39,406 nt of DNA from a virus. Where the stretch lies: IMG/VR virus record IMGVR_UViG_3300033134_000007, positions 1 to 39,406 of that record, one strand, 5' to 3'. Of this stretch, positions 1 to 39,406 are shown piece by piece. Below the pieces are notes generated by a model. That model was not told the DNA's origin. It was given only the letters and a program-made list of their open reading frames with translations, and made no database searches. Both the position numbers and the translations under genes were made by a program. Positions within the stretch are counted from its first letter, which is position 1. Every line of letters begins with the position of its first letter.

Positions 1-127
1 CTTCTGGCCGAAACGGCCAGCGGCGCGTCAGGCGCCTTTGTCTATCCGCTTGGCGGCGGCGCTGCCGGCGGCAATGGCTCGGCGGGCGGTGGCGACGGCA
101 CCAATGCCGGCGGCGGCGGCGGCGGCG
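1..127. repeat. Terminal direct repeat, left copy
   Basis: Identical base for base to 39280-39406. An exact 127-bp end overlap is typical of a circular contig from a k=127 assembly graph, so it more likely marks circularity than a biological terminal repeat. It lies inside the Gly-rich adhesin gene that crosses the ends, and the reading frame is continuous across the join. Confidence 0.97.
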
Positions 128-573
128 GCGGCGCGGGCGGCGCGGTGCTGGGGATCTGGGCGCGCACGATCGCCCGCGGCAGCAACAGCACCGCCGCCAT
201 CATCCAGGCCAGGGGCGGCAACGGCGCCAACGGCGGCCTGCCGTCGGCCGGCAACTGCGGCGGTGGCGGCGGTGGCGGCGGCGGTGGCGGCGGCTTTGTC
301 TATATCGTCACCGGCGGCGTCACCGGCTCGACCATTGCCAACGCGATCGACGCATCCGGCGGCGCGGGCGGCAACGGCGGCAACGGCACCGGCACGGGCC
401 TCGGCGGCAACGCGGGCGCCGGCGGCAACGCGGGCATGGTCGTGCTGATCAACCTCGGCAGCGCCACGACGACGGTCAACAGCTACAATGCCGCCGGCGC
501 GGCCGGCGTGACCACCGCGACCAGTACCGGGGCCACCGCCGGGGCCAACAGCAACGGCCAGATGGCGCTCTGA
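1..573 (+). CDS. Gly-rich tail fibre/adhesin, C-terminal part (continues from 38176)
   Basis: This is the 3' part of the gene that begins at ATG 38176 and crosses the circle join; the whole product is about 558 aa. The frame is fixed by the 127-bp overlap. The visible segment is extremely rich in Gly, Ala and Asn, with poly-Gly runs around 100-140 and 255-295, and ends at TGA 571-573. Gly-rich C-termini of this kind occur in phage adhesins such as gp38-type tips, where Gly-rich strands pack as polyglycine helices; that structural analogy is inference. The stop overlaps the ATG of the gp10-like gene (TGATG), so the two are translationally coupled. Likely role: receptor binding at the tail. Confidence 0.7.
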   Translation, partial: LLAETASGASGAFVYPLGGGAAGGNGSAGGGDGTNAGGGGGGGGAGGAVLGIWARTIARGSNSTAAIIQARGGNGANGGLPSAGNCGGGGGGGGGGGGFVYIVTGGVTGSTIANAIDASGGAGGNGGNGTGTGLGGNAGAGGNAGMVVLINLGSATTTVNSYNAAGAAGVTTATSTGATAGANSNGQMAL

Positions 574-1796
574 TGCCGCGGCTCCAACTCACCGGCGGGG
601 CCTACCAGGCGCGCAACGTGATTGCGTCGGCGCAGCGGTGCCTCAACCTCTACGTCGAGACGATGCCGCAGGCGGTTGGCGAGCCGAGCCCGGCGGCGCT
701 GTATCCGACCGCGGGCCTGGTGCGGGTGGCCTACCTGCCGCAGGGGCCGGTGCGCGGGCTGTATCGCGCGACCAACGACACGCTCTATGCGGTCGGCGGG
801 TCCACCCTCTACGCGATCAGCCTGGCCTGGCTGCCGGTCGCGCTCGGCAGCATCACGCCGGGGCTGACGAGCCCGGTCAGCATGAGCGACAACGGCAACA
901 CGCTCGTGCTGGTCGACGGCACTTCCAACGGCTGGCAGGTGACCTTGGCCACCAATGCCTTCGCCCCGGTCAGCGATCCGACCGGCTCGTTCCGCGGCGC
1001 CGACCGGGTCGACTACCTCGACACCTACCTGCTGTTCAATGTGCCCGGCACGCCGCAATTCCAGACCACGCAAAGCCTCGCGGTGACGTTCGACTCGTTA
1101 TATTTCGCCAACAAGGAGAGCCATTCCGACCTGTTGGTGACGCTTGCGGTCGCGAAACGGGAAATCTGGCTGATTGGCGAGACGACCACCGAGGTGTGGT
1201 ATAATTCGGGCGCGGCGGATTTCCCGTTCGAAAGCATGCCCTCGGTGTTCGTCGACCACGGCACCTGCGCCAAATACAGCGTCGCCGCGACCGACAATGC
1301 AATCTACCTGCTGGCCGCCGACCGGCAGGGCCAGGGCATCGTGATGCAGTGCGCCGGCTACCAGAGCACGCGGATCTCAAATTACGCGCTGGAAACGGAA
1401 TTGGCAGGCTATCCGGTGATCAGCGATGCCATCGGCATGACCTATCAATACAACGGCCATGTGTTCTACCATTTGACATTTCCGGCGGCCGACAAAACCT
1501 GGCTGTATGACATCACGACCGGGCAATGGTCCGAGCTCGCCTGGCTCGATGCCGGCGGCGCCGAGCACCGCCACCGCGCCAACTGCGCGGCCAGCTGCTA
1601 CGGCCGCGTGGTGGTGGGCGACTGGCAGAGCGGGGCGATCTACCGGCTGGACCCCAACGTCTATACCGACGACGGCCAGCCGATCCGGCGCCAGCGTGCC
1701 TTCCCGCACCTGGTGAACGACGGCAAGCGGCTGTTCTACCGGCAGTTTATTGCGGATATGGACGCCGGGACCGTCGCGCCCGCGGTGGCCGGGTAG
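573..1796 (+). CDS. P22 gp10-like tail accessory factor, N-terminal part (gene split)
   Basis: The 407-aa product resembles the packaged-DNA stabilisation protein family of P22 gp10, a hub that plugs the portal tube and joins it to the tail tip. Visible hallmarks are an N-terminal QARNVIASAQRCLNLYVE stretch, beta-propeller-like repeats, a KREIWLIGETTTEVWY segment and a late RRQRAFPHLVNDGKRLFYRQF segment. It starts at ATG 573, overlapping the upstream TGA. The frame ends at TAG 1794-1796, just where gp10-like proteins normally continue into a final strand-rich segment. That segment (WSDDRGHTW...GAWIDVKPG) is found in the same frame in the next ORF, after a second TAG at 1818. So this is either a genuinely split gene or one needing stop readthrough. 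P22 gp10 is about 470 aa. Confidence 0.82.
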   Translation: MPRLQLTGGAYQARNVIASAQRCLNLYVETMPQAVGEPSPAALYPTAGLVRVAYLPQGPVRGLYRATNDTLYAVGGSTLYAISLAWLPVALGSITPGLTSPVSMSDNGNTLVLVDGTSNGWQVTLATNAFAPVSDPTGSFRGADRVDYLDTYLLFNVPGTPQFQTTQSLAVTFDSLYFANKESHSDLLVTLAVAKREIWLIGETTTEVWYNSGAADFPFESMPSVFVDHGTCAKYSVAATDNAIYLLAADRQGQGIVMQCAGYQSTRISNYALETELAGYPVISDAIGMTYQYNGHVFYHLTFPAADKTWLYDITTGQWSELAWLDAGGAEHRHRANCAASCYGRVVVGDWQSGAIYRLDPNVYTDDGQPIRRQRAFPHLVNDGKRLFYRQFIADMDAGTVAPAVAG

Positions 1797-1820
1797 ACCT
1801 TGTTCGTGCGGGGCGGGTAG

Positions 1821-2855
1821 GTGCCGTCGCCAATTGCCGCCGCGTTCGGATTGGCCCCCGCCCGGGTGGGCAGTCATAGCCTGACCGACGGGGTGGCGAG
1901 CGACAGTTTCGGCGTCAATGCGGACGCCGACGACGTGCTGCTCGTCGGGCTGGCGGTGAGCGCGCTGCGGAGCCTGCCTGTGCTGCAGTCGCTCACCTGT
2001 CCTGGCCTGAGCTTCGCGCGCCTGGCGGCCCCGGCGCAGGCCACCAATATGCCCTATCCCGGCGGGGCCGGGGACGGCAGCGAGGCGGGCACCACGGGGG
2101 TCGCCAGCCTTGAGCTCTGGTGGGCGCGGGTGCCGACGGCGATGACCGGGGCGGCGGTGACCTACAGCCTCGATGCGGCGTTCTCGAGCGACCCGTTTAA
2201 CCCGAACAGTCAAAACGCCATGCTGGTCTGGGGTTGCGTGAGCGGGTGCCAGGCGGGCGACCCGTGGGATGTGGATCCGGCGCTGCCGGTGACGATCGCC
2301 AGCCAGGTGGCCGCCCCGGGGACCGCTGCGACGGTGTCGTTCGCGACCGCGGCGCCCGACACGCTGCTGCTGCTGCTGGCCTGCCCGAGCGGCCCGGGCA
2401 CCCTCCCGGCCGGCTGGACCAGCGTTGTCGGCGGCGCGATGGCCGGCGCCGCGCCGCAGGTGACGCCGTCGCTGTATGCGCTGGCGGCGGCCGGCCTGGT
2501 GGCGGGGCTGACGGCGTCGGACGGCTATGTTGGGGCCGGGCTCTATATCGGCGCCGCGCTGGTCGGCACACCCGATGGAGGCAGCGACGACGAGGGGGGC
2601 GGCGGCTCGGGGCCGAGCCAGAGCACCGCAACGCTGCAGCCCGACCTGGTCTGGCTCGAGTGGTCGGACGACCGCGGCCACACCTGGAGCAACCCGGTGT
2701 CGATCAGCCTCGGCGGGGTCGGCGGATATATTACGAGCCTGCAATGGCGGCGGCTGGGCTATGCGCGCGACCGGGTGTTTCGGCTGACCTGGTCGGCCGC
2801 CCTGCCGACCGCGCTGCAGGGCGCCTGGATCGACGTCAAGCCCGGGAGTAGTTAA
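1821..2855 (+). CDS. gp10-like C-terminal segment preceded by an inserted beta-rich domain
   Basis: The product is 344 aa in the same frame as the upstream gp10-like ORF and separated from it by two TAG codons 24 nt apart. Residues about 1-255 form an Ala/Gly/Thr-rich, strand-like domain I do not recognise by name, with SHSLTDG near its start and an acidic Gly-rich linker (DDEGGGGSG) near its end. Residues about 265-344 (DLVWLEWSDDRGHTWSNP, then TSLQWRRLGYARDRVFRLTW and GAWIDVKPG) match the closing part of gp10-family proteins. The first possible start is GTG 1821, directly after TAG, with only a weak GGGGCGGG upstream. The inserted domain may be a surface-exposed decoration or receptor-binding module. 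The stop TAA overlaps the next ATG (TAATG). Confidence 0.7.
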   Translation: MPSPIAAAFGLAPARVGSHSLTDGVASDSFGVNADADDVLLVGLAVSALRSLPVLQSLTCPGLSFARLAAPAQATNMPYPGGAGDGSEAGTTGVASLELWWARVPTAMTGAAVTYSLDAAFSSDPFNPNSQNAMLVWGCVSGCQAGDPWDVDPALPVTIASQVAAPGTAATVSFATAAPDTLLLLLACPSGPGTLPAGWTSVVGGAMAGAAPQVTPSLYALAAAGLVAGLTASDGYVGAGLYIGAALVGTPDGGSDDEGGGGSGPSQSTATLQPDLVWLEWSDDRGHTWSNPVSISLGGVGGYITSLQWRRLGYARDRVFRLTWSAALPTALQGAWIDVKPGSS

Positions 2856-3634
2856 TGGTCGCGGTCCTCATCAACCCGGAACAGCAATTCGTCGATGCCA
2901 ACGGCGCGCCCTACGTCGGTGGCTTGCTGAGCACCTATGTCGTCGGTACCTCGACGCCCAAGACAACCTATGTCGACCCGGCCGGCGCGTCGGCCAACAC
3001 CAACCCGGTGGTGCTCGACGCCGCGGGGCGCTGCCTGATCTACGGCGACGGGGCCTACCGCCTGGTGCTGACGGACGCCAACGGCAACGAAATATTCGAC
3101 CAGCCGAGCAGCACGTACGTCTCGGCCGCGATGGCGCCGGTCTGCATCGCGCCGGATCTGCCGACCGCGCTTAGCACGCTGGGGGTGACCGCGGCGATTG
3201 CCGCCGAGGCCGCCTTGCGCGCGAGCGCGGACAACACCGAGATCACCGCCCGTACCGCCGCGGTGGCGGCGGAAGCGGCCCGCGCCGAGGCCGCCGAGGC
3301 TGCGGTCAGTGCCGCGGTGACGGCCGAGACCAGCCGCGCCGAGGCCGCCGAGGCGGCGCTGTCGGCCTCGCTGAGCGGCCTGACCGGCACCGGCGTGCGC
3401 GCGGGCGCGTCCGGCCCGACGGACGCCAACGGGCACTACCGGACGACGTTCCACACCCCGACCGGGGGCGTGCAGCCGGCGGTGAGTGTGACCCTGATCG
3501 GCAGTGGCCTGTTTTCTGCTGCCGCAACGATCACGTCCGATCAATACGGTTTCGATGTGTGGTTCGCGATGCCATGGGGCGCGCCCGCGGTGGGCAACAT
3601 GTTCTGGTGGATCGCCATGACGCCGACCGGCTGA
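2855..3634 (+). CDS. Tail fibre protein with head-binding-type N-terminus and coiled coil
   Basis: This 259-aa protein has three visible parts. Residues 1-90 (INPEQQFVDANGAPYVGG, then STPKTTYVDPAGASANTNP, VVLDAAGR and GDGAYRLVLTDANGN) match the small beta domain at the N-terminus of many podoviral fibres and spikes that docks to the virion. Residues about 105-180 are an Ala/Glu-rich heptad region (AEAARAEAAEAA) expected to form a trimeric coiled coil. The C-terminal 75 residues form a compact strand-rich domain ending in FWWIAMTPTG, probably the distal tip. It sits directly after the gp10-like gene (TAATG overlap), so it is probably attached there. Receptor specificity cannot be read from the sequence. 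Confidence 0.75.
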   Translation: MVAVLINPEQQFVDANGAPYVGGLLSTYVVGTSTPKTTYVDPAGASANTNPVVLDAAGRCLIYGDGAYRLVLTDANGNEIFDQPSSTYVSAAMAPVCIAPDLPTALSTLGVTAAIAAEAALRASADNTEITARTAAVAAEAARAEAAEAAVSAAVTAETSRAEAAEAALSASLSGLTGTGVRAGASGPTDANGHYRTTFHTPTGGVQPAVSVTLIGSGLFSAAATITSDQYGFDVWFAMPWGAPAVGNMFWWIAMTPTG

Positions 3635-3638
3635 GCCG

Positions 3639-3998
3639 ATGGCTGTTCGTTTCGGTTTCCCGAACAGCCCGCTGGTCGACCCGGTCAGCGGGCTGCTGAT
3701 GCCGGTCTGGCAGGGGTTCCTGCTGGCGCTCTATAACCGCACCGGAGCCGCGGCGGGCACCAGCACGACCGACGTCGCGGCGCAGGTGGCGACCGAAACG
3801 ACCGCGCGCGAGGCGGCGGATGCGGCGCTGCAGGCCTCGGTGAGCACCGAGACGGCGGCCAGGGCTGGCGCTGTCGCGGCCGAGGCGGCGGCGCGGACCG
3901 CGGCGGATGCGGCGCTGCAAGGCGAGATCACTGCACTGGGGGCGGCCCGGGGCAGCACCGCCGGGCCGATGCTGGCGCGCTGGTGGTTCGCGCCATGA
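3639..3998 (+). CDS. Small coiled-coil tail-associated protein
   Basis: A 119-aa protein starting at ATG 3639, four bases after the upstream stop. An N-terminal segment (FPNSPLVDPVSGLLMPVWQGFLLALYNRTG) is followed by an Ala/Glu/Thr heptad region at residues about 45-100 (TETTAREAADAALQAS and similar) that closely resembles the coil of the upstream fibre. Its position between gp10-like/fibre genes and ejection genes is where P22 encodes its needle gp26, so a needle-like or fibre-partner role is possible but unproven. Confidence 0.6.
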   Translation: MAVRFGFPNSPLVDPVSGLLMPVWQGFLLALYNRTGAAAGTSTTDVAAQVATETTAREAADAALQASVSTETAARAGAVAAEAAARTAADAALQGEITALGAARGSTAGPMLARWWFAP

Positions 3999-4318
3999 TC
4001 GGCCACCACCCGGCACCCGGCTGTGGCAACATCGCCGCGATGAGCCCGCCGGTGATCTGGACGCCCGAGATGGACAGTCTGCTGCTGCGCATGCGCGAGC
4101 AGGGCCACCCGTGGGCGCGCATCGGCCTGGCACTCGGGCTCGGCCACGGGGTGGTGCGCCGCCGCGCCCGGGCGCTCGAGATCGCCACCGCGCGGCTCAA
4201 CAGCGGGCCGCTCGCGGGGGTGGCGATCGCCGCGGGGCGGCGGCCGGCGGCGGCGCGGTTCCGCCCCTGGACCGCGGCGCACCGGCTTGGCCGGCGCTGG
4301 CAGGATCCCGAGGACTGA
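3995..4318 (+). CDS. Small SANT/GcrA-like helix-turn-helix protein
   Basis: A 107-aa product from ATG 3995 (ATGA overlap with the upstream stop); ATG 4040 is an alternative start that removes 15 residues. The core reads WTPEMDSLLLRMREQGHPW, ARIGLALGLG and VVRRRARAL. This is the pattern of a Myb/SANT or GcrA-type DNA-binding helix bundle (W-x-E-x(3)-L...G..W..I...LG...V..R...L). GcrA is an alphaproteobacterial cell-cycle regulator, which weakly supports the host assignment. The rest is basic and Ala-rich. It is odd to find a DNA-binding protein among tail genes; it could be a virion-borne or late regulator. Confidence 0.65.
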   Translation: MIGHHPAPGCGNIAAMSPPVIWTPEMDSLLLRMREQGHPWARIGLALGLGHGVVRRRARALEIATARLNSGPLAGVAIAAGRRPAAARFRPWTAAHRLGRRWQDPED

Positions 4319-4878
4319 TGCGCTACTTCCAGCCGATCGCCACCGGCGTGGACACCCTGGCGTTGCTGCTGGCGCTGTATCGCCGGCCGGAACTGTGGAA
4401 CGCCGAGCGGTTCCGCACGAGCTACCCCGGCACCCCGCACGGCCAGGTCGACGACATCCTGCTGCGCTATTCCGACCCGGGGACATGCGAGCAGGCCGGG
4501 CGGGTGATGGGCGACGAGCGGCCGGTCTGGCACCCGGCGGCGGCGCTGCTGCCGTGGCAGGCGCCGGTGCTCGACCTGATGCACCGCGTGCGCGCCTACC
4601 GGCTCGACCGCTGCCTGGTCACCCGGCTGCGCCCGGGCGGGCGGATCGCGCGGCACGCCGACGATGTCGGGCCCTACGTCAACGACCGCGACCGGCAACG
4701 ATTCCATTTGGTGCTGCAGGGCCTGCCGGGCTCGCTCTATCACTGCGGCGACGAAACTGTGCAGATGCTGACCGGCGAGGTGTGGACGTTCGATGCGCGG
4801 GCCGAGCATGCGGTCGAGAACAACAGCGCCGACGACCGCATCCACCTGATCGCTGACCTGTGCCTGCTGCCAGGGTAG
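4318..4878 (+). CDS. Aspartyl/asparaginyl beta-hydroxylase-like Fe(II)/2OG dioxygenase
   Basis: A 186-aa protein starting at ATG 4318 (TGATG overlap). It shows the Fe(II)/2-oxoglutarate double-stranded beta-helix signature: HxD at H113/D115 (in RHADD), distal H164 (in RAEHAVENN) and a 2OG-binding candidate R174 (in DDRIHLIADL). The RFHLVLQG and GEVWTFDARAEH strands are typical of the Asp_Arg_Hydrox family, which hydroxylates Asp/Asn side chains in proteins. All metal ligands appear intact. It lies with a SANT-like and a GNAT gene between tail and ejection genes, a cargo position. The substrate could be a tail protein or a host protein; the sequence does not say. Confidence 0.8.
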   Translation: MRYFQPIATGVDTLALLLALYRRPELWNAERFRTSYPGTPHGQVDDILLRYSDPGTCEQAGRVMGDERPVWHPAAALLPWQAPVLDLMHRVRAYRLDRCLVTRLRPGGRIARHADDVGPYVNDRDRQRFHLVLQGLPGSLYHCGDETVQMLTGEVWTFDARAEHAVENNSADDRIHLIADLCLLPG

Positions 4879-4895
4879 CGTGCTGGCGTGCAACC

Positions 4896-5363
4896 ATGCT
4901 GACAGCACAGGTCGAGCGCTACGGCGAGGTGGTCGAGCAGATGGTGCCGCTCTATCTGGGCCACTGGGCCGAGGTCGCGCTCGACACGACGCGCCCGCAG
5001 GCGCAGCTGGCGCCGCGCTATCGGGTCTACGAGCAGCGCGACGCGGCGGGCGAGGTGGTGCTGGTGACCCTGCGCGATGGCGGCGTGCTGTGCGGCTATT
5101 TCCTTTGTTTCGTCGGCCCCGGCCTGCACTATGCCTATTGCCTCACCGCAACGATGGATATCCTCTATGTCCACCCCGCGGTGCGCGGGCGGTTCGGCGG
5201 GCTCAGGCTGATCCGCACCATGCAGCGCGAGTTGCGACGACGGGGGGTTCACCGTCTGTTCGCCGGCGAGAAGATCGGCAAATCGAGCCGGCTCGGCCGG
5301 CTGTTCGAGCTCTGCGGCATGCGCGCGGTGGAAACCTACTACAGCATCTGGTTGGGAGAGTGA
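4896..5363 (+). CDS. GNAT-fold N-acetyltransferase-like protein
   Basis: A 155-aa protein from ATG 4896; the frame is open further upstream but this ATG follows the previous stop. It has the GNAT order: strands GVLCGYFLCFV, then the strand ATMDILYVHPAVRG followed by GRFGGLRLIRTMQRELRRRG (the acetyl-CoA loop and helix, a loose R-G-x(2)-G-G version of motif A), then a C-terminal GKSSRLGRLFELCGMRAVE helix typical of the fold's last part. Such small GNATs are common next to phage tail and ejection genes, but substrates are mostly unknown. The next gene starts one base after the stop. Confidence 0.7.
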   Translation: MLTAQVERYGEVVEQMVPLYLGHWAEVALDTTRPQAQLAPRYRVYEQRDAAGEVVLVTLRDGGVLCGYFLCFVGPGLHYAYCLTATMDILYVHPAVRGRFGGLRLIRTMQRELRRRGVHRLFAGEKIGKSSRLGRLFELCGMRAVETYYSIWLGE

Positions 5364-5364
5364 C

Positions 5365-6135
5365 ATGGTAGCGGCGGCGATTGTGGCCTCCGGCGCGATA
5401 GCGGCCGGCACCTCGCTGGCGGGCTCAAGCATGGCTGCGGGCGCGGCGAACAAGGCGGCCAACCTGCAGATGCAGCAGTTCCAGCAGACCCAGGCCGGCC
5501 TCGCGCCGTATAACCAGACCGGGCAAAGCGTGCTCGGCGCGCTGTCCGGCCTGGCCATGAGCGGGGCCAACGGCGGCGGGCCGAACTACCTCGCCCAGGC
5601 GGCGGCGGCGCAGCCGGGGCAGATGACCGAGGCGCAGCTGCAGCAGACGCCGGGCTATCAGTTCAACCTCTCGCAGGGGCTGCAATCGACGCAGAACGCC
5701 GCCGCGGCGCGCGGCCTGGGGGTCTCGGGGGCGGCGATGAAGGGGGCGGCGACCTACGCCACCGGGCTGGCTGACAGCACCTACCAGAACCAGTTCAACA
5801 ACGCACAAACCCGGTTCAGCAACCTGGTCAATTTGAATACGGCGCAGCAATCGAATGTGCAGAACCAGTTCAACCGCCTCTCGGGCGTCGCTTCCCTCGG
5901 TGAATCCGCCGGCGCGCAGACCGGCGCGCTCGGCACCCAGGCGGCCTCGACCGCCGGCAGCTACATCAACCAGGCCGGGCTGGCCAGCGCCGCAGGGGTG
6001 ACCGGGGTTGGCAATGCGCTGACCGGCGCCGCTAACAACTATCTGGGCTACTCGCTGCTGCAGCAGGCGGTCGGCAAGGGTGGCACCGGCGGCTATCCGA
6101 CCGGCGCGGTCGGCGGCGGCACGGCCATGGGCTAG
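5365..6135 (+). CDS. DNA ejection (internal virion) protein, P22 gp7 position
   Basis: A 256-aa protein with an Ala/Gly-rich hydrophobic N-terminus (AAAIVASGAIAAGTSLAGSS) followed by Gln/Asn-rich helical segments (LQMQQFQQTQAGLAPYNQTG). This composition is common in podoviral ejection proteins, which leave the capsid and form a channel across the cell envelope. Position supports this: it is the first of three consecutive genes in the place of P22 genes 7, 20 and 16. The C-terminus is Gly-rich. The TAG stop at 6133 is embedded in the Shine-Dalgarno (AGGAG) of the next gene, which is in the same frame. There is no sequence-level identification beyond composition and synteny. Confidence 0.65.
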   Translation: MVAAAIVASGAIAAGTSLAGSSMAAGAANKAANLQMQQFQQTQAGLAPYNQTGQSVLGALSGLAMSGANGGGPNYLAQAAAAQPGQMTEAQLQQTPGYQFNLSQGLQSTQNAAAARGLGVSGAAMKGAATYATGLADSTYQNQFNNAQTRFSNLVNLNTAQQSNVQNQFNRLSGVASLGESAGAQTGALGTQAASTAGSYINQAGLASAAGVTGVGNALTGAANNYLGYSLLQQAVGKGGTGGYPTGAVGGGTAMG

Positions 6136-6147
6136 GAGCATAGACAG

Positions 6148-7791
6148 ATGTCTGGATCGCTGTCCGACTACGGCAACGCCATCCGCTCGGCCAACGTGCT
6201 CGATGCGATCATGCACCCGGCGACCGTCAACCCGCTGGCGGCCTGGGGCAACGCGGCGCAGGTGGCCAGCGGCATCTGGGGCCTGCGCGAGCAGCAGGCC
6301 AAGCAGGCGGTGGGGCAGGCCTACCAGGGGGCGGTGAGCCCCGAGGGCGAGTTCGACCCGGCGCGGGCGCGGGCGCTGGTGGCGCAGAACCCGGCCGCCG
6401 CGCTGGCCGCGCCGGGCGCGATCGAATCGACGCAGTCACTGACCGGGCAGCAACTGCAGGTGGCGGCGGCCAAGGCGGCTTGGGTCAACAACGCGACCGG
6501 CAGCCTGCTCGGCCAGAAGGTCATTACGCCAGCCGATGTGTTCGGCGTGTTCCAGCAGGGGCTCGCCAACGGCATGCTGACCATTCCCGAGATCCAGCGC
6601 CAGTTGAGCACCTTGCCGCAGGATGCGGCCGGGCTGCGCACCTGGGCGCAGCAGCACTACCAGCAGCACCTCGACCCGTCGCTGCAGCTGCAGCAGTTGT
6701 ATGGCAGCACCGGCACGGTGACCGGGCCCGGCGGGGCGTTGACGGGCTACACCCAATTGCCGGCCTCGCAGGGCGGCGGGGTCTACACGCCGGCCCAGCC
6801 GGGCGCGCCGCAGGGGCTGAGCCCCGGCCAGGCGATCACCCCGGTGACCGGGCCGGTGACCGCGACCGGCGCGCCGACGACGCTGCCGGCGCTGCGCTAC
6901 GGCCAGCAGACCGGCGTGCTGGGGCCCGGCGGGCAGATCGTCGGCCAGCCCGGCCCGCTCGGCACCGGGCGCTATGCGCCGCCGCCGCCCGCCTTGCGCA
7001 ACCCCGCCGCCGCCCCGCCCGCCAATACGCCGCCCGCCAATACGCCACCTGGCAATGCGCCGCCCGCAGGGGGCGCAGGGGCAGCGCCGGCCGCACCCGG
7101 TGCCACCCCAGCCCCGGCACCGGCCGCGGCGCCAGGCGGTCCGGCCGCGCCGCCTGGCACCATGGTGACCGGGCTCGGCCCGGGCGAGCAGGAGCAGATG
7201 CGCCTGGCGCAGGAGCATTTCAACGACATCACCAAACAGGGCGTGGCGGCGCGCCAGCAGCAGGCGGTGCTGCAGGACATGCTGGGTGACACCAGCCAGT
7301 TCACCACCGGGCCGGCGGCCGACCGGCTGCTCAAGCTGCGCCAGATCGCCCAGCGGCTGGGGATCACGACCAATATCGACGCGACCACCGCGGCGGAGAG
7401 TTTCAACAAACTGGCGGCGCAACTGGCGCAGCAACAGAACCCGGGGAGCGATGCGCGGATGAGCGTCTCGCTGGCGGCCAACCCGCATGCTGACCTCTCG
7501 CCGCCCGGCGTCGACCTCCTGCTGCGGCAGTTGCAGGGCAATAACGACTACCTGCAGGCGCGCCAGACGCTGGCGCAGTCCTGGCAAGCGGACAACAACA
7601 ACCCGCAGCGGGGGAACCATAACGCATTCGAGTCGAACATCGCGACCAACCTCGACCCGCGGGTGTTCCAGTACAACCGGATGAACCCGGAGCAGAAACG
7701 GACCTTCCTCACCGGCATGAAGGATCCCAAGAGCTTCATGCGCTCGTATGACTGGGCGCACCAGTTCGGGCTGCTGCCAGATGCCTCTTGA
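6148..7791 (+). CDS. DNA ejection (internal virion) protein, P22 gp20 position
   Basis: A 547-aa protein with AGGAG 9 nt upstream of ATG 6148. Residues 1-190 are Gln/Ala-rich and helical (IWGLREQQAKQAVGQAYQG). Residues about 200-350 are Pro/Ala/Gly-rich and probably disordered, including a repeat of ANTPPANTPPGNAPP type encoded by short DNA repeats around 7012-7070. The C-terminal 200 residues are again helical (MRLAQEHFNDITKQGVAARQ). Long, flexible, Gln-rich proteins between the first ejection gene and a transglycosylase gene fit an ejectosome component. The last 11 bases overlap the next gene. Confidence 0.6.
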   Translation: MSGSLSDYGNAIRSANVLDAIMHPATVNPLAAWGNAAQVASGIWGLREQQAKQAVGQAYQGAVSPEGEFDPARARALVAQNPAAALAAPGAIESTQSLTGQQLQVAAAKAAWVNNATGSLLGQKVITPADVFGVFQQGLANGMLTIPEIQRQLSTLPQDAAGLRTWAQQHYQQHLDPSLQLQQLYGSTGTVTGPGGALTGYTQLPASQGGGVYTPAQPGAPQGLSPGQAITPVTGPVTATGAPTTLPALRYGQQTGVLGPGGQIVGQPGPLGTGRYAPPPPALRNPAAAPPANTPPANTPPGNAPPAGGAGAAPAAPGATPAPAPAAAPGGPAAPPGTMVTGLGPGEQEQMRLAQEHFNDITKQGVAARQQQAVLQDMLGDTSQFTTGPAADRLLKLRQIAQRLGITTNIDATTAAESFNKLAAQLAQQQNPGSDARMSVSLAANPHADLSPPGVDLLLRQLQGNNDYLQARQTLAQSWQADNNNPQRGNHNAFESNIATNLDPRVFQYNRMNPEQKRTFLTGMKDPKSFMRSYDWAHQFGLLPDAS

Positions 7792-10444
7792 TCCCGGGCT
7801 CGACGACACGTTCGAGCAGGCCGGCCAGGAATGGAATGTGGACCCGCGTCTGCTCAAGGCCATTGCGCTGCAGGAGAGCACCGGCAACCCGCGGGCGGTG
7901 AGCAAGGTCGGCGCGCAGGGGCTGATGGGCCTCATGCCCGCAACCGGCGCCGGGCTCGGCGTGACGGACCCCTATAACCCGGTGCAGTCGATCTGGGCGG
8001 GGGCGAAGTACATGGCCCAGGCGCTCGATGCCGAGGGCACGCCGGAGCGGGCGCTGCTGTATTACCACGGCGGCCCCGACTGGGCCACGCCGCAGAAATA
8101 CGGTCCCGAAAGCCAGGCTTACCCGGGCGCCATCCTCGCGCGCTACCAGGCGCTCGGCCAGGGTGGCGCGCCTGGAACACCTGGAACACATGGAACACCA
8201 GGCGGCGGCACTTCGCCGCCTGCGCAACAACCGCCCGGGCAGCCGCAACAACCGCCCGGCGGGGCCGCCAGGCCCGGCCAGGCGGGCGAGGACGTCGACG
8301 CTTTCCTCGCGCGCACCGCGGGTGGCCGGGCGGCAGCAGGCGGGCAGCCGGCAGCAGGCGGGCAGGCGGGGCCGGGCAAGACCGACGATGTCAGCGCCTT
8401 CCTCGCGCGCACCGGCGGGGCGGCGGCACCGGCTCCGGCGGCGAAATCGCCTGTGCCGGCTCCGGCGGCGAGCTCGACCGCGTTGCCCGCGCCGGATTTC
8501 AGCATTCCGAGCCTGGCGCCGAACCTGCCGGGCGACACCCCGGGCCAGGCCGGCTCGGGCGCAGGCGACACGCGGGTGGATCCGCGGCAGGTGCTGTCGA
8601 TCGACCTGTCCAAGGCGACGCCACCGCCGGCTGTCGGGCGGATCGCCTCGGCCGCGCGCGAGGGCTGGGGCGATGTCAACCCGCTGATGAGCCCGGATCT
8701 GCAGCGCATGATCGAGCGCGCCGGACCGGTCGGCTACTACCTCACCAGCCCGCTGCTGCAGGCCGGCGGGGCAGCGCTGCGGGCCGGCTCGGCAGGGTTC
8801 AAGGCGCTGCAGCAGGCGCTGGTCGAGGCCGGCGGCGGCGAGGCCGGGGTGGGCCGGGACATCGCCGCCGCGCTCGAGGCCGCCCCGGCGGCCGACCGCC
8901 CGCTGGGCCTCAAGGAGCCGCCGACCGGCCCGGGGCCGGCCGCCGCGGCGCGCCAAGCGAGCGCTGAGACGGCGGCCTATGGCGCGCCGCTTGGCGATCT
9001 CTATGCGCGCAACCGCCCGGTCCCGTCGCCGGCCTGGACGCCGGCCAACCCGCTCGAGGCCGCGGTGCAACGCGGCACCGACCGCATCGAGGCGCCGCTC
9101 TCGCCGGCGTTCCGCGACAACCCGCTCTCGCCCGCGTTCGGCCAGGTGAGCCAGGCGATGCAGGCGCCGACCACGCCGCTGCAGGTGGGCGAGGCCGAGG
9201 TGCGGATCCCGCGCCGGCCGCCCGAGACGGTGGCGGAATCCCCGCCGGGCGAGGGCCAGCCGGGCTCGGTCGGGGCGGCGGCGACCGCGGAAGGATCCGC
9301 GCCGGGCTGGGAGATGACGCCGGCGGAATACAAGGCCAACCGCAAGCAGGGCGAACTGAACGCGGTGCTGGCGGGCGCGGTGCCGGGGAAGGACAACACC
9401 ACCTATGTGCCCGGCAGCGTGCCGACCCTGGCCGAGCTCATGGGCGATCCGTTGATCTCGCAGCAGGAGAGCCTGCTGCGCGAGCGCGAGCCCAACAAGT
9501 TCACCGCCCGGCTGCAGCAGAACAACCAGGCGCGGATCGCGCTCTACGAGGACGACATGGGCTCGGCGCCGGCCATTGAGGCGATCAAGCAGGAGCGCAC
9601 CGCGCAGGCGCAGCAGGACAAGGGCCGGGTGATGGCCGCCGCCAGGCCGGTCGACCTGGGCGATGCCGCGGAGGTCGCCAACCAGATCCTGAACGACCCG
9701 CAGCTGCGCGAGCGGGATGCGGTGCGCAAGGTCATCACCCCGCTGCGCGACGCGCTGTATGACGCCGACGGCGAGCTCAAGACCGACCCGCTGGCGGCCT
9801 GGGGCATGCATGACAACCTGATGGACAAGCTGGACAAGGCCAAACTCGATACGAGCACGGAAAAGTATGTCGTCTCGCAGATGCTCGACCTCAAGGCGGC
9901 GATCGACAATTCGCTGAACCGCGCCACGGACAACCGGTTCCAGACCTTCCTCGACAACTATGCTGCGCACTCGCAACGGATCAACGCGATGGAGACGCTG
10001 CAGAAGTTCCGCCCGCAGCTGACCAGCGGCAAGACCGGCGATGTGCAATTTGCCAATTTCCACCGCTGGCTGCTCGGCGTGGTCAAGCAGCGCGGCGCGC
10101 CGGGCGCGGATCCGGCGATGTCGCTGCCCGACAGCACGATGCAGAAGCTGATCGCGATCGACAAGGATCTGAAACGAGCCAACAACATCGACCTCGGCAA
10201 GGCGCGCGGCAGCCCGACCAATTTGCTGTTTACCCTGGCGCAGCAGATGGGGCTCGGCGCGGCGCATGCCATCGTCCATGGTGGCCTCGCGGCGACCGTC
10301 GGGCCGGGCGCGGCGAATGTGTTCGCCCACCAGGCGCTCGGCGGCGTGCAGGCGAAGATCGGTCAATACCGGCTGCAGCGCAGGATCCGCAAGCACCTGG
10401 CCGAACCGGCGCCGGGGCCGAATTTCCTCGACTACACGCCGTGA
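7781..10444 (+). CDS. Ejection protein with N-terminal lytic transglycosylase (SLT) domain, P22 gp16 position
   Basis: An 887-aa product from ATG 7781, overlapping the previous gene; the frame extends upstream to 7748 but the domain fits this ATG. Residues about 10-130 are a soluble lytic transglycosylase domain: LLKAIALQESTGNPRAVS carries the catalytic Glu in the ES.GNP.A.S motif, then GAQGLMGLMPATG, then NPVQSIWAGAKYM and LLYYHGGP. It should cut peptidoglycan glycan strands so DNA can pass the cell wall during infection. The remaining 750 residues are Pro/Ala-rich, then helical (LRDALYDADGELK, LDKAKLDTSTEKYVVSQM) and probably form channel parts, as in T7 gp16. Catalytic Glu is present. Confidence 0.85.
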   Translation: MPLDPGLDDTFEQAGQEWNVDPRLLKAIALQESTGNPRAVSKVGAQGLMGLMPATGAGLGVTDPYNPVQSIWAGAKYMAQALDAEGTPERALLYYHGGPDWATPQKYGPESQAYPGAILARYQALGQGGAPGTPGTHGTPGGGTSPPAQQPPGQPQQPPGGAARPGQAGEDVDAFLARTAGGRAAAGGQPAAGGQAGPGKTDDVSAFLARTGGAAAPAPAAKSPVPAPAASSTALPAPDFSIPSLAPNLPGDTPGQAGSGAGDTRVDPRQVLSIDLSKATPPPAVGRIASAAREGWGDVNPLMSPDLQRMIERAGPVGYYLTSPLLQAGGAALRAGSAGFKALQQALVEAGGGEAGVGRDIAAALEAAPAADRPLGLKEPPTGPGPAAAARQASAETAAYGAPLGDLYARNRPVPSPAWTPANPLEAAVQRGTDRIEAPLSPAFRDNPLSPAFGQVSQAMQAPTTPLQVGEAEVRIPRRPPETVAESPPGEGQPGSVGAAATAEGSAPGWEMTPAEYKANRKQGELNAVLAGAVPGKDNTTYVPGSVPTLAELMGDPLISQQESLLREREPNKFTARLQQNNQARIALYEDDMGSAPAIEAIKQERTAQAQQDKGRVMAAARPVDLGDAAEVANQILNDPQLRERDAVRKVITPLRDALYDADGELKTDPLAAWGMHDNLMDKLDKAKLDTSTEKYVVSQMLDLKAAIDNSLNRATDNRFQTFLDNYAAHSQRINAMETLQKFRPQLTSGKTGDVQFANFHRWLLGVVKQRGAPGADPAMSLPDSTMQKLIAIDKDLKRANNIDLGKARGSPTNLLFTLAQQMGLGAAHAIVHGGLAATVGPGAANVFAHQALGGVQAKIGQYRLQRRIRKHLAEPAPGPNFLDYTP

Positions 10445-10445
10445 G

Positions 10446-10853
10446 ATGGACGGCCCGCCGCACCGCGCCTGGTTCAATTTGCAGATCACCGCCACCTTGT
10501 TGTTCAGCCTGGTGGTGACGGCGGTGGGGGTGATCGGCTGGGCGTTGACCTCGGCCGGGCGGGCCGACCAGGCGCTGCAGCAGGTGGCCGATCTGCGGGT
10601 GTCGGTGGTCAGCGAGCGCAAGGACCAGAGGGCCGAAATCGAGAAAGAGCTCGACGCGCTGCGCACACCGGTCGGGCTGATCCCGGGCCAGGAGATCCAC
10701 CTGCAGAACATCGAAACCTGGATCAACCACACCGAGCAGGCCGAGGCCGACCAGAGCAACCGCATCGACGGGCTCGAGCGGCAGGTGATCCAGCTGCAGG
10801 TGCAGCTGGCGGCGATCACCCAGGCCTCGAGCGCGCGGCTGGGGCACCGGTGA
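10446..10853 (+). CDS. Inner-membrane spanin-like protein (Rz-type)
   Basis: A 135-aa product from ATG 10446. An N-terminal membrane segment (ITATLLFSLVVTAVGVIGWAL, residues about 14-34) is followed by a long charged coiled coil (ERKDQRAEIEKELDALR, and IDGLERQVIQLQVQLAAI). This is the topology of an i-spanin: anchored in the inner membrane with a periplasmic coil. The next gene, overlapping by GTGA, encodes a lipoprotein, so the two form a tandem Rz/Rz1-type pair that would fuse inner and outer membranes at the end of lysis. A general holin-associated membrane protein is the alternative. Confidence 0.7.
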   Translation: MDGPPHRAWFNLQITATLLFSLVVTAVGVIGWALTSAGRADQALQQVADLRVSVVSERKDQRAEIEKELDALRTPVGLIPGQEIHLQNIETWINHTEQAEADQSNRIDGLERQVIQLQVQLAAITQASSARLGHR

Positions 10854-11128
10854 GGAGCCTCGGCCTGGCGCTGCTGCTGGCCGCCTGCAGCGCCGCGCCG
10901 GCTGTCGTGGCGCCGGCCCTGCCGCGCGAGCCGGTCGCGGTGTGTCCCCCCGCGCCGCCCGCGCCCAAGGTGCCGCCCCGGCCGCGGACATTCGCCGCGG
11001 TGGTGGACTACGCCAACGCGCTCGACGCCGCGCTGCAGGGGGCGCAGCGGGCCCGCAACAGCTGCGCGGAGCGGCTCGCGCGCTATGCCGACTGGGCGCA
11101 TGCGGCAGCGCGGCGGGATGCTCAGTGA
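10850..11128 (+). CDS. Outer-membrane lipoprotein spanin-like protein (Rz1-type)
   Basis: A 92-aa product from GTG 10850 (GTGA overlap). The N-terminus LALLLAAC-SA is a lipobox with the lipidated Cys at residue 13. It is followed by a Pro-rich linker (PPAPPAPKVPPRPR), characteristic of Rz1-type o-spanins, and a short helical C-terminus. The mature lipoprotein would sit in the outer membrane and contact the upstream i-spanin coil. Overlapping gene order and Pro content make this the most likely role. Confidence 0.75.
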   Translation: MRSLGLALLLAACSAAPAVVAPALPREPVAVCPPAPPAPKVPPRPRTFAAVVDYANALDAALQGAQRARNSCAERLARYADWAHAAARRDAQ

Positions 11129-11187
11129 CGTTGCTTAGGGTTTGGCTTTCTGCGAGGTGTTGGCCTGCATTTTTCGAGGGGGAATGC

Positions 11188-11535
11188 ATGGCCATCATCA
11201 ACCAAGTGATCAAGCGCCGCCTGCTCGAGCGCGCGGTGCGCGTGTTCTTCGTTTCGGGAGCGGTAACGAAATGGTATAACGCGCAGCGCCAGGACAAGAC
11301 CGCCGAGGTGTGCCTGCTTGGCGGGTGGTACTGGTCGCATGGCCGGGAGGAGCGCGGGCCCTTCCGCACGCCAAGCGGCGCCCAACGCGATGCCTATTAC
11401 CGGCTGTTGCTCAAGCAGGCGCCCCCGGGCTTGGACGAGGACGAGGTCGCCGCCGCGCAGCGCGAGATTGCGCAGAGCCGCAAGGCCGGCGAGCGGCTGC
11501 GGCAGCGCGCGGCGGCCGAGCGGAGGATTGGCTGA
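11188..11535 (+). CDS. Hypothetical basic protein
   Basis: A 115-aa protein from ATG 11188 with a GAGGGGG Shine-Dalgarno just upstream; the 60-bp gap before it shows nothing else notable. The N-terminal helix is basic and hydrophobic (INQVIKRRLLERAVRVFFVSG), the middle has Trp/Tyr-rich strands (EVCLLGGWYWSHGREERGPF), and the C-terminus is a charged helix (AAAQREIAQSRKAGERLRQR). I do not recognise the family. The GPFRTPSGAQRDAYY segment resembles small DNA- or RNA-associated phage proteins only in composition. It overlaps the next gene by TGATG. Confidence 0.6.
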   Translation: MAIINQVIKRRLLERAVRVFFVSGAVTKWYNAQRQDKTAEVCLLGGWYWSHGREERGPFRTPSGAQRDAYYRLLLKQAPPGLDEDEVAAAQREIAQSRKAGERLRQRAAAERRIG

Positions 11536-12050
11536 TGGCGCATGCGAAAAAAAAACCGCAGCCGCAGCACGCCCTGCTGGCGCAGCGCCTCCGCGACTAC
11601 ATGGCGCAGCACGGGCTGACAATCACTGGCTTGGCGGAACGGATCTATGGCCGCGGCGCGAACGGCGCGTCGCGTGGCAGTGGCGGGCTGTCGCTGCTGG
11701 TGCGCGGGCGCGAGGGGATCGGCCCGCATCGGGCGGCGCTGTTCAAGGACCGGATCGGGCTCGATCTGTCCGAGTTTGTTACGCCACTCGGCCGACCCCG
11801 GCTGGATGCGTCCGATGCCGGGGCAGGGCGCGCCGAGCGCGCGGTGGCAGCCTATGCAGTGGCGAACGGCGCTGCGCCGCCGCCATTGCGCCGGGAGGCG
11901 CCGGCCCTGCCGCGGTTCGCGCTGACGATCGCCGCCGATGGGCGCGGCTCGCTGACCCTGAACCTGATCGATCTGCCCGCGGCCGAGGTATTGCGGGCGC
12001 TGCAGGTGCTGCAGGCGGCCGGCCTGATCGAGCCGGGCGCGGTGCGCTGA
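11535..12050 (+). CDS. Putative XRE-like helix-turn-helix regulator
   Basis: A 171-aa protein from ATG 11535. After a Lys-rich start it reads LAQRLRDYMAQHGLTITGLAERIYGR and then GLSLLVRGREGIGPHRAALFKDRIGLDL. This looks like a helix-turn-helix fold of XRE/lambda-repressor type with an unusual Gly-rich loop between helices. The C-terminal 60 residues form strands (FALTIAADGRGSLTLNLID) and a final helix. It lies between the spanin and RlpA/endolysin genes, so a late or lysis-gene regulator is possible. The HTH call is moderate. Confidence 0.6.
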   Translation: MAHAKKKPQPQHALLAQRLRDYMAQHGLTITGLAERIYGRGANGASRGSGGLSLLVRGREGIGPHRAALFKDRIGLDLSEFVTPLGRPRLDASDAGAGRAERAVAAYAVANGAAPPPLRREAPALPRFALTIAADGRGSLTLNLIDLPAAEVLRALQVLQAAGLIEPGAVR

Positions 12051-12133
12051 TGTTGCGTAATGCGCGGTAAATGATCTGGTGATGAAACGGCTGCGCCGGG
12101 GGGATATTGTTCTACCGCAACAAGGTGCGGCCG

Positions 12134-12511
12134 ATGCCCCCCTCCCTGCCGATCGTGCTCGGCGCCCGGCTGCTCGCGGCGCTGCTCTGCTGCGCGCCCG
12201 CGCAGGCCGAGACCGCCAGCCTGCTGGCATCGTGGTATGGCGCGCGGCACGAGGGCCGGGCGACCGCGAGCGGCTGCCCGTTCCGCGCCGCCGGGCTGAC
12301 CGCGGCCTCGCCGGATCTGCCGCTCGGCACGGTGCTGGAGGTGTCGCGGGCGGGGCGGGCGGTGCGCGTGGTGGTCAACGACCGCGGGCCGTACGCGCCC
12401 GGCCGGCGGCTCGACCTCGCGCGCGGGGCGGCGGCGCGGCTGGATATGCTGCGGCTCGGCGTGGCGCGGGTCTCGGTCGTGGTGGTGGGCGCGGTGGCGC
12501 TGCGCTGCTAG
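12134..12511 (+). CDS. RlpA-like double-psi beta-barrel protein with signal peptide
   Basis: A 125-aa product from ATG 12134; a longer frame from TTG 12107 is possible. Residues 1-25 are a Sec signal peptide ending APAQA. Then ASLLASWYGARHEGRATASG, LPLGTVLEV, VVVNDRGPYAPGRRLDLARG and AAARLDMLRLG are the classic RlpA order (WYG..H.GR.TASG ... NDRGP...GR.LDLS). RlpA proteins are periplasmic lytic transglycosylases acting on peptide-free glycan strands; this version is minimal and lacks a SPOR domain. The usual Glu after TASG is replaced by Cys, so activity is uncertain. Role: lysis or cell-wall remodelling. It ends in a CTAG shared with the converging gene. Confidence 0.8.
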   Translation: MPPSLPIVLGARLLAALLCCAPAQAETASLLASWYGARHEGRATASGCPFRAAGLTAASPDLPLGTVLEVSRAGRAVRVVVNDRGPYAPGRRLDLARGAAARLDMLRLGVARVSVVVVGAVALRC

Positions 12512-12951
12512 GCGGCGCGGGTCTCGCTCGGCAGCGGCTTGAACGGATCGAATGGATTATAGTCGTAACGTTTGCGCCAGCCGCCGGCGCGGCGTGTCCG
12601 TTCCGGCTCCGGCTTAAATTCGGCGACCAGCCGCGGCAGGGTGACCCGCATCGCCCCCGCGGCTGGCGCCCTTGCCGGCCGCAGCCCGGGCCCCGACATG
12701 ACGGGCGTGGGCTGCAGCGCCGGCAGACCGCGTTCCAGCCGGCGTGCGTTCAATATGCGCAGCGCCGGCCGACGGATTTCTTCAATGGCCAATCCAAGTA
12801 AATCGCAGACGTTCTGGCGGCTCTCGCGCCAGCCGGGAGAAAAGAAAAATGCGGCGGCCTGGTTATACAGGATGCTGCCAAATGTTTCGTCGCGGAGATC
12901 TTCGAACGCCTGCAGCAACACCGCAGACCACAGCCGTCGCTCTGCTTCCAT
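12508..12951 (-). CDS. Small phage protein of a widespread unnamed family
   Basis: A 147-aa product read leftward from ATG at 12951. The core, RRLWSAVLLQAFEDL followed by AAAFFFSPGWRESRQNVCDLLGL and IEEIRRPALRIL, resembles a family found in many prophages of high-GC proteobacteria (W..VL.QA..DA ... WF.S..F..VC...G.D...VR), which is often located near regulators. The C-terminus is basic and Pro-rich. It is isolated on the opposite strand between two rightward lysis-region genes, so it has its own promoter or is a late acquisition. Its stop and that of the RlpA-like gene share one CTAG. The much longer open frame upstream is a shadow of the endolysin gene. Confidence 0.65.
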   Translation of the reverse strand: MEAERRLWSAVLLQAFEDLRDETFGSILYNQAAAFFFSPGWRESRQNVCDLLGLAIEEIRRPALRILNARRLERGLPALQPTPVMSGPGLRPARAPAAGAMRVTLPRLVAEFKPEPERTRRAGGWRKRYDYNPFDPFKPLPSETRAA

Positions 12952-13008
12952 AACGCAACCGGCATAACCGATCCGGTCGCCGTTGTCATCACAAATGTGT
13001 GAGGTTTC

Positions 13009-13578
13009 ATGGGAAACTTTCAGCCGGTGCTGTCCTTCGCCCTGCAGGCCGAGGGCGGCTATCAGTGCGCGCCGAGCGACAGCGGCAATTGGACCGGCGG
13101 GCTGTGCCAGGCGGGCGACCTGGTCGGCACCTGCATGGGGATCTCGGCGCCGGCGCTGCTGGCCTGGCTCGGGCCGGAGCGGGCGGCCAGCCTGACCGCG
13201 GCGATGATGCGCAACCTGGATCCCGGCATCGCCCAGGCGATCTACGGCAGCGACTACTGGATCCCGGTGCGCGGGCCTGAGCTCCCCGCCGGGATCGACC
13301 TGATGGTGTTTGATGCCGCGGTGATGTCGGGCGTGCGGCGCTCGGTGCGGCTGCTGCAGGCGGCGCTCGCGGTGGTGACGGACGGCTATTTCGGGCCGCA
13401 GACCATGGCCGGCGTGCAGGCGCTGCCGGGTGATGCGCTGATCGATCTGCTGGCGCTGCAGCACGAGCGCTGGCTGCGCCAGGCGCCGGGCGCGGCGACC
13501 TACCTCGACGGCTGGCTTGCGCGGCTGCAGCAGCGCCAGGCCACCGCCCACAACCTGCTGCGGGATGCCTCAACATGA
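13009..13578 (+). CDS. GH108-type endolysin (N-acetylmuramidase)
   Basis: A 189-aa product from ATG 13009, preceded by TGAGG. The N-terminal glycoside hydrolase 108 signature is FALQAEGGY (catalytic Glu) followed by DSGNWTGG, then YWIPVRG. The C-terminal half has DLMVFDAAVMSGVRRSVRLLQ and DGYFGPQTMAGV, the PG_binding_3 peptidoglycan-binding domain usually paired with it. No signal peptide is evident, so a holin is expected. It is coupled by ATGA to the next small gene. Length is normal for the family. Confidence 0.88.
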   Translation: MGNFQPVLSFALQAEGGYQCAPSDSGNWTGGLCQAGDLVGTCMGISAPALLAWLGPERAASLTAAMMRNLDPGIAQAIYGSDYWIPVRGPELPAGIDLMVFDAAVMSGVRRSVRLLQAALAVVTDGYFGPQTMAGVQALPGDALIDLLALQHERWLRQAPGAATYLDGWLARLQQRQATAHNLLRDAST

Positions 13579-13856
13579 GCCTATCGGATGTATTGGCCGC
13601 GGCCGAAGCCGCCGCCGCCTCGGTCTACCACGACGCGCTCGAGCTCGAGCCGGTGGTGGTCAACTGGACGACCAACCACCCCGAGGTCGGCCCGCTGATC
13701 GAGCAGGCGGCCGGCTGGGCGAGCTCGCTGCTGGGCGGCGCCGGGTCGGCGGGCGCCTCGATCGGCGGCGCGCTCGGCAGCCTCGTGTTGGCGGAGATGA
13801 AGGGCTTGGCGGCGCGGGACGCCACGGTGCCCAGTCTCCCCCAGGCCGAGGGCTAG
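13575..13856 (+). CDS. Small lysis-region protein, candidate holin-like or accessory
   Basis: A 93-aa product from ATG 13575 (ATGA overlap with the endolysin). It has an acidic N-terminal helix (LSDVLAAAEAAAASVYHDALE) and a Gly/Ala-rich segment (WASSLLGGAGSAGASIGGALGSLVLAEM, about residues 48-75), weakly hydrophobic and possibly amphipathic rather than a clear transmembrane span. Small proteins translated with the endolysin are often holins or regulators, but no firm membrane segment supports that. The TAG stop at 13854 precedes the bidirectional region with a terminator at 13937. Confidence 0.55.
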   Translation: MSLSDVLAAAEAAAASVYHDALELEPVVVNWTTNHPEVGPLIEQAAGWASSLLGGAGSAGASIGGALGSLVLAEMKGLAARDATVPSLPQAEG

Positions 13857-13936
13857 ACGGCGTGTGCGGGCTTCTGCGGGGCGTCTGACGACATGTCAGC
13901 GTGCTTGCGTGGTGACATGACAGCACGCAAACAGAA

Positions 13937-13959
13937 ACGGCGGGGTGGGGCCCCGCCGT
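13937..13959 (-). terminator. Intrinsic terminator for the leftward block
   Basis: Perfect 9-bp stem (13937-13945 with 13951-13959, ACGGCGGGG / CCCCGCCGT) with a 5-nt loop. On the minus strand the stem is followed by TTCTGTTTGC, a weak U-rich tail, so it most likely ends the leftward transcripts from 14187 upward. The plus-strand flank has no T run. Confidence 0.65.
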
Positions 13960-13989
13960 TCGGTCGTCCGGTGTGGGAGCGTGGCCCGC

Positions 13990-14187
13990 TCAGAGTGGCT
14001 GGCAGGCCTGGAAGCGCCGGGCGTAGTAGGTCAGCTGCCGGGTCGGCACCAGGCACCAGGTGGCGGCGCCGAGCCAGCGGACCGCGGTGGCGCCGCGCAT
14101 CCGCTGGCCCTGCGGCACCCGCACCACCTGGCCACGCCGGCCGGTGTCCGTGGCGCGTACCTCGGCGCCGGCGGGGATCCTGGGCAT
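13990..14187 (-). CDS. Small basic hypothetical protein
   Basis: A 65-aa product read leftward from ATG 14187. The sequence IPAGAEVRATDTGRRGQVVRV has the turn-rich, charged pattern of a small SH3-like or KOW-like barrel, followed by a basic tail with aromatic residues (WCLVPTRQLTYYARRF). It is the last gene of the leftward block before the terminator at 13937 and sits 3 bases from its upstream neighbour. A nucleic-acid-binding role is a guess from charge only. Confidence 0.55.
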   Translation of the reverse strand: MPRIPAGAEVRATDTGRRGQVVRVPQGQRMRGATAVRWLGAATWCLVPTRQLTYYARRFQACQPL

Positions 14188-14190
14188 GGC

Positions 14191-14472
14191 TCAGGCCCCC
14201 AGCACGGCATAGCCGCGGTCAGCGCGCAGCGCGTCCATCAGCCGGCTGATGCGCACCTCAGTCTCACGCGACAGACAGACATTGTCCTGCCTGCGGATCG
14301 CCGTTGCGAACGCGGCGATGATCTCCAGCACGCCGCGGTCCGCATAGCCGATATCGAGGCCAGCCTGCGCCGCCTGCATCCAGTCGGCGGCCTGGGCCGG
14401 GTCGAAATCGGTCGCCCGCCGCAGGCCGGTCGTCTCGTTCGGGTCAGTCGGGATTGTCACCGGGATCTGCAT
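14191..14472 (-). CDS. Hypothetical protein, 93 aa
   Basis: Read leftward from ATG 14472. Mostly helical: FDPAQAADWMQAAQAGLDIGY and VLEIIAAFATAIRRQDNVCL, then RETEVRISRLMDALRADRG. I do not recognise a family. It is packed 3 bases from both neighbours, so it is part of the same small leftward operon. Confidence 0.55.
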   Translation of the reverse strand: MQIPVTIPTDPNETTGLRRATDFDPAQAADWMQAAQAGLDIGYADRGVLEIIAAFATAIRRQDNVCLSRETEVRISRLMDALRADRGYAVLGA

Positions 14473-14475
14473 CGC

Positions 14476-14775
14476 TCAGGCCTCCGCTTCGTCGCGGGTG
14501 CAGGCCACGCCGCCGACCGTGTCCCAGGCGACGTCGCCGCCGCGGGCATTGACCAGGGCCAGCAACGCCGCCGACGCGGCGCGGATCTGCATGGCAGAGG
14601 CGCGCGTCCAGCTGCCATCCTGCTCGGTGCTGTCCTCGTCATCCTCCAGCACCGCGATGTTGGCCTCTGCCATCGTGGTCTTGTAATCGCTCCAGGCTGC
14701 GTCCGCTGTCGCGCCGCAGCCATGGATCGTGCCGTTGTTGTCGAACACGATATAACCCGCCGAAATCATGCTCAT
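14476..14775 (-). CDS. Hypothetical protein, phage-type, acidic
   Basis: About 99 aa from ATG 14775 read leftward; the frame is open to TTG 14793. The start AGYIVFDNNGTIHGCGATAD followed by AAWSDYKTTMAEANI is a pattern seen in small proteins of many phage genomes (a strand pair and then a helix; function unknown). The second half is helical (SAMQIRAASAALLALVNARG). It is the first gene after a terminator-like stem (14821-14836), so it may have its own promoter in 14780-14820. Confidence 0.6.
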   Translation of the reverse strand: MSMISAGYIVFDNNGTIHGCGATADAAWSDYKTTMAEANIAVLEDDEDSTEQDGSWTRASAMQIRAASAALLALVNARGGDVAWDTVGGVACTRDEAEA

Positions 14776-14809
14776 CTCGATTATCCCAATCAATACTCGT
14801 CAGACGTTG

Positions 14810-14836
14810 CACAAAACCCAGGGGCGGGATCGCCCC
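14810..14836 (-). terminator. Terminator-like stem, leftward
   Basis: On the minus strand a 6-bp GC stem (14831-14836 with 14821-14826, loop of 4) is followed by TGGGTTTTGTG (14820-14810). It lies just downstream of the paired GCATGCAA repeats and the small membrane protein gene, and would end or attenuate transcripts from the parA block. Confidence 0.45.
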
Positions 14837-14848
14837 CGGGGATCGTGT

Positions 14849-14879
14849 AGCATGCAATCGTGCCAGCATGCAAGCGTGC
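14849..14879. repeat. Paired GCATGCAA repeats (distal pair), candidate partition site
   Basis: AGCATGCAATCGTGC (14849-14863) and AGCATGCAAGCGTGC (14865-14879) match at 14 of 15 positions and are 16 bp apart. The same GCATGCAA core occurs twice, also 16 bp apart, just upstream of parA (16122 and 16138). Tandem sites with helical phasing near a ParA-RHH gene pair fit a centromere-like or operator site bound by the RHH protein. Confidence 0.6.
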
Positions 14880-14886
14880 TTGCGTG

Positions 14887-15153
14887 TCACCCGTGCAGGT
14901 AGCTGACCAGCCAGAGCAGGCCGCAGAAGGCGCCGATCGAGAGCCAGGCACCGAGCGGGGGCCAGGCGTAGCGCACCGCCGGCAGCGGCGGCCCGGCCAG
15001 GGTGGGGGCCTGCCGGGCGGCCTCGCGGGCGGCGGCGCGCTGGGCGCGGCGCCAGGCGCGTTCGGCGCGGCGGGTGACGCGGTGCTCGCGCCAGGCTTCA
15101 TACCAGGTGATCAGCAGGTAGCCGCCGAACAGGCCGAGGGCGATCTGTATCAT
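14887..15153 (-). CDS. Small two-span membrane protein
   Basis: An 88-aa protein read leftward from ATG 15153. Segment one (IALGLFGGYLLITWY, residues 3-18) and segment two (LGAWLSIGAFCGLLWLVSYL, residues about 67-86) are membrane spans flanking a strongly basic Ala/Arg helix (RRAERAWRRAQRAAAREAAR). Two spans and charged parts fit a class II holin, but it lies away from the lysis genes and behind parA, so a superinfection or membrane-anchoring role is also possible. Confidence 0.6.
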   Translation of the reverse strand: MIQIALGLFGGYLLITWYEAWREHRVTRRAERAWRRAQRAAAREAARQAPTLAGPPLPAVRYAWPPLGAWLSIGAFCGLLWLVSYLHG

Positions 15154-15159
15154 ATCGCC

Positions 15160-15417
15160 TCAACCCCGCGGCTTGGCGGCGATCGGCGGCAGGCGCTCGA
15201 CCTGGCACCAGGTGTCGATCGCCTGGTGCAGCAGCGCCTCGAGCGTGAGGTCGCGCTCGGCGGCCTCGCGTTTCAGCAATCGCGCCACCTCGGGCTCGAC
15301 CCAGAAATTGATCTGCCGCCGGCCCTGCCGGGAGGGGGCCAGGCCGGGCTTGGGGGTCGCCTTGGGCGGCGGCGGGGCGGCGCGCTTGGTGACGGTCATG
15401 GTCGGGCGGGGTGGCAT
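15160..15417 (-). CDS. Ribbon-helix-helix DNA-binding protein, ParA partner candidate
   Basis: An 85-aa product read leftward from ATG 15417. A flexible basic Pro-rich N-tail (residues 1-33) precedes RRQINFWVEPEVARLLKREA then AERDLTLEALLHQAIDTW, a strand-helix-helix of MetJ/Arc type. This arrangement, a disordered tail plus RHH and a gene directly downstream of a small ParA, matches ParG/Omega-type centromere-binding proteins of type Ib partition systems. Its likely sites are the GCATGCAA repeat pairs at 14849 and 16122. It could also act as the repressor of the operon. Confidence 0.75.
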   Translation of the reverse strand: MPPRPTMTVTKRAAPPPPKATPKPGLAPSRQGRRQINFWVEPEVARLLKREAAERDLTLEALLHQAIDTWCQVERLPPIAAKPRG

Positions 15418-15455
15418 GGGAGGCCCTTTCGTGCTGCTTGCGTGCTGTCAGGCTG

Positions 15456-16094
15456 TCAGGCTGTCACCGCGGCGTGGCGCCGCAGTTCGCCCCAGAGATT
15501 GACGATCTCCGCGCCGGCCGGGCCCTCGGGCTCGTACTCGCGGGCGGTGCGGCCGTCGATCATGCAGTGCTGCATGGCCACCCGGTGATGCACCAGGCAG
15601 GTGGCCGCCGGGGCGCCGAGCCCGTCGAGGATCCCGCGCGCCTCGCGCTCGACCGCGAGCGAGCGCACCGGCACGGCGTTGAGCACGGCGAGCAGCGGGC
15701 GGTGCGCCAAATGGGCGATATCGATCGTGGCCTCGGCGGCCTCGAGGTCGAATGTCGCCGGGCGCAGCGGCATCACGACGAGGTCGCACACGCGCGCGGC
15801 CCTGACGCCGGCCTGGTCGGCGTGCGGCGCGGTGTCGAGCACCAGCAGGTCGCAGCCGTCCTGGCGCGCCTCGCGCGTCGTCGCCTCGAGCGCGGCGGCG
15901 GCAGTGATGCTGACGCCCGGGCCGTCGAGGCCGCCGCGGCTGCGCCGCTCGGCCCATTTGGCGGCCGAGGCCTGCGGGTCGAGGTCGAGCAGACGCACGC
16001 GCAGCCCCTCGCGCCAGGCCTGGGACGCAATGTGAATGGCGAGCGTCGATTTGCCGACGCCCCCCTTCTGTGACAGGAAACCGATGGTGAGCAT
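15456..16094 (-). CDS. parA: ParA-type Walker ATPase, short form (type Ib partition)
   Basis: A 212-aa product read leftward from ATG 16094; AGGGG lies upstream. The deviant Walker A QKGGVGKST (Lys10 and Lys15) is near the N-terminus, followed by VRLLDLDPQASAAKW, the Walker A' region LLVLDTAPHAD and VVMPLRPATFDLEA. There is no N-terminal HTH and the length is about 210, so it belongs to the small ParA/ParF-like class whose partner is a small RHH protein, found here immediately downstream. It should bind nucleoid DNA non-specifically in its ATP form and segregate the episome. Frames further upstream are not needed. Confidence 0.88.
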   Translation of the reverse strand: MLTIGFLSQKGGVGKSTLAIHIASQAWREGLRVRLLDLDPQASAAKWAERRSRGGLDGPGVSITAAAALEATTREARQDGCDLLVLDTAPHADQAGVRAARVCDLVVMPLRPATFDLEAAEATIDIAHLAHRPLLAVLNAVPVRSLAVEREARGILDGLGAPAATCLVHHRVAMQHCMIDGRTAREYEPEGPAGAEIVNLWGELRRHAAVTA

Positions 16095-16146
16095 GCGCAA
16101 CCCCTGGCAGGCGGGATGCCTGCATGCAAGGTTGCTAGCATGCAAG
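16091..16146. repeat. GCATGCAA repeats upstream of parA (proximal pair)
   Basis: GCATGCAAG occurs at 16122-16130 and 16138-16146, 16 bp apart as in the distal pair. A degenerate copy (GCATGCGCAA) overlaps the parA start at 16091, 31 bp from the first, about two periods. Position and spacing fit an operator/centromere for the RHH protein, so parA transcription is probably autoregulated here. Confidence 0.6.
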
Positions 16147-16219
16147 CCTGGGAGCCTGCAATGGCATTGGCTGGCGGCTGTGCGGTCGGTGGCCTGGCGG
16201 TGTAGCCTGGCGGCGGCGG

Positions 16220-16528
16220 GTGCTGGCGTCATTGTCCGACGCTTGGCAGGCTGCGTGGCCGCGGTGCTGGCGCCCGCCACCGGGGCAATTGTGGCAACCA
16301 GTGGCCGAGCGGGGTGCGGTGTTGAAAACAGCCGATCCGCCGTTTACGCCTGGGGCGGGGCGGTTCACCGCCGAGTGGTGGCCGAGCGTGGTCGTCTGCC
16401 CGAAGTGCCGCGCCGCCGATACCGTGCTGACCGCGCCTTGGCGCAGCGCGGCGGACAACGCGCTGTCCTGGATCTACCGCTGTGATCGCTGCGGCCATGC
16501 CTGGCGCTCGGCGGGGCCGGATGCCTGA
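16220..16528 (+). CDS. Zinc-ribbon protein
   Basis: About 102 aa from GTG 16220; TTG 16232 is also possible and the true start is uncertain. The C-terminal half has two Cys pairs, VVVCPKCRAADT and YRCDRCGHAW, separated by about 25 residues, forming a zinc ribbon. A Trp-rich N-terminus precedes it. Such small ribbons in phage early regions often bind DNA or RNA polymerase. It reads divergently from parA, and the 16-bp repeats lie between the two. Confidence 0.65.
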   Translation: MLASLSDAWQAAWPRCWRPPPGQLWQPVAERGAVLKTADPPFTPGAGRFTAEWWPSVVVCPKCRAADTVLTAPWRSAADNALSWIYRCDRCGHAWRSAGPDA

Positions 16529-16603
16529 CGGGGCGGGTTTTCAGCCTCCTGCGCGGCAACAAACGACCGTCAGACAATCACTTCCTCAATCGGAAAACAT
16601 TGC

Positions 16604-16736
16604 GATGCTCTCACAAGCTGCCTTTGCTTTGATGCACCCGGTCTATGAGCCAGAACGGGATATCGTGCGCGGGCATTACTGGCTGGCGGCGCCGACAATC
16701 AGCGCCTGTCTCACGGTGAATATCGGCCTCGAATGA
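16604..16736 (+). CDS. Possible very small ORF
   Basis: A 43-codon frame from ATG 16604 (MLSQAAFALMHPVYEPERD). There is no clear Shine-Dalgarno, and the frame extends upstream without good starts. No family is recognised. It fills a gap between the zinc-ribbon gene and the next small gene, and could be noise. Confidence 0.3.
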
Positions 16737-16766
16737 CACGTTTATGCAGCGGGTCGTCCGCTGTGG

Positions 16767-17024
16767 ATGCTGTCGCTGGCGTGGCAGACTCCACACGGTC
16801 CGCTGCCGGTGCTCCGGTGGAGCCCAACGGTTACGCGGCACATAGAGGCGACACGAGACCGGATCATGCGCCATATCGGCAGCAGCGAGCCGCTGATCCC
16901 GATCGAGGGCGAAGAAAAGGCGCTGGCACTGGTGACCATGCAATGGCGCAAGCCGCTCTCCCTGGACGAAGTCAACCGCATGGCACCGACCCCGGAGGTG
17001 CTGGCCAGACCCGGCCGCGCCTGA
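16767..17024 (+). CDS. Hypothetical protein, 85 aa
   Basis: From ATG 16767. Codon use is normal for the genome. The core TRDRIMRHIGSSEPLIPIEG and EEKALALVTMQWRKPLSLDE suggest a small alpha/beta protein; no family is recognised. There is no strong ribosome-binding site, so the start is uncertain, and ATG 16866 is an internal alternative. It is one of a run of small rightward genes between parA and the leftward early operon. Confidence 0.5.
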   Translation: MLSLAWQTPHGPLPVLRWSPTVTRHIEATRDRIMRHIGSSEPLIPIEGEEKALALVTMQWRKPLSLDEVNRMAPTPEVLARPGRA

Positions 17025-17066
17025 CGGGAACCATTTTCAACCCTCTGTTTCAGGGTGACTTCCGGG

Positions 17067-17288
17067 ATGGTAAAACCGACCGCCGATGAACTCGACGCCG
17101 CCCTGCGGGCATGCCGCGGTGCCTATGTCGGCCCAGGCCCCTGCCATCGACCGGACTATCTGGCCGCGCGCCGACGCTATGCGCTCCTGTTGGTGGCGGC
17201 TGGCGTGCTGCGCATGCGCGATCTGGACCGGCCACCTGAGCAAACGGGTGTTTCGGCGCGACAAACGGGATGGGAATCAGGCGCCTGA
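17067..17288 (+). CDS. Hypothetical protein, 73 aa
   Basis: From ATG 17067. The sequence MVKPTADELDAALRACRGAY then DYLAARRRYALLLVAAGVLR is helical, like small phage accessory proteins, with no named match. Its 3' end overlaps by 12 bases the 3' end of the convergent gene at 17277. Confidence 0.5.
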   Translation: MVKPTADELDAALRACRGAYVGPGPCHRPDYLAARRRYALLLVAAGVLRMRDLDRPPEQTGVSARQTGWESGA

Positions 17289-17462
17289 CAGCAATTCTTT
17301 GGCGCGCTGTTCCAGGCTGGCGCGGGTTTCGCCGGGCTTGGCGATCAGGAAGACCTGGCGGCTGTCCGGCCAGGCCAACCACGCCTCGAGGCAGCCATGG
17401 GGCGGCAGGATGCCGTCGCGGTCGTCGATCGGGGGATAGTATTTGGTTTCGATTTCGGTCAC
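17277..17462 (-). CDS. Hypothetical protein, 61 aa
   Basis: Read leftward from ATG 17462 (overlap ATGA with its upstream gene). The start MTEIETKYYPPIDDRDGILP is followed by EAWLAWPDSRQVFLIAKPGE, which suggests a small strand-helix protein. It is the last gene of a three-gene leftward operon starting at 17873. Function unknown. Confidence 0.55.
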   Translation of the reverse strand: MTEIETKYYPPIDDRDGILPPHGCLEAWLAWPDSRQVFLIAKPGETRASLEQRAKELLSGA

Positions 17463-17674
17463 TCGTGACCCTCCAGTGTCAAACTCGCGCGGGTAATGAT
17501 GTAGGATGCCAACGCTTCGAGGCCTACGCCGTCGCGCTCCGCCTCCCGTGTAGCCGCGATGAGATCACGCAGCCCGTTTTCCAGTTGCGTGACCCGTTTC
17601 TTTACTTGTTGGCGGCGCCGCGCCGCCCGCTGCGCCGGCGTCATCGGCGCGGCGCCGAGCAACGGACGTGCCAT
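17459..17674 (-). CDS. Hypothetical basic coiled-coil protein, 71 aa
   Basis: Read leftward from ATG 17674. A very basic stretch (RAARRRQQVKKRV) runs into a heptad helix (VTQLENGLRDLIAATREAE). It is probably a DNA-binding or dimeric accessory protein, and no family is recognised. It is one base downstream of its operon neighbour and overlaps the next gene. Confidence 0.55.
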   Translation of the reverse strand: MARPLLGAAPMTPAQRAARRRQQVKKRVTQLENGLRDLIAATREAERDGVGLEALASYIITRASLTLEGHE

Positions 17675-17675
17675 T

Positions 17676-17873
17676 CTATTCCGTCCAGCCGCAGGCGCGG
17701 GCGACCTCGTCGCAATCCGCCAATGCCTGCTTCAGTTTCTGCGCGTCGATGTCGATTTCACCGGGCCGGCTGATCCTGTAGCCGCCCTTACCCTTCCACC
17801 AACCGCTGCCGGCTTCGACAACGACCGGTTCGTCGCTTTGCGGTTGCGCGGGAAACCTAATGATTTTAGCCAC
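17676..17873 (-). CDS. Hypothetical protein, 65 aa, GTG start
   Basis: Read leftward from GTG 17873, chosen because AGGAG lies 7 nt upstream; the longer open frame to 17981 runs through the repeat operator and is unlikely. The sequence AKIIRFPAQPQSDEPVVVEA then GGYRISRPGEIDIDAQKLKQ looks like a small alpha/beta protein. It is the first gene of the leftward trio, under a promoter region with two identical 14-bp repeats. Confidence 0.6.
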   Translation of the reverse strand: MAKIIRFPAQPQSDEPVVVEAGSGWWKGKGGYRISRPGEIDIDAQKLKQALADCDEVARACGWTE

Positions 17874-17905
17874 CTGGTGCTCCTTGTCTCTGGTTTCCCT
17901 TATAC

Positions 17906-17947
17906 GTGCGTCACGAAACCAGGCAAGGGAAATGTGCGTCACGAAAC
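17906..17947. promoter_or_regulatory. Twin 14-bp direct repeats, candidate operator
   Basis: GTGCGTCACGAAAC occurs exactly twice, at 17906-17919 and 17934-17947, 28 bp apart (start to start). They lie in the 129-bp gap between the annealase gene's end and the leftward trio that starts at 17873. Exact repeats just upstream of an operon are typical repressor or activator sites. Confidence 0.6.
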
Positions 17948-18002
17948 TGCGACGGATACCGTCTTCAACCAGATAATTCAATCCGTCATCGCGCCTGCCT
18001 GG

Positions 18003-18980
18003 CTACGGCGCGGGGCCGGGCCATGGGGCGTCGTCGGGCACCGGATCCGGCTCGGCCTCGGCCACGGCGAGGGCGGCCAGGCGGTAGTTGATGCGGCTGT
18101 CGATCGCGGCGATGCGCTCGAGCGCCTGGCCGGCGGCGGCGGCGCGCAGCCGGGTCAGCCGCTCGGAGTGCTGCAGCGCGGCCAGCTGCTCGGTGGTTTC
18201 CGCGAGCTCAACCTCCTGGGTGATGCCGCTCAGCACCTCGGCCCAGGTCATGCCCTTGGCGCCGGACGGGGTTGGCGACTGGGGTGGCGGCTCGGCCGGG
18301 CGGGCGGGCTCGAGCGCGGCGGGGGGCTCGGCGTCGATCGTCAGGCCGCCGGCATCGACCGCCTGGCCCTCCATCTCCTCGGCGGTCGGGCCCTCGCTTT
18401 CCTCGGGGAACGCCGCGCGCAGGCTGGCCGCCTTGGCGACCTTGAGCAGCTGGCCACGCGGGCGGCGGGCCCACATGTCGTTGGGCACCTGGGTGCGGCC
18501 GATGCGGGCGTAGCTCTCCTCCCACCAGACCGGCTCGCAGTAGCTGCGCGCCTGGCCGCCGATCAACTTGTAGACCGTGACCGAGCACCATTCGGGATAC
18601 TCGACCTCGACCGTGGTTTCGCGCTCCTCGCCGCGCCGGCCGACCCGGCCGGTGAACCGCCGCCGCCTGAGCGGGCCCCAGGTCGGCGGGTCGAGCCCGG
18701 CCCACAGGCCGGTGCGGGAGGCCGTGGTCTGCAATTCGTTGATCCCCGGCCAGACGGTTTCCACCTCACGCCCGAGCGCGCTGTTCCAGACCGGCACGAT
18801 ATGCACCGGGCGGCGGAACGGATCCAGCTTGCGCGCCCGGCAGTAATCCAGCGCCAGCATCACCGCGCCCGCGGTGCGCGCCCCGGGCCAGATCGCCTCG
18901 GTGAGCACGCGCCATTGCTGCGCATCGACCGGCGCGCCGGGCGGCAGCGGCAGGCGCGGTGCGGCGATGACCTCGCTCAT
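18003..18980 (-). CDS. Bet/RecT-family single-strand annealing protein
   Basis: A 325-aa product read leftward from ATG 18980. Residues about 38-215 carry the phage Bet signature: AVMLALDYCRARKLDPFRRP, VWPGINELQTTASRTG, YPEWCSVTVYKLIGG, then NDMWARRPRGQLLKVAKAAS and LRAAFPEE. It anneals complementary single strands in recombination and in circularising or repairing replicating DNA. The C-terminal third is Pro/Ala-rich and then helical. It is coupled by ATGA to a Gp157-like gene. No exonuclease partner of lambda-exo type is seen nearby. Confidence 0.88.
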   Translation of the reverse strand: MSEVIAAPRLPLPPGAPVDAQQWRVLTEAIWPGARTAGAVMLALDYCRARKLDPFRRPVHIVPVWNSALGREVETVWPGINELQTTASRTGLWAGLDPPTWGPLRRRRFTGRVGRRGEERETTVEVEYPEWCSVTVYKLIGGQARSYCEPVWWEESYARIGRTQVPNDMWARRPRGQLLKVAKAASLRAAFPEESEGPTAEEMEGQAVDAGGLTIDAEPPAALEPARPAEPPPQSPTPSGAKGMTWAEVLSGITQEVELAETTEQLAALQHSERLTRLRAAAAGQALERIAAIDSRINYRLAALAVAEAEPDPVPDDAPWPGPAP

Positions 18981-19453
18981 GGGTGCGCCTCCACGCGCAG
19001 GTTCAGGGTCATCTCGTTGGGGGTGATGACCGAGACGCCGGGCACGTCCTCGCCGCGCTCGAGCGCCTCGCGGATCGCCTTGCGGTCGGGCTCCGGCTCG
19101 GGCCGGGTGAGGTATTGCGGCGGCACGCGCGCGGCGTCGTCCACGCTGAGGATCTTGCGCTTGCGCGAGAGGTAGGCCGAGAGGGTGCCGTCGGTGGTGT
19201 GCGTGCAGCCGGTTTCCAGCATCACCTCGGCCAGCAGCGCGCGGCACTGCCTGTTGGCCGCCTCGGCCGCCTTGGCCAGCGCCTCGATCGCCAGCGCCAG
19301 GTGCGCCGCGGCCTGCAGCGCCTGCACCAGGTCGGCCTGGCCGAGCGCGGCCTGGTGGCGCGCGGCGTAGGCCTCGCCGGCCTGCCAGATGTCGCGATAG
19401 AGCGCCCTGACGCCGCCCAGCAGCCGCTCGCGCGCCGCCGCCGCGCCGCTCAT
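18977..19453 (-). CDS. Gp157-like early protein
   Basis: A 158-aa product read leftward from ATG 19453. An N-terminal long helix region (LGQADLVQALQAAAHLALA) precedes LSAYLSRKRKILSVDD, then RVPPQYLTRP and PDRKAIREALERGEDVPGVS. That last pattern (a short charged strand, a P.EY segment, KKAI.EALK.GE.VPG) is the hallmark of the Siphovirus Gp157 family, commonly found beside phage annealases. Its role is unclear; a recombination accessory or host-nuclease function has been suggested for relatives. Confidence 0.75.
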   Translation of the reverse strand: MSGAAAARERLLGGVRALYRDIWQAGEAYAARHQAALGQADLVQALQAAAHLALAIEALAKAAEAANRQCRALLAEVMLETGCTHTTDGTLSAYLSRKRKILSVDDAARVPPQYLTRPEPEPDRKAIREALERGEDVPGVSVITPNEMTLNLRVEAHP

Positions 19454-19866
19454 GCCTCGACCTCGGCCAGATAGCGCTCGAGCCGGCGGGCGTCCTCGGC
19501 GGCGATGCCGAGTGCCGCGGCCAGGCTGGCCAGCAGGATCCGCTCGCCGGGCTCGAGCCGCGGCAGCCGCTCGGACCGGAGCGTATCCGAGACTATTTCC
19601 GACCACGTTTGAAGGCGTAACGAAACGGCAGCATCGACCTGGGCGGCGGCGCGCAATTCCGCGTGAGACGGACCAGACGGGTAAGTTACGCCGTATTTCC
19701 GCCCAACTTGTGCGCCTTGGAAATCAGCCGTTTCGGTGCAAGGACGTCCCCGAGGCGCGACAATCACGCGCGAAAAGAATGGCTTGCCCGTCACTTTCCA
19801 GACGCGCACAACCGCCGCCCGCAATCGCCACGCGAAGGAACCCCCGGCATGCCCCTGAATTTGCAT
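19450..19866 (-). CDS. Hypothetical early protein, 138 aa
   Basis: Read leftward from ATG 19866, chosen for a GGAGG ribosome-binding site 7 nt upstream. It is basic in the first half (FAWRLRAAVVRVWKVTGKPF), with a helical acidic C-terminus (LAAALGIAAEDARRLERYL). No family is recognised. It is the first gene of the operon that continues to Gp157-like and Bet-like proteins, controlled by the palindrome region at 19891. Confidence 0.55.
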   Translation of the reverse strand: MQIQGHAGGSFAWRLRAAVVRVWKVTGKPFFSRVIVAPRGRPCTETADFQGAQVGRKYGVTYPSGPSHAELRAAAQVDAAVSLRLQTWSEIVSDTLRSERLPRLEPGERILLASLAAALGIAAEDARRLERYLAEVEA

Positions 19867-19890
19867 GATCGTTCCTCCGTTGCGACTGCC

Positions 19891-19907
19891 GATATGCTTT
19901 GCATATC
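19891..19907. promoter_or_regulatory. 7-bp inverted repeat upstream of the recombination operon
   Basis: GATATGC-TTT-GCATATC is a perfect 7-bp palindrome, AT-rich in a very GC-rich genome, about 25 bp upstream of the start of the leftward gene at 19866. It is a good candidate operator or promoter core for that operon. Confidence 0.55.
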
Positions 19908-19975
19908 TAAGCTTCCGGCGCAACCGATGCCGCTTAGGCCGCGGCGGCCCGGCGCCTGGGAGTTGATCGTAACGG

Positions 19976-20338
19976 CTACGCTACGTCTTGACGCGGCGAT
20001 GCGGAGCGATAGCCCTCTGCCAGCGCCAGAGCGGCCAGCAGCAGCGCTTGGACGCCTATCGGAGGTAGCTGCCCGGCAACGGCGATCAGTCGCTGCAGGG
20101 CGGGGTCGCTGACTGTCGTCAGGGTCGGGCCGGCGTCGATTTCCGGCATCAGGTCGGTCGGGGCCATTTGCAGGATGTCCGCGAGGCGGGCGCGGGTGGC
20201 GATGCTCGGCAGGCTCAGGTCGATCTCCCACTGCGCCACCGCGCCATGGCTGACGCCGAGCATGCGGGCGAGCTCGCGCTGGGAGATCTCCAGTTCGCGC
20301 CGGCGTTTTCTCAGGATTTGGCCGAGTCTGTGTGCCAC
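19976..20338 (-). CDS. XRE-family (CI-like) repressor
   Basis: A 120-aa product read leftward from GTG 20338, with GAGGGC upstream; a longer frame to 20413 is less likely. LGQILRKRRRELEISQRELA, then RMLGVSHGAVAQWEIDLSLPS and TRARLADILQMAPTDLM, is a textbook HTH_3 domain. The C-terminal part is short and helical, with no S24 peptidase, so it is not cleaved like lambda CI. With the divergent Cro/YdaS-like gene at 20458 it forms a genetic switch, which supports a temperate lifestyle. Confidence 0.85.
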   Translation of the reverse strand: MAHRLGQILRKRRRELEISQRELARMLGVSHGAVAQWEIDLSLPSIATRARLADILQMAPTDLMPEIDAGPTLTTVSDPALQRLIAVAGQLPPIGVQALLLAALALAEGYRSASPRQDVA

Positions 20339-20361
20339 GGTGCCCTCGTTGGTTGTCGCGC

Positions 20362-20378
20362 CGCTGCTTATAGCAGCG
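20362..20378. promoter_or_regulatory. Operator candidate in the repressor/Cro intergenic region
   Basis: CGCTGC-TTATA-GCAGCG is a perfect 6-bp-arm palindrome in the 119-bp space between the divergent repressor and Cro-like genes. A related half-site with CAGCGCT follows at about 20439. These are probable binding sites for the two regulators and overlap the expected promoters. Confidence 0.6.
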
Positions 20379-20457
20379 CTTCGTGTCGGATGACAAACGT
20401 CTGACCGGGTCATTTTTGCGCTGGCCAGCCTGGGTTAACAGCGCTAATCGAATCACG

Positions 20458-20682
20458 ATGCAGACCGCGGGCATGAGTTTGTTGCGCGCACAACGTGGGT
20501 TACTCGCGAAAGTAGCGCGGGAACTGCGGGTCACACGCGCAGCCGTCGCGGTATGGCAACGGGTGCCGGCCGAGCGGCTGCCGGCGGTCGAGGCGGCGTC
20601 AGGCATCCCGCGGCATCTGCTGCGCCCGGATATCTGCCTGCCCCCGAAACGATCATGCCGCTGCCGCGGACCGGGAGGCTGA
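20458..20682 (+). CDS. Cro/YdaS-like regulator
   Basis: A 74-aa product from ATG 20458; no clear ribosome-binding site, and ATG 20473 is an alternative. LRAQRGLLAKVARELRVTRA, then AVAVWQRVPAERLPAVEAASG and IPRHLLRPDI, match the YdaS/Cro family: short HTH, W..VP..R....E...G......LRP. Divergent from the CI-like gene, it should repress lysogenic functions and open the lytic early operon. It is followed 2 bases after its end by the nuclease gene. Confidence 0.8.
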   Translation: MQTAGMSLLRAQRGLLAKVARELRVTRAAVAVWQRVPAERLPAVEAASGIPRHLLRPDICLPPKRSCRCRGPGG

Positions 20683-20683
20683 C

Positions 20684-21094
20684 ATGGGCAAGCAATTTCG
20701 CCTGACGATGCCGGTGGTTCCCGAGCACTCGGTGCAGGCCCAGTTGTGCCGGATCCTGACGATGGAGCTCGCCCCGCCGGGCAAGTTGAGCCGCGACGGG
20801 GTGGTCTGGTACGCGATCGATCATGCCAATTACGCTGGCGAAATACCCGGCGTGCGGATTGCCCGAGGCATCGTCGCCGGGATCCTGGATATGTTCCTTT
20901 TGTGGAACGGGCACGCCTATTTCGTCGAGCTCAAGACGGAGGATGGCCGGCTGTCGCCGGAGCAGCAATCGGTCGCCGCGGCGGTGCTCGGCGGCGGCGG
21001 GCGGGTTGGCGTGGTGGCGACCGCCGAGCAGCTGCTGGCGGTGCTGGACAGCTGGGGGATCCCCCGGCGGCGGCGGGTGCGGGTGGCGGCGTGA
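20684..21094 (+). CDS. VRR-NUC family nuclease
   Basis: A 136-aa product from ATG 20684 with GGGAGG upstream. The PD-(D/E)xK core is clear: IVAGILDMFLLWNG (Asp), then HAYFVELKTEDGRLSPEQQ (E-x-K) and a helix with Gln. VRR-NUC proteins act as structure-specific nucleases, for example on flaps or Holliday-like junctions. As the second gene of the rightward early operon it probably works in replication or recombination with the leftward annealase. Length and residues look intact. Confidence 0.82.
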   Translation: MGKQFRLTMPVVPEHSVQAQLCRILTMELAPPGKLSRDGVVWYAIDHANYAGEIPGVRIARGIVAGILDMFLLWNGHAYFVELKTEDGRLSPEQQSVAAAVLGGGGRVGVVATAEQLLAVLDSWGIPRRRRVRVAA

Positions 21095-21108
21095 AAGGGG
21101 GGGAAGCA

Positions 21109-21738
21109 ATGACGACACTGAAGGACGCCTTTCTCGCCGCCGGTTTCCTCGCGCCGGGCGAGCGGCTGCGCGAGATCGCCATCAGGGCGATGAGCCAGCA
21201 CGCCACCAGCAATGAGGCTGCCATCGAGGCCGTGCTCAAGGCCGTGCGCCAGGATCTGGCGCTCACCTGGGCGCTGTTCGCGCCGTATGACGCCGTTGCT
21301 GTCAAGCGGCTGTTTGCCGAGGTGCGCCATGAGTTGCGCCAGGACGCCCGATCGCGCGACGAGGGCCGCGCCGTGCATGGAAACCAGCTGCCGGATGCCC
21401 AAAGCGCGCGTCAGGGAGGGGGCCAGCCATCACTTGCGGGCCACATAGCCCATGCCCCCTCCCGCCCCATCACGCTGGAGCAGCGCGCGGCGAAGGCGCG
21501 GACGGCCGAGGTGATCCGCATGTCGCTGCTCGATACCGTCACCATCGACGGCCGGCCGATCGGTGACTGGCAGGCGGGCGCGGCGCGGGCCTGGGCGCGG
21601 GCCACCGGGCGGCATGTGCGCTGGGTCGAGATGATGACCGCGAACATGCCACCCGACGATCCGATCCGGCGCTGGCTGACGCCCGAAGACGCGCAATCGC
21701 TGTGGCAGCGCGCCGCGCAGGAGGGCGACAATGCGTAA
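21109..21738 (+). CDS. Hypothetical early protein, 209 aa
   Basis: From ATG 21109 with GGGGGGGAA just upstream. N-terminal helices (TLKDAFLAAGFLAPGERL, AIEAVLKAVRQDLALTWALF) precede a Gly/Gln-rich linker. The C-terminal half includes RTAEVIRMSLLDTVTIDGRP, WARATGRHVRWVEMMTANMP and RRWLTPEDAQSLWQRA. The last part resembles small phage proteins near replication genes, but I cannot name a family. Its 3' end carries the AGGAGG ribosome-binding site and overlaps the start of the Tas-like gene by 8 bases. Confidence 0.65.
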   Translation: MTTLKDAFLAAGFLAPGERLREIAIRAMSQHATSNEAAIEAVLKAVRQDLALTWALFAPYDAVAVKRLFAEVRHELRQDARSRDEGRAVHGNQLPDAQSARQGGGQPSLAGHIAHAPSRPITLEQRAAKARTAEVIRMSLLDTVTIDGRPIGDWQAGAARAWARATGRHVRWVEMMTANMPPDDPIRRWLTPEDAQSLWQRAAQEGDNA

Positions 21739-22939
21739 AAAGAAATCACCCATCGCGGGCCCTGGTGCTGCTGAAAACCATGTGGAGGCTGCCCGCGAGG
21801 AGACGACGGCCAAGTCGGCCCTGGAAACCTTTTATGCCTTGCCGTCGTCTCCACCACCCATCGCGGGCCAGTCAGGGATTGAAAGCCACTCTACTCCTGC
21901 CCGCGCGGAGACGACGGCCGATGTTCCGGTGGAATCCAAGTCCGTGGTGCCGTCGTCTCCACCAACAGAGATCGCGGGCCAACATGAGCATGAAAACCTC
22001 TCAGCCACTGCCCGCGAGGCGGAGGGGGCCATTGCTCGCGTGAAAACCACCGGACACTTTCCCCCTCCGCCGCCCGCCATCCTCGAACTGATCGACCTGC
22101 AGCGGCAGCGCGTCCACGCCATCAAAGCGCAGTCCTTTGGCGACCGCACATGCGATTCCTACGTCGCGCATTTCCTCGGCTACCACAGCGACATGCCCGA
22201 GGCCGAGGGCAAGGCGCTGTTCAGGCAGGCCGCCGAGATGCGCGCCGGCGTCGAGAAGCAGTTGAAAAAGGTCCAGAAAGCCGGGGGCCTCGTGCAACGT
22301 GAAGACCAGGCTGAGGTTGCCCCCGGCCCGGGCGGAGAGGGCCACATTTCCCGAGAAAGCCACATCATGCCTGCCCTCTCCGTCTGCCGCCCGATCATCC
22401 TCAACACCATCCTGGCCCGCGCCGGCTGGGATGCGCTGCGCAAGACCGCCGAGGCGCGCATGTGCGCGATCGCCGGGCAGTTTCCGGTGTGGCCCCGCGC
22501 GGCCGAGGTCGCGGGCTTTGCCGAGCTTGGGCTGGCCGTCATCGTGGCCGAGGCCGGTAACGATCTCACCGCCTATCCGCACGCCATGCACCTGTGGAAG
22601 CGGCTCGGCCTCGCCCCCTACAAGGGCCGGGCCATGTCGCAATGGCATGGCAAGGATTTGACCGTCGAGGAGTGGTCCGCCCAGGGTTACAACGGCAACC
22701 GGCTGGGCCGGCTGGTGGGCGTGGTCGGCACGCCGCTGTTCATGATGAAGGACAGGCCCGGGGGCTACGGCGCGGTGTATGCCGCGCGGCGGGCGCATAC
22801 CGCGCTGACGCACCCGGATTGGACCAAGGCGCACAGCGACAATGACGCGCGGCGGATCATGCTCAAGCAGCTCGTCGCTGACCTGTGGGGGTGGTGGCGG
22901 GACTGCGCGCGGGCGGCCGATGTCAGCCAGGCTGCGTGA
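21731..22939 (+). CDS. Tas-like protein (IS110/Nop-type domain) containing its own guide-like stem-loop arrays
   Basis: The ORF is 402 aa from ATG 21731 with a strong AGGAGG 6 nt upstream. The C-terminal 150 residues (AAEVAGFAELGLAVIVAEAG, then YPHAMHLWKRLGLAPY, ARRAHTALTHPDWTKAH, and ARRIMLKQLVADLWGWWRD) resemble the C-terminal domain of IS110-type transposases and phage proteins often annotated as transposases. No RuvC or HNH motif is seen, so it would be a nuclease-free TasA-like member of the TIGR-Tas class. The N-terminal helical part starts near ILELIDLQRQRVHAIK (residue about 117). Residues 8-114 and about 184-218 are encoded by the stem-loop blocks and are low-complexity. GTG 22040 is a possible internal start, inside the sixth loop. 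RNA-guided DNA binding is inferred from family knowledge. Confidence 0.72.
   Translation: MRKKKSPIAGPGAAENHVEAAREETTAKSALETFYALPSSPPPIAGQSGIESHSTPARAETTADVPVESKSVVPSSPPTEIAGQHEHENLSATAREAEGAIARVKTTGHFPPPPPAILELIDLQRQRVHAIKAQSFGDRTCDSYVAHFLGYHSDMPEAEGKALFRQAAEMRAGVEKQLKKVQKAGGLVQREDQAEVAPGPGGEGHISRESHIMPALSVCRPIILNTILARAGWDALRKTAEARMCAIAGQFPVWPRAAEVAGFAELGLAVIVAEAGNDLTAYPHAMHLWKRLGLAPYKGRAMSQWHGKDLTVEEWSAQGYNGNRLGRLVGVVGTPLFMMKDRPGGYGAVYAARRAHTALTHPDWTKAHSDNDARRIMLKQLVADLWGWWRDCARAADVSQAA
21753..22071 (+). ncRNA. TIGR-like array, block 1: six stem-loops with 30-nt guide-like loops
   Basis: Six consecutive hairpins. Stem arms: 21753-21760/21791-21798; 21799-21810/21841-21852; 21861-21868/21899-21906 (7 of 8 pairs); 21907-21918/21949-21960; 21972-21979/22010-22017; 22018-22028/22061-22071. 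Two stem types alternate (TCGCGGGC and GGAGACGACGGC); the sixth has a different stem (GGCGGAGGGGG) that is still complementary. Each loop is 30 nt, except that the sixth gains 2 nt from a final mismatched pair. All are 12 nt, core, 11 nt. Cores in order: GAAAACC, GGAAACC, GAAAGCC, GGAATCC, GAAAACC, GAAAACC. Left halves start with C and end with T; right halves end with T. Halves are otherwise unrelated, like guides. Three stem bases each side plus the loop give 36 nt, the length reported for tigRNAs. Confidence 0.82.
22280..22384 (+). ncRNA. TIGR-like array, block 2: two further stem-loops inside the tas-like gene
   Basis: Unit 7: arms 22280-22288/22319-22327 (GCCGGGGGC, perfect), loop 22289-22318, core GAAGACC at 22301. 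Unit 8: arms 22331-22342/22373-22384 (GGCGGAGAGGGC with one G-T wobble), loop 22343-22372, core GAAAGCC at 22355. Both loops are exactly 30 nt with the 12-7-11 layout of block 1, although both stems are new sequences. They encode the linker between the N-terminal helices and the Nop/IS110-like domain. Two more units obeying the same rule, 200 nt away and with new but complementary stems, argue against chance. Confidence 0.8.
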
Positions 22940-23035
22940 TGTACGCCCGGTGCGAGCGGCCCGGCTGGGACGCCTGGGGAGCCGAGTCGTCATGACCCCC
23001 CTGGACGGGACTCGGGTTTTCGGCCCAAATGCCAA

Positions 23036-23063
23036 GCGCCCGGCTGCGGAAACAGCCGGGCGC
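23036..23063. other. Strong GC hairpin downstream of the tas-like gene
   Basis: Perfect 11-bp stem (23036-23046 with 23053-23063, GCGCCCGGCTG) with a 6-nt loop CGGAAA. No T run follows, so it is not a standard terminator; it could be an RNA-stabilising 3' structure. The 225-bp gap 22940-23164 holds this, the imperfect hairpin at 23083-23140 and no convincing gene. Confidence 0.6.
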
Positions 23064-23082
23064 CTGGAACATATACAACCGC

Positions 23083-23140
23083 CGAGGCGGGGTATCGGAA
23101 TACATAGGGTAATGTGCGTGCCCCTTGTATCCGAGCCTCG
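23083..23140. other. Long imperfect inverted repeat upstream of the gene at 23165
   Basis: CGAGGC (23083-23088) pairs with GCCTCG (23135-23140). Inside, GGAATACATAGGG (23097-23109) is nearly complementary to the segment CCCCTTGTATCC (23121-23132). It is AT-richer than its surroundings and could hold a promoter, an attenuator or a protein-binding site for the replication genes that follow. Confidence 0.45.
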
Positions 23141-23164
23141 TCCGGCAGGCAAGGGGGTGCGCGC

Positions 23165-23578
23165 ATGACGCATGGGTTATCCCGCCAACCGGATCTGTAT
23201 GCATTGCCGGCCTGCCTCGCCCGGCCGCTCGCGCGGGGGATGCTGAGCGAGGCGCAGGCGGCGGCGGCGCTGCTGCTCGCGGCCTACCGCGGGCCCGGGC
23301 CGGCCGAGGACATCGGCGCGGTCTATCGGATCCTGCAGCACCTGCTGGGGCAGCATTGCGCGCGGGAGACGCTCCGGCGCGACCTGGCGCGCCAGGCGAT
23401 CCGCCAGCGGCTGCGCCCGATGCTGGCGCGGCGCGCGGCGTGGGTTGACCTGATGGACGCCGCGCTGGCGGCCGATGCCGGCGGGGCGCTGACCGAGCCG
23501 GAGGTCATCGCCGCGGTGCGCGAAGCGGCCTACTGGGCGCTGCCGCAGGCGCCGCGGGCGGTGCGTCATGTCCGGTAG
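23165..23578 (+). CDS. Hypothetical protein next to the helicase
   Basis: A 137-aa product from ATG 23165. It is Ala/Leu/Arg-rich and helical: SEAQAAAALLLAAYRGPG, AVYRILQHLLGQHCARETL and LTEPEVIAAVREAAYWALP. No family is recognised. It overlaps the helicase start by 11 bases, so it may be a loader or replication accessory; this is inferred only from position. Confidence 0.55.
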   Translation: MTHGLSRQPDLYALPACLARPLARGMLSEAQAAAALLLAAYRGPGPAEDIGAVYRILQHLLGQHCARETLRRDLARQAIRQRLRPMLARRAAWVDLMDAALAADAGGALTEPEVIAAVREAAYWALPQAPRAVRHVR

Positions 23579-24836
23579 CGACGATGACCCGATCCGGGCG
23601 GCCTACGAGAGCGGGGGGTTTCGCCCGCGGCTGGTGCATACCAACGAGGGCTCGCGGCCCGGCGGGGGCGGCGGTGGGGGCGGCGGCAACGACCCGGGCG
23701 CGTTCCGCCTCGAGCCCTGGCTGCTCAAGGACGAGAAGGAAATCCGCCACCGCCCGTGGATCTACGGGTTTCAGCTGATCCGCGGGTTCCTCTCGCTGCT
23801 GATCGCGCCGGGCGGCACCGGCAAATCCAGCTATGTGCTGGCGACATTGCTCTCGATCGCCACCAAGCGGCCGTTGCTCGGCATCGATCCGTGGGTGCGC
23901 TGCAATGTCGGGCTGCTCAACCTCGAGGATCCGCACGAGGAAGCCGACCGGCGGCTGCTGGCGCTGAAACGGCGCTACGGCATCAGCGAGCGCGAGGTGC
24001 AGGGGCGGCTGTACATCACCCCCGATGACCTCTCGGTCAAGGTCGCTGCCTTGGGGGATGATGGGTATTCCGTCGTCTATCCCGACCGGCAGGGGATCAT
24101 CGACTGGTGCCGGGAATACAACATCGGCGTGCTGGCGGTGGATCCGTTCGCGGAAAGCCACGCGCTCGACGAGAACAGCAACCGGGCGATGATCTCGGTC
24201 GCGGCCAGCTGGCGGCAGATCGCCCGCGCCGCCAACCTCGCCGTGCTCGGCAGCTACCATGTGCGCAAGGGCATTGCCGACAGCGTCGAGGCGGCCCGCG
24301 GCGCGAAGGCGACCACTGACTCGGCCCGGGTCGGGCTGATGCTGCAGCATATGACCGAGGAGCAGGCGCGGGCGCTCGAGATCGACCCCGACGACCGCAA
24401 ACAGTATCTAAGCTTGATCAATGACAAGCCCAACATGTCCGCGCGCGACGGCCAGGTGTCGTGGTTCAAGTTGGGATCCGTGGAGCTCGACAATGCCGAT
24501 GAAACCTATCCGTTCGGTGACAGCGTGGGCGTCATCGAGCCCTGGCAGCCCGAGTCGCTGTGGGCCCGCTTCACGCCGCGCCAGCTTAACGACGCGCTCG
24601 ATGTCATCGCCGCCGGCCCCGGCGACGGGCAGCGCTACAGCCCGGCCAAGCAGGGTGTGCGATGGGTGGGTAATGTTCTTGTTGAGCATCTTTCTGTCAC
24701 CGAACTGGCAGCAAAGACCATGCTGGCCAAATGGTTCAAAGAGGGTGTTCTCGTTCGCCAATCGTATCGCGACAAAGCCGAGGGCAAGGACCGCGCCGGC
24801 GTGGGGGTGGTCGATGCTAACCGCCCGACTGAGTGA
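23568..24836 (+). CDS. RepA/AAA_25-type replicative DNA helicase
   Basis: A 422-aa product from ATG 23568. After a Gly-rich linker (residues about 34-45) comes a RecA-fold core: IRGFLSLLIAPGGTGKSSYV is Walker A near residue 80, NVGLLNLEDPHEEADRR follows, Walker B is IGVLAVDPFAE, and then VLGSYHVRKG is a sensor-like strand. This matches hexameric RSF1010 RepA-like helicases found in phages and plasmids. The C-terminal part looks like a small winged-helix (VTELAAKTMLAKWFKEGVLV). It lies immediately upstream of the iteron cluster, so it is the likely replication initiator helicase of this episome. Confidence 0.85.
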   Translation: MSGSDDDPIRAAYESGGFRPRLVHTNEGSRPGGGGGGGGGNDPGAFRLEPWLLKDEKEIRHRPWIYGFQLIRGFLSLLIAPGGTGKSSYVLATLLSIATKRPLLGIDPWVRCNVGLLNLEDPHEEADRRLLALKRRYGISEREVQGRLYITPDDLSVKVAALGDDGYSVVYPDRQGIIDWCREYNIGVLAVDPFAESHALDENSNRAMISVAASWRQIARAANLAVLGSYHVRKGIADSVEAARGAKATTDSARVGLMLQHMTEEQARALEIDPDDRKQYLSLINDKPNMSARDGQVSWFKLGSVELDNADETYPFGDSVGVIEPWQPESLWARFTPRQLNDALDVIAAGPGDGQRYSPAKQGVRWVGNVLVEHLSVTELAAKTMLAKWFKEGVLVRQSYRDKAEGKDRAGVGVVDANRPTE

Positions 24837-24851
24837 TCGTTGCAATACCGT

Positions 24852-25049
24852 AGACTGGCGGAAGAATGGCGGATTTTGCATCCGGCGATCGGCCCGACGA
24901 GGGCGGTTTCCGCCTGTCTGGGGGGGTTTCTAAAGAAACCCCCCCCAGACTGGCGGATATCCCACCCGTCCGAAGTCGGAACTGGCGGATAGACTGGCGG
25001 AAAACTGGCGGGAGACTGGCGGAACAGACTGGCGGAACAGACTGGCGGA
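24852..25049. repeat. Iteron cluster, candidate replication origin
   Basis: Nine direct copies of AGACTGGCGGA or near matches start at 24852, 24863, 24947, 24979, 24991, 25002, 25013, 25026 and 25039; the last seven cluster with 11-32 bp steps. An inverted, one-mismatch copy is at 24909-24919. Between them lies a strong hairpin (24916-24950). Iterons directly downstream of a replicative helicase gene are typical of plasmid and phage origins. A short open frame over this region (24866-25105) simply translates the repeats and is not called. Confidence 0.78.
24916..24950. other. Long hairpin inside the iteron region
   Basis: GTCT-G7-TTTC pairs with GAAA-C8-AGAC around a TAAA loop, a 15-bp stem with one bulged C. 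The AGAC arms are the first bases of flanking iterons, one direct and one inverted. A nearby small hairpin, GGCGG-TTT-CCGCC, lies at 24903-24915. This could be a strand-initiation or primase-entry structure; no T tract follows, so a terminator is less likely. Confidence 0.65.
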
Positions 25050-25101
25050 TGGCGGAAAGGGGTCCGGTGATGTGGCAGGTGTTGGCGGGAGGCGTGGCGA
25101 G

Positions 25102-25350
25102 ATGATTCTCAAGGTCCAGCGACCGATCCGCACGGTTGGCGGCAACGGCAACGGCTGCGAGGAGGACGAGGCGGGCGGCGAGGAGCTCCTGCTGGTCTAC
25201 GGCGAGGACCGCGAGGACATTCGCTTCCTGCACCTGCCGGAGCCGGTGGCGCGCGAGCTCATGGGCGAGCGGGTCAAGGTGTACGTTGAGGCCGAGGAGG
25301 TGGGCGGGCGGCTGGAGATCCGCGGCCTGGTGCCCGACCAGGACTGGTGA
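25102..25350 (+). CDS. Small acidic hypothetical protein
   Basis: An 82-aa product from ATG 25102 with GGGAGG 9 nt upstream. Strands ILKVQRPIRTVGGNGNG and EELLLVYGEDREDIRFLHLP precede VKVYVEAEEVGGRLEIRGL, suggesting a small all-beta, possibly homo-oligomeric, protein. I do not recognise it. It lies beside the iterons, so a replication-control role is possible. Confidence 0.6.
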   Translation: MILKVQRPIRTVGGNGNGCEEDEAGGEELLLVYGEDREDIRFLHLPEPVARELMGERVKVYVEAEEVGGRLEIRGLVPDQDW

Positions 25351-25377
25351 TGGCGGCGGCTGGCGCGGAGCGGGCGG

Positions 25378-25584
25378 ATGACCTGGCGGGGGATGACCTG
25401 GCGGGGGGATGAATTGACAGGGGTTGGGCGCCACCAGGCGCGGGATGCCGAGATCGTCCGGCGCTATGCGGCCGGCGGCGTCACGCTCAGCCAGTTGGGC
25501 CGCGCGTATGGCAAGACTGACGCGCGGATCTGGCAAATAATCAACAAGGCGCGACGACAGCAGCAGAGGGCCCACGATGCTTGA
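25378..25584 (+). CDS. Small helix-turn-helix protein
   Basis: A 68-aa frame from ATG 25378. ATG 25393 is also possible because the start lies in a tandem 15-bp repeat (GGATGACCTGGCGGG twice), and TTG 25414 is a third option. The core ARDAEIVRRYAAGGVTLSQL, then GRAYGKTDARIWQIINKARR, is a sigma-region-4 / resolvase-like HTH. It overlaps the NusG-like gene by 8 bases, so the two are probably co-expressed regulators of late transcription. Confidence 0.65.
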   Translation: MTWRGMTWRGDELTGVGRHQARDAEIVRRYAAGGVTLSQLGRAYGKTDARIWQIINKARRQQQRAHDA

Positions 25585-26164
25585 CGAAAACGCGAGTGCG
25601 GGCCTAGCAGAGTCGCGCGGGACGATGCGCCAGCCGGACGATACGGCGCACCGGCCCTGCGGACGCCTGCAATGGCACGTCGTTTCCTCCCTCCCCAACA
25701 AGCAATTTGCCGCCGAGGCCTCGCTCGCGGCGGATGGCTGGCGGGTTTACCACCCGCTGCACCTGCATCGCGTGCGCGGCCATGGGCTGCGGATTGTGAG
25801 CCTGTTTCCTGGCTATTTGTTCGTGCTGTTCGATGTCACCGGTAGCGATTGGCCGCGGATCTGTCGCGCCCGCGGTGTCGCTGCGCTGCTCGGCCCGCCC
25901 GGCCGTCCCTCGACAGTCCCGGCCGGTCTGGTCGAGCAGTTGCTCGCACGCACGAGCGCCCGGCGCGTGGTAGACGACCCGCTCGCCCCCGACGGGCACG
26001 TCTACCTACGCCCGGGCGCCTCTGTGGCGGTGCTGCAGGGCCCCCTGGCCGGGCTGGAGGGGATTTGCCGGCTGTCGGCGCCGGAGCGCGTGCAGGTGCT
26101 GTTCCAGCTGCTGGGCCGCGAGCTCGCGGTGGAACTGCTGCCGCAGCAGGTTATGGCGATTTAG
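25577..26164 (+). CDS. NusG/RfaH-like transcription elongation or antitermination factor
   Basis: A 195-aa product from ATG 25577. Residues about 30-120 form an NGN domain: RLQWHVVSSLPNKQFAAEASL, WRVYHPLHLHRVRGHGLR, VSLFPGYLFVLFDVTGSDW and ICRARGVAALLGPPG. A KOW-like C-terminal part has GASVAVLQGPLAGLEG and an HVYLRPG strand. NusG paralogs bind RNA polymerase and suppress pausing and termination, often operon-specifically. Placed immediately before the terminase and the very long virion operon, it is a natural late-gene antiterminator. TAG ends it; readthrough would reach TAA after 13 codons. Confidence 0.82.
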   Translation: MLDENASAGLAESRGTMRQPDDTAHRPCGRLQWHVVSSLPNKQFAAEASLAADGWRVYHPLHLHRVRGHGLRIVSLFPGYLFVLFDVTGSDWPRICRARGVAALLGPPGRPSTVPAGLVEQLLARTSARRVVDDPLAPDGHVYLRPGASVAVLQGPLAGLEGICRLSAPERVQVLFQLLGRELAVELLPQQVMAI

Positions 26165-26186
26165 ACATCCCTAGAAATTAGTAGAA

Positions 26187-26504
26187 ATGCCGGCCGGTCG
26201 GCCTAAGGGACACCCGAAAACAGGTGGTCGGGCCGCGGGTGTGCCTAATAAGGTAACGGCCGAGTTCAAGATCGCTGCTCAGCAGTATGGACCGGAAGCA
26301 CTCGAAACGTTGGCGCAGATTATGAGGCACGGCGATTCCGGCCAGGTGCGCGTGCTTGCGGCCAACAGCTTGCTCGACCGCGGCTTTGGCCGGCCCAGCC
26401 AAACGGTCGACCTGGGCAGTGACCCCGCCCGGCCGGTGAGCCTGGCATTTCGCTGGGCCGAGGCGGCGGTGGCGCATCTGGCGGGCTCGGACGAGGAGCG
26501 GTAG
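26187..26504 (+). CDS. Terminase small subunit-like protein
   Basis: A 105-aa product from ATG 26187, 22 bases after the NusG-like gene. The start GRPKGHPKTGGRAAGVPNKV is a basic AT-hook-like segment shared with a common phage family located before terL. It is followed by FKIAAQQYGPEALETLAQIM and RVLAANSLLDRGFGRPSQ helices. TerS recognises the packaging site and activates the large subunit. It ends at TAG 26502, and the terL frame continues in phase directly after. Confidence 0.75.
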   Translation: MPAGRPKGHPKTGGRAAGVPNKVTAEFKIAAQQYGPEALETLAQIMRHGDSGQVRVLAANSLLDRGFGRPSQTVDLGSDPARPVSLAFRWAEAAVAHLAGSDEER

Positions 26505-27803
26505 ACGCTCGAGCAGATCATCACGCTGCCGTTCTGTCCGCGCCCGTGGCAGCGCGGGCTGATCGACGACCCGGCGCCGCGCATCGTCGCCGTGGTGCAT
26601 CGCCGGGCCGGGAAATCCACCGCGCTGATGTGGCGCGGGCTGCGCCGGGCGTTGCTCGAGCCGCAGGCGCTGCCGCGGGTGGTGCATGTGCTGCCCTATG
26701 GGGTGATGTGGCAGCGCACCGGGCTTTGGGACCAGGCCACGCGCGCGGCCGAGGCGATCCCCGGGGCCGAGGTGCGCCGCAGCGAGCTCTCGATCCGGCT
26801 GCCCAATGGCGGCGTCTACCAGTGCGGCGGGTGCGACAATCCCGACAGCTGGCGCGGCGGCTATGCCGACGAGGTGGTGATCGACGAGTACGACGACACG
26901 CCGGCGAGCCTGGTGCCGCTGGTGATCGAGCCGATGTTGGCCGACCGCCAGGGCACCTTGGTGCGCAGCGGCACGCCCAAGGGCAAGGGGTTGCTGCAGG
27001 CGGCGTATGACCGGGCACGCACCGCGGCCGGGTATTCCAGCTACCTGCTGACCTGGCGCGACACCGGCGCGCTCGATGCCGCGGCGATCGCCCGGCTGCG
27101 CCAGGAGATGAGCAATGAAGAGTTCGCCCAGGAGCTCGAGTGCAGCTTCGAGGCGCCCAATAGTGGAAGTTACTACGGCGCAATGATGCAGGACGCCGAG
27201 CACGAGGGCCGCATCACCGCGGTGCCGCACGACCCGGCGCTCAGGGTTTGGACCGCCTGGGATCTCGGGATCGACGACAGCACCGCGATCTGGTGCCTGC
27301 AGGTGAGCCCGGCCGGGCAGTGGCGGCTGATCGACTATCTCGAGGACAGCGGCACCGCGCTCGAGCACTATGTGCGGGCGCTGCGGGCCCGGCCGTATGC
27401 GTGGCAGCAGCATATCCTGCCGCACGACGCCGCGGTGCGCGAGCTCGGCTCCGGCCGGACCCGGCGCGAGACCCTGCACGGGCTGGGGCTGGTGCCGAGC
27501 CGGGTGCTGGAGGCCTCGGCGGTGGCCGACGGCATCAACGCGGTGCGCCAGGTGCTGCCCCGGGCGTGGTTCGACGCCACGCGCTGCGCCAAGGGGATCC
27601 AGGCGCTGCGGCACTACCGGCGGGAGTGGAACGAGGCGGCGCAGACCTGGCGCTCGAGCCCGGTGCATGACCACGCCAGCCATGGGGCCGACGCGATGCG
27701 GTATCTGGCGCTCGGCGTGCGCGAGCCGCGCGAGGCCCGCGCGCCGCTGCCGGCCCGCGCCACCGGCCTGCTGGCCCAGCCGCAGGGCTGGATGGGGCTG
27801 TGA
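26505..27803 (+). CDS. Terminase large subunit (packaging ATPase/nuclease), non-standard start
   Basis: Homology begins right after the TAG of the small subunit: PFCPRPWQRGLIDD is the usual N-terminal adenine-binding motif before Walker A HRRAGKST (about residues 32-39). VVIDEYDD is Walker B. The C-terminal nuclease has TAWDLGIDDSTAIWCL and HGADAMRYL. The first ATG/GTG/TTG start in frame is GTG 26592, which would delete the conserved N-terminus and leave only 2 residues before the P-loop. ACG 26505 has AGGAG 6 nt upstream and is the likeliest start, perhaps a mutated ATG. The frame is the same as the small subunit, so a TAG readthrough fusion is the alternative. Product about 432 aa. Confidence 0.85.
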   Translation, partial: TLEQIITLPFCPRPWQRGLIDDPAPRIVAVVHRRAGKSTALMWRGLRRALLEPQALPRVVHVLPYGVMWQRTGLWDQATRAAEAIPGAEVRRSELSIRLPNGGVYQCGGCDNPDSWRGGYADEVVIDEYDDTPASLVPLVIEPMLADRQGTLVRSGTPKGKGLLQAAYDRARTAAGYSSYLLTWRDTGALDAAAIARLRQEMSNEEFAQELECSFEAPNSGSYYGAMMQDAEHEGRITAVPHDPALRVWTAWDLGIDDSTAIWCLQVSPAGQWRLIDYLEDSGTALEHYVRALRARPYAWQQHILPHDAAVRELGSGRTRRETLHGLGLVPSRVLEASAVADGINAVRQVLPRAWFDATRCAKGIQALRHYRREWNEAAQTWRSSPVHDHASHGADAMRYLALGVREPREARAPLPARATGLLAQPQGWMGL

Positions 27804-27843
27804 GCGGCCCCGCGCGCCTTTCCGGCAGCGTGGCGGCGGCCTG

Positions 27844-28089
27844 ATGCCCCGCGCGCCGAAGCGTCCCGAGCGCTACCTGGTGCGGGTGAGTGCGCCCGGG
27901 TTTGTCGCCGGGCTGGTGATTGCGCGCGGCTTCTGCACCGAGGCGGCGCCGGTCCTGCGGTTTGCCGAGGGCAAGAGCGCGGCCTGGCTGAGCGGGCATT
28001 TCCAGCACCGCGGCTGGCGCGCGGCGATCGTGCCGTGGCAGGCTGATCTGCTCCGGGTGGATGATGCGCCAGAACAGCCGGCTGCCTGA
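27844..28089 (+). CDS. Small hypothetical protein after terL
   Basis: An 81-aa product from ATG 27844. It is basic and Ala-rich: LVRVSAPGFVAGLVIARGFC, then WLSGHFQHRGWRAAIVPWQA. It looks like a small alpha/beta head-region protein with no named family. It lies between terL and portal, and its 3' end overlaps the next ORF by 29 bases. Confidence 0.5.
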   Translation: MPRAPKRPERYLVRVSAPGFVAGLVIARGFCTEAAPVLRFAEGKSAAWLSGHFQHRGWRAAIVPWQADLLRVDDAPEQPAA

Positions 28090-28312
28090 GCCGCTCGTCG
28101 TGCTCGGCCCGCCCGAGGCCGTCGACGTTGAGACGCTGTATCGCGCGCTCAGGATCATGACGGATTTCGCCGCCGATGGCGGGGTGATCGTCGGCGCGCT
28201 GACCTCGGCGCTGGCCGACTATCTGCGCGCCGCCCCGGCCGAGGCGCGCGGCCACCTGGCCGACCAGGTGATCGAGCATCTGCGCAACGACGTGCGCAAG
28301 AGCCTGCAGTGA
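28061..28312 (+). CDS. Small hypothetical head-region protein
   Basis: An 83-aa product from ATG 28061 (or 28064). Helical: VETLYRALRIMTDFAADGG, VGALTSALADYLRAAP and ADQVIEHLRNDVRKSL. Its stop overlaps the portal ATG (TGATG). No family is recognised; possibly an assembly accessory. Confidence 0.55.
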   Translation: MMRQNSRLPEPLVVLGPPEAVDVETLYRALRIMTDFAADGGVIVGALTSALADYLRAAPAEARGHLADQVIEHLRNDVRKSLQ

Positions 28313-30489
28313 TGGCTGAAAGCGACGAGGACATCATCCGCGAGGCGCAGGAGCGGTTCGACCGCGCGCACGATTACCAGGCGTTCGCGCATGAAAATTT
28401 CCGCCGCGACATGAAGTTTGCGAACGGCGACGACGTCAACCGCTACCAATGGGACGAGGAGATTGTCGGCTCGCGCGTTGGCCGGCCCTGCCTGACGATC
28501 AACAAGTGCCGGATCCACAATCTGCAGGTGATCAACGACGCCAGACAGAATCAGGCGCAGATCAGAATCAATCCGGTCGCGGACGAAGCCACCTACGAGA
28601 GCGCGCAGATATTCGAGGGCGTGGTGCGCCACATCGAATATGTCAGCAATGCCGCGGCGGCCTACACGACGGCGACCTATAACCAGGTGATGGGCGGCAT
28701 CGGCTATTGGCGGGTGATGACTGACTATATCGACGAGGAAACGTTAGACCAGGACATTTTTATTCGCCGCGTGCCGAACCCGCTCGACGTCTTTCTCGAC
28801 CCCGACATCCAGCAGTATGACGGCTCGGACGCCCGGTTCGGCTTCGTGTTCTATGAGATGGAGCGGAAAGACTTTGAGCGGCGCTATCCGCGCGCCGACG
28901 AGCCCGACCGGGTGGTGGGCTCGGGCCCGCTCGGCAACCGCGGGCATTTTCAATCCGACGACAAGCATGTGCGCCTGGTGGAATACTACCGCCGCGGCGA
29001 GCGCCGGGACCGGCTGCTCGAGCTCACCGACGGCACCGTGCTGCACGCCGCCGACCTCGCGCCCGAGGTGCTGCGCCAGGTCAAGGCGCGCGACCTGATC
29101 CGGCGCGAGCGCACGGTCAGCTACCCCGAGGTGGAATGGTTTTTGATCGCGGACAACGACCGCATTCTCGACCGCAAGCCCTGGCCCGGGCGCTACATCC
29201 CGATTGTCAGGCTGCCGTGCGAGGAGATCATCACCGACAAACGGCTCGACTGGGTGAGCCATACAAGACACTTGCGCGATGCGCAGCGTCTATACAATTG
29301 GTATAGCTCGAGCGCCGCCGAGTTCGTTGCGTTACAGAGCAAGGCGCCATTCATCGGCACCGCCGAGGCGATCGGGCCGTTCCAGGAGAAATGGGAACGC
29401 GCGAATATCGAAAATCCGTCGGTGCTGCTCTACCAGGGGCTCGACGAGACCGGCCAGCCGCAGCCGCCGCCGCAGCGCGCCCAGCCGCCGGCCATGGCCC
29501 AGGCTTACATGGAAGGCCTGCAGATCGCGCAGAACGAAATGATGTTGGCGAGCGGGCAATACCAGGCGGTGATGGGCGCGCCCTCCAACGAGACCTCGGG
29601 CAAAGCGATCAACGCCCGCCAGCGCCAGGGTGACAATGCCACGTACCATGTGATCGACCACCTGGCGGGCGCGATCCGCTTCACCGGGCGCCTTTTGGTC
29701 GATCTGGTGCCGAAAGTATACAACGCCCGGCGCGTGCTGCTGATCGTCAACGAGGCCGGCGAGGAGAGCCAGGTGCATGTGGATCCCGAGGCACCGCAGG
29801 CGCACCAGGTGGTGCCGGATCCGACCGCGCAGCCGCAGCCGGTGAGCCCGCAGGGCCAGGCGGATCCCGACCAGGCCAAAGAGGACGCGGTCATTACGAT
29901 CTGGAACCCGAACGTCGGCCGTTTCGCGGTCGTCGCGGACGTCGGGCCCAGCTACATGACCCGCCGGCAGGAGGCATTCAACGCCTTCTCGCAATTGATG
30001 GCCAGCAACGGCGCGGCGTTCCAGGTGCTCGGTGATTTCTGGGCCAAGAACGCCGATTTCCCGGGCGCCGACGAGCTCGCGGAGCGGCTCAAGCAGGGGC
30101 TGCCGGCGCAATACAAGGGCCAGGATCCGCAGGTGATGCAGCTGCAGCAGGCGCTGCAGCAGACCCAGGCGCACGCCCAGCAGGTGCTCGGCCAGGCCGA
30201 CGCCGAGGTGGCCGCGCTGAAGGCGCAGGTGGCCGCGCTGCAGGAAGACCTGAAGGACAAGACCTACGATAGTGAAACGAAACGGCTCGACACCGTCGGC
30301 AAGATCGACCCCGACAGCCTCAAGCTGATCGTGCGCGAGCTCGTCAGCCAGATGATCGGCATGCCGGCGCTGCCGGTCATGGGCGCGCATGCCGCGGCCG
30401 AGGCGGCGATGACCCCGCCCGGGCCGGCGCCTGACAGCCAGGGTGGCGGCCAGGTGAACGGCCAGGGTGGCGGCCAGGCGCTGCAATGA
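28312..30489 (+). CDS. Portal protein, P22 gp1-like
   Basis: A 725-aa product from ATG 28312 (TGATG overlap), close to P22 gp1 in length. The N-terminal ERFDRAHDYQAFAHENFRRD, then GRPCLTINKCRIHNLQVIND, GIGYWRVMTDYIDEE and NPLDVFLDPDIQ are characteristic of the P22-portal family. NEMMLASGQYQAVMGAPSNE is the conserved middle block. The C-terminus has a long Gln-rich barrel helix (VMQLQQALQQTQAHAQQVLG). It forms the dodecameric DNA gate at the capsid vertex and meets gp4- and gp10-like proteins. The last 20 residues are Gly/Gln repeats (QGGGQVNGQGGGQ). Confidence 0.92.
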   Translation: MAESDEDIIREAQERFDRAHDYQAFAHENFRRDMKFANGDDVNRYQWDEEIVGSRVGRPCLTINKCRIHNLQVINDARQNQAQIRINPVADEATYESAQIFEGVVRHIEYVSNAAAAYTTATYNQVMGGIGYWRVMTDYIDEETLDQDIFIRRVPNPLDVFLDPDIQQYDGSDARFGFVFYEMERKDFERRYPRADEPDRVVGSGPLGNRGHFQSDDKHVRLVEYYRRGERRDRLLELTDGTVLHAADLAPEVLRQVKARDLIRRERTVSYPEVEWFLIADNDRILDRKPWPGRYIPIVRLPCEEIITDKRLDWVSHTRHLRDAQRLYNWYSSSAAEFVALQSKAPFIGTAEAIGPFQEKWERANIENPSVLLYQGLDETGQPQPPPQRAQPPAMAQAYMEGLQIAQNEMMLASGQYQAVMGAPSNETSGKAINARQRQGDNATYHVIDHLAGAIRFTGRLLVDLVPKVYNARRVLLIVNEAGEESQVHVDPEAPQAHQVVPDPTAQPQPVSPQGQADPDQAKEDAVITIWNPNVGRFAVVADVGPSYMTRRQEAFNAFSQLMASNGAAFQVLGDFWAKNADFPGADELAERLKQGLPAQYKGQDPQVMQLQQALQQTQAHAQQVLGQADAEVAALKAQVAALQEDLKDKTYDSETKRLDTVGKIDPDSLKLIVRELVSQMIGMPALPVMGAHAAAEAAMTPPGPAPDSQGGGQVNGQGGGQALQ

Positions 30490-30899
30490 GCGCCAGCCTG
30501 TTCGGCTGGCTGCTGGCCCCGGTGCTGACCGCAATCCAGCAACTACAAACGGAGATCCAACAGATGTCTGATTCACTCGCCGCGGAAATCGCCAATTTGC
30601 AGGCCCAGGTGCAGTCGATGACCAGCGCCGACCAGAGCGCGGTGACGCTCATCCAGGGGCTCGGCCAGCAGCTGCAGGCGGCGCTGGCGCAGTCGCAGAA
30701 CGCCGGCGCCACGCCTGACCAGCTGTCGGCAATCCAGGGTGTGGTGCAGGCGATGCAGCAGCAATCGCAGGCGCTGGCGGCAGCGGTCACCGCCAACACC
30801 CCGGCCGCGACAAGTGACGGCTCCGGTTCGCCGCCCGCGACAAGCCCCGGCGCCCCGGCCGGCGCCACCTCACCGCCCGCCGGCACGACCACGTCGTGA
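30486..30899 (+). CDS. Coiled-coil protein after the portal
   Basis: A 137-aa product from ATG 30486 (ATGA overlap); ATG 30564 with GGAGA upstream is an alternative start. It has a hydrophobic start (LFGWLLAPVLTAIQQLQTEI) followed by a continuous Gln/Leu helix (LAAEIANLQAQVQSMTSADQ), and a Pro/Gly/Thr tail (PPATSPGAPAGATSPPAG) that is probably disordered. It could be a scaffold or internal protein; it resembles similar small proteins in portal operons only by composition. Confidence 0.6.
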   Translation: MSASLFGWLLAPVLTAIQQLQTEIQQMSDSLAAEIANLQAQVQSMTSADQSAVTLIQGLGQQLQAALAQSQNAGATPDQLSAIQGVVQAMQQQSQALAAAVTANTPAATSDGSGSPPATSPGAPAGATSPPAGTTTS

Positions 30900-31084
30900 T
30901 TCTCGACGTCATCCTGGTGCTACTGCTGCTCGGCGCGATCGGCGGGTTTGGCTACGGCTGGCGCGGCGGCGGCCTGCCGCCGGCCTCGCCGCTCGGCATC
31001 CTGCTGGTGGTGGTGATCATCCTGCTGCTGGCCGGCCTGGTGGTGCCGCATGTGTGGGCGCCGTACGGCCCGGTGCGGCCATAG
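30896..31084 (+). CDS. Small membrane protein
   Basis: A 62-aa product from GTG 30896 (GTGA overlap). Two hydrophobic spans, ILDVILVLLLLGAIGGFGY and PLGILLVVVIILLLAGLVV, are joined by a short basic Gly-rich turn, similar in form to DUF3309-type membrane peptides. A holin or superinfection role is conceivable. It sits within head genes, which is unusual for a holin. Confidence 0.6.
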   Translation: MILDVILVLLLLGAIGGFGYGWRGGGLPPASPLGILLVVVIILLLAGLVVPHVWAPYGPVRP

Positions 31085-31093
31085 CGAGGGGCC

Positions 31094-32644
31094 ATGTCCT
31101 GGTCGCGTGACAATCCGCTCAACCTGCCCGGCGCCGCCGGCGGGCCCGGGCGCTATGACGACCCGCGCAACATGCTGGCCGGGCGCGGCATGTTTGCCCT
31201 GCCGGACCGGCCCATGGGCGGCATCACCCCGGGGTCAATGCAGAACTACCTCGACGCCGAGCGGGCCCGCGCGCTGCCGGGGGCGCCGGGGCCGGCAATG
31301 CCGGGGCCAGCGCCAGGCGCGGCGCCAGGCGCAACCCCCGGCGCGGCGCCAGGCGCGGAATCACGCATCGCCACCCGGGTGCCGTATGCCAAGGGCTCGG
31401 GCGATATCGGCCACCGCGACGCCTCGCTGCGGGTCGGGATGGACGCTATCGCCGGCAAGCCCGGGCTGCTGCGCAAGCACGCCGACCTGGTGCGCAGCTA
31501 CCCCGGGATCCGGCTCGCGCCCGGCATGTCGGACGCCGACGTGCTCGAGGCGACCAAGCAGCATATGGTCGACAACCTGCTCTGGCTGCATGACAACATG
31601 CCCCAGGCGCAGCGCGACCGGGCGAAGCAGTGGTACGACGGGGCCAATGCCATCGCGCAGCGCTGGGCGCAGGATTACGGGCTGCAGCCGCACCAGGCCG
31701 CGGGCGTGCTGGCGGCGCTCTCGCCGCAGAAAGACTGGTATCAAAACGTGTCCCTCGCGCAGCGGCTGCTCGACATCCGCCGCGACCAGCAGAACAGCAA
31801 ATTGACGCCGGAGATGGAGAAGTACGCCCGGGGCTACATCGACGAGCTCAGCAAGAAGGGCGACCAGGACAACGCCAGCTACCTGCAGTCGCAGCTGGAA
31901 CAGTTCAGGCGGGTGCCGTTCAGGGCGATCAATGACCCCACCAGCCGCGCAGTCTGGGCCCGGTGGTATGACGAGGCGCACAACCCGCGCGACTACCTCG
32001 AGGTCACGCCGGAGGGCGATTTCGGGGATACCGTCAAGACCGACAAGGGCCAGGCGCAGAAGGTCGGCTGGGGCTCGTTCAAGGAGATTTCCAAGGCGCT
32101 GCAGGCGGCCGACACGCACGACCTGGCGGGCATCAGCGACCTGATGGGCCAGCAGCACAAGGTGCGCAACTTCTATAACAACATCATCGCCCCGAATGAC
32201 GACAGCGGTGACGTCACGATCGACACCCACGCGATTGCGGCGGCGCATATGCGGCCCCTGGCCGGCAAGGATCCCGAGGTGGGCGCCGGCCTCGGCACCG
32301 GCGGCGGGGGCGCCAAGGACGCCGCCACGGGCAGCAAGGGGTTGTATCCGCTCTATGCCGACGCCTACCGCGAGGCCGCCAGGCAGCGCGGGATCCTGCC
32401 GCGGGAAATGCAGTCAATCACCTGGGAAGGCGTGCGCGGGCTCTTCTCGCCGGAGCAAAAACGTAGTAAACCGTTTAAGGACTGGATCAATTACATATGG
32501 CAGGATTACCAACATGGCCACATCGACGCACACCAGGCACGAGCCCTCGTCAGCAGCCTTGCGGGCGGAATTAGAAAGCCTAGCTGGGACCGATCCGGTG
32601 CTGGCGACGATGCTGAGGGAGAACCTGCCGCTGACGAGGACTAG
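31094..32644 (+). CDS. Large virion-region protein with an HhH-like domain
   Basis: A 516-aa product from ATG 31094. Residues about 57-90 are Pro/Gly/Ala-rich repeats (PGAAPGATPGAAPG). The core is GANAIAQRWAQDYGLQPHQA, AGVLAALSPQKDWYQNVS and later VTIDTHAIAAAHMRPLAG, a pattern seen in a group of uncharacterised phage proteins that I associate with a helix-hairpin-helix/DNA-glycosylase-like fold; that fold call is inference. It may be packaged with DNA. Its final 131 bases overlap the next gene in another frame. Ends TAG 32642. Confidence 0.55.
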   Translation: MSWSRDNPLNLPGAAGGPGRYDDPRNMLAGRGMFALPDRPMGGITPGSMQNYLDAERARALPGAPGPAMPGPAPGAAPGATPGAAPGAESRIATRVPYAKGSGDIGHRDASLRVGMDAIAGKPGLLRKHADLVRSYPGIRLAPGMSDADVLEATKQHMVDNLLWLHDNMPQAQRDRAKQWYDGANAIAQRWAQDYGLQPHQAAGVLAALSPQKDWYQNVSLAQRLLDIRRDQQNSKLTPEMEKYARGYIDELSKKGDQDNASYLQSQLEQFRRVPFRAINDPTSRAVWARWYDEAHNPRDYLEVTPEGDFGDTVKTDKGQAQKVGWGSFKEISKALQAADTHDLAGISDLMGQQHKVRNFYNNIIAPNDDSGDVTIDTHAIAAAHMRPLAGKDPEVGAGLGTGGGGAKDAATGSKGLYPLYADAYREAARQRGILPREMQSITWEGVRGLFSPEQKRSKPFKDWINYIWQDYQHGHIDAHQARALVSSLAGGIRKPSWDRSGAGDDAEGEPAADED

Positions 32645-32744
32645 CTATCTCAACTTGGCGTACGGTCCGCATCACCCTGAGCTCGACGCCGAGACCGAGG
32701 GCGAGCTCCCCAACCCGTTCCGCCTGCCGGAATACCGCGACTAG
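32514..32744 (+). CDS. Small phage protein, extensive overlap with upstream gene
   Basis: A 76-aa product from ATG 32514. The sequence SLAGTDPVLATMLRENLPLT, TSYLNLAYGPHHPELDAETE and ELPNPFRLPEYRD matches a common short phage family (LTRE.YL.LAYG...PE...E.E.ELP...). It shares 131 bases with the previous gene in a different frame, so the last 43 residues of that gene and the first 43 of this one are encoded together. Function unknown. Confidence 0.65.
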   Translation: MATSTHTRHEPSSAALRAELESLAGTDPVLATMLRENLPLTRTSYLNLAYGPHHPELDAETEGELPNPFRLPEYRD

Positions 32745-32832
32745 GGGCAACCGGCGCCATGCCGGCGTGTCCTCGGCGGCGGCATGGCGAATGGTGCTCC
32801 TGGTCAACAACAGCACCGTAACCGAGGAAGCA

Positions 32833-32997
32833 ATGCCAAGTAAAAGTAAAGAACAGGCCAAGACAATGGCGGCTGCGGCCGCGGATCCGAAGTTCGCCAA
32901 GCAGGCCGGCATCCCGCCCGCGGTGGCGAAGGAGTTTGTCGAGGCCGACCGGAAGCGCGGCACCAAAGGGCTGCCGGAGCGCAAGGGCCGGGGCTGA
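32833..32997 (+). CDS. Small basic phage protein (DUF3008-like)
   Basis: A 54-aa product from ATG 32833 with GAGGAAG upstream. PSKSKEQAKTMAAAAADPKF, then VAKEFVEADRKRG and KGLPERKG, fit the short family of phage proteins of the form P.KSKAQ..LM....G......VAKEF......K.LPE. Frequently next to scaffold/coat genes; function unknown. It is joined to the scaffold gene by TGATG. Confidence 0.7.
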   Translation: MPSKSKEQAKTMAAAAADPKFAKQAGIPPAVAKEFVEADRKRGTKGLPERKGRG

Positions 32998-33782
32998 TGT
33001 CCGGCACCGAGACGCCCGGCCAGGCGCCGGCCGAGGCCTACCGGCCGAGCGAGACACTCGCCGCCGAGCCCGACGACGCGCAGGAGCAGGCCCAGGCGCC
33101 GGCCGGTGAGGCGCCGGGCGAGCCGCCGCCGCCCGAGCCGCCGCCCGGCGAGAGCGCCGATGAGCGCTACAAGCGGGAAAAGCGCTCCTATGACCAGCGT
33201 ATCGGCTACCTCACCAAACAGCGCTATGCCGAGCGTCAGCGGGCCGAGGAGGCGGCCAGGCGGGCGGCGGAACTGCAGCAGCGCCTGGCGCGCTACGAGC
33301 CGCAGCAGGGCCAGGACGGCCAGCAGCCGCTGACCCAGGCCGACGTCGAGCGCCTGATCGAGGAGCGCGCCGAGACCCTCGCCCGGGTGCGGGCGTTTCA
33401 TTTGGCCGGCTCGAGCGAGTTCCCCGACTGGGACGACCGCCGCCAGCATCTGATGGACCTTGGCGCCGATGCCGGCTTCGCCCAGCTGCTGGTCGATCTG
33501 CCCGACGGGGCGCGGGTGGCCGGGCACCTGGCGCGCGATCCGGAGGCGGTCGAGCGGATCGCCGGGCTGCCGACCGAGCGGGAGCGGGCGCTGGCGCTGG
33601 GGCGCTATGCGGCCGGCCTGCAGGGGCGCGGCCAGGCGCCGGCGCCGGTCCCGCGCCGGACAGCGCCACCACCCCCGCCGCCGCCGATCACCCCGCCGGC
33701 CACGACCCGGCACGGCGAGCCGGATCCCGGCGGCAGCATGGAGGATTACATGCGATGGTCATCCCGCCAGCGCTGGCGGTGA
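32997..33782 (+). CDS. Scaffolding protein
   Basis: A 261-aa product from ATG 32997, the last gene before the coat. Pro/Ala/Glu-rich N-terminus (residues 1-55), then a charged helical middle (ERYKREKRSYDQRIGYLTKQ, AEEAARRAAELQQRLARYE), and a second helical region (DVERLIEERAETLARVRAFH). The Pro-rich tail holds PPPPPPITPP. Position, acid/basic helices and disorder fit the internal scaffold that guides P22-type coat assembly; sequence identity in this group is generally low. Confidence 0.75.
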   Translation: MSGTETPGQAPAEAYRPSETLAAEPDDAQEQAQAPAGEAPGEPPPPEPPPGESADERYKREKRSYDQRIGYLTKQRYAERQRAEEAARRAAELQQRLARYEPQQGQDGQQPLTQADVERLIEERAETLARVRAFHLAGSSEFPDWDDRRQHLMDLGADAGFAQLLVDLPDGARVAGHLARDPEAVERIAGLPTERERALALGRYAAGLQGRGQAPAPVPRRTAPPPPPPPITPPATTRHGEPDPGGSMEDYMRWSSRQRWR

Positions 33783-34035
33783 CCCTCCGGCCGACTGGAG
33801 GCGGCGCTGCTCCTCCTGCGTCGGCGGCACCGGCGCCACCACGCCGGACCCGGCCGACCCCGACTGATACCGACTGACCGACTGGCGGCGGCACCGCCTG
33901 CGGCCTGGCGCTTCGGCGCCAGGCTATCCGGCAAGCCCGGAAACCCCGCCTGGCAGCGGCTCTGCCTGCGTCCGAAGACCCCTCGGGTGACGGATCTTTC
34001 CAGAAACGAAAGAAGCGCAGGCATGAGCCAGACCC
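33783..34035. promoter_or_regulatory. Scaffold-coat intergenic region with UUCG hairpin
   Basis: No gene seen in this 253-bp gap. GCCTGGCGC (33903-33911) pairs perfectly with GCGCCAGGC (33916-33924) around a TTCG tetraloop, an exceptionally stable RNA hairpin with no U tract after it. It may protect or process the coat transcript, or raise coat translation relative to scaffold. The segment ACCGACTG recurs just upstream. The coat ribosome-binding site is weak. Confidence 0.6.
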
Positions 34036-35265
34036 ATGGCAAATTCCCTTATCACCCCGACCCTGGTCATTCGTCGGGCGATCGAGTTGTTTCGCAACCA
34101 GAACCCCTTCCTGCAGATGATGGACCGGCAGTGGCAGGATGAGTTCGCCAACCCCTCGGTGGCCGGGCAGAAACCCGGCTCGACGATCCAGATACGTTTG
34201 CCGAACGACTACGTGATCCGCACCGGGCCGACCGCGGTGCCGCAGTCGACCACCGAGGTGACCACCGGCCTGACGGTCGCCAAGCAGGCCGGCGTCGATA
34301 TCTCGTTTTCCATGGTGGACCGCACCCTGACGATGCAGGACTATTCGCGCCGCATCATCGAGCCCGCGGTCAACACCATCGTCGGCGCCATCGCATCCGA
34401 TGTGATGACCGGCGCGGAGGCGATCCCCAACCTTATCCATAACGTTGACGGATCAAACAACACGATCAGCCCGACCCTGACCACCTGGGCGCAGGCCGGG
34501 GCGATGCTCGACAAGCTCTCGACCCCGCGTGGGCAGCGCAACGCCATTCTCGACCCGATCACCATGGCGCGCACAGTTGGTTCTTTCAGCGGATTGTTCA
34601 ACCAGCAATCCAAAGTCGGGGATCAATACGAGACAGCTATGATCAAGAAAGACGTGTTGGGCATGGACTGGGCGCAGGATCCGACCGTGCTGATGCATCA
34701 CACGCCCGCCTATGGCACGATGCCGACGGTGGCCGGCGCCAACCAGACCGGCTCCTCGATCGCCACCAGCGCGGTCGGCGGGTCCGGCCTGGCGCAGGGC
34801 GATATCGTTACATTTGCGGGCGTTTACAGCGTCAACCGCGTCACCAAGGCCTCGACCGGACAACTGGCGCAGTTCGCGCTGACGGCGAACGTCCCGGCCG
34901 GGGCGACCGCGCTGCCGATCTATCCCGCGCTGGTGCCGGCCTCGGGCGGCAACCCGGTGGCCTATGAGACCGTGACCGCATCGCCGGCCGCCGGGGCGGC
35001 GATCGTCTGCCTGACCAACGCGAATGAGTGGTATCGGAAGAATTTCATCTTTCATCCGCTCGCCGCGACATTGGCTTTGGTGCCAATGGAAATGCCGACG
35101 CGCGGCGTCATGGAGGCCTACCGCGAGAGCTACCAGGGTGTGTCCATCCGGCTGATAACGTTTTACGATGGTATCAATGACCAGACCATCACCCGGCTTG
35201 ACGTGCTCTACGGCTATAAATGGGTGCGGCCCGAATGGGCGGTGGTCGTTGCTGACGCGGCATAA
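34036..35265 (+). CDS. Major capsid (coat) protein, P22 gp5-like
   Basis: A 409-aa product from ATG 34036. TPTLVIRRAIELFRNQNPFL, QMMDRQWQDEFANPSVAGQK, PGSTIQIRLPNDYVIRTGPT and DISFSMVDRTLTMQDYSRRI are the hallmark N-terminal block of the P22 coat family (HK97 fold). VMTGAEAIPNLIHN follows, with an inserted middle (GDIVTFAGVYSVNRVTKAST). P22 gp5 is 430 aa. A dedicated insertion domain, as in P22, is likely around residues 225-335. Major structural shell component. Confidence 0.9.
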   Translation: MANSLITPTLVIRRAIELFRNQNPFLQMMDRQWQDEFANPSVAGQKPGSTIQIRLPNDYVIRTGPTAVPQSTTEVTTGLTVAKQAGVDISFSMVDRTLTMQDYSRRIIEPAVNTIVGAIASDVMTGAEAIPNLIHNVDGSNNTISPTLTTWAQAGAMLDKLSTPRGQRNAILDPITMARTVGSFSGLFNQQSKVGDQYETAMIKKDVLGMDWAQDPTVLMHHTPAYGTMPTVAGANQTGSSIATSAVGGSGLAQGDIVTFAGVYSVNRVTKASTGQLAQFALTANVPAGATALPIYPALVPASGGNPVAYETVTASPAAGAAIVCLTNANEWYRKNFIFHPLAATLALVPMEMPTRGVMEAYRESYQGVSIRLITFYDGINDQTITRLDVLYGYKWVRPEWAVVVADAA

Positions 35266-35276
35266 TGGAGGCTGAC

Positions 35277-35477
35277 ATGGCAGAGTATCCCAAGACCGTC
35301 TATCACGACGACGGACGTCATGCGATCGTCACGACGCCGGAGAGCCACAAGCAGCTGGGGCCGGGCTGGACCGACAAATACGACCCCGAGAAGCACGCGC
35401 AGGGCCTGCGCAAGGCGGCCGGCGCGGTCGGTGAGACCATCCTGCCCGTCACCCGCACCCGCCCGGAGAGCGTGTAA
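35277..35477 (+). CDS. Small head-region protein
   Basis: A 66-aa product from ATG 35277, preceded by GGAGG; the in-frame ATG 35265 overlaps the coat stop and is less likely. AEYPKTVYHDDGRHAIVTTP, then LGPGWTDKYDPEKH, is the small YPK.LYH...G.....S......GW family that follows P22-type coat genes. The next gene contains a related motif. Function unknown; possibly head decoration or completion. Confidence 0.65.
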   Translation: MAEYPKTVYHDDGRHAIVTTPESHKQLGPGWTDKYDPEKHAQGLRKAAGAVGETILPVTRTRPESV

Positions 35478-35926
35478 TGGCCAACAAGACCCCCGACACC
35501 GAGACCGCCCAGACCGTCCCGGGCGGCATCGACCCGCCGCCCGCGCCGCCGCCGCAGCCCGGCGAGCGGGTGCCCAACCCGGCCCAGCCCTATGCCAGCC
35601 TGGCGGTGCCGCAGCCGCAGGACAAGGCGGCGTTCGTCGCCCCGGGCACGGTCGCCTCGGGCTTCCCCAAGACGTTGTATCACCCGGTGCATGGCGGCAT
35701 TGAGCTCGCGGACCCGGCCGAGGAGGCCTCGCTGGTGCCGCGCACCGACTGGTTCAACACGCCGGAGGAGGCGGACGCGCACCGCACCTACACCGAGGCG
35801 CAACTGGCGGCGCACAAGACGCTGACTGCCAAGCTGCAGGCGCTGGAGGAGGCCGGCAAGGGGGTGGTGCATAACTCGGTGCAGGCGCACCAGAACCTGC
35901 TCGCCGGGCGCGCCGAGCCGCTGTAA
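35477..35926 (+). CDS. Head-region protein related to the previous one
   Basis: A 149-aa product from ATG 35477 (TAATG overlap). Pro-rich N-terminus; the middle SGFPKTLYHPVHGGIELADP and LVPRTDWFNTPEEAD shares the FPK.LYH motif with the preceding 66-aa protein, suggesting duplication. The C-terminal helix has LTAKLQALEEAGK. Its position fits a head accessory protein. Confidence 0.6.
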   Translation: MANKTPDTETAQTVPGGIDPPPAPPPQPGERVPNPAQPYASLAVPQPQDKAAFVAPGTVASGFPKTLYHPVHGGIELADPAEEASLVPRTDWFNTPEEADAHRTYTEAQLAAHKTLTAKLQALEEAGKGVVHNSVQAHQNLLAGRAEPL

Positions 35927-36699
35927 TGGCGATTGTCACGGCAGGCGACCTGGTGAGCGCCTGCCTGCGCACCGCCGGCATCCTCGGGGTCGGCCAGACG
36001 GCGCAGGCCGAGGACGCCAACACCGGGCTCGATCTGCTCAACGAGGTGATTGCCGGCTGGATGCGCGAGCGGCTGCTGTCCTGGCGCCTGGTCGAGGTGG
36101 TGGCGACCTCGACCGGCGCGCAGAGCTATCCGCTGACCGACCGCCCGGTGCGGCTGGCCTCGGCGTTCGCCCGGCTGCTGAGCGGCTATGCGACGAGCGG
36201 GGGCATCGTCACCGCGGGGCCGGTCGACTACCCGCTGCAGATCATGACAGGGCGGGAACAATATAACGAGATCATGGTGAAATCGCTGGGTACCTTCCCG
36301 GCCGCGGTGTTCCTCGACACGCTCTGGCCGGGCCCGGCCCAGGTCTATGTCTGGCCGGTGCCCCCGGCGGCCCAGTTCGAGCTGCACCTGGCCTATCCGC
36401 AGCAGCTGAGCCGTTACGCCGGCCTCACGACCCCGCTCGGCCTGCCGCCGGAATACCAGGAGCCGCTGCGGTATGCGCTGGCGCTCAAGCTGGCCATGGA
36501 TTACGGCATCGAACCAAATACCGCGCATGTCAACCGCCTGCGCGGCAGCCTCGCCCGGCTGCGCGCGGCCAACATCCAACTGGCTGACCTCGAGATGCCC
36601 GCCGCGCTGGTGCGGGGCGCGCAGGGTGGCGGCGGGATCTCCGGCCTGGTCGGCCCGGCGCAGAGCGTGATCGTGCTCGGCCAGACGGTGCTGGGGTAG
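35926..36699 (+). CDS. P22 gp4-like head completion/tail accessory factor
   Basis: A 257-aa product from ATG 35926 (TAATG). TAGDLVSACLRTAGILGVGQ, ANTGLDLLNEVIAGWMRERL and LVEVVATSTGAQSYPLTDRP are the gp4/Tail-4 family start, which forms the ring under the portal. AARGL-type helices and a PPEYQEPLRYALALKLAMDY region follow. P22 gp4 is 166 aa; the extra C-terminus here ends in Gly-rich turns. The usual P22 muramidase function of gp4 is not assured by the residues seen. TAG 36697 is in frame with the next gene. Confidence 0.82.
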   Translation: MAIVTAGDLVSACLRTAGILGVGQTAQAEDANTGLDLLNEVIAGWMRERLLSWRLVEVVATSTGAQSYPLTDRPVRLASAFARLLSGYATSGGIVTAGPVDYPLQIMTGREQYNEIMVKSLGTFPAAVFLDTLWPGPAQVYVWPVPPAAQFELHLAYPQQLSRYAGLTTPLGLPPEYQEPLRYALALKLAMDYGIEPNTAHVNRLRGSLARLRAANIQLADLEMPAALVRGAQGGGGISGLVGPAQSVIVLGQTVLG

Positions 36700-36702
36700 C
36701 GC

Positions 36703-37668
36703 ATGCCGTATCCGTGGCAATCCGGTGAGACGCTCACCGCACCCGACCTCAACGCCGCCATTGCCGACGCCACCGGCGCGGCCGGCAGCACGGGGCCGAC
36801 CGGCCCGGCGGGGCCTGCCGGGGCGACCGGGGCCACCGGGCCCGCTGGTCCCACCGGGGCGAGCGGAGCGCCCGGCGCGACGGGGCCGCAGGGGCCGGCC
36901 AACGGCCCGACCGGGGCCACCGGGGCGACCGGCCCGGCGGGCGCCACCGGGGCGACAGGGCCGGCCGGGGCGGCCGGCGCGACCGGGGCCACGGGAGCGG
37001 CCGGCGCGACCGGCCCGGCGGGCCCGACCGGCGGCACGCCGACGGTGCCGGTGCAGGTGCAGACGGCGTCGGCCCGCGGCGCCTCGTCGAGCGCGACCGC
37101 CATCACGGTCACGTTCGCCGCGCCGACGACCATCGGCAATACCGTGCTGTTCCTCGCCGTCGGTTACGGTTCGGGGTTCGGCAGCGGCGTGGCACAGGGC
37201 GCCATGTCGATGACCAATGCGGTCCTGCTCTACCGTGACGCCGGCAATCTGCAGAACTACCAGCAACTGGCGGTGTTCGCCGCGCTCGTCACCAGCCCGG
37301 CGAGCGCCTACACGCTCACCATCACCAACCCGAGCGGCTATGACAGCGTGCTCGCGGTCGAGCTCTCCGGCGTCAAGCAGATCGTTGTTTCCGGCGGATC
37401 CCCGCTCGTGTCCGGCAGCCAGGTCACCCTGCCGCTTTACCTGCCCAGCGGGGGGCTGACCTATCTCGCGTTCGAGTTCGACAACGACGTCGGCGCGCAG
37501 AGCGCGTTCACTGCCGGCCTGACCCCGCTCGCCGGCTATACGACCGGCGGGCACGCCGGGGTGTTCGCCGCCGTCGCGTCCTCGGCCAACGGCACCCTGC
37601 AGGGGTTCACGGTGACGACCGCGCCGCAGTATCCGGTCCACCTGCTGGTCACCGCGCTCGGCAACTGA
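36703..37668 (+). CDS. Collagen-like tail fibre protein
   Basis: A 321-aa product from ATG 36703. Residues about 25-110 are Gly-X-Thr/Pro collagen-like triplets ([20 protein letters not shown]), encoded by GC-rich near-repeat DNA, so recombination and slippage are likely. The C-terminal 200 residues are a strand-rich domain ([20 protein letters not shown], and [20 protein letters not shown]), probably a trimeric receptor-binding or adhesive head. The start [20 protein letters not shown] resembles fibre docking segments. Collagen triplets in phage fibres form trimeric shafts. The C-terminal domain has a similar character to the domain inserted in the gp10-like protein. Confidence 0.8.
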
Positions 37669-37670
37669 CG

Positions 37671-38186
37671 TTGATACTCGACACCCCCAGCCGCAGCCTG
37701 CAGATCGCCCTCGGTGAGGCGCAGGCGAGCACGCCGTGCGATGTTACCGCCTGCTATGCGGCGCAGACCAATGCGGGAGGGTTTCTGACCAGCCTGGCGC
37801 ACGCGCACAGCACCGGCACCGCGGCCATTACGATCGTGCCGGCGCCGGCCCCCGGCACGCAGTACCTCGTCAACGAGTGCCGGCTGCACAACAACGACAG
37901 CGTGCAGCACACCGTTTCGCTGCTGTTGCTCGATGGCGCCGCCAGTTTCGTGGTTTATTCCGGCTCCGTCGCGGCGGGCGGCGACTGGGTCTACACGCCG
38001 GGCGCCGGGACCGGTGGCAGCGTCAGTGGTGGCGGCGGGGCGGGCGAGTGGACCGCCGGCCCGGTGGCCAGCCTCGGTGCCGGCCTGGCGCTGGCCGGCG
38101 GCATCCTTTCCGCGCCGGATGCGTCCCTGACGTCGGCGGCCTGGCTGCTGACGCGCACGATGGTTTGGTTCAGCCATGATTCTTGA
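37671..38186 (+). CDS. Tail protein with fibre-type N-terminus, first tandem copy (short)
   Basis: A 171-aa product from TTG 37671. The N-terminal 115 residues (ILDTPSRSLQIALGEAQAST, LVNECRLHNNDSVQHTVSLL and GGDWVYTPGAGTGG) are repeated closely in the next gene, so the two are tandem duplicates; 28 bases at the start are identical. Here the frame ends after an Ala-rich tail with no distal domain, while the second copy continues into a Gly-rich adhesin. It may be a truncated or alternative form. It overlaps the next gene by 11 bases. Confidence 0.7.
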   Translation: MILDTPSRSLQIALGEAQASTPCDVTACYAAQTNAGGFLTSLAHAHSTGTAAITIVPAPAPGTQYLVNECRLHNNDSVQHTVSLLLLDGAASFVVYSGSVAAGGDWVYTPGAGTGGSVSGGGGAGEWTAGPVASLGAGLALAGGILSAPDASLTSAAWLLTRTMVWFSHDS

Positions 38187-38212
38187 CACCCCCAGCCGCA
38201 GCCTGCAGATCG
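37680..38212 (+). repeat. Tandem duplication of the N-terminal adhesin module
   Basis: The 28-bp segment 37680-37707 is identical to 38185-38212, and the following about 300 bp of both genes encode clearly similar proteins. This is a recent tandem duplication, with divergence growing away from the start; the identical block is a recombination target. Confidence 0.9.
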
Positions 38213-39406
38213 TGCTGGGCGAGGCGCAGGCAACGACGCCGTGCGACATCGTGGTCTGTTATGCCTCGTCATCATCTTCGCTGTTCACGCCCGCACTCGC
38301 GCATACCGCCTCCAACGGCACCACGGCGGTGACCGCGCTCGCCGCACCGGCGGCGGGCCTGGTCTACCAGGTGCGCGAGGTGCGGCTGTATAATAACGAC
38401 ACCGTAACACACACCGTCACCCTGCGCCTGCTGGACGGGGCGACCACGCGGGTGGTCTACGCCGGCCCGGTCGCGGCCGGGGCCGACTGGGTCTACACGC
38501 CGGGCGCCGGCATCGCCGGGGGCGCGCAGGCATGGAACGCCGGCGTGGTGCTGGGCCTCGGCGCCAACCTCGTCCTGAACAGCGGCACCCTGTCATCGCC
38601 CACACAGGCGCAGGAATGGACCGCCGGCGCGGTCGCGACCTTGGGCAGCAACCTGACGTTGGCCAGCGGCACGCTCGCCGCCACGGTGCCCGCCGCCGGG
38701 ACCGCCACGCCGGTGATGAACGGCACCGGAACCGCCGGCGCGGCGACCACCTACGCGCGGAGCGATCACCAGCACCCCGGCGATACTGTCGCCTATGGCC
38801 CGCTGTTCGGCACTGGCGCCGATGGCAACGTCACGATATCCAGCGGCACCACGACCCTGACGCGGGATACCCATTACGCCAACCTCACGATCAGCGGGGG
38901 CACGCTGTCAACCGCCGGGTTCCGTCTTTTCGTCAGCGGCACACTCGATATTTCCGGCGCGCCGGCAGGGGCGATCGTGCGCAGCGTGGCAACGACGGCC
39001 AATGCGTCCGGCGCGACCGGCAGCACGGTCGCGGCCATCACGGCTTCCTATGGGTTGGGCCAGGGTGGCCCGACGATCGCGAGCACCGCCAGCAGCGGCA
39101 ACACCACGACGGGGGGCACCCCGAGTGCCGCCAATGCCGCGCCGGGGTTCGCGATTGGTGGGGATGGCGCGAACGGGGCAGCGGGCGGGCAGAGCGCAAA
39201 CACGCCCCATGCCGGCGCGACGGGTGCGAGCAATACAGCGGCGGCGCGCATCCCACCGGTAACGCCGACCACGAGCCTGCTTCTGGCCGAAACGGCCAGC
39301 GGCGCGTCAGGCGCCTTTGTCTATCCGCTTGGCGGCGGCGCTGCCGGCGGCAATGGCTCGGCGGGCGGTGGCGACGGCACCAATGCCGGCGGCGGCGGCG
39401 GCGGCG
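38176..39406 (+). CDS. Gly-rich tail fibre/adhesin, N-terminal part (continues at 1-573)
   Basis: Starts at ATG 38176 and has no stop before the window end; the frame continues at 1 and ends at 573, about 558 aa in all. The N-terminal module is the second tandem copy (ILDTPSRSLQIVLGEAQATT, VYQVREVRLYNNDTVTHTV). The middle has GTGTAGAATTYARSDHQHP, a motif common in phage tail fibres, then strand-rich repeats (TISSGTTTLTRDTHYANLTI). The C-terminus is Gly-rich. Probably the distal receptor-binding protein. Very GC-rich, repeat-prone DNA near the window end could be an assembly risk. Confidence 0.75.
   Translation, partial: MILDTPSRSLQIVLGEAQATTPCDIVVCYASSSSSLFTPALAHTASNGTTAVTALAAPAAGLVYQVREVRLYNNDTVTHTVTLRLLDGATTRVVYAGPVAAGADWVYTPGAGIAGGAQAWNAGVVLGLGANLVLNSGTLSSPTQAQEWTAGAVATLGSNLTLASGTLAATVPAAGTATPVMNGTGTAGAATTYARSDHQHPGDTVAYGPLFGTGADGNVTISSGTTTLTRDTHYANLTISGGTLSTAGFRLFVSGTLDISGAPAGAIVRSVATTANASGATGSTVAAITASYGLGQGGPTIASTASSGNTTTGGTPSAANAAPGFAIGGDGANGAAGGQSANTPHAGATGASNTAAARIPPVTPTTSLLLAETASGASGAFVYPLGGGAAGGNGSAGGGDGTNAGGGGGG
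39280..39406. repeat. Terminal direct repeat, right copy
   Basis: Exact copy of 1-127. Closing the molecule here gives a 39,279-bp circle and an uninterrupted adhesin gene. Confidence 0.97.

Follow-up and report, generated by a model that had tools for sequence, protein, structure and literature searches.

The question raised by this locus is whether a P22-type phage with no recognisable integrase is inherited as a plasmid. The DNA analysed, referred to here as the window, is a 39,406-nucleotide stretch of a single IMG/VR virus record (IMGVR_UViG_3300033134_000007) with a unit length of 39,279 bp (Table 1). The best reading of its gene content is that of a temperate P22-type phage whose dormant form would be an extrachromosomal circle, i.e., a phage-plasmid, and on balance we consider this probable from the sequence.

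Table 1. Features of the window, with strand and supporting matches.
Feature	Position	Strand	Evidence or remark
Head closure Hc3 (gp10-like)	573..1796	+	phrog_578 5.8e-97
parB-like RHH partner, 85 aa	15160..15417	-	Antitox_RHH 5.3e-9; 38 nt downstream of parA
parA, short ParA ATPase, 212 aa	15456..16094	-	phrog_164 4.1e-35; AAA_31 3.6e-12
Candidate par operator/centromere	16095..16170	-	two CTTGCATGC copies and short palindromes
RecT/Bet single-strand annealing protein	18003..18977	-	RecT 1.4e-12; phrog_2449 2.2e-53; bet_lambda 1.7e-23
Gp157 / Mu Gam-like protein	18977..19453	-	Sipho_Gp157 4.3e-14
XRE (CI-like) repressor	19976..20413	-	HTH_3 2.7e-10; likely start 20338
Cro/YdaS-like divergent regulator	20458..20682	+	YdaS_toxin 3.8e-8
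VRR-NUC-like nuclease	20684..21094	+	phrog_93 endonuclease 8.9e-11; VRR_NUC 19.3 bits, under cut-off
Dispersed TIGR stem-loop guide units in coding sequence	21414..22327	+	7 strict and 1 variant
TasA-like Nop-domain protein	21731..22939	+	NF052498 TIGR_Tas 6e-13, 49.2 bits, under cut-off 100
RepA-type hexameric-helicase homologue (replication)	23568..24836	+	AAA_25 5.2e-30
Candidate origin	24854..25049	+	7 ACTGGCGGA iterons around G7TTTC-TAAA-GAAAC7 hairpin
NusG-like antiterminator	25577..26164	+	NusG 4.3e-10; phrog_6386 5.7e-15
Terminase large subunit, start approximate	26592..27803	+	Terminase_6N 6.1e-6; phrog_2 2.7e-21
P22-type portal	28309..30489	+	P22_portal 2.3e-152, 509 bits
P22-type coat protein	34036..35265	+	P22_CoatProtein 1.1e-39, 136.8 bits
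Head-tail adaptor (gp4/SU10 adaptor type)	35926..36699	+	phrog_637 1.2e-10; SU10_adaptor 2.5e-8
End repeat	39280..39406		127-bp copy of window 1-127

The ends of the window are identical over exactly 127 bp and no further. Closure into a circle was counted in the earlier note towards the plasmid state, a use which we reject: whenever DNA that is circular, or circularly permuted by headful packaging, is assembled at k = 127, a 127-bp overlap results, and thus the end repeat is neutral.

That the virion is P22-like is borne out by the P22-type portal and coat matches and by PHROG matches for adaptor, closure and ejection proteins, which together with the terminase represent the virion genes of a double-stranded DNA phage. 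The profile of the P22 tail accessory factor gp4 (PF11650) scored 19 bits, under its gathering score of 21, with SU10_adaptor scoring higher at 35 bits. The CI-like repressor and the Cro-like gene previously proposed were both recovered, in the divergent arrangement typical of temperate phages; the Pfam matches of the repressor comprise an HTH domain, with no match to a C-terminal S24 peptidase domain. The operators said to lie between the two genes did not hold up, as the 119 nt contain no repeated 8-mer and the best inverted repeat (7-nt arms) has P = 0.075, and none was found beyond chance level.

No match to the tyrosine (PF00589) or serine (PF00239) recombinase profiles was found in the record, in agreement with the earlier note. 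The companion statement, that no transposition module is visible, was not confirmed: the sole match in the 'integration and excision' category (phrog_4285) is to a Tas/Nop-type protein and not a transposase, an IS110-like transposase reading of 21731-22939 having been rejected after the NF052498 match. It had further been held that an integrase in a closely related genome would count against a plasmid lifestyle. PF00589 occurs in none of the 15 searched relatives with a portal identity of at least 55%, and thus no integrase among the closest relatives searched speaks against it. Further out, integrases do occur, both in five of 46 searched records at ~47-68% portal identity (from 71 new records, 25 of which were under 15 kb and left out of the integrase and ParA search) and in prophages at 37-38% portal identity, which are integrated. 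In five integrated Acetobacteraceae prophages, these being the five of 18 genome loci in which integrase position was read, the integrase lies on the outer edge of the leftward genes, in three of them beside tRNA-Glu, tRNA-Ser and tRNA-Gly. The ParA-RHH pair of the window sits close to the far end of its own leftward genes, in the place that the integrase occupies in these relatives, and partition thus appears to stand in for integration.

The integrases in five of the 46 records and in the Acetobacteraceae prophages could also indicate a temperate phage which integrates by an unrecognised route, either through an undescribed or host recombinase or through an integrase too divergent for both profiles, with ParA being secondary. 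The related record G061, in which two tRNA genes are present and neither PF00589 nor PF00239 is matched, and Sodalis phage phiSG1, in which ParA occurs together with annotated integrases, point the same way. However, the sole recombinase-like match in the window is the Nop/Tas protein, for which no match to a catalytic domain was found, and neither a tRNA gene nor an attachment-site-like feature was found in the window; we consider this route improbable.

The phage-plasmid reading leans most heavily on ParA and its RHH partner, which are real genes as the earlier note claimed, at 15160-16094 and so ~4 kb outside the interval in which it had placed them. Type Ib partition systems consist of a short ParA with a deviant Walker A motif and no N-terminal DNA-binding domain, a small RHH protein encoded directly downstream, and a repeat-containing operator/centromere adjoining the genes. 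The ParA found here is short, carries its Walker A motif (KGGVGKST) at residues 10-17 without an N-terminal DNA-binding extension, and is directly followed by the small RHH gene; NF041546 (ParA_partition) matches residues 3-202 with 152.2 bits, under the curated cut-off of 180. The region upstream of parA is a candidate operator/centromere whose longest direct repeat, at 9 nt, is not significant (P = 0.11), so that no parS-like repeat supports it; the plasmid homologues carry different repeats of their own at the same place. The pair is best described as a plasmid-type (type Ib-like) cassette, for which a function in partition is predicted.

The best named matches to ParA are from plasmids: 51% identity to Pleomorphomonas pSM30-2, 50% to Methylobacterium radiotolerans pNYY1_2 and 44% to Roseomonas. 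An RHH gene adjoins parA in pSM30-2, pNYY1_2 and Roseomonas gilardii plasmid 2 (a comparison covering 8.6 kb); in the latter two (ParA 44-50%) it follows parA and is homologous to that of the window, and pNYY1_2, unlike the window, has no annotated phage structural gene. Against phage records, the top identity among the best 30 of 229 was 37%. Other IMG/VR virus contigs encode ParAs with identities reaching 49%, in most cases followed by an RHH gene, and hence ordinary plasmids are not the only setting of the pair. A single-sequence scan with ParA gave four matches, none of which had a match to any other window protein in the DNA searched. Within the related records searched, the phrog_164 ParA was found in two of 116, the window included; the second, G061, was set aside as its ParA lies on the far side of the two tRNA genes, in what may be flanking host DNA. 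Alignment A1 omits L024, as stop codons fall within its match range.

As ParA-RHH is missing from all close relatives examined, a chimeric record in which a plasmid piece was joined onto a phage genome has to be considered. This is very improbable, given that GC content stays at ~63-75% throughout 13-18 kb, phage genes lie on both sides of the cassette, the circle closes exactly and the same pair is found on other viral records. On the sequence evidence, the cassette is the sole element that argues specifically for a plasmid.

The helicase and iterons cited in the earlier note are indeed present, with seven exact copies of ACTGGCGGA, all on one strand, downstream of the helicase gene; the top 8-mer occurs eight times within 266 nt, as compared to a mean maximum of 1.7 in shuffled sequence. 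In G026, G022 and G035, whose homologues are 44-46% identical to the RepA of the window, the position of the RepA-iteron unit is conserved and its sequence is not. A scan with the RepA sequence alone found nothing, and the alignment scan gave 80 loci. The search for integrase and ParA covered 46 of these; of the other 34, three lie in the already searched G022, G026 and G035. An integrase was found in nine of 46 searched records with a related RepA, four of the nine having iterons as well. Since phages with an integrase have this module too, helicase and iterons cannot serve as plasmid evidence. Iterons were commoner in RepA records lacking an integrase (31/36 vs 4/9, Fisher 0.017; L235 omitted, its segment being too short), an association that is not significant among records of at least 35 kb (Fisher 0.17), and one integrated prophage has a RepA-like helicase but no iterons with it.

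The same results could be accommodated by a virulent or pseudolysogenic phage from an integrase-less P22-like group, in which the plasmid ParA-RHH is an accessory, RepA and the iterons serve lytic replication only, and XRE/Cro time the early genes. In the majority of the related records, integrase and ParA are both lacking. The closest relative found, G026 (IMG/VR 3300037467_001543; portal 67%, coat 80%, RecT 55%, RepA 45%), has the same end-repeat length and shares the repressor region and the replication genes; it has no ParA and, like the window, no integrase, and thus the lack of an integrase in this group is independent of ParA. The short repressor and the occurrence of RepA with iterons in integrating phages also agree with such a lifestyle. 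However, the Walker motif of ParA is intact and the RHH gene still stands beside it in plasmid order, whereas the loss of both would be expected had the pair been acquired to no use; the divergence of repressor and Cro is generally typical of temperate phages, and the same virion module is found in prophages that are integrated and hence temperate. We judge a virulent or pseudolysogenic lifestyle rather unlikely, albeit deserving serious consideration.

Of the reasoning behind the earlier proposal of a phage-plasmid lifestyle, the ParA-RHH pair, the lack of an integrase and the position of the cassette thus remain, whilst helicase, iterons and circle closure fall away as evidence. The suggestion that a P22-like virion with such a partition system is a new combination was too strong. 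Sodalis phiSG1/pSOG3 (NC_007902), like the window, has P22-like portal, coat, gp4-, gp10- and needle-type genes, along with genes for ParA and for a replication initiator, all on one circle, which is described as extrachromosomal and phage-derived in extracts of two reports (PMC3091646, PMC8579659). It differs in being 52 kb, enterobacterial and annotated with integrases, and its ParA is 27% identical and followed by an ORF without a Pfam match. Record G150 likewise combines ParA, RHH and a P22-like portal, with no PF00589. The alphaproteobacterial circle Zymomonas pZM36 (CP023680) shares phage structural genes, ParA with an adjoining Arc-type RHH gene and no annotated integrase, but its structural genes are of the contractile-tail (P2/Mu) type and its ParA is 30% identical. 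Two other elements were dismissed: the P22-like E. coli 'plasmid' NZ_CP146567 has no ParA annotated within 37,967 bases, and Arsenophonus paNv_CH9 carries an integrase.

According to the extract available, phage-plasmids typically lack an integrase (PMC12977533). The glacial phage-plasmids (Bellas 2015, PMC4490671) are circular phages from the environment, 37-38 kb in size, that encode ParA, ParB or both; in the portion of that report available, two scaffolds list no integrase and no virion type is given. They do list toxin-antitoxin genes, unlike the window, in which no such pair was identified. In ~20% of cluster A mycobacteriophages a parABS locus is described as taking over the place of the integration cassette, with which it is colinear. 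Some of these parABS phages, which include RedRock, Miko and Rachaly, have a RepA-like initiator; they are actinobacterial, have an unrelated virion, and their extrachromosomal prophages were shown by experiment (PMC7157519, in extract).

The window also holds a TasA-type TIGR system, with guide stem-loops inside open reading frames. All six aligned Tas members match NF052498 at E 0.001 or better, and the TasA-like ORF passes in frame through guide units. These fit the TIGR architecture of stem-loops in which UG/CC boxes frame a pair of short spacers, as outlined in extracts of PMC12045711. The seven strict units compare with two in 11.19 million background positions, from which tas loci and L001, L213, L224 and L232, holding copies of them, were left out. 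The structure model of the Tas protein is of low confidence (mean pLDDT 58.6), and its Foldseek search places TasR and TasH chains at ranks 2, 3 and 19, a weak suggestion of kinship at E 0.2-0.9. A target search gave three matches at up to two mismatches in the DNA searched, with ~5 estimated by chance; one, at 17/18 bases, lies inside the Roseomonas plasmid parA and is only a curiosity. The system is a candidate means by which replicons compete with one another, and poses the separate question of whether guide RNAs can be encoded inside translated genes.

The genes and their families, the plasmid affinity of ParA-RHH, the absence of an integrase and the position of the cassette are established here. 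From these we infer a life cycle in which the XRE/Cro pair would maintain lysogeny, the RepA-type helicase would act at the iteron array just downstream and replicate the circle as an episome from an origin active in the dormant state, and ParA with its RHH partner would segregate it. A more speculative proposal, which we put forward tentatively and think may well not hold, is that of a P22-like lineage in which a plasmid-derived ParA-RHH takes the place of the integrase/attachment module and turns the prophage into a plasmid, and in which TasA guides, written in frame within the phage's own protein genes, are used against replicons that compete for the same cell. For metagenomes, helicase plus iterons plus a circular contig is an unsafe signature of phage-plasmids, and it is the partition genes that are informative. 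If the phage-plasmid reading is true, the swap from integration to partition known in mycobacteriophages would extend to P22-type phages of alphaproteobacteria, the cassette swapped in would be of a type that ordinary plasmids carry, and this compact 39-kb replicon would allow the change of a phage from chromosomal to plasmid inheritance to be tested.

The partition cassette, a parA gene followed by an RHH gene, is the specific evidence for a plasmid state of this P22-like virus. A phage-plasmid lifestyle had been proposed in an earlier note from the gene set of positions 19976-25049, and that observation was mostly right, as the repressor, the Cro-like gene, the RepA-type helicase, the iterons, ParA and RHH are all present and neither PF00589 nor PF00239 (tyrosine and serine recombinases) matched in the record. 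The ParA and RHH genes are both real, but they are the strongest element and fall outside that interval. No operator signal was found; the 119 bases separating repressor and Cro hold no repeated 8-mer, and no inverted repeat in them has arms longer than 7 bases (P 0.075).

Coordinates of the features discussed
Feature	Positions	Strand	Remark
ParA-RHH pair	15160-16094	-	RHH 15160-15417, parA 15456-16094
Repressor	19976-20413	-	
Cro/YdaS-like gene	20458-20682	+	
TIGR stem-loop units	21414-22327	+	within genes 21109-21738 and 21731-22939
TasA-like ORF	21731-22939	+	
Segment tested for folding	21745-22080		
Eighth unit	22018-22071		
Unit in the structure model	22280-22327		
RepA-type helicase	23568-24836	+	
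Iterons around hairpin	24837-25102		iterons 24854-25049
NusG-like antiterminator	25577-26164		
Region of the putative large terminase start	26504-26592		
Portal	28309-30489	+	
Tail fibre	36703-37668		

A short ParA followed by RHH is the gene order of type Ib partition systems. In alignment the Walker motif and many conserved positions of ParA are kept, and the match to the ParA partition ATPase family NF041546 reaches 152 bits, below the curated cut-off of 180. The best matches among 72,556 plasmid records were on Pleomorphomonas pSM30-2 (51%), Methylobacterium pNYY1_2 (50%) and a Roseomonas plasmid (44%), in all of which an RHH gene lies directly 3' of parA; no phage structural genes are annotated on pNYY1_2. 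Against 50,697 phage records there were 229 matches, with a top identity of 37% among the 30 of these that were listed. ParAs up to 49% identical are present on IMG/VR virus contigs, with a matching RHH gene close behind in at least 20 of 80 IMG/VR loci, and the pair is thus common to plasmids and virus-classed contigs. No centromere was established upstream of parA, where a single 9-base repeat pair was found (P 0.11).

Portal relatives at 30-43% identity were found at 18 loci in bacterial genomes, mostly Acetobacteraceae. Five of these were opened in which the same contig has an integrase some 15-18 kb before the portal, and in all five the integrase marks the outer limit of the leftward early genes, in one case on the opposite strand. 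A tRNA gene (Glu, Ser, Gly) adjoins it in three of the five, which fits the expectation for an attachment site. In the window the leftward block begins with the repressor at 20.4 kb and extends to about 14.0 kb, its outer end holding ParA-RHH and small ORFs; because this is where the prophage relatives have their integrase, the cassette may be read as occupying the place of the integration module. Distances differ somewhat: parA is 12.2 kb from the portal in the window, whereas in Gluconacetobacter sacchari the integrase is 15.5 kb away from it. According to PMC7157519, about 20% of the mycobacteriophages in cluster A have partition in place of integration.

The absence of an integrase is itself usual in this phage group whether or not ParA is present, as relatives including the nearest, G026 (IMG/VR 3300037467_001543), have neither gene, although G026 has in common with the window the repressor region, VRR-NUC, RepA, the NusG-like gene, RecT and the virion. 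PF00589 was found in none of 26 records (the window and 25 relatives), in 5 of 46 further records and in 9 of 46 with a related RepA, whilst PF00239 matched in 2 of 36, one match being a 36-residue piece. The ParA family phrog_164 was found in one record of each of the first two sets (the window itself and G061) and in none of the 46 RepA-related records, that is, in 2 of 116 distinct records with the window counted, two records being common to both sets of 46. The ParA of G061 is positioned beyond tRNA-Ser and tRNA-Arg and may be host DNA. As to an integrase in close relatives, on which the earlier note had made its reading depend, neither PF00589 nor ParA was found in the 15 searched relatives with a portal identity of at least 55%, about half of which are fragments, yet PF00589 does occur in the five further records.

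Helicase and iterons, also offered as plasmid evidence, proved not to be plasmid-specific, since four of the nine integrase-bearing RepA records have significant iterons as well. Such iterons were found in 31 of 36 testable integrase-less records against these 4 of 9 (Fisher 0.017); among records of at least 35 kb the figures were 13 of 16 and 4 of 8 (Fisher 0.17). The integrated prophage of G. sacchari has a RepA-like helicase too, but no iterons were found in the 600 bases 3' of that gene or elsewhere in 20 kb. The RepA homologues of three virus records, G026, G022 and G035, are 44-46% identical to that of the window, and each gene has its own iteron family within 300 bases 3' of it (TCGGCAAA, TGTGGCGC, TTGTGGCG), with the repeats flanking a hairpin just as the window's do. 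This iteron-hairpin-iteron layout is kept just after repA, with an iteron sequence that differs in most of these phages. Because its place is kept while its sequence differs among relatives, the array looks like a real origin.

Closure into a circle is likewise neutral. The window is an entire IMG/VR virus record of 39,406 bases with an exact 127-base end repeat, giving a unit of 39,279 bases, and assembly at k=127 leaves a 127-base overlap whenever the molecule is circular or circularly permuted, so that the repeat is uninformative on plasmid state. GC content is about 70% and no tRNA genes were found in the window. Portal and coat are of P22 type (P22_portal, 509 bits; P22_CoatProtein, 136.8 bits), PHROGs matches cover terminase, scaffold, adaptor, head-closure and ejection proteins, and the gp4-like adaptor is closer to the SU10 adaptor family than to that of P22. 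The large-subunit terminase ORF begins nearly at its Walker A motif, the G026 homologue being about 30 residues longer ahead of it; a different true start or a frame problem may lie behind this. The NusG-like antiterminator gene, present in several relatives too, has replication genes on one side and terminase on the other, and the tail fibre matches collagen-like proteins and shows a 9-base periodicity in its DNA.

The ORF labelled a transposase in PHROGs matched the TIGR-Tas family NF052498 instead (E 6e-13; 49.2 bits, below the curated cut-off of 100), as did five of five homologues. A unit consists of two stem arms, of at least 6, that enclose C, ten bases, TG, four bases, CC, ten bases and T; seven strict units lie on the + strand of the window and none on the other, and the loop of an eighth is slightly longer. 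Where a homologous ORF comes with its upstream DNA, the loci hold 5 (L365), 7 (L366), 10 (L367), 8 (L368) and 5 (L370) units, and L369, which ends at a contig edge, holds one, against 2 in 11.19 million background positions on both strands of other collected loci. The tas frame is open across the units ahead of the conserved domain in six of six loci, whereas the other two forward frames have at least one stop each, and a similar basic N-terminus precedes the units. One unit corresponds to a disordered stretch in a low-confidence structure model, and the predicted fold of the tested segment is better than that of shuffled sequences by 5.2 standard deviations. The sequence predicts a TasA-like protein whose own ORF, like the preceding gene, has guide units embedded in frame. 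The accessible text of PMC12045711 includes this stem-loop type of array, but places arrays upstream or downstream of tas and describes none inside a gene, unlike those of the window, L365-L368 and L370, which lie in frame inside the tas-like ORF. As TasR caused plasmid loss in an E. coli assay according to the same text, a role for TasA in replicon competition is thinkable for a phage-plasmid, but stays speculation because TasA is without a nuclease.

The claim that a P22-like virion with such a partition system would be a new combination was too strong; it is not entirely new, as Sodalis phiSG1 and the virus record G150 already combine ParA with P22-like genes. The circular record of phiSG1 combines head and tail genes of P22-like type with ParA and a replication initiator, but it has annotated integrases as well; in the accessible parts of PMC3091646 and PMC8579659 it is treated as pSOG3, an extrachromosomal element that derives from a phage. 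G150 (loci L301 and L372; 71.9 kb) has a ParA (37%) and an overlapping RHH gene directly after it, its portal is P22-like (profile E 1.5e-89, 28% identity), and PF00589 was not found in it. No P22-type group is named among phage-plasmids in the accessible text of the review PMC11652158 or of PMC12977533, the search having covered mostly literature outside subscription. Rhodoplanes serenus plasmid 1 (NZ_LR026982), a deposited plasmid, is probably itself a phage-plasmid: its genes include those for tail, capsid, portal and terminase, next to VRR-NUC, a NusG-like gene and an ATPase that is RepA-like. The 39.9-kb E. coli pB1.H1.1.c7 (NZ_CP146567), deposited as a circular plasmid, is a P22-like phage genome, with no ParA annotated in the part examined. 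For the window genome, a phage-plasmid is, we consider with moderate confidence, the best single reading.

What the first reader, a model, noticed from the sequence alone, without database searches (positions are those of the whole stretch)
21731..22939. Guide-array-like stem-loops (TIGR-like) embedded in frame inside a Tas/IS110-like phage gene
Seen: eight stem-loops, all with 30-nt loops laid out 12-7-11, and a 7-nt core near GRAANCC (one GAAGACC). Stems vary but remain paired, including three entirely new stems (units 6, 7, 8). Left halves begin with C and right halves end with T. Loop halves are otherwise unrelated, as programmable guides would be. 36 nt result if three stem bases per side are kept. 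Known: TIGR-Tas systems have arrays processed to 36-nt tigRNAs with two spacers, used by Nop-domain Tas proteins related to IS110. Inference: this is a nuclease-free, TasA-like system. The odd point is that the array lies in the coding sequence, behind an AGGAGG site, with the repeat steps of block 1 (108 and 111 nt) keeping frame.
Basis: partly seen in the sequence, partly recalled or inferred. Interest (0 to 1): 0.97.

Follow-up and report, generated by a model that had tools for sequence, protein, structure and literature searches.

The report
Guide RNA array inside its effector gene
A phage carries a set of RNA guides of the recently described TIGR-Tas kind, and instead of sitting beside the gene for the guide-binding protein the guides are written, in reading frame, inside that gene and inside the gene before it, so one stretch of RNA appears to serve as both protein message and guide source.

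Summary
The units follow CCA-N9-UG-N4-CCA-N9-UG, the box C/D grammar published for TIGR-TasR, with two 9-nt spacers. The gene product is a nuclease-less TasA: its family profile matches solved TasR and TasH, and its model matches TasH, TasR and IS110 recombinases. TIGR stem-loop arrays with TasA are known (Faure 2025, PMC12045711). New, as far as I could read, is the location. About 40 of 72 non-redundant TasA loci have units inside the tasA open frame. In 13 loci they sit at the tip of the coiled coil, and in 15 in the linker of a conserved upstream gene. All 51 of these internal units are in one frame (24/24 and 27/27). Between close relatives, flanks are 78-95% identical, box bases 100%, spacers 17-28%: hypervariable guides in conserved coding sequence. 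The array-coded peptide is predicted disordered; the Nop fold is intact. Transcription, tigRNA processing and targets are untested, and no target was found. Best reading: the partner-tasA mRNA doubles as pre-tigRNA. Verdict: new variant of a known kind.

The parts
21109..21738 (+). conserved partner gene directly upstream of tasA (209 aa, two domains with a linker); function unknown
   Evidence: profile of 11 homologues finds it upstream of tas in 47 of 72 non-redundant loci; no Pfam, PHROG or PADLOC match for the window protein, and none above cut-off for homologues tested
21414..21463 (+). guide unit 0, in frame inside the partner gene linker; spacer A GCCATCACT, spacer B CATAGCCCA
   Evidence: strict grammar and 10-bp stem; partner-gene units lie in the same frame in 15 loci, 27 of 27
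21719..21724 (+). AGGAGG ribosome-binding site, 6 nt before the tasA ATG
   Evidence: sequence; SD-like motif at 29 of 35 overlapping starts
21731..22939 (+). tasA, 402 aa including array-coded segments; ATG overlaps the partner stop by 8 nt
   Evidence: family profile vs TasR E 9e-20 and TasH E 1.6e-9; phrog_4285 E 1.3e-6; fold
21753..21798 (+). guide unit 1; A TGGTGCTGC, B TGTGGAGGC
21799..21852 (+). guide unit 2; A AGTCGGCCC, B TTTATGCCT
21862..21905 (+). guide unit 3; A GTCAGGGAT, B CTCTACTCC
21907..21960 (+). guide unit 4; A ATGTTCCGG, B AGTCCGTGG
21972..22017 (+). guide unit 5; A ACATGAGCA, B CTCAGCCAC
22018..22071 (+). guide unit 6; A TTGCTCGCG, B CCGGACACT; edge box D is TT instead of TG
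22079..22279 (+). first part of the Nop coiled coil (model residues about 117-183)
   Evidence: pLDDT above 90 over most of helices 115-148 and 157-183
22280..22327 (+). guide unit 7, at the coiled-coil tip; A CGTGCAACG, B GGCTGAGGT
   Evidence: internal units 24 of 24 in frame 0 over 13 loci
22329..22386 (+). guide unit 8, at the coiled-coil tip; A CATTTCCCG, B CATCATGCC; core box D is AG instead of TG
22365..22936 (+). second coiled-coil half and C-terminal Nop/IS110-like domain (residues 212-402)
   Evidence: pLDDT mostly above 90; VIA-align Z 14-15 to TasH and TasR

Best explanation
This is a phage TIGR-TasA system of the stem-loop type whose guide units are written in frame inside the tasA gene, at its N-terminus and at the tip of the coiled coil, and inside the linker of the gene upstream. 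Shown by sequence: each unit is CCA-N9-UG-N4-CCA-N9-UG closed by a stem; the spacers are hypervariable; the surrounding gene is one open frame, and its Nop fold is intact; the array-coded peptide is linker-like and predicted disordered. Inferred: the partner-tasA mRNA is also the pre-tigRNA. Units fold; TasA made from the same message binds the paired box C/D motifs; a host RNase trims the stems to roughly 36-nt tigRNAs with two 9-nt spacers. The TasA dimer with one tigRNA then binds an 18-bp DNA site (spacer A followed by the reverse complement of spacer B) without cutting, and blocks or regulates a competing element or a host gene. Inferred consequence: guides and effector come from one transcript, and maturing a guide destroys that copy of the message, which would limit TasA by negative feedback. 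Translation of the array would also shield the operon from Rho-dependent polarity.
For: Grammar: 493 hits on the tas strand and 13 on the other over 72 loci without requiring a stem; stem pairs 2-9 then covary (pair 4: 443 Watson-Crick against 151 expected) with four pair types. With a stem required: 595 against 9 over 88 loci. Guide character: L043, L044 and L045 at the same coiled-coil sites have flanks 78-95%, box bases 100%, stems 83-100% and spacers 17-28% identical; 528 of 595 guides are distinct, and only one pair of non-redundant loci shares any (two guides). Translation: 24 of 24 coiled-coil-tip units in 13 loci and 27 of 27 partner-gene units in 15 loci are in frame 0 without requiring an open frame. 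Frame 1 has a stop in 407 of 517 units. Where the tasA ATG overlaps the partner stop, any array between is in frame, 14 of 14 loci; intergenic arrays go with a later tas start. The window has no ATG, GTG or TTG between 22040, inside unit 6, and the coiled coil. Protein. Several origins or losses of internal arrays: 5 changes on the tree, 3 forced by starred branches.
Against: No transcript or small-RNA data. No target found: no excess of A.rcB matches over control arrangements among fetched loci; no convincing self-target; two guides without an 18-nt match in the phage collection; two of three guides without a match in viral contigs, the third with two unrelated matches at chance level. Units 6 and 8 each break one box base. 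In the predicted MFE of block 1 the identical stems pair across units. Feedback and polarity roles are untested.
Confidence: 0.84

Rival explanations
1. Ordinary TIGR-TasA array: only the RNA matters, and the open frame over the N-terminal array is a by-product of high G+C and few stops; TasA really starts downstream of the array.
For: In several relatives (L033, L034, L058, L072, L073) arrays are intergenic and tasA starts after them. N- and C-terminal units occur in frames 0 and 2, and frame 2 rarely has stops (57 of 517).
Against: It cannot explain units at the coiled-coil tip and in the partner linker, where both flanks are one protein: 24/24 and 27/27 in frame 0. The start/stop overlap of 8 nt precedes the array in window, L042-L045 and L047.
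Confidence: 0.08
2. Selfish palindromic elements inserted in frame in coding genes (like Rickettsia palindromic elements) without guide function.
For: In-frame palindromic insertions in protein genes are known (PMC10969869), and the homologous partner gene of L021 lacks units.
Against: Within the fetched windows the units cluster at and beside tas and its partner, lie on the tas strand (595 against 9), keep a 30-nt loop with box bases while 18 internal bases are random between relatives, and match the TasR RNA grammar.
Confidence: 0.04
3. RNA hairpins that only regulate translation or transcription of the operon (attenuators), not guides.
For: Stable hairpins in a phage operon next to replication and antitermination genes.
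Against: Regulatory hairpins have no reason for fixed 9-nt hypervariable segments bounded by CCA/UG, nor for up to about 35 units per locus.
Confidence: 0.04

Closest known systems
TIGR-TasA with stem-loop array (Faure et al. [quoted passage not shown]
   Same: Nuclease-less Nop protein; [quoted passage not shown] phage location
   Different: [quoted passage not shown] here units lie in frame in tasA and in a second gene. The pages read do not mention in-gene arrays; supplements were not readable
TIGR-TasR, TasH (PDB 9mty, 21kl)
   Same: UG...CCA grammar with 9+9 nt spacers (TasR), homologous Nop domain
   Different: No RuvC or HNH domain here; long stems replace the short edge repeat
IS110 / IS621 bridge-RNA recombinases (PDB 8wt6)
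   Same: Same C-terminal fold, Z about 12; Pfam Transposase_20 above cut-off in relatives L033 and L063
   Different: No DEDD catalytic domain, no bridge RNA; array of many guides
TnpB and its omegaRNA (PMC10278001)
   Same: Guide RNA cut out of the effector's own mRNA
   Different: One RNA, not an array of complete guides inside the frame; unrelated protein; TnpB cuts the RNA itself
Rickettsia palindromic elements (review PMC10969869)
   Same: Palindromic segments read in frame within protein genes
   Different: No spacer/box grammar, no effector, spread over unrelated genes

Membership tests
TIGR-Tas (stem-loop type, TasA) | Nop-domain Tas protein related to TasR/TasH/IS110 | tested here: met
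TIGR-Tas (stem-loop type, TasA) | No nuclease domain (TasA) | tested here: met
   profile aligns from TasR residue 62 on; residues before the coiled coil are array-coded and low-confidence; no nuclease family match
TIGR-Tas (stem-loop type, TasA) | Tandem units with two 8-12 nt spacers between box C (CCA) and box D (UG) | tested here: met
   two of nine units break one base of a box D
TIGR-Tas (stem-loop type, TasA) | Variable but palindromic stems flanking each unit | tested here: met
TIGR-Tas (stem-loop type, TasA) | Array adjacent to, not within, the tas gene (true of the published examples; not a stated definition of the family) | tested here: not met
   units in frame inside tasA and the partner gene
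TIGR-Tas (stem-loop type, TasA) | Array expressed and processed to unit RNAs bound by Tas | not testable with these tools
   needs RNA-seq
TIGR-Tas (stem-loop type, TasA) | Guide-directed DNA binding through both spacers on opposite strands | not testable with these tools
   no target recognised
IS110 transposase | DEDD/RuvC-like catalytic N-terminal domain | tested here: not met
   absent from the ORF

The most novel reading that the evidence does not exclude
A dual-use message: the same nucleotides are translated as linkers of an RNA-guided effector and its partner and are excised as programmable dual-spacer guides, so that making a guide consumes the effector's mRNA. The phages diversify the guides freely while selection keeps frame, stop-freedom, stems and boxes; all 51 units inside the coiled-coil tip or partner linker use the frame that reads as a hydrophilic G/A/P-flanked linker.
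Probability: 0.7. Interest if true: 0.9.

Novelty: new variant of a known kind. Interest (0 to 1): 0.83.

Why it matters
Guide arrays known to me are non-coding. Here arrays of complete guides sit within conserved coding sequence of the effector itself, in many phages, with near-random spacer identity between relatives whose genes are otherwise alike. That makes three open TIGR questions testable: how tigRNAs mature (mRNA cleavage against translation), how spacers are exchanged (replacement in phase without loss of frame), and what TasA without a nuclease does. It also means gene callers hide such arrays: a search restricted to intergenic DNA misses them, and the grammar given here (C-CN-N9-TG-N4-CCN-N9-T-G with a stem) finds them.

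Tried and rejected
Close relatives in phage records and plasmids: one weak phage hit, none in plasmids. Single-sequence search of solved structures: nothing; the family profile was needed. Relatives found by the portal protein carry no tas. Rfam: only a weak 'sar' match outside the feature.

Targets: self, other loci, phage collection and viral contigs. A 17/18 match of a guide of L033 in L034 is at chance level.

Frame counts of units that merely lie inside an open frame (101/3/63) were not used as proof, since an open frame excludes stops by definition; I relied on units placed by flanking protein domains.

The model of the partner protein had not finished, so its fold is unknown.

Full report
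CHECK. Written out, each unit reads stem-CCN-N9-TG-N4-CCN-N9-TG-stem. In the published TasR structure both repeat types start with UG and end with CCA, with a Watson-Crick pair between them, and the spacers are 9 nt (PMC12045711). Chance gives 0.12 strict units per strand; the window has 7 and 0.

PROTEIN. The window ORF alone gave only phrog_4285 'transposase' (E 1.3e-6). Its C-terminal part found two homologues in viral contigs. A three-sequence alignment found ten viral loci (eight of them new) and three in Aminobacter, Mesorhizobium and a Bauldia MAG, and a 12-sequence alignment 80 loci, the list being capped. A profile of 51 members hits TasR 9mty at E 9.1e-20 and TasH 21kl at 1.6e-9. The AlphaFold2 model of the full ORF has low-confidence residues 1 to about 110 and about 184-211, which are largely the array-coded ones, beside confident coiled-coil helices and a confident C-terminal domain. 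VIA-align gives TasH Z 14.9, TasR 14.0, ISCro4 12.4, IS621 12.0, then Prp31 and Nop5 at about 7. The protein therefore belongs with TasA: a Nop domain without RuvC or HNH.

ARRAYS IN RELATIVES. Over 88 loci, 595 units lie on the tas strand and 9 on the other. Without any stem requirement, 493 against 13 grammar hits lie near tas in the 72 non-redundant loci. Among the 493, positions 2-9 of the flanks pair far above independence with several pair types, which is covariation free of selection for stems. A second unit type with N8-N10 or N13 between the core boxes and the same 9-nt spacers serves loci without 30-nt loops.

IN-GENE LOCATION. 39 of 72 non-redundant loci have units inside the tasA open frame. 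An open frame excludes stops, and frame 1 carries a stop in 407 of 517 units, so I counted only units placed by flanking protein domains. Within 240 nt before the C-domain, that is at the coiled-coil tip, 24 of 24 units in 13 loci are in frame 0. A partner gene precedes tasA in 47 loci. Between its first and last domain residue, 27 of 27 units in 15 loci are in frame 0, and in no locus is the partner split between frames. Relatedness lowers the effective number (the tree needs 5 changes for internal arrays, 3 forced), but a by-product would not give 51 of 51. Frame 0 reads about G-G-x5-[ED]-x-[QH]-x3-A-P, mean hydropathy -0.75; frame 2 reads through L/M/V-K (-0.13). A flexible hydrophilic linker is a plausible reason for the frame choice (inference).

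STARTS. In the window and L042-L045 and L047 the tasA ATG overlaps the partner stop by the same 8 nt, ahead of the array. In all 14 loci with an overlapping start and N-terminal units, every unit between is in the tas frame. In L033, L034, L058, L062, L068, L072 and L073 arrays are outside the frame and tasA starts later. L027 and L028 show the same for the second unit type: their tas ORFs overlap both neighbours while carrying arrays. L027 also has in-frame stem-loops in its partner gene that L028 lacks.

HYPERVARIABILITY. At the two coiled-coil sites of L043, L044 and L045 the flanks are 78-95% identical in DNA, the six box bases 100%, stems 83-100%, spacers 17-28%, about random. Unit 8 across six phages has two pairs with changes on both sides and a covariation score reached by 3 of 500 shuffles. 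L044 and L045 still share two guides in their N-terminal arrays.

MECHANISM. Shown: grammar, frame, variability, homology, fold. Inferred: one transcript yields TasA and guides; TasA binds box C/D; a host nuclease matures the guide (Faure et al. report that Tas is needed for processing but does not cut); the DNA target is spacer A followed by the reverse complement of spacer B. I derived this order from the 8-nt 3' overhang and the C-5 rule of TasR. Without a nuclease the effect should be occlusion or bending of DNA, as those authors suggest for TasA. Feedback by consuming the message and protection from polarity are proposals; the operon lies upstream of a predicted antiterminator gene (25577-26164).

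LIMITS. No RNA data. No targets: A.rcB matches among fetched loci do not exceed control arrangements; database probes of a few guides gave nothing beyond chance. Supplements of the TIGR paper could not be read, and preprints are not held; I can say only that the text read does not describe in-gene arrays.

VERDICT. A TIGR-TasA system by every tested protein and RNA feature, with arrays embedded in frame in two genes: new variant of a known kind.

Noticed in passing
window 21109-21738; L021 7224-7865: The partner gene of the window has no Pfam, PHROG or PADLOC match and precedes tasA in most loci; a homologue in L021, a phage related by its portal protein, has no tas and no units nearby, so the gene exists outside TIGR loci. 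Its function may bear on what TasA does.
   Followed up: partly
L027, L028, L065, L080, L082, L083, L091, L095, L096: A second unit type with a longer loop repeat (N8-N10 or N13 between the core boxes) but the same 9-nt spacers, also found inside tas open frames.
   Followed up: partly
L044 4842, 4949 and L045 4788, 4949: Two guides are identical between these phages while the coiled-coil guides differ completely: guide exchange seems to differ between array positions.
   Followed up: no
L063 5679-7134: A long downstream array (more than 20 units) is spanned by successive overlapping open frames without an obvious gene.
   Followed up: no
window 25577-26164: Predicted transcription antiterminator (phrog_6386) between the replication-type gene (23568) and the terminase (26592) of this P22-portal-like phage.
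   Followed up: no
L033 5741 and L034 6307: 17 of 18 match of an L033 guide (A.rcB) in the related phage L034, at a place with no counterpart in fetched L033 DNA; such a match is at chance level for the number of guides tested.
   Followed up: partly
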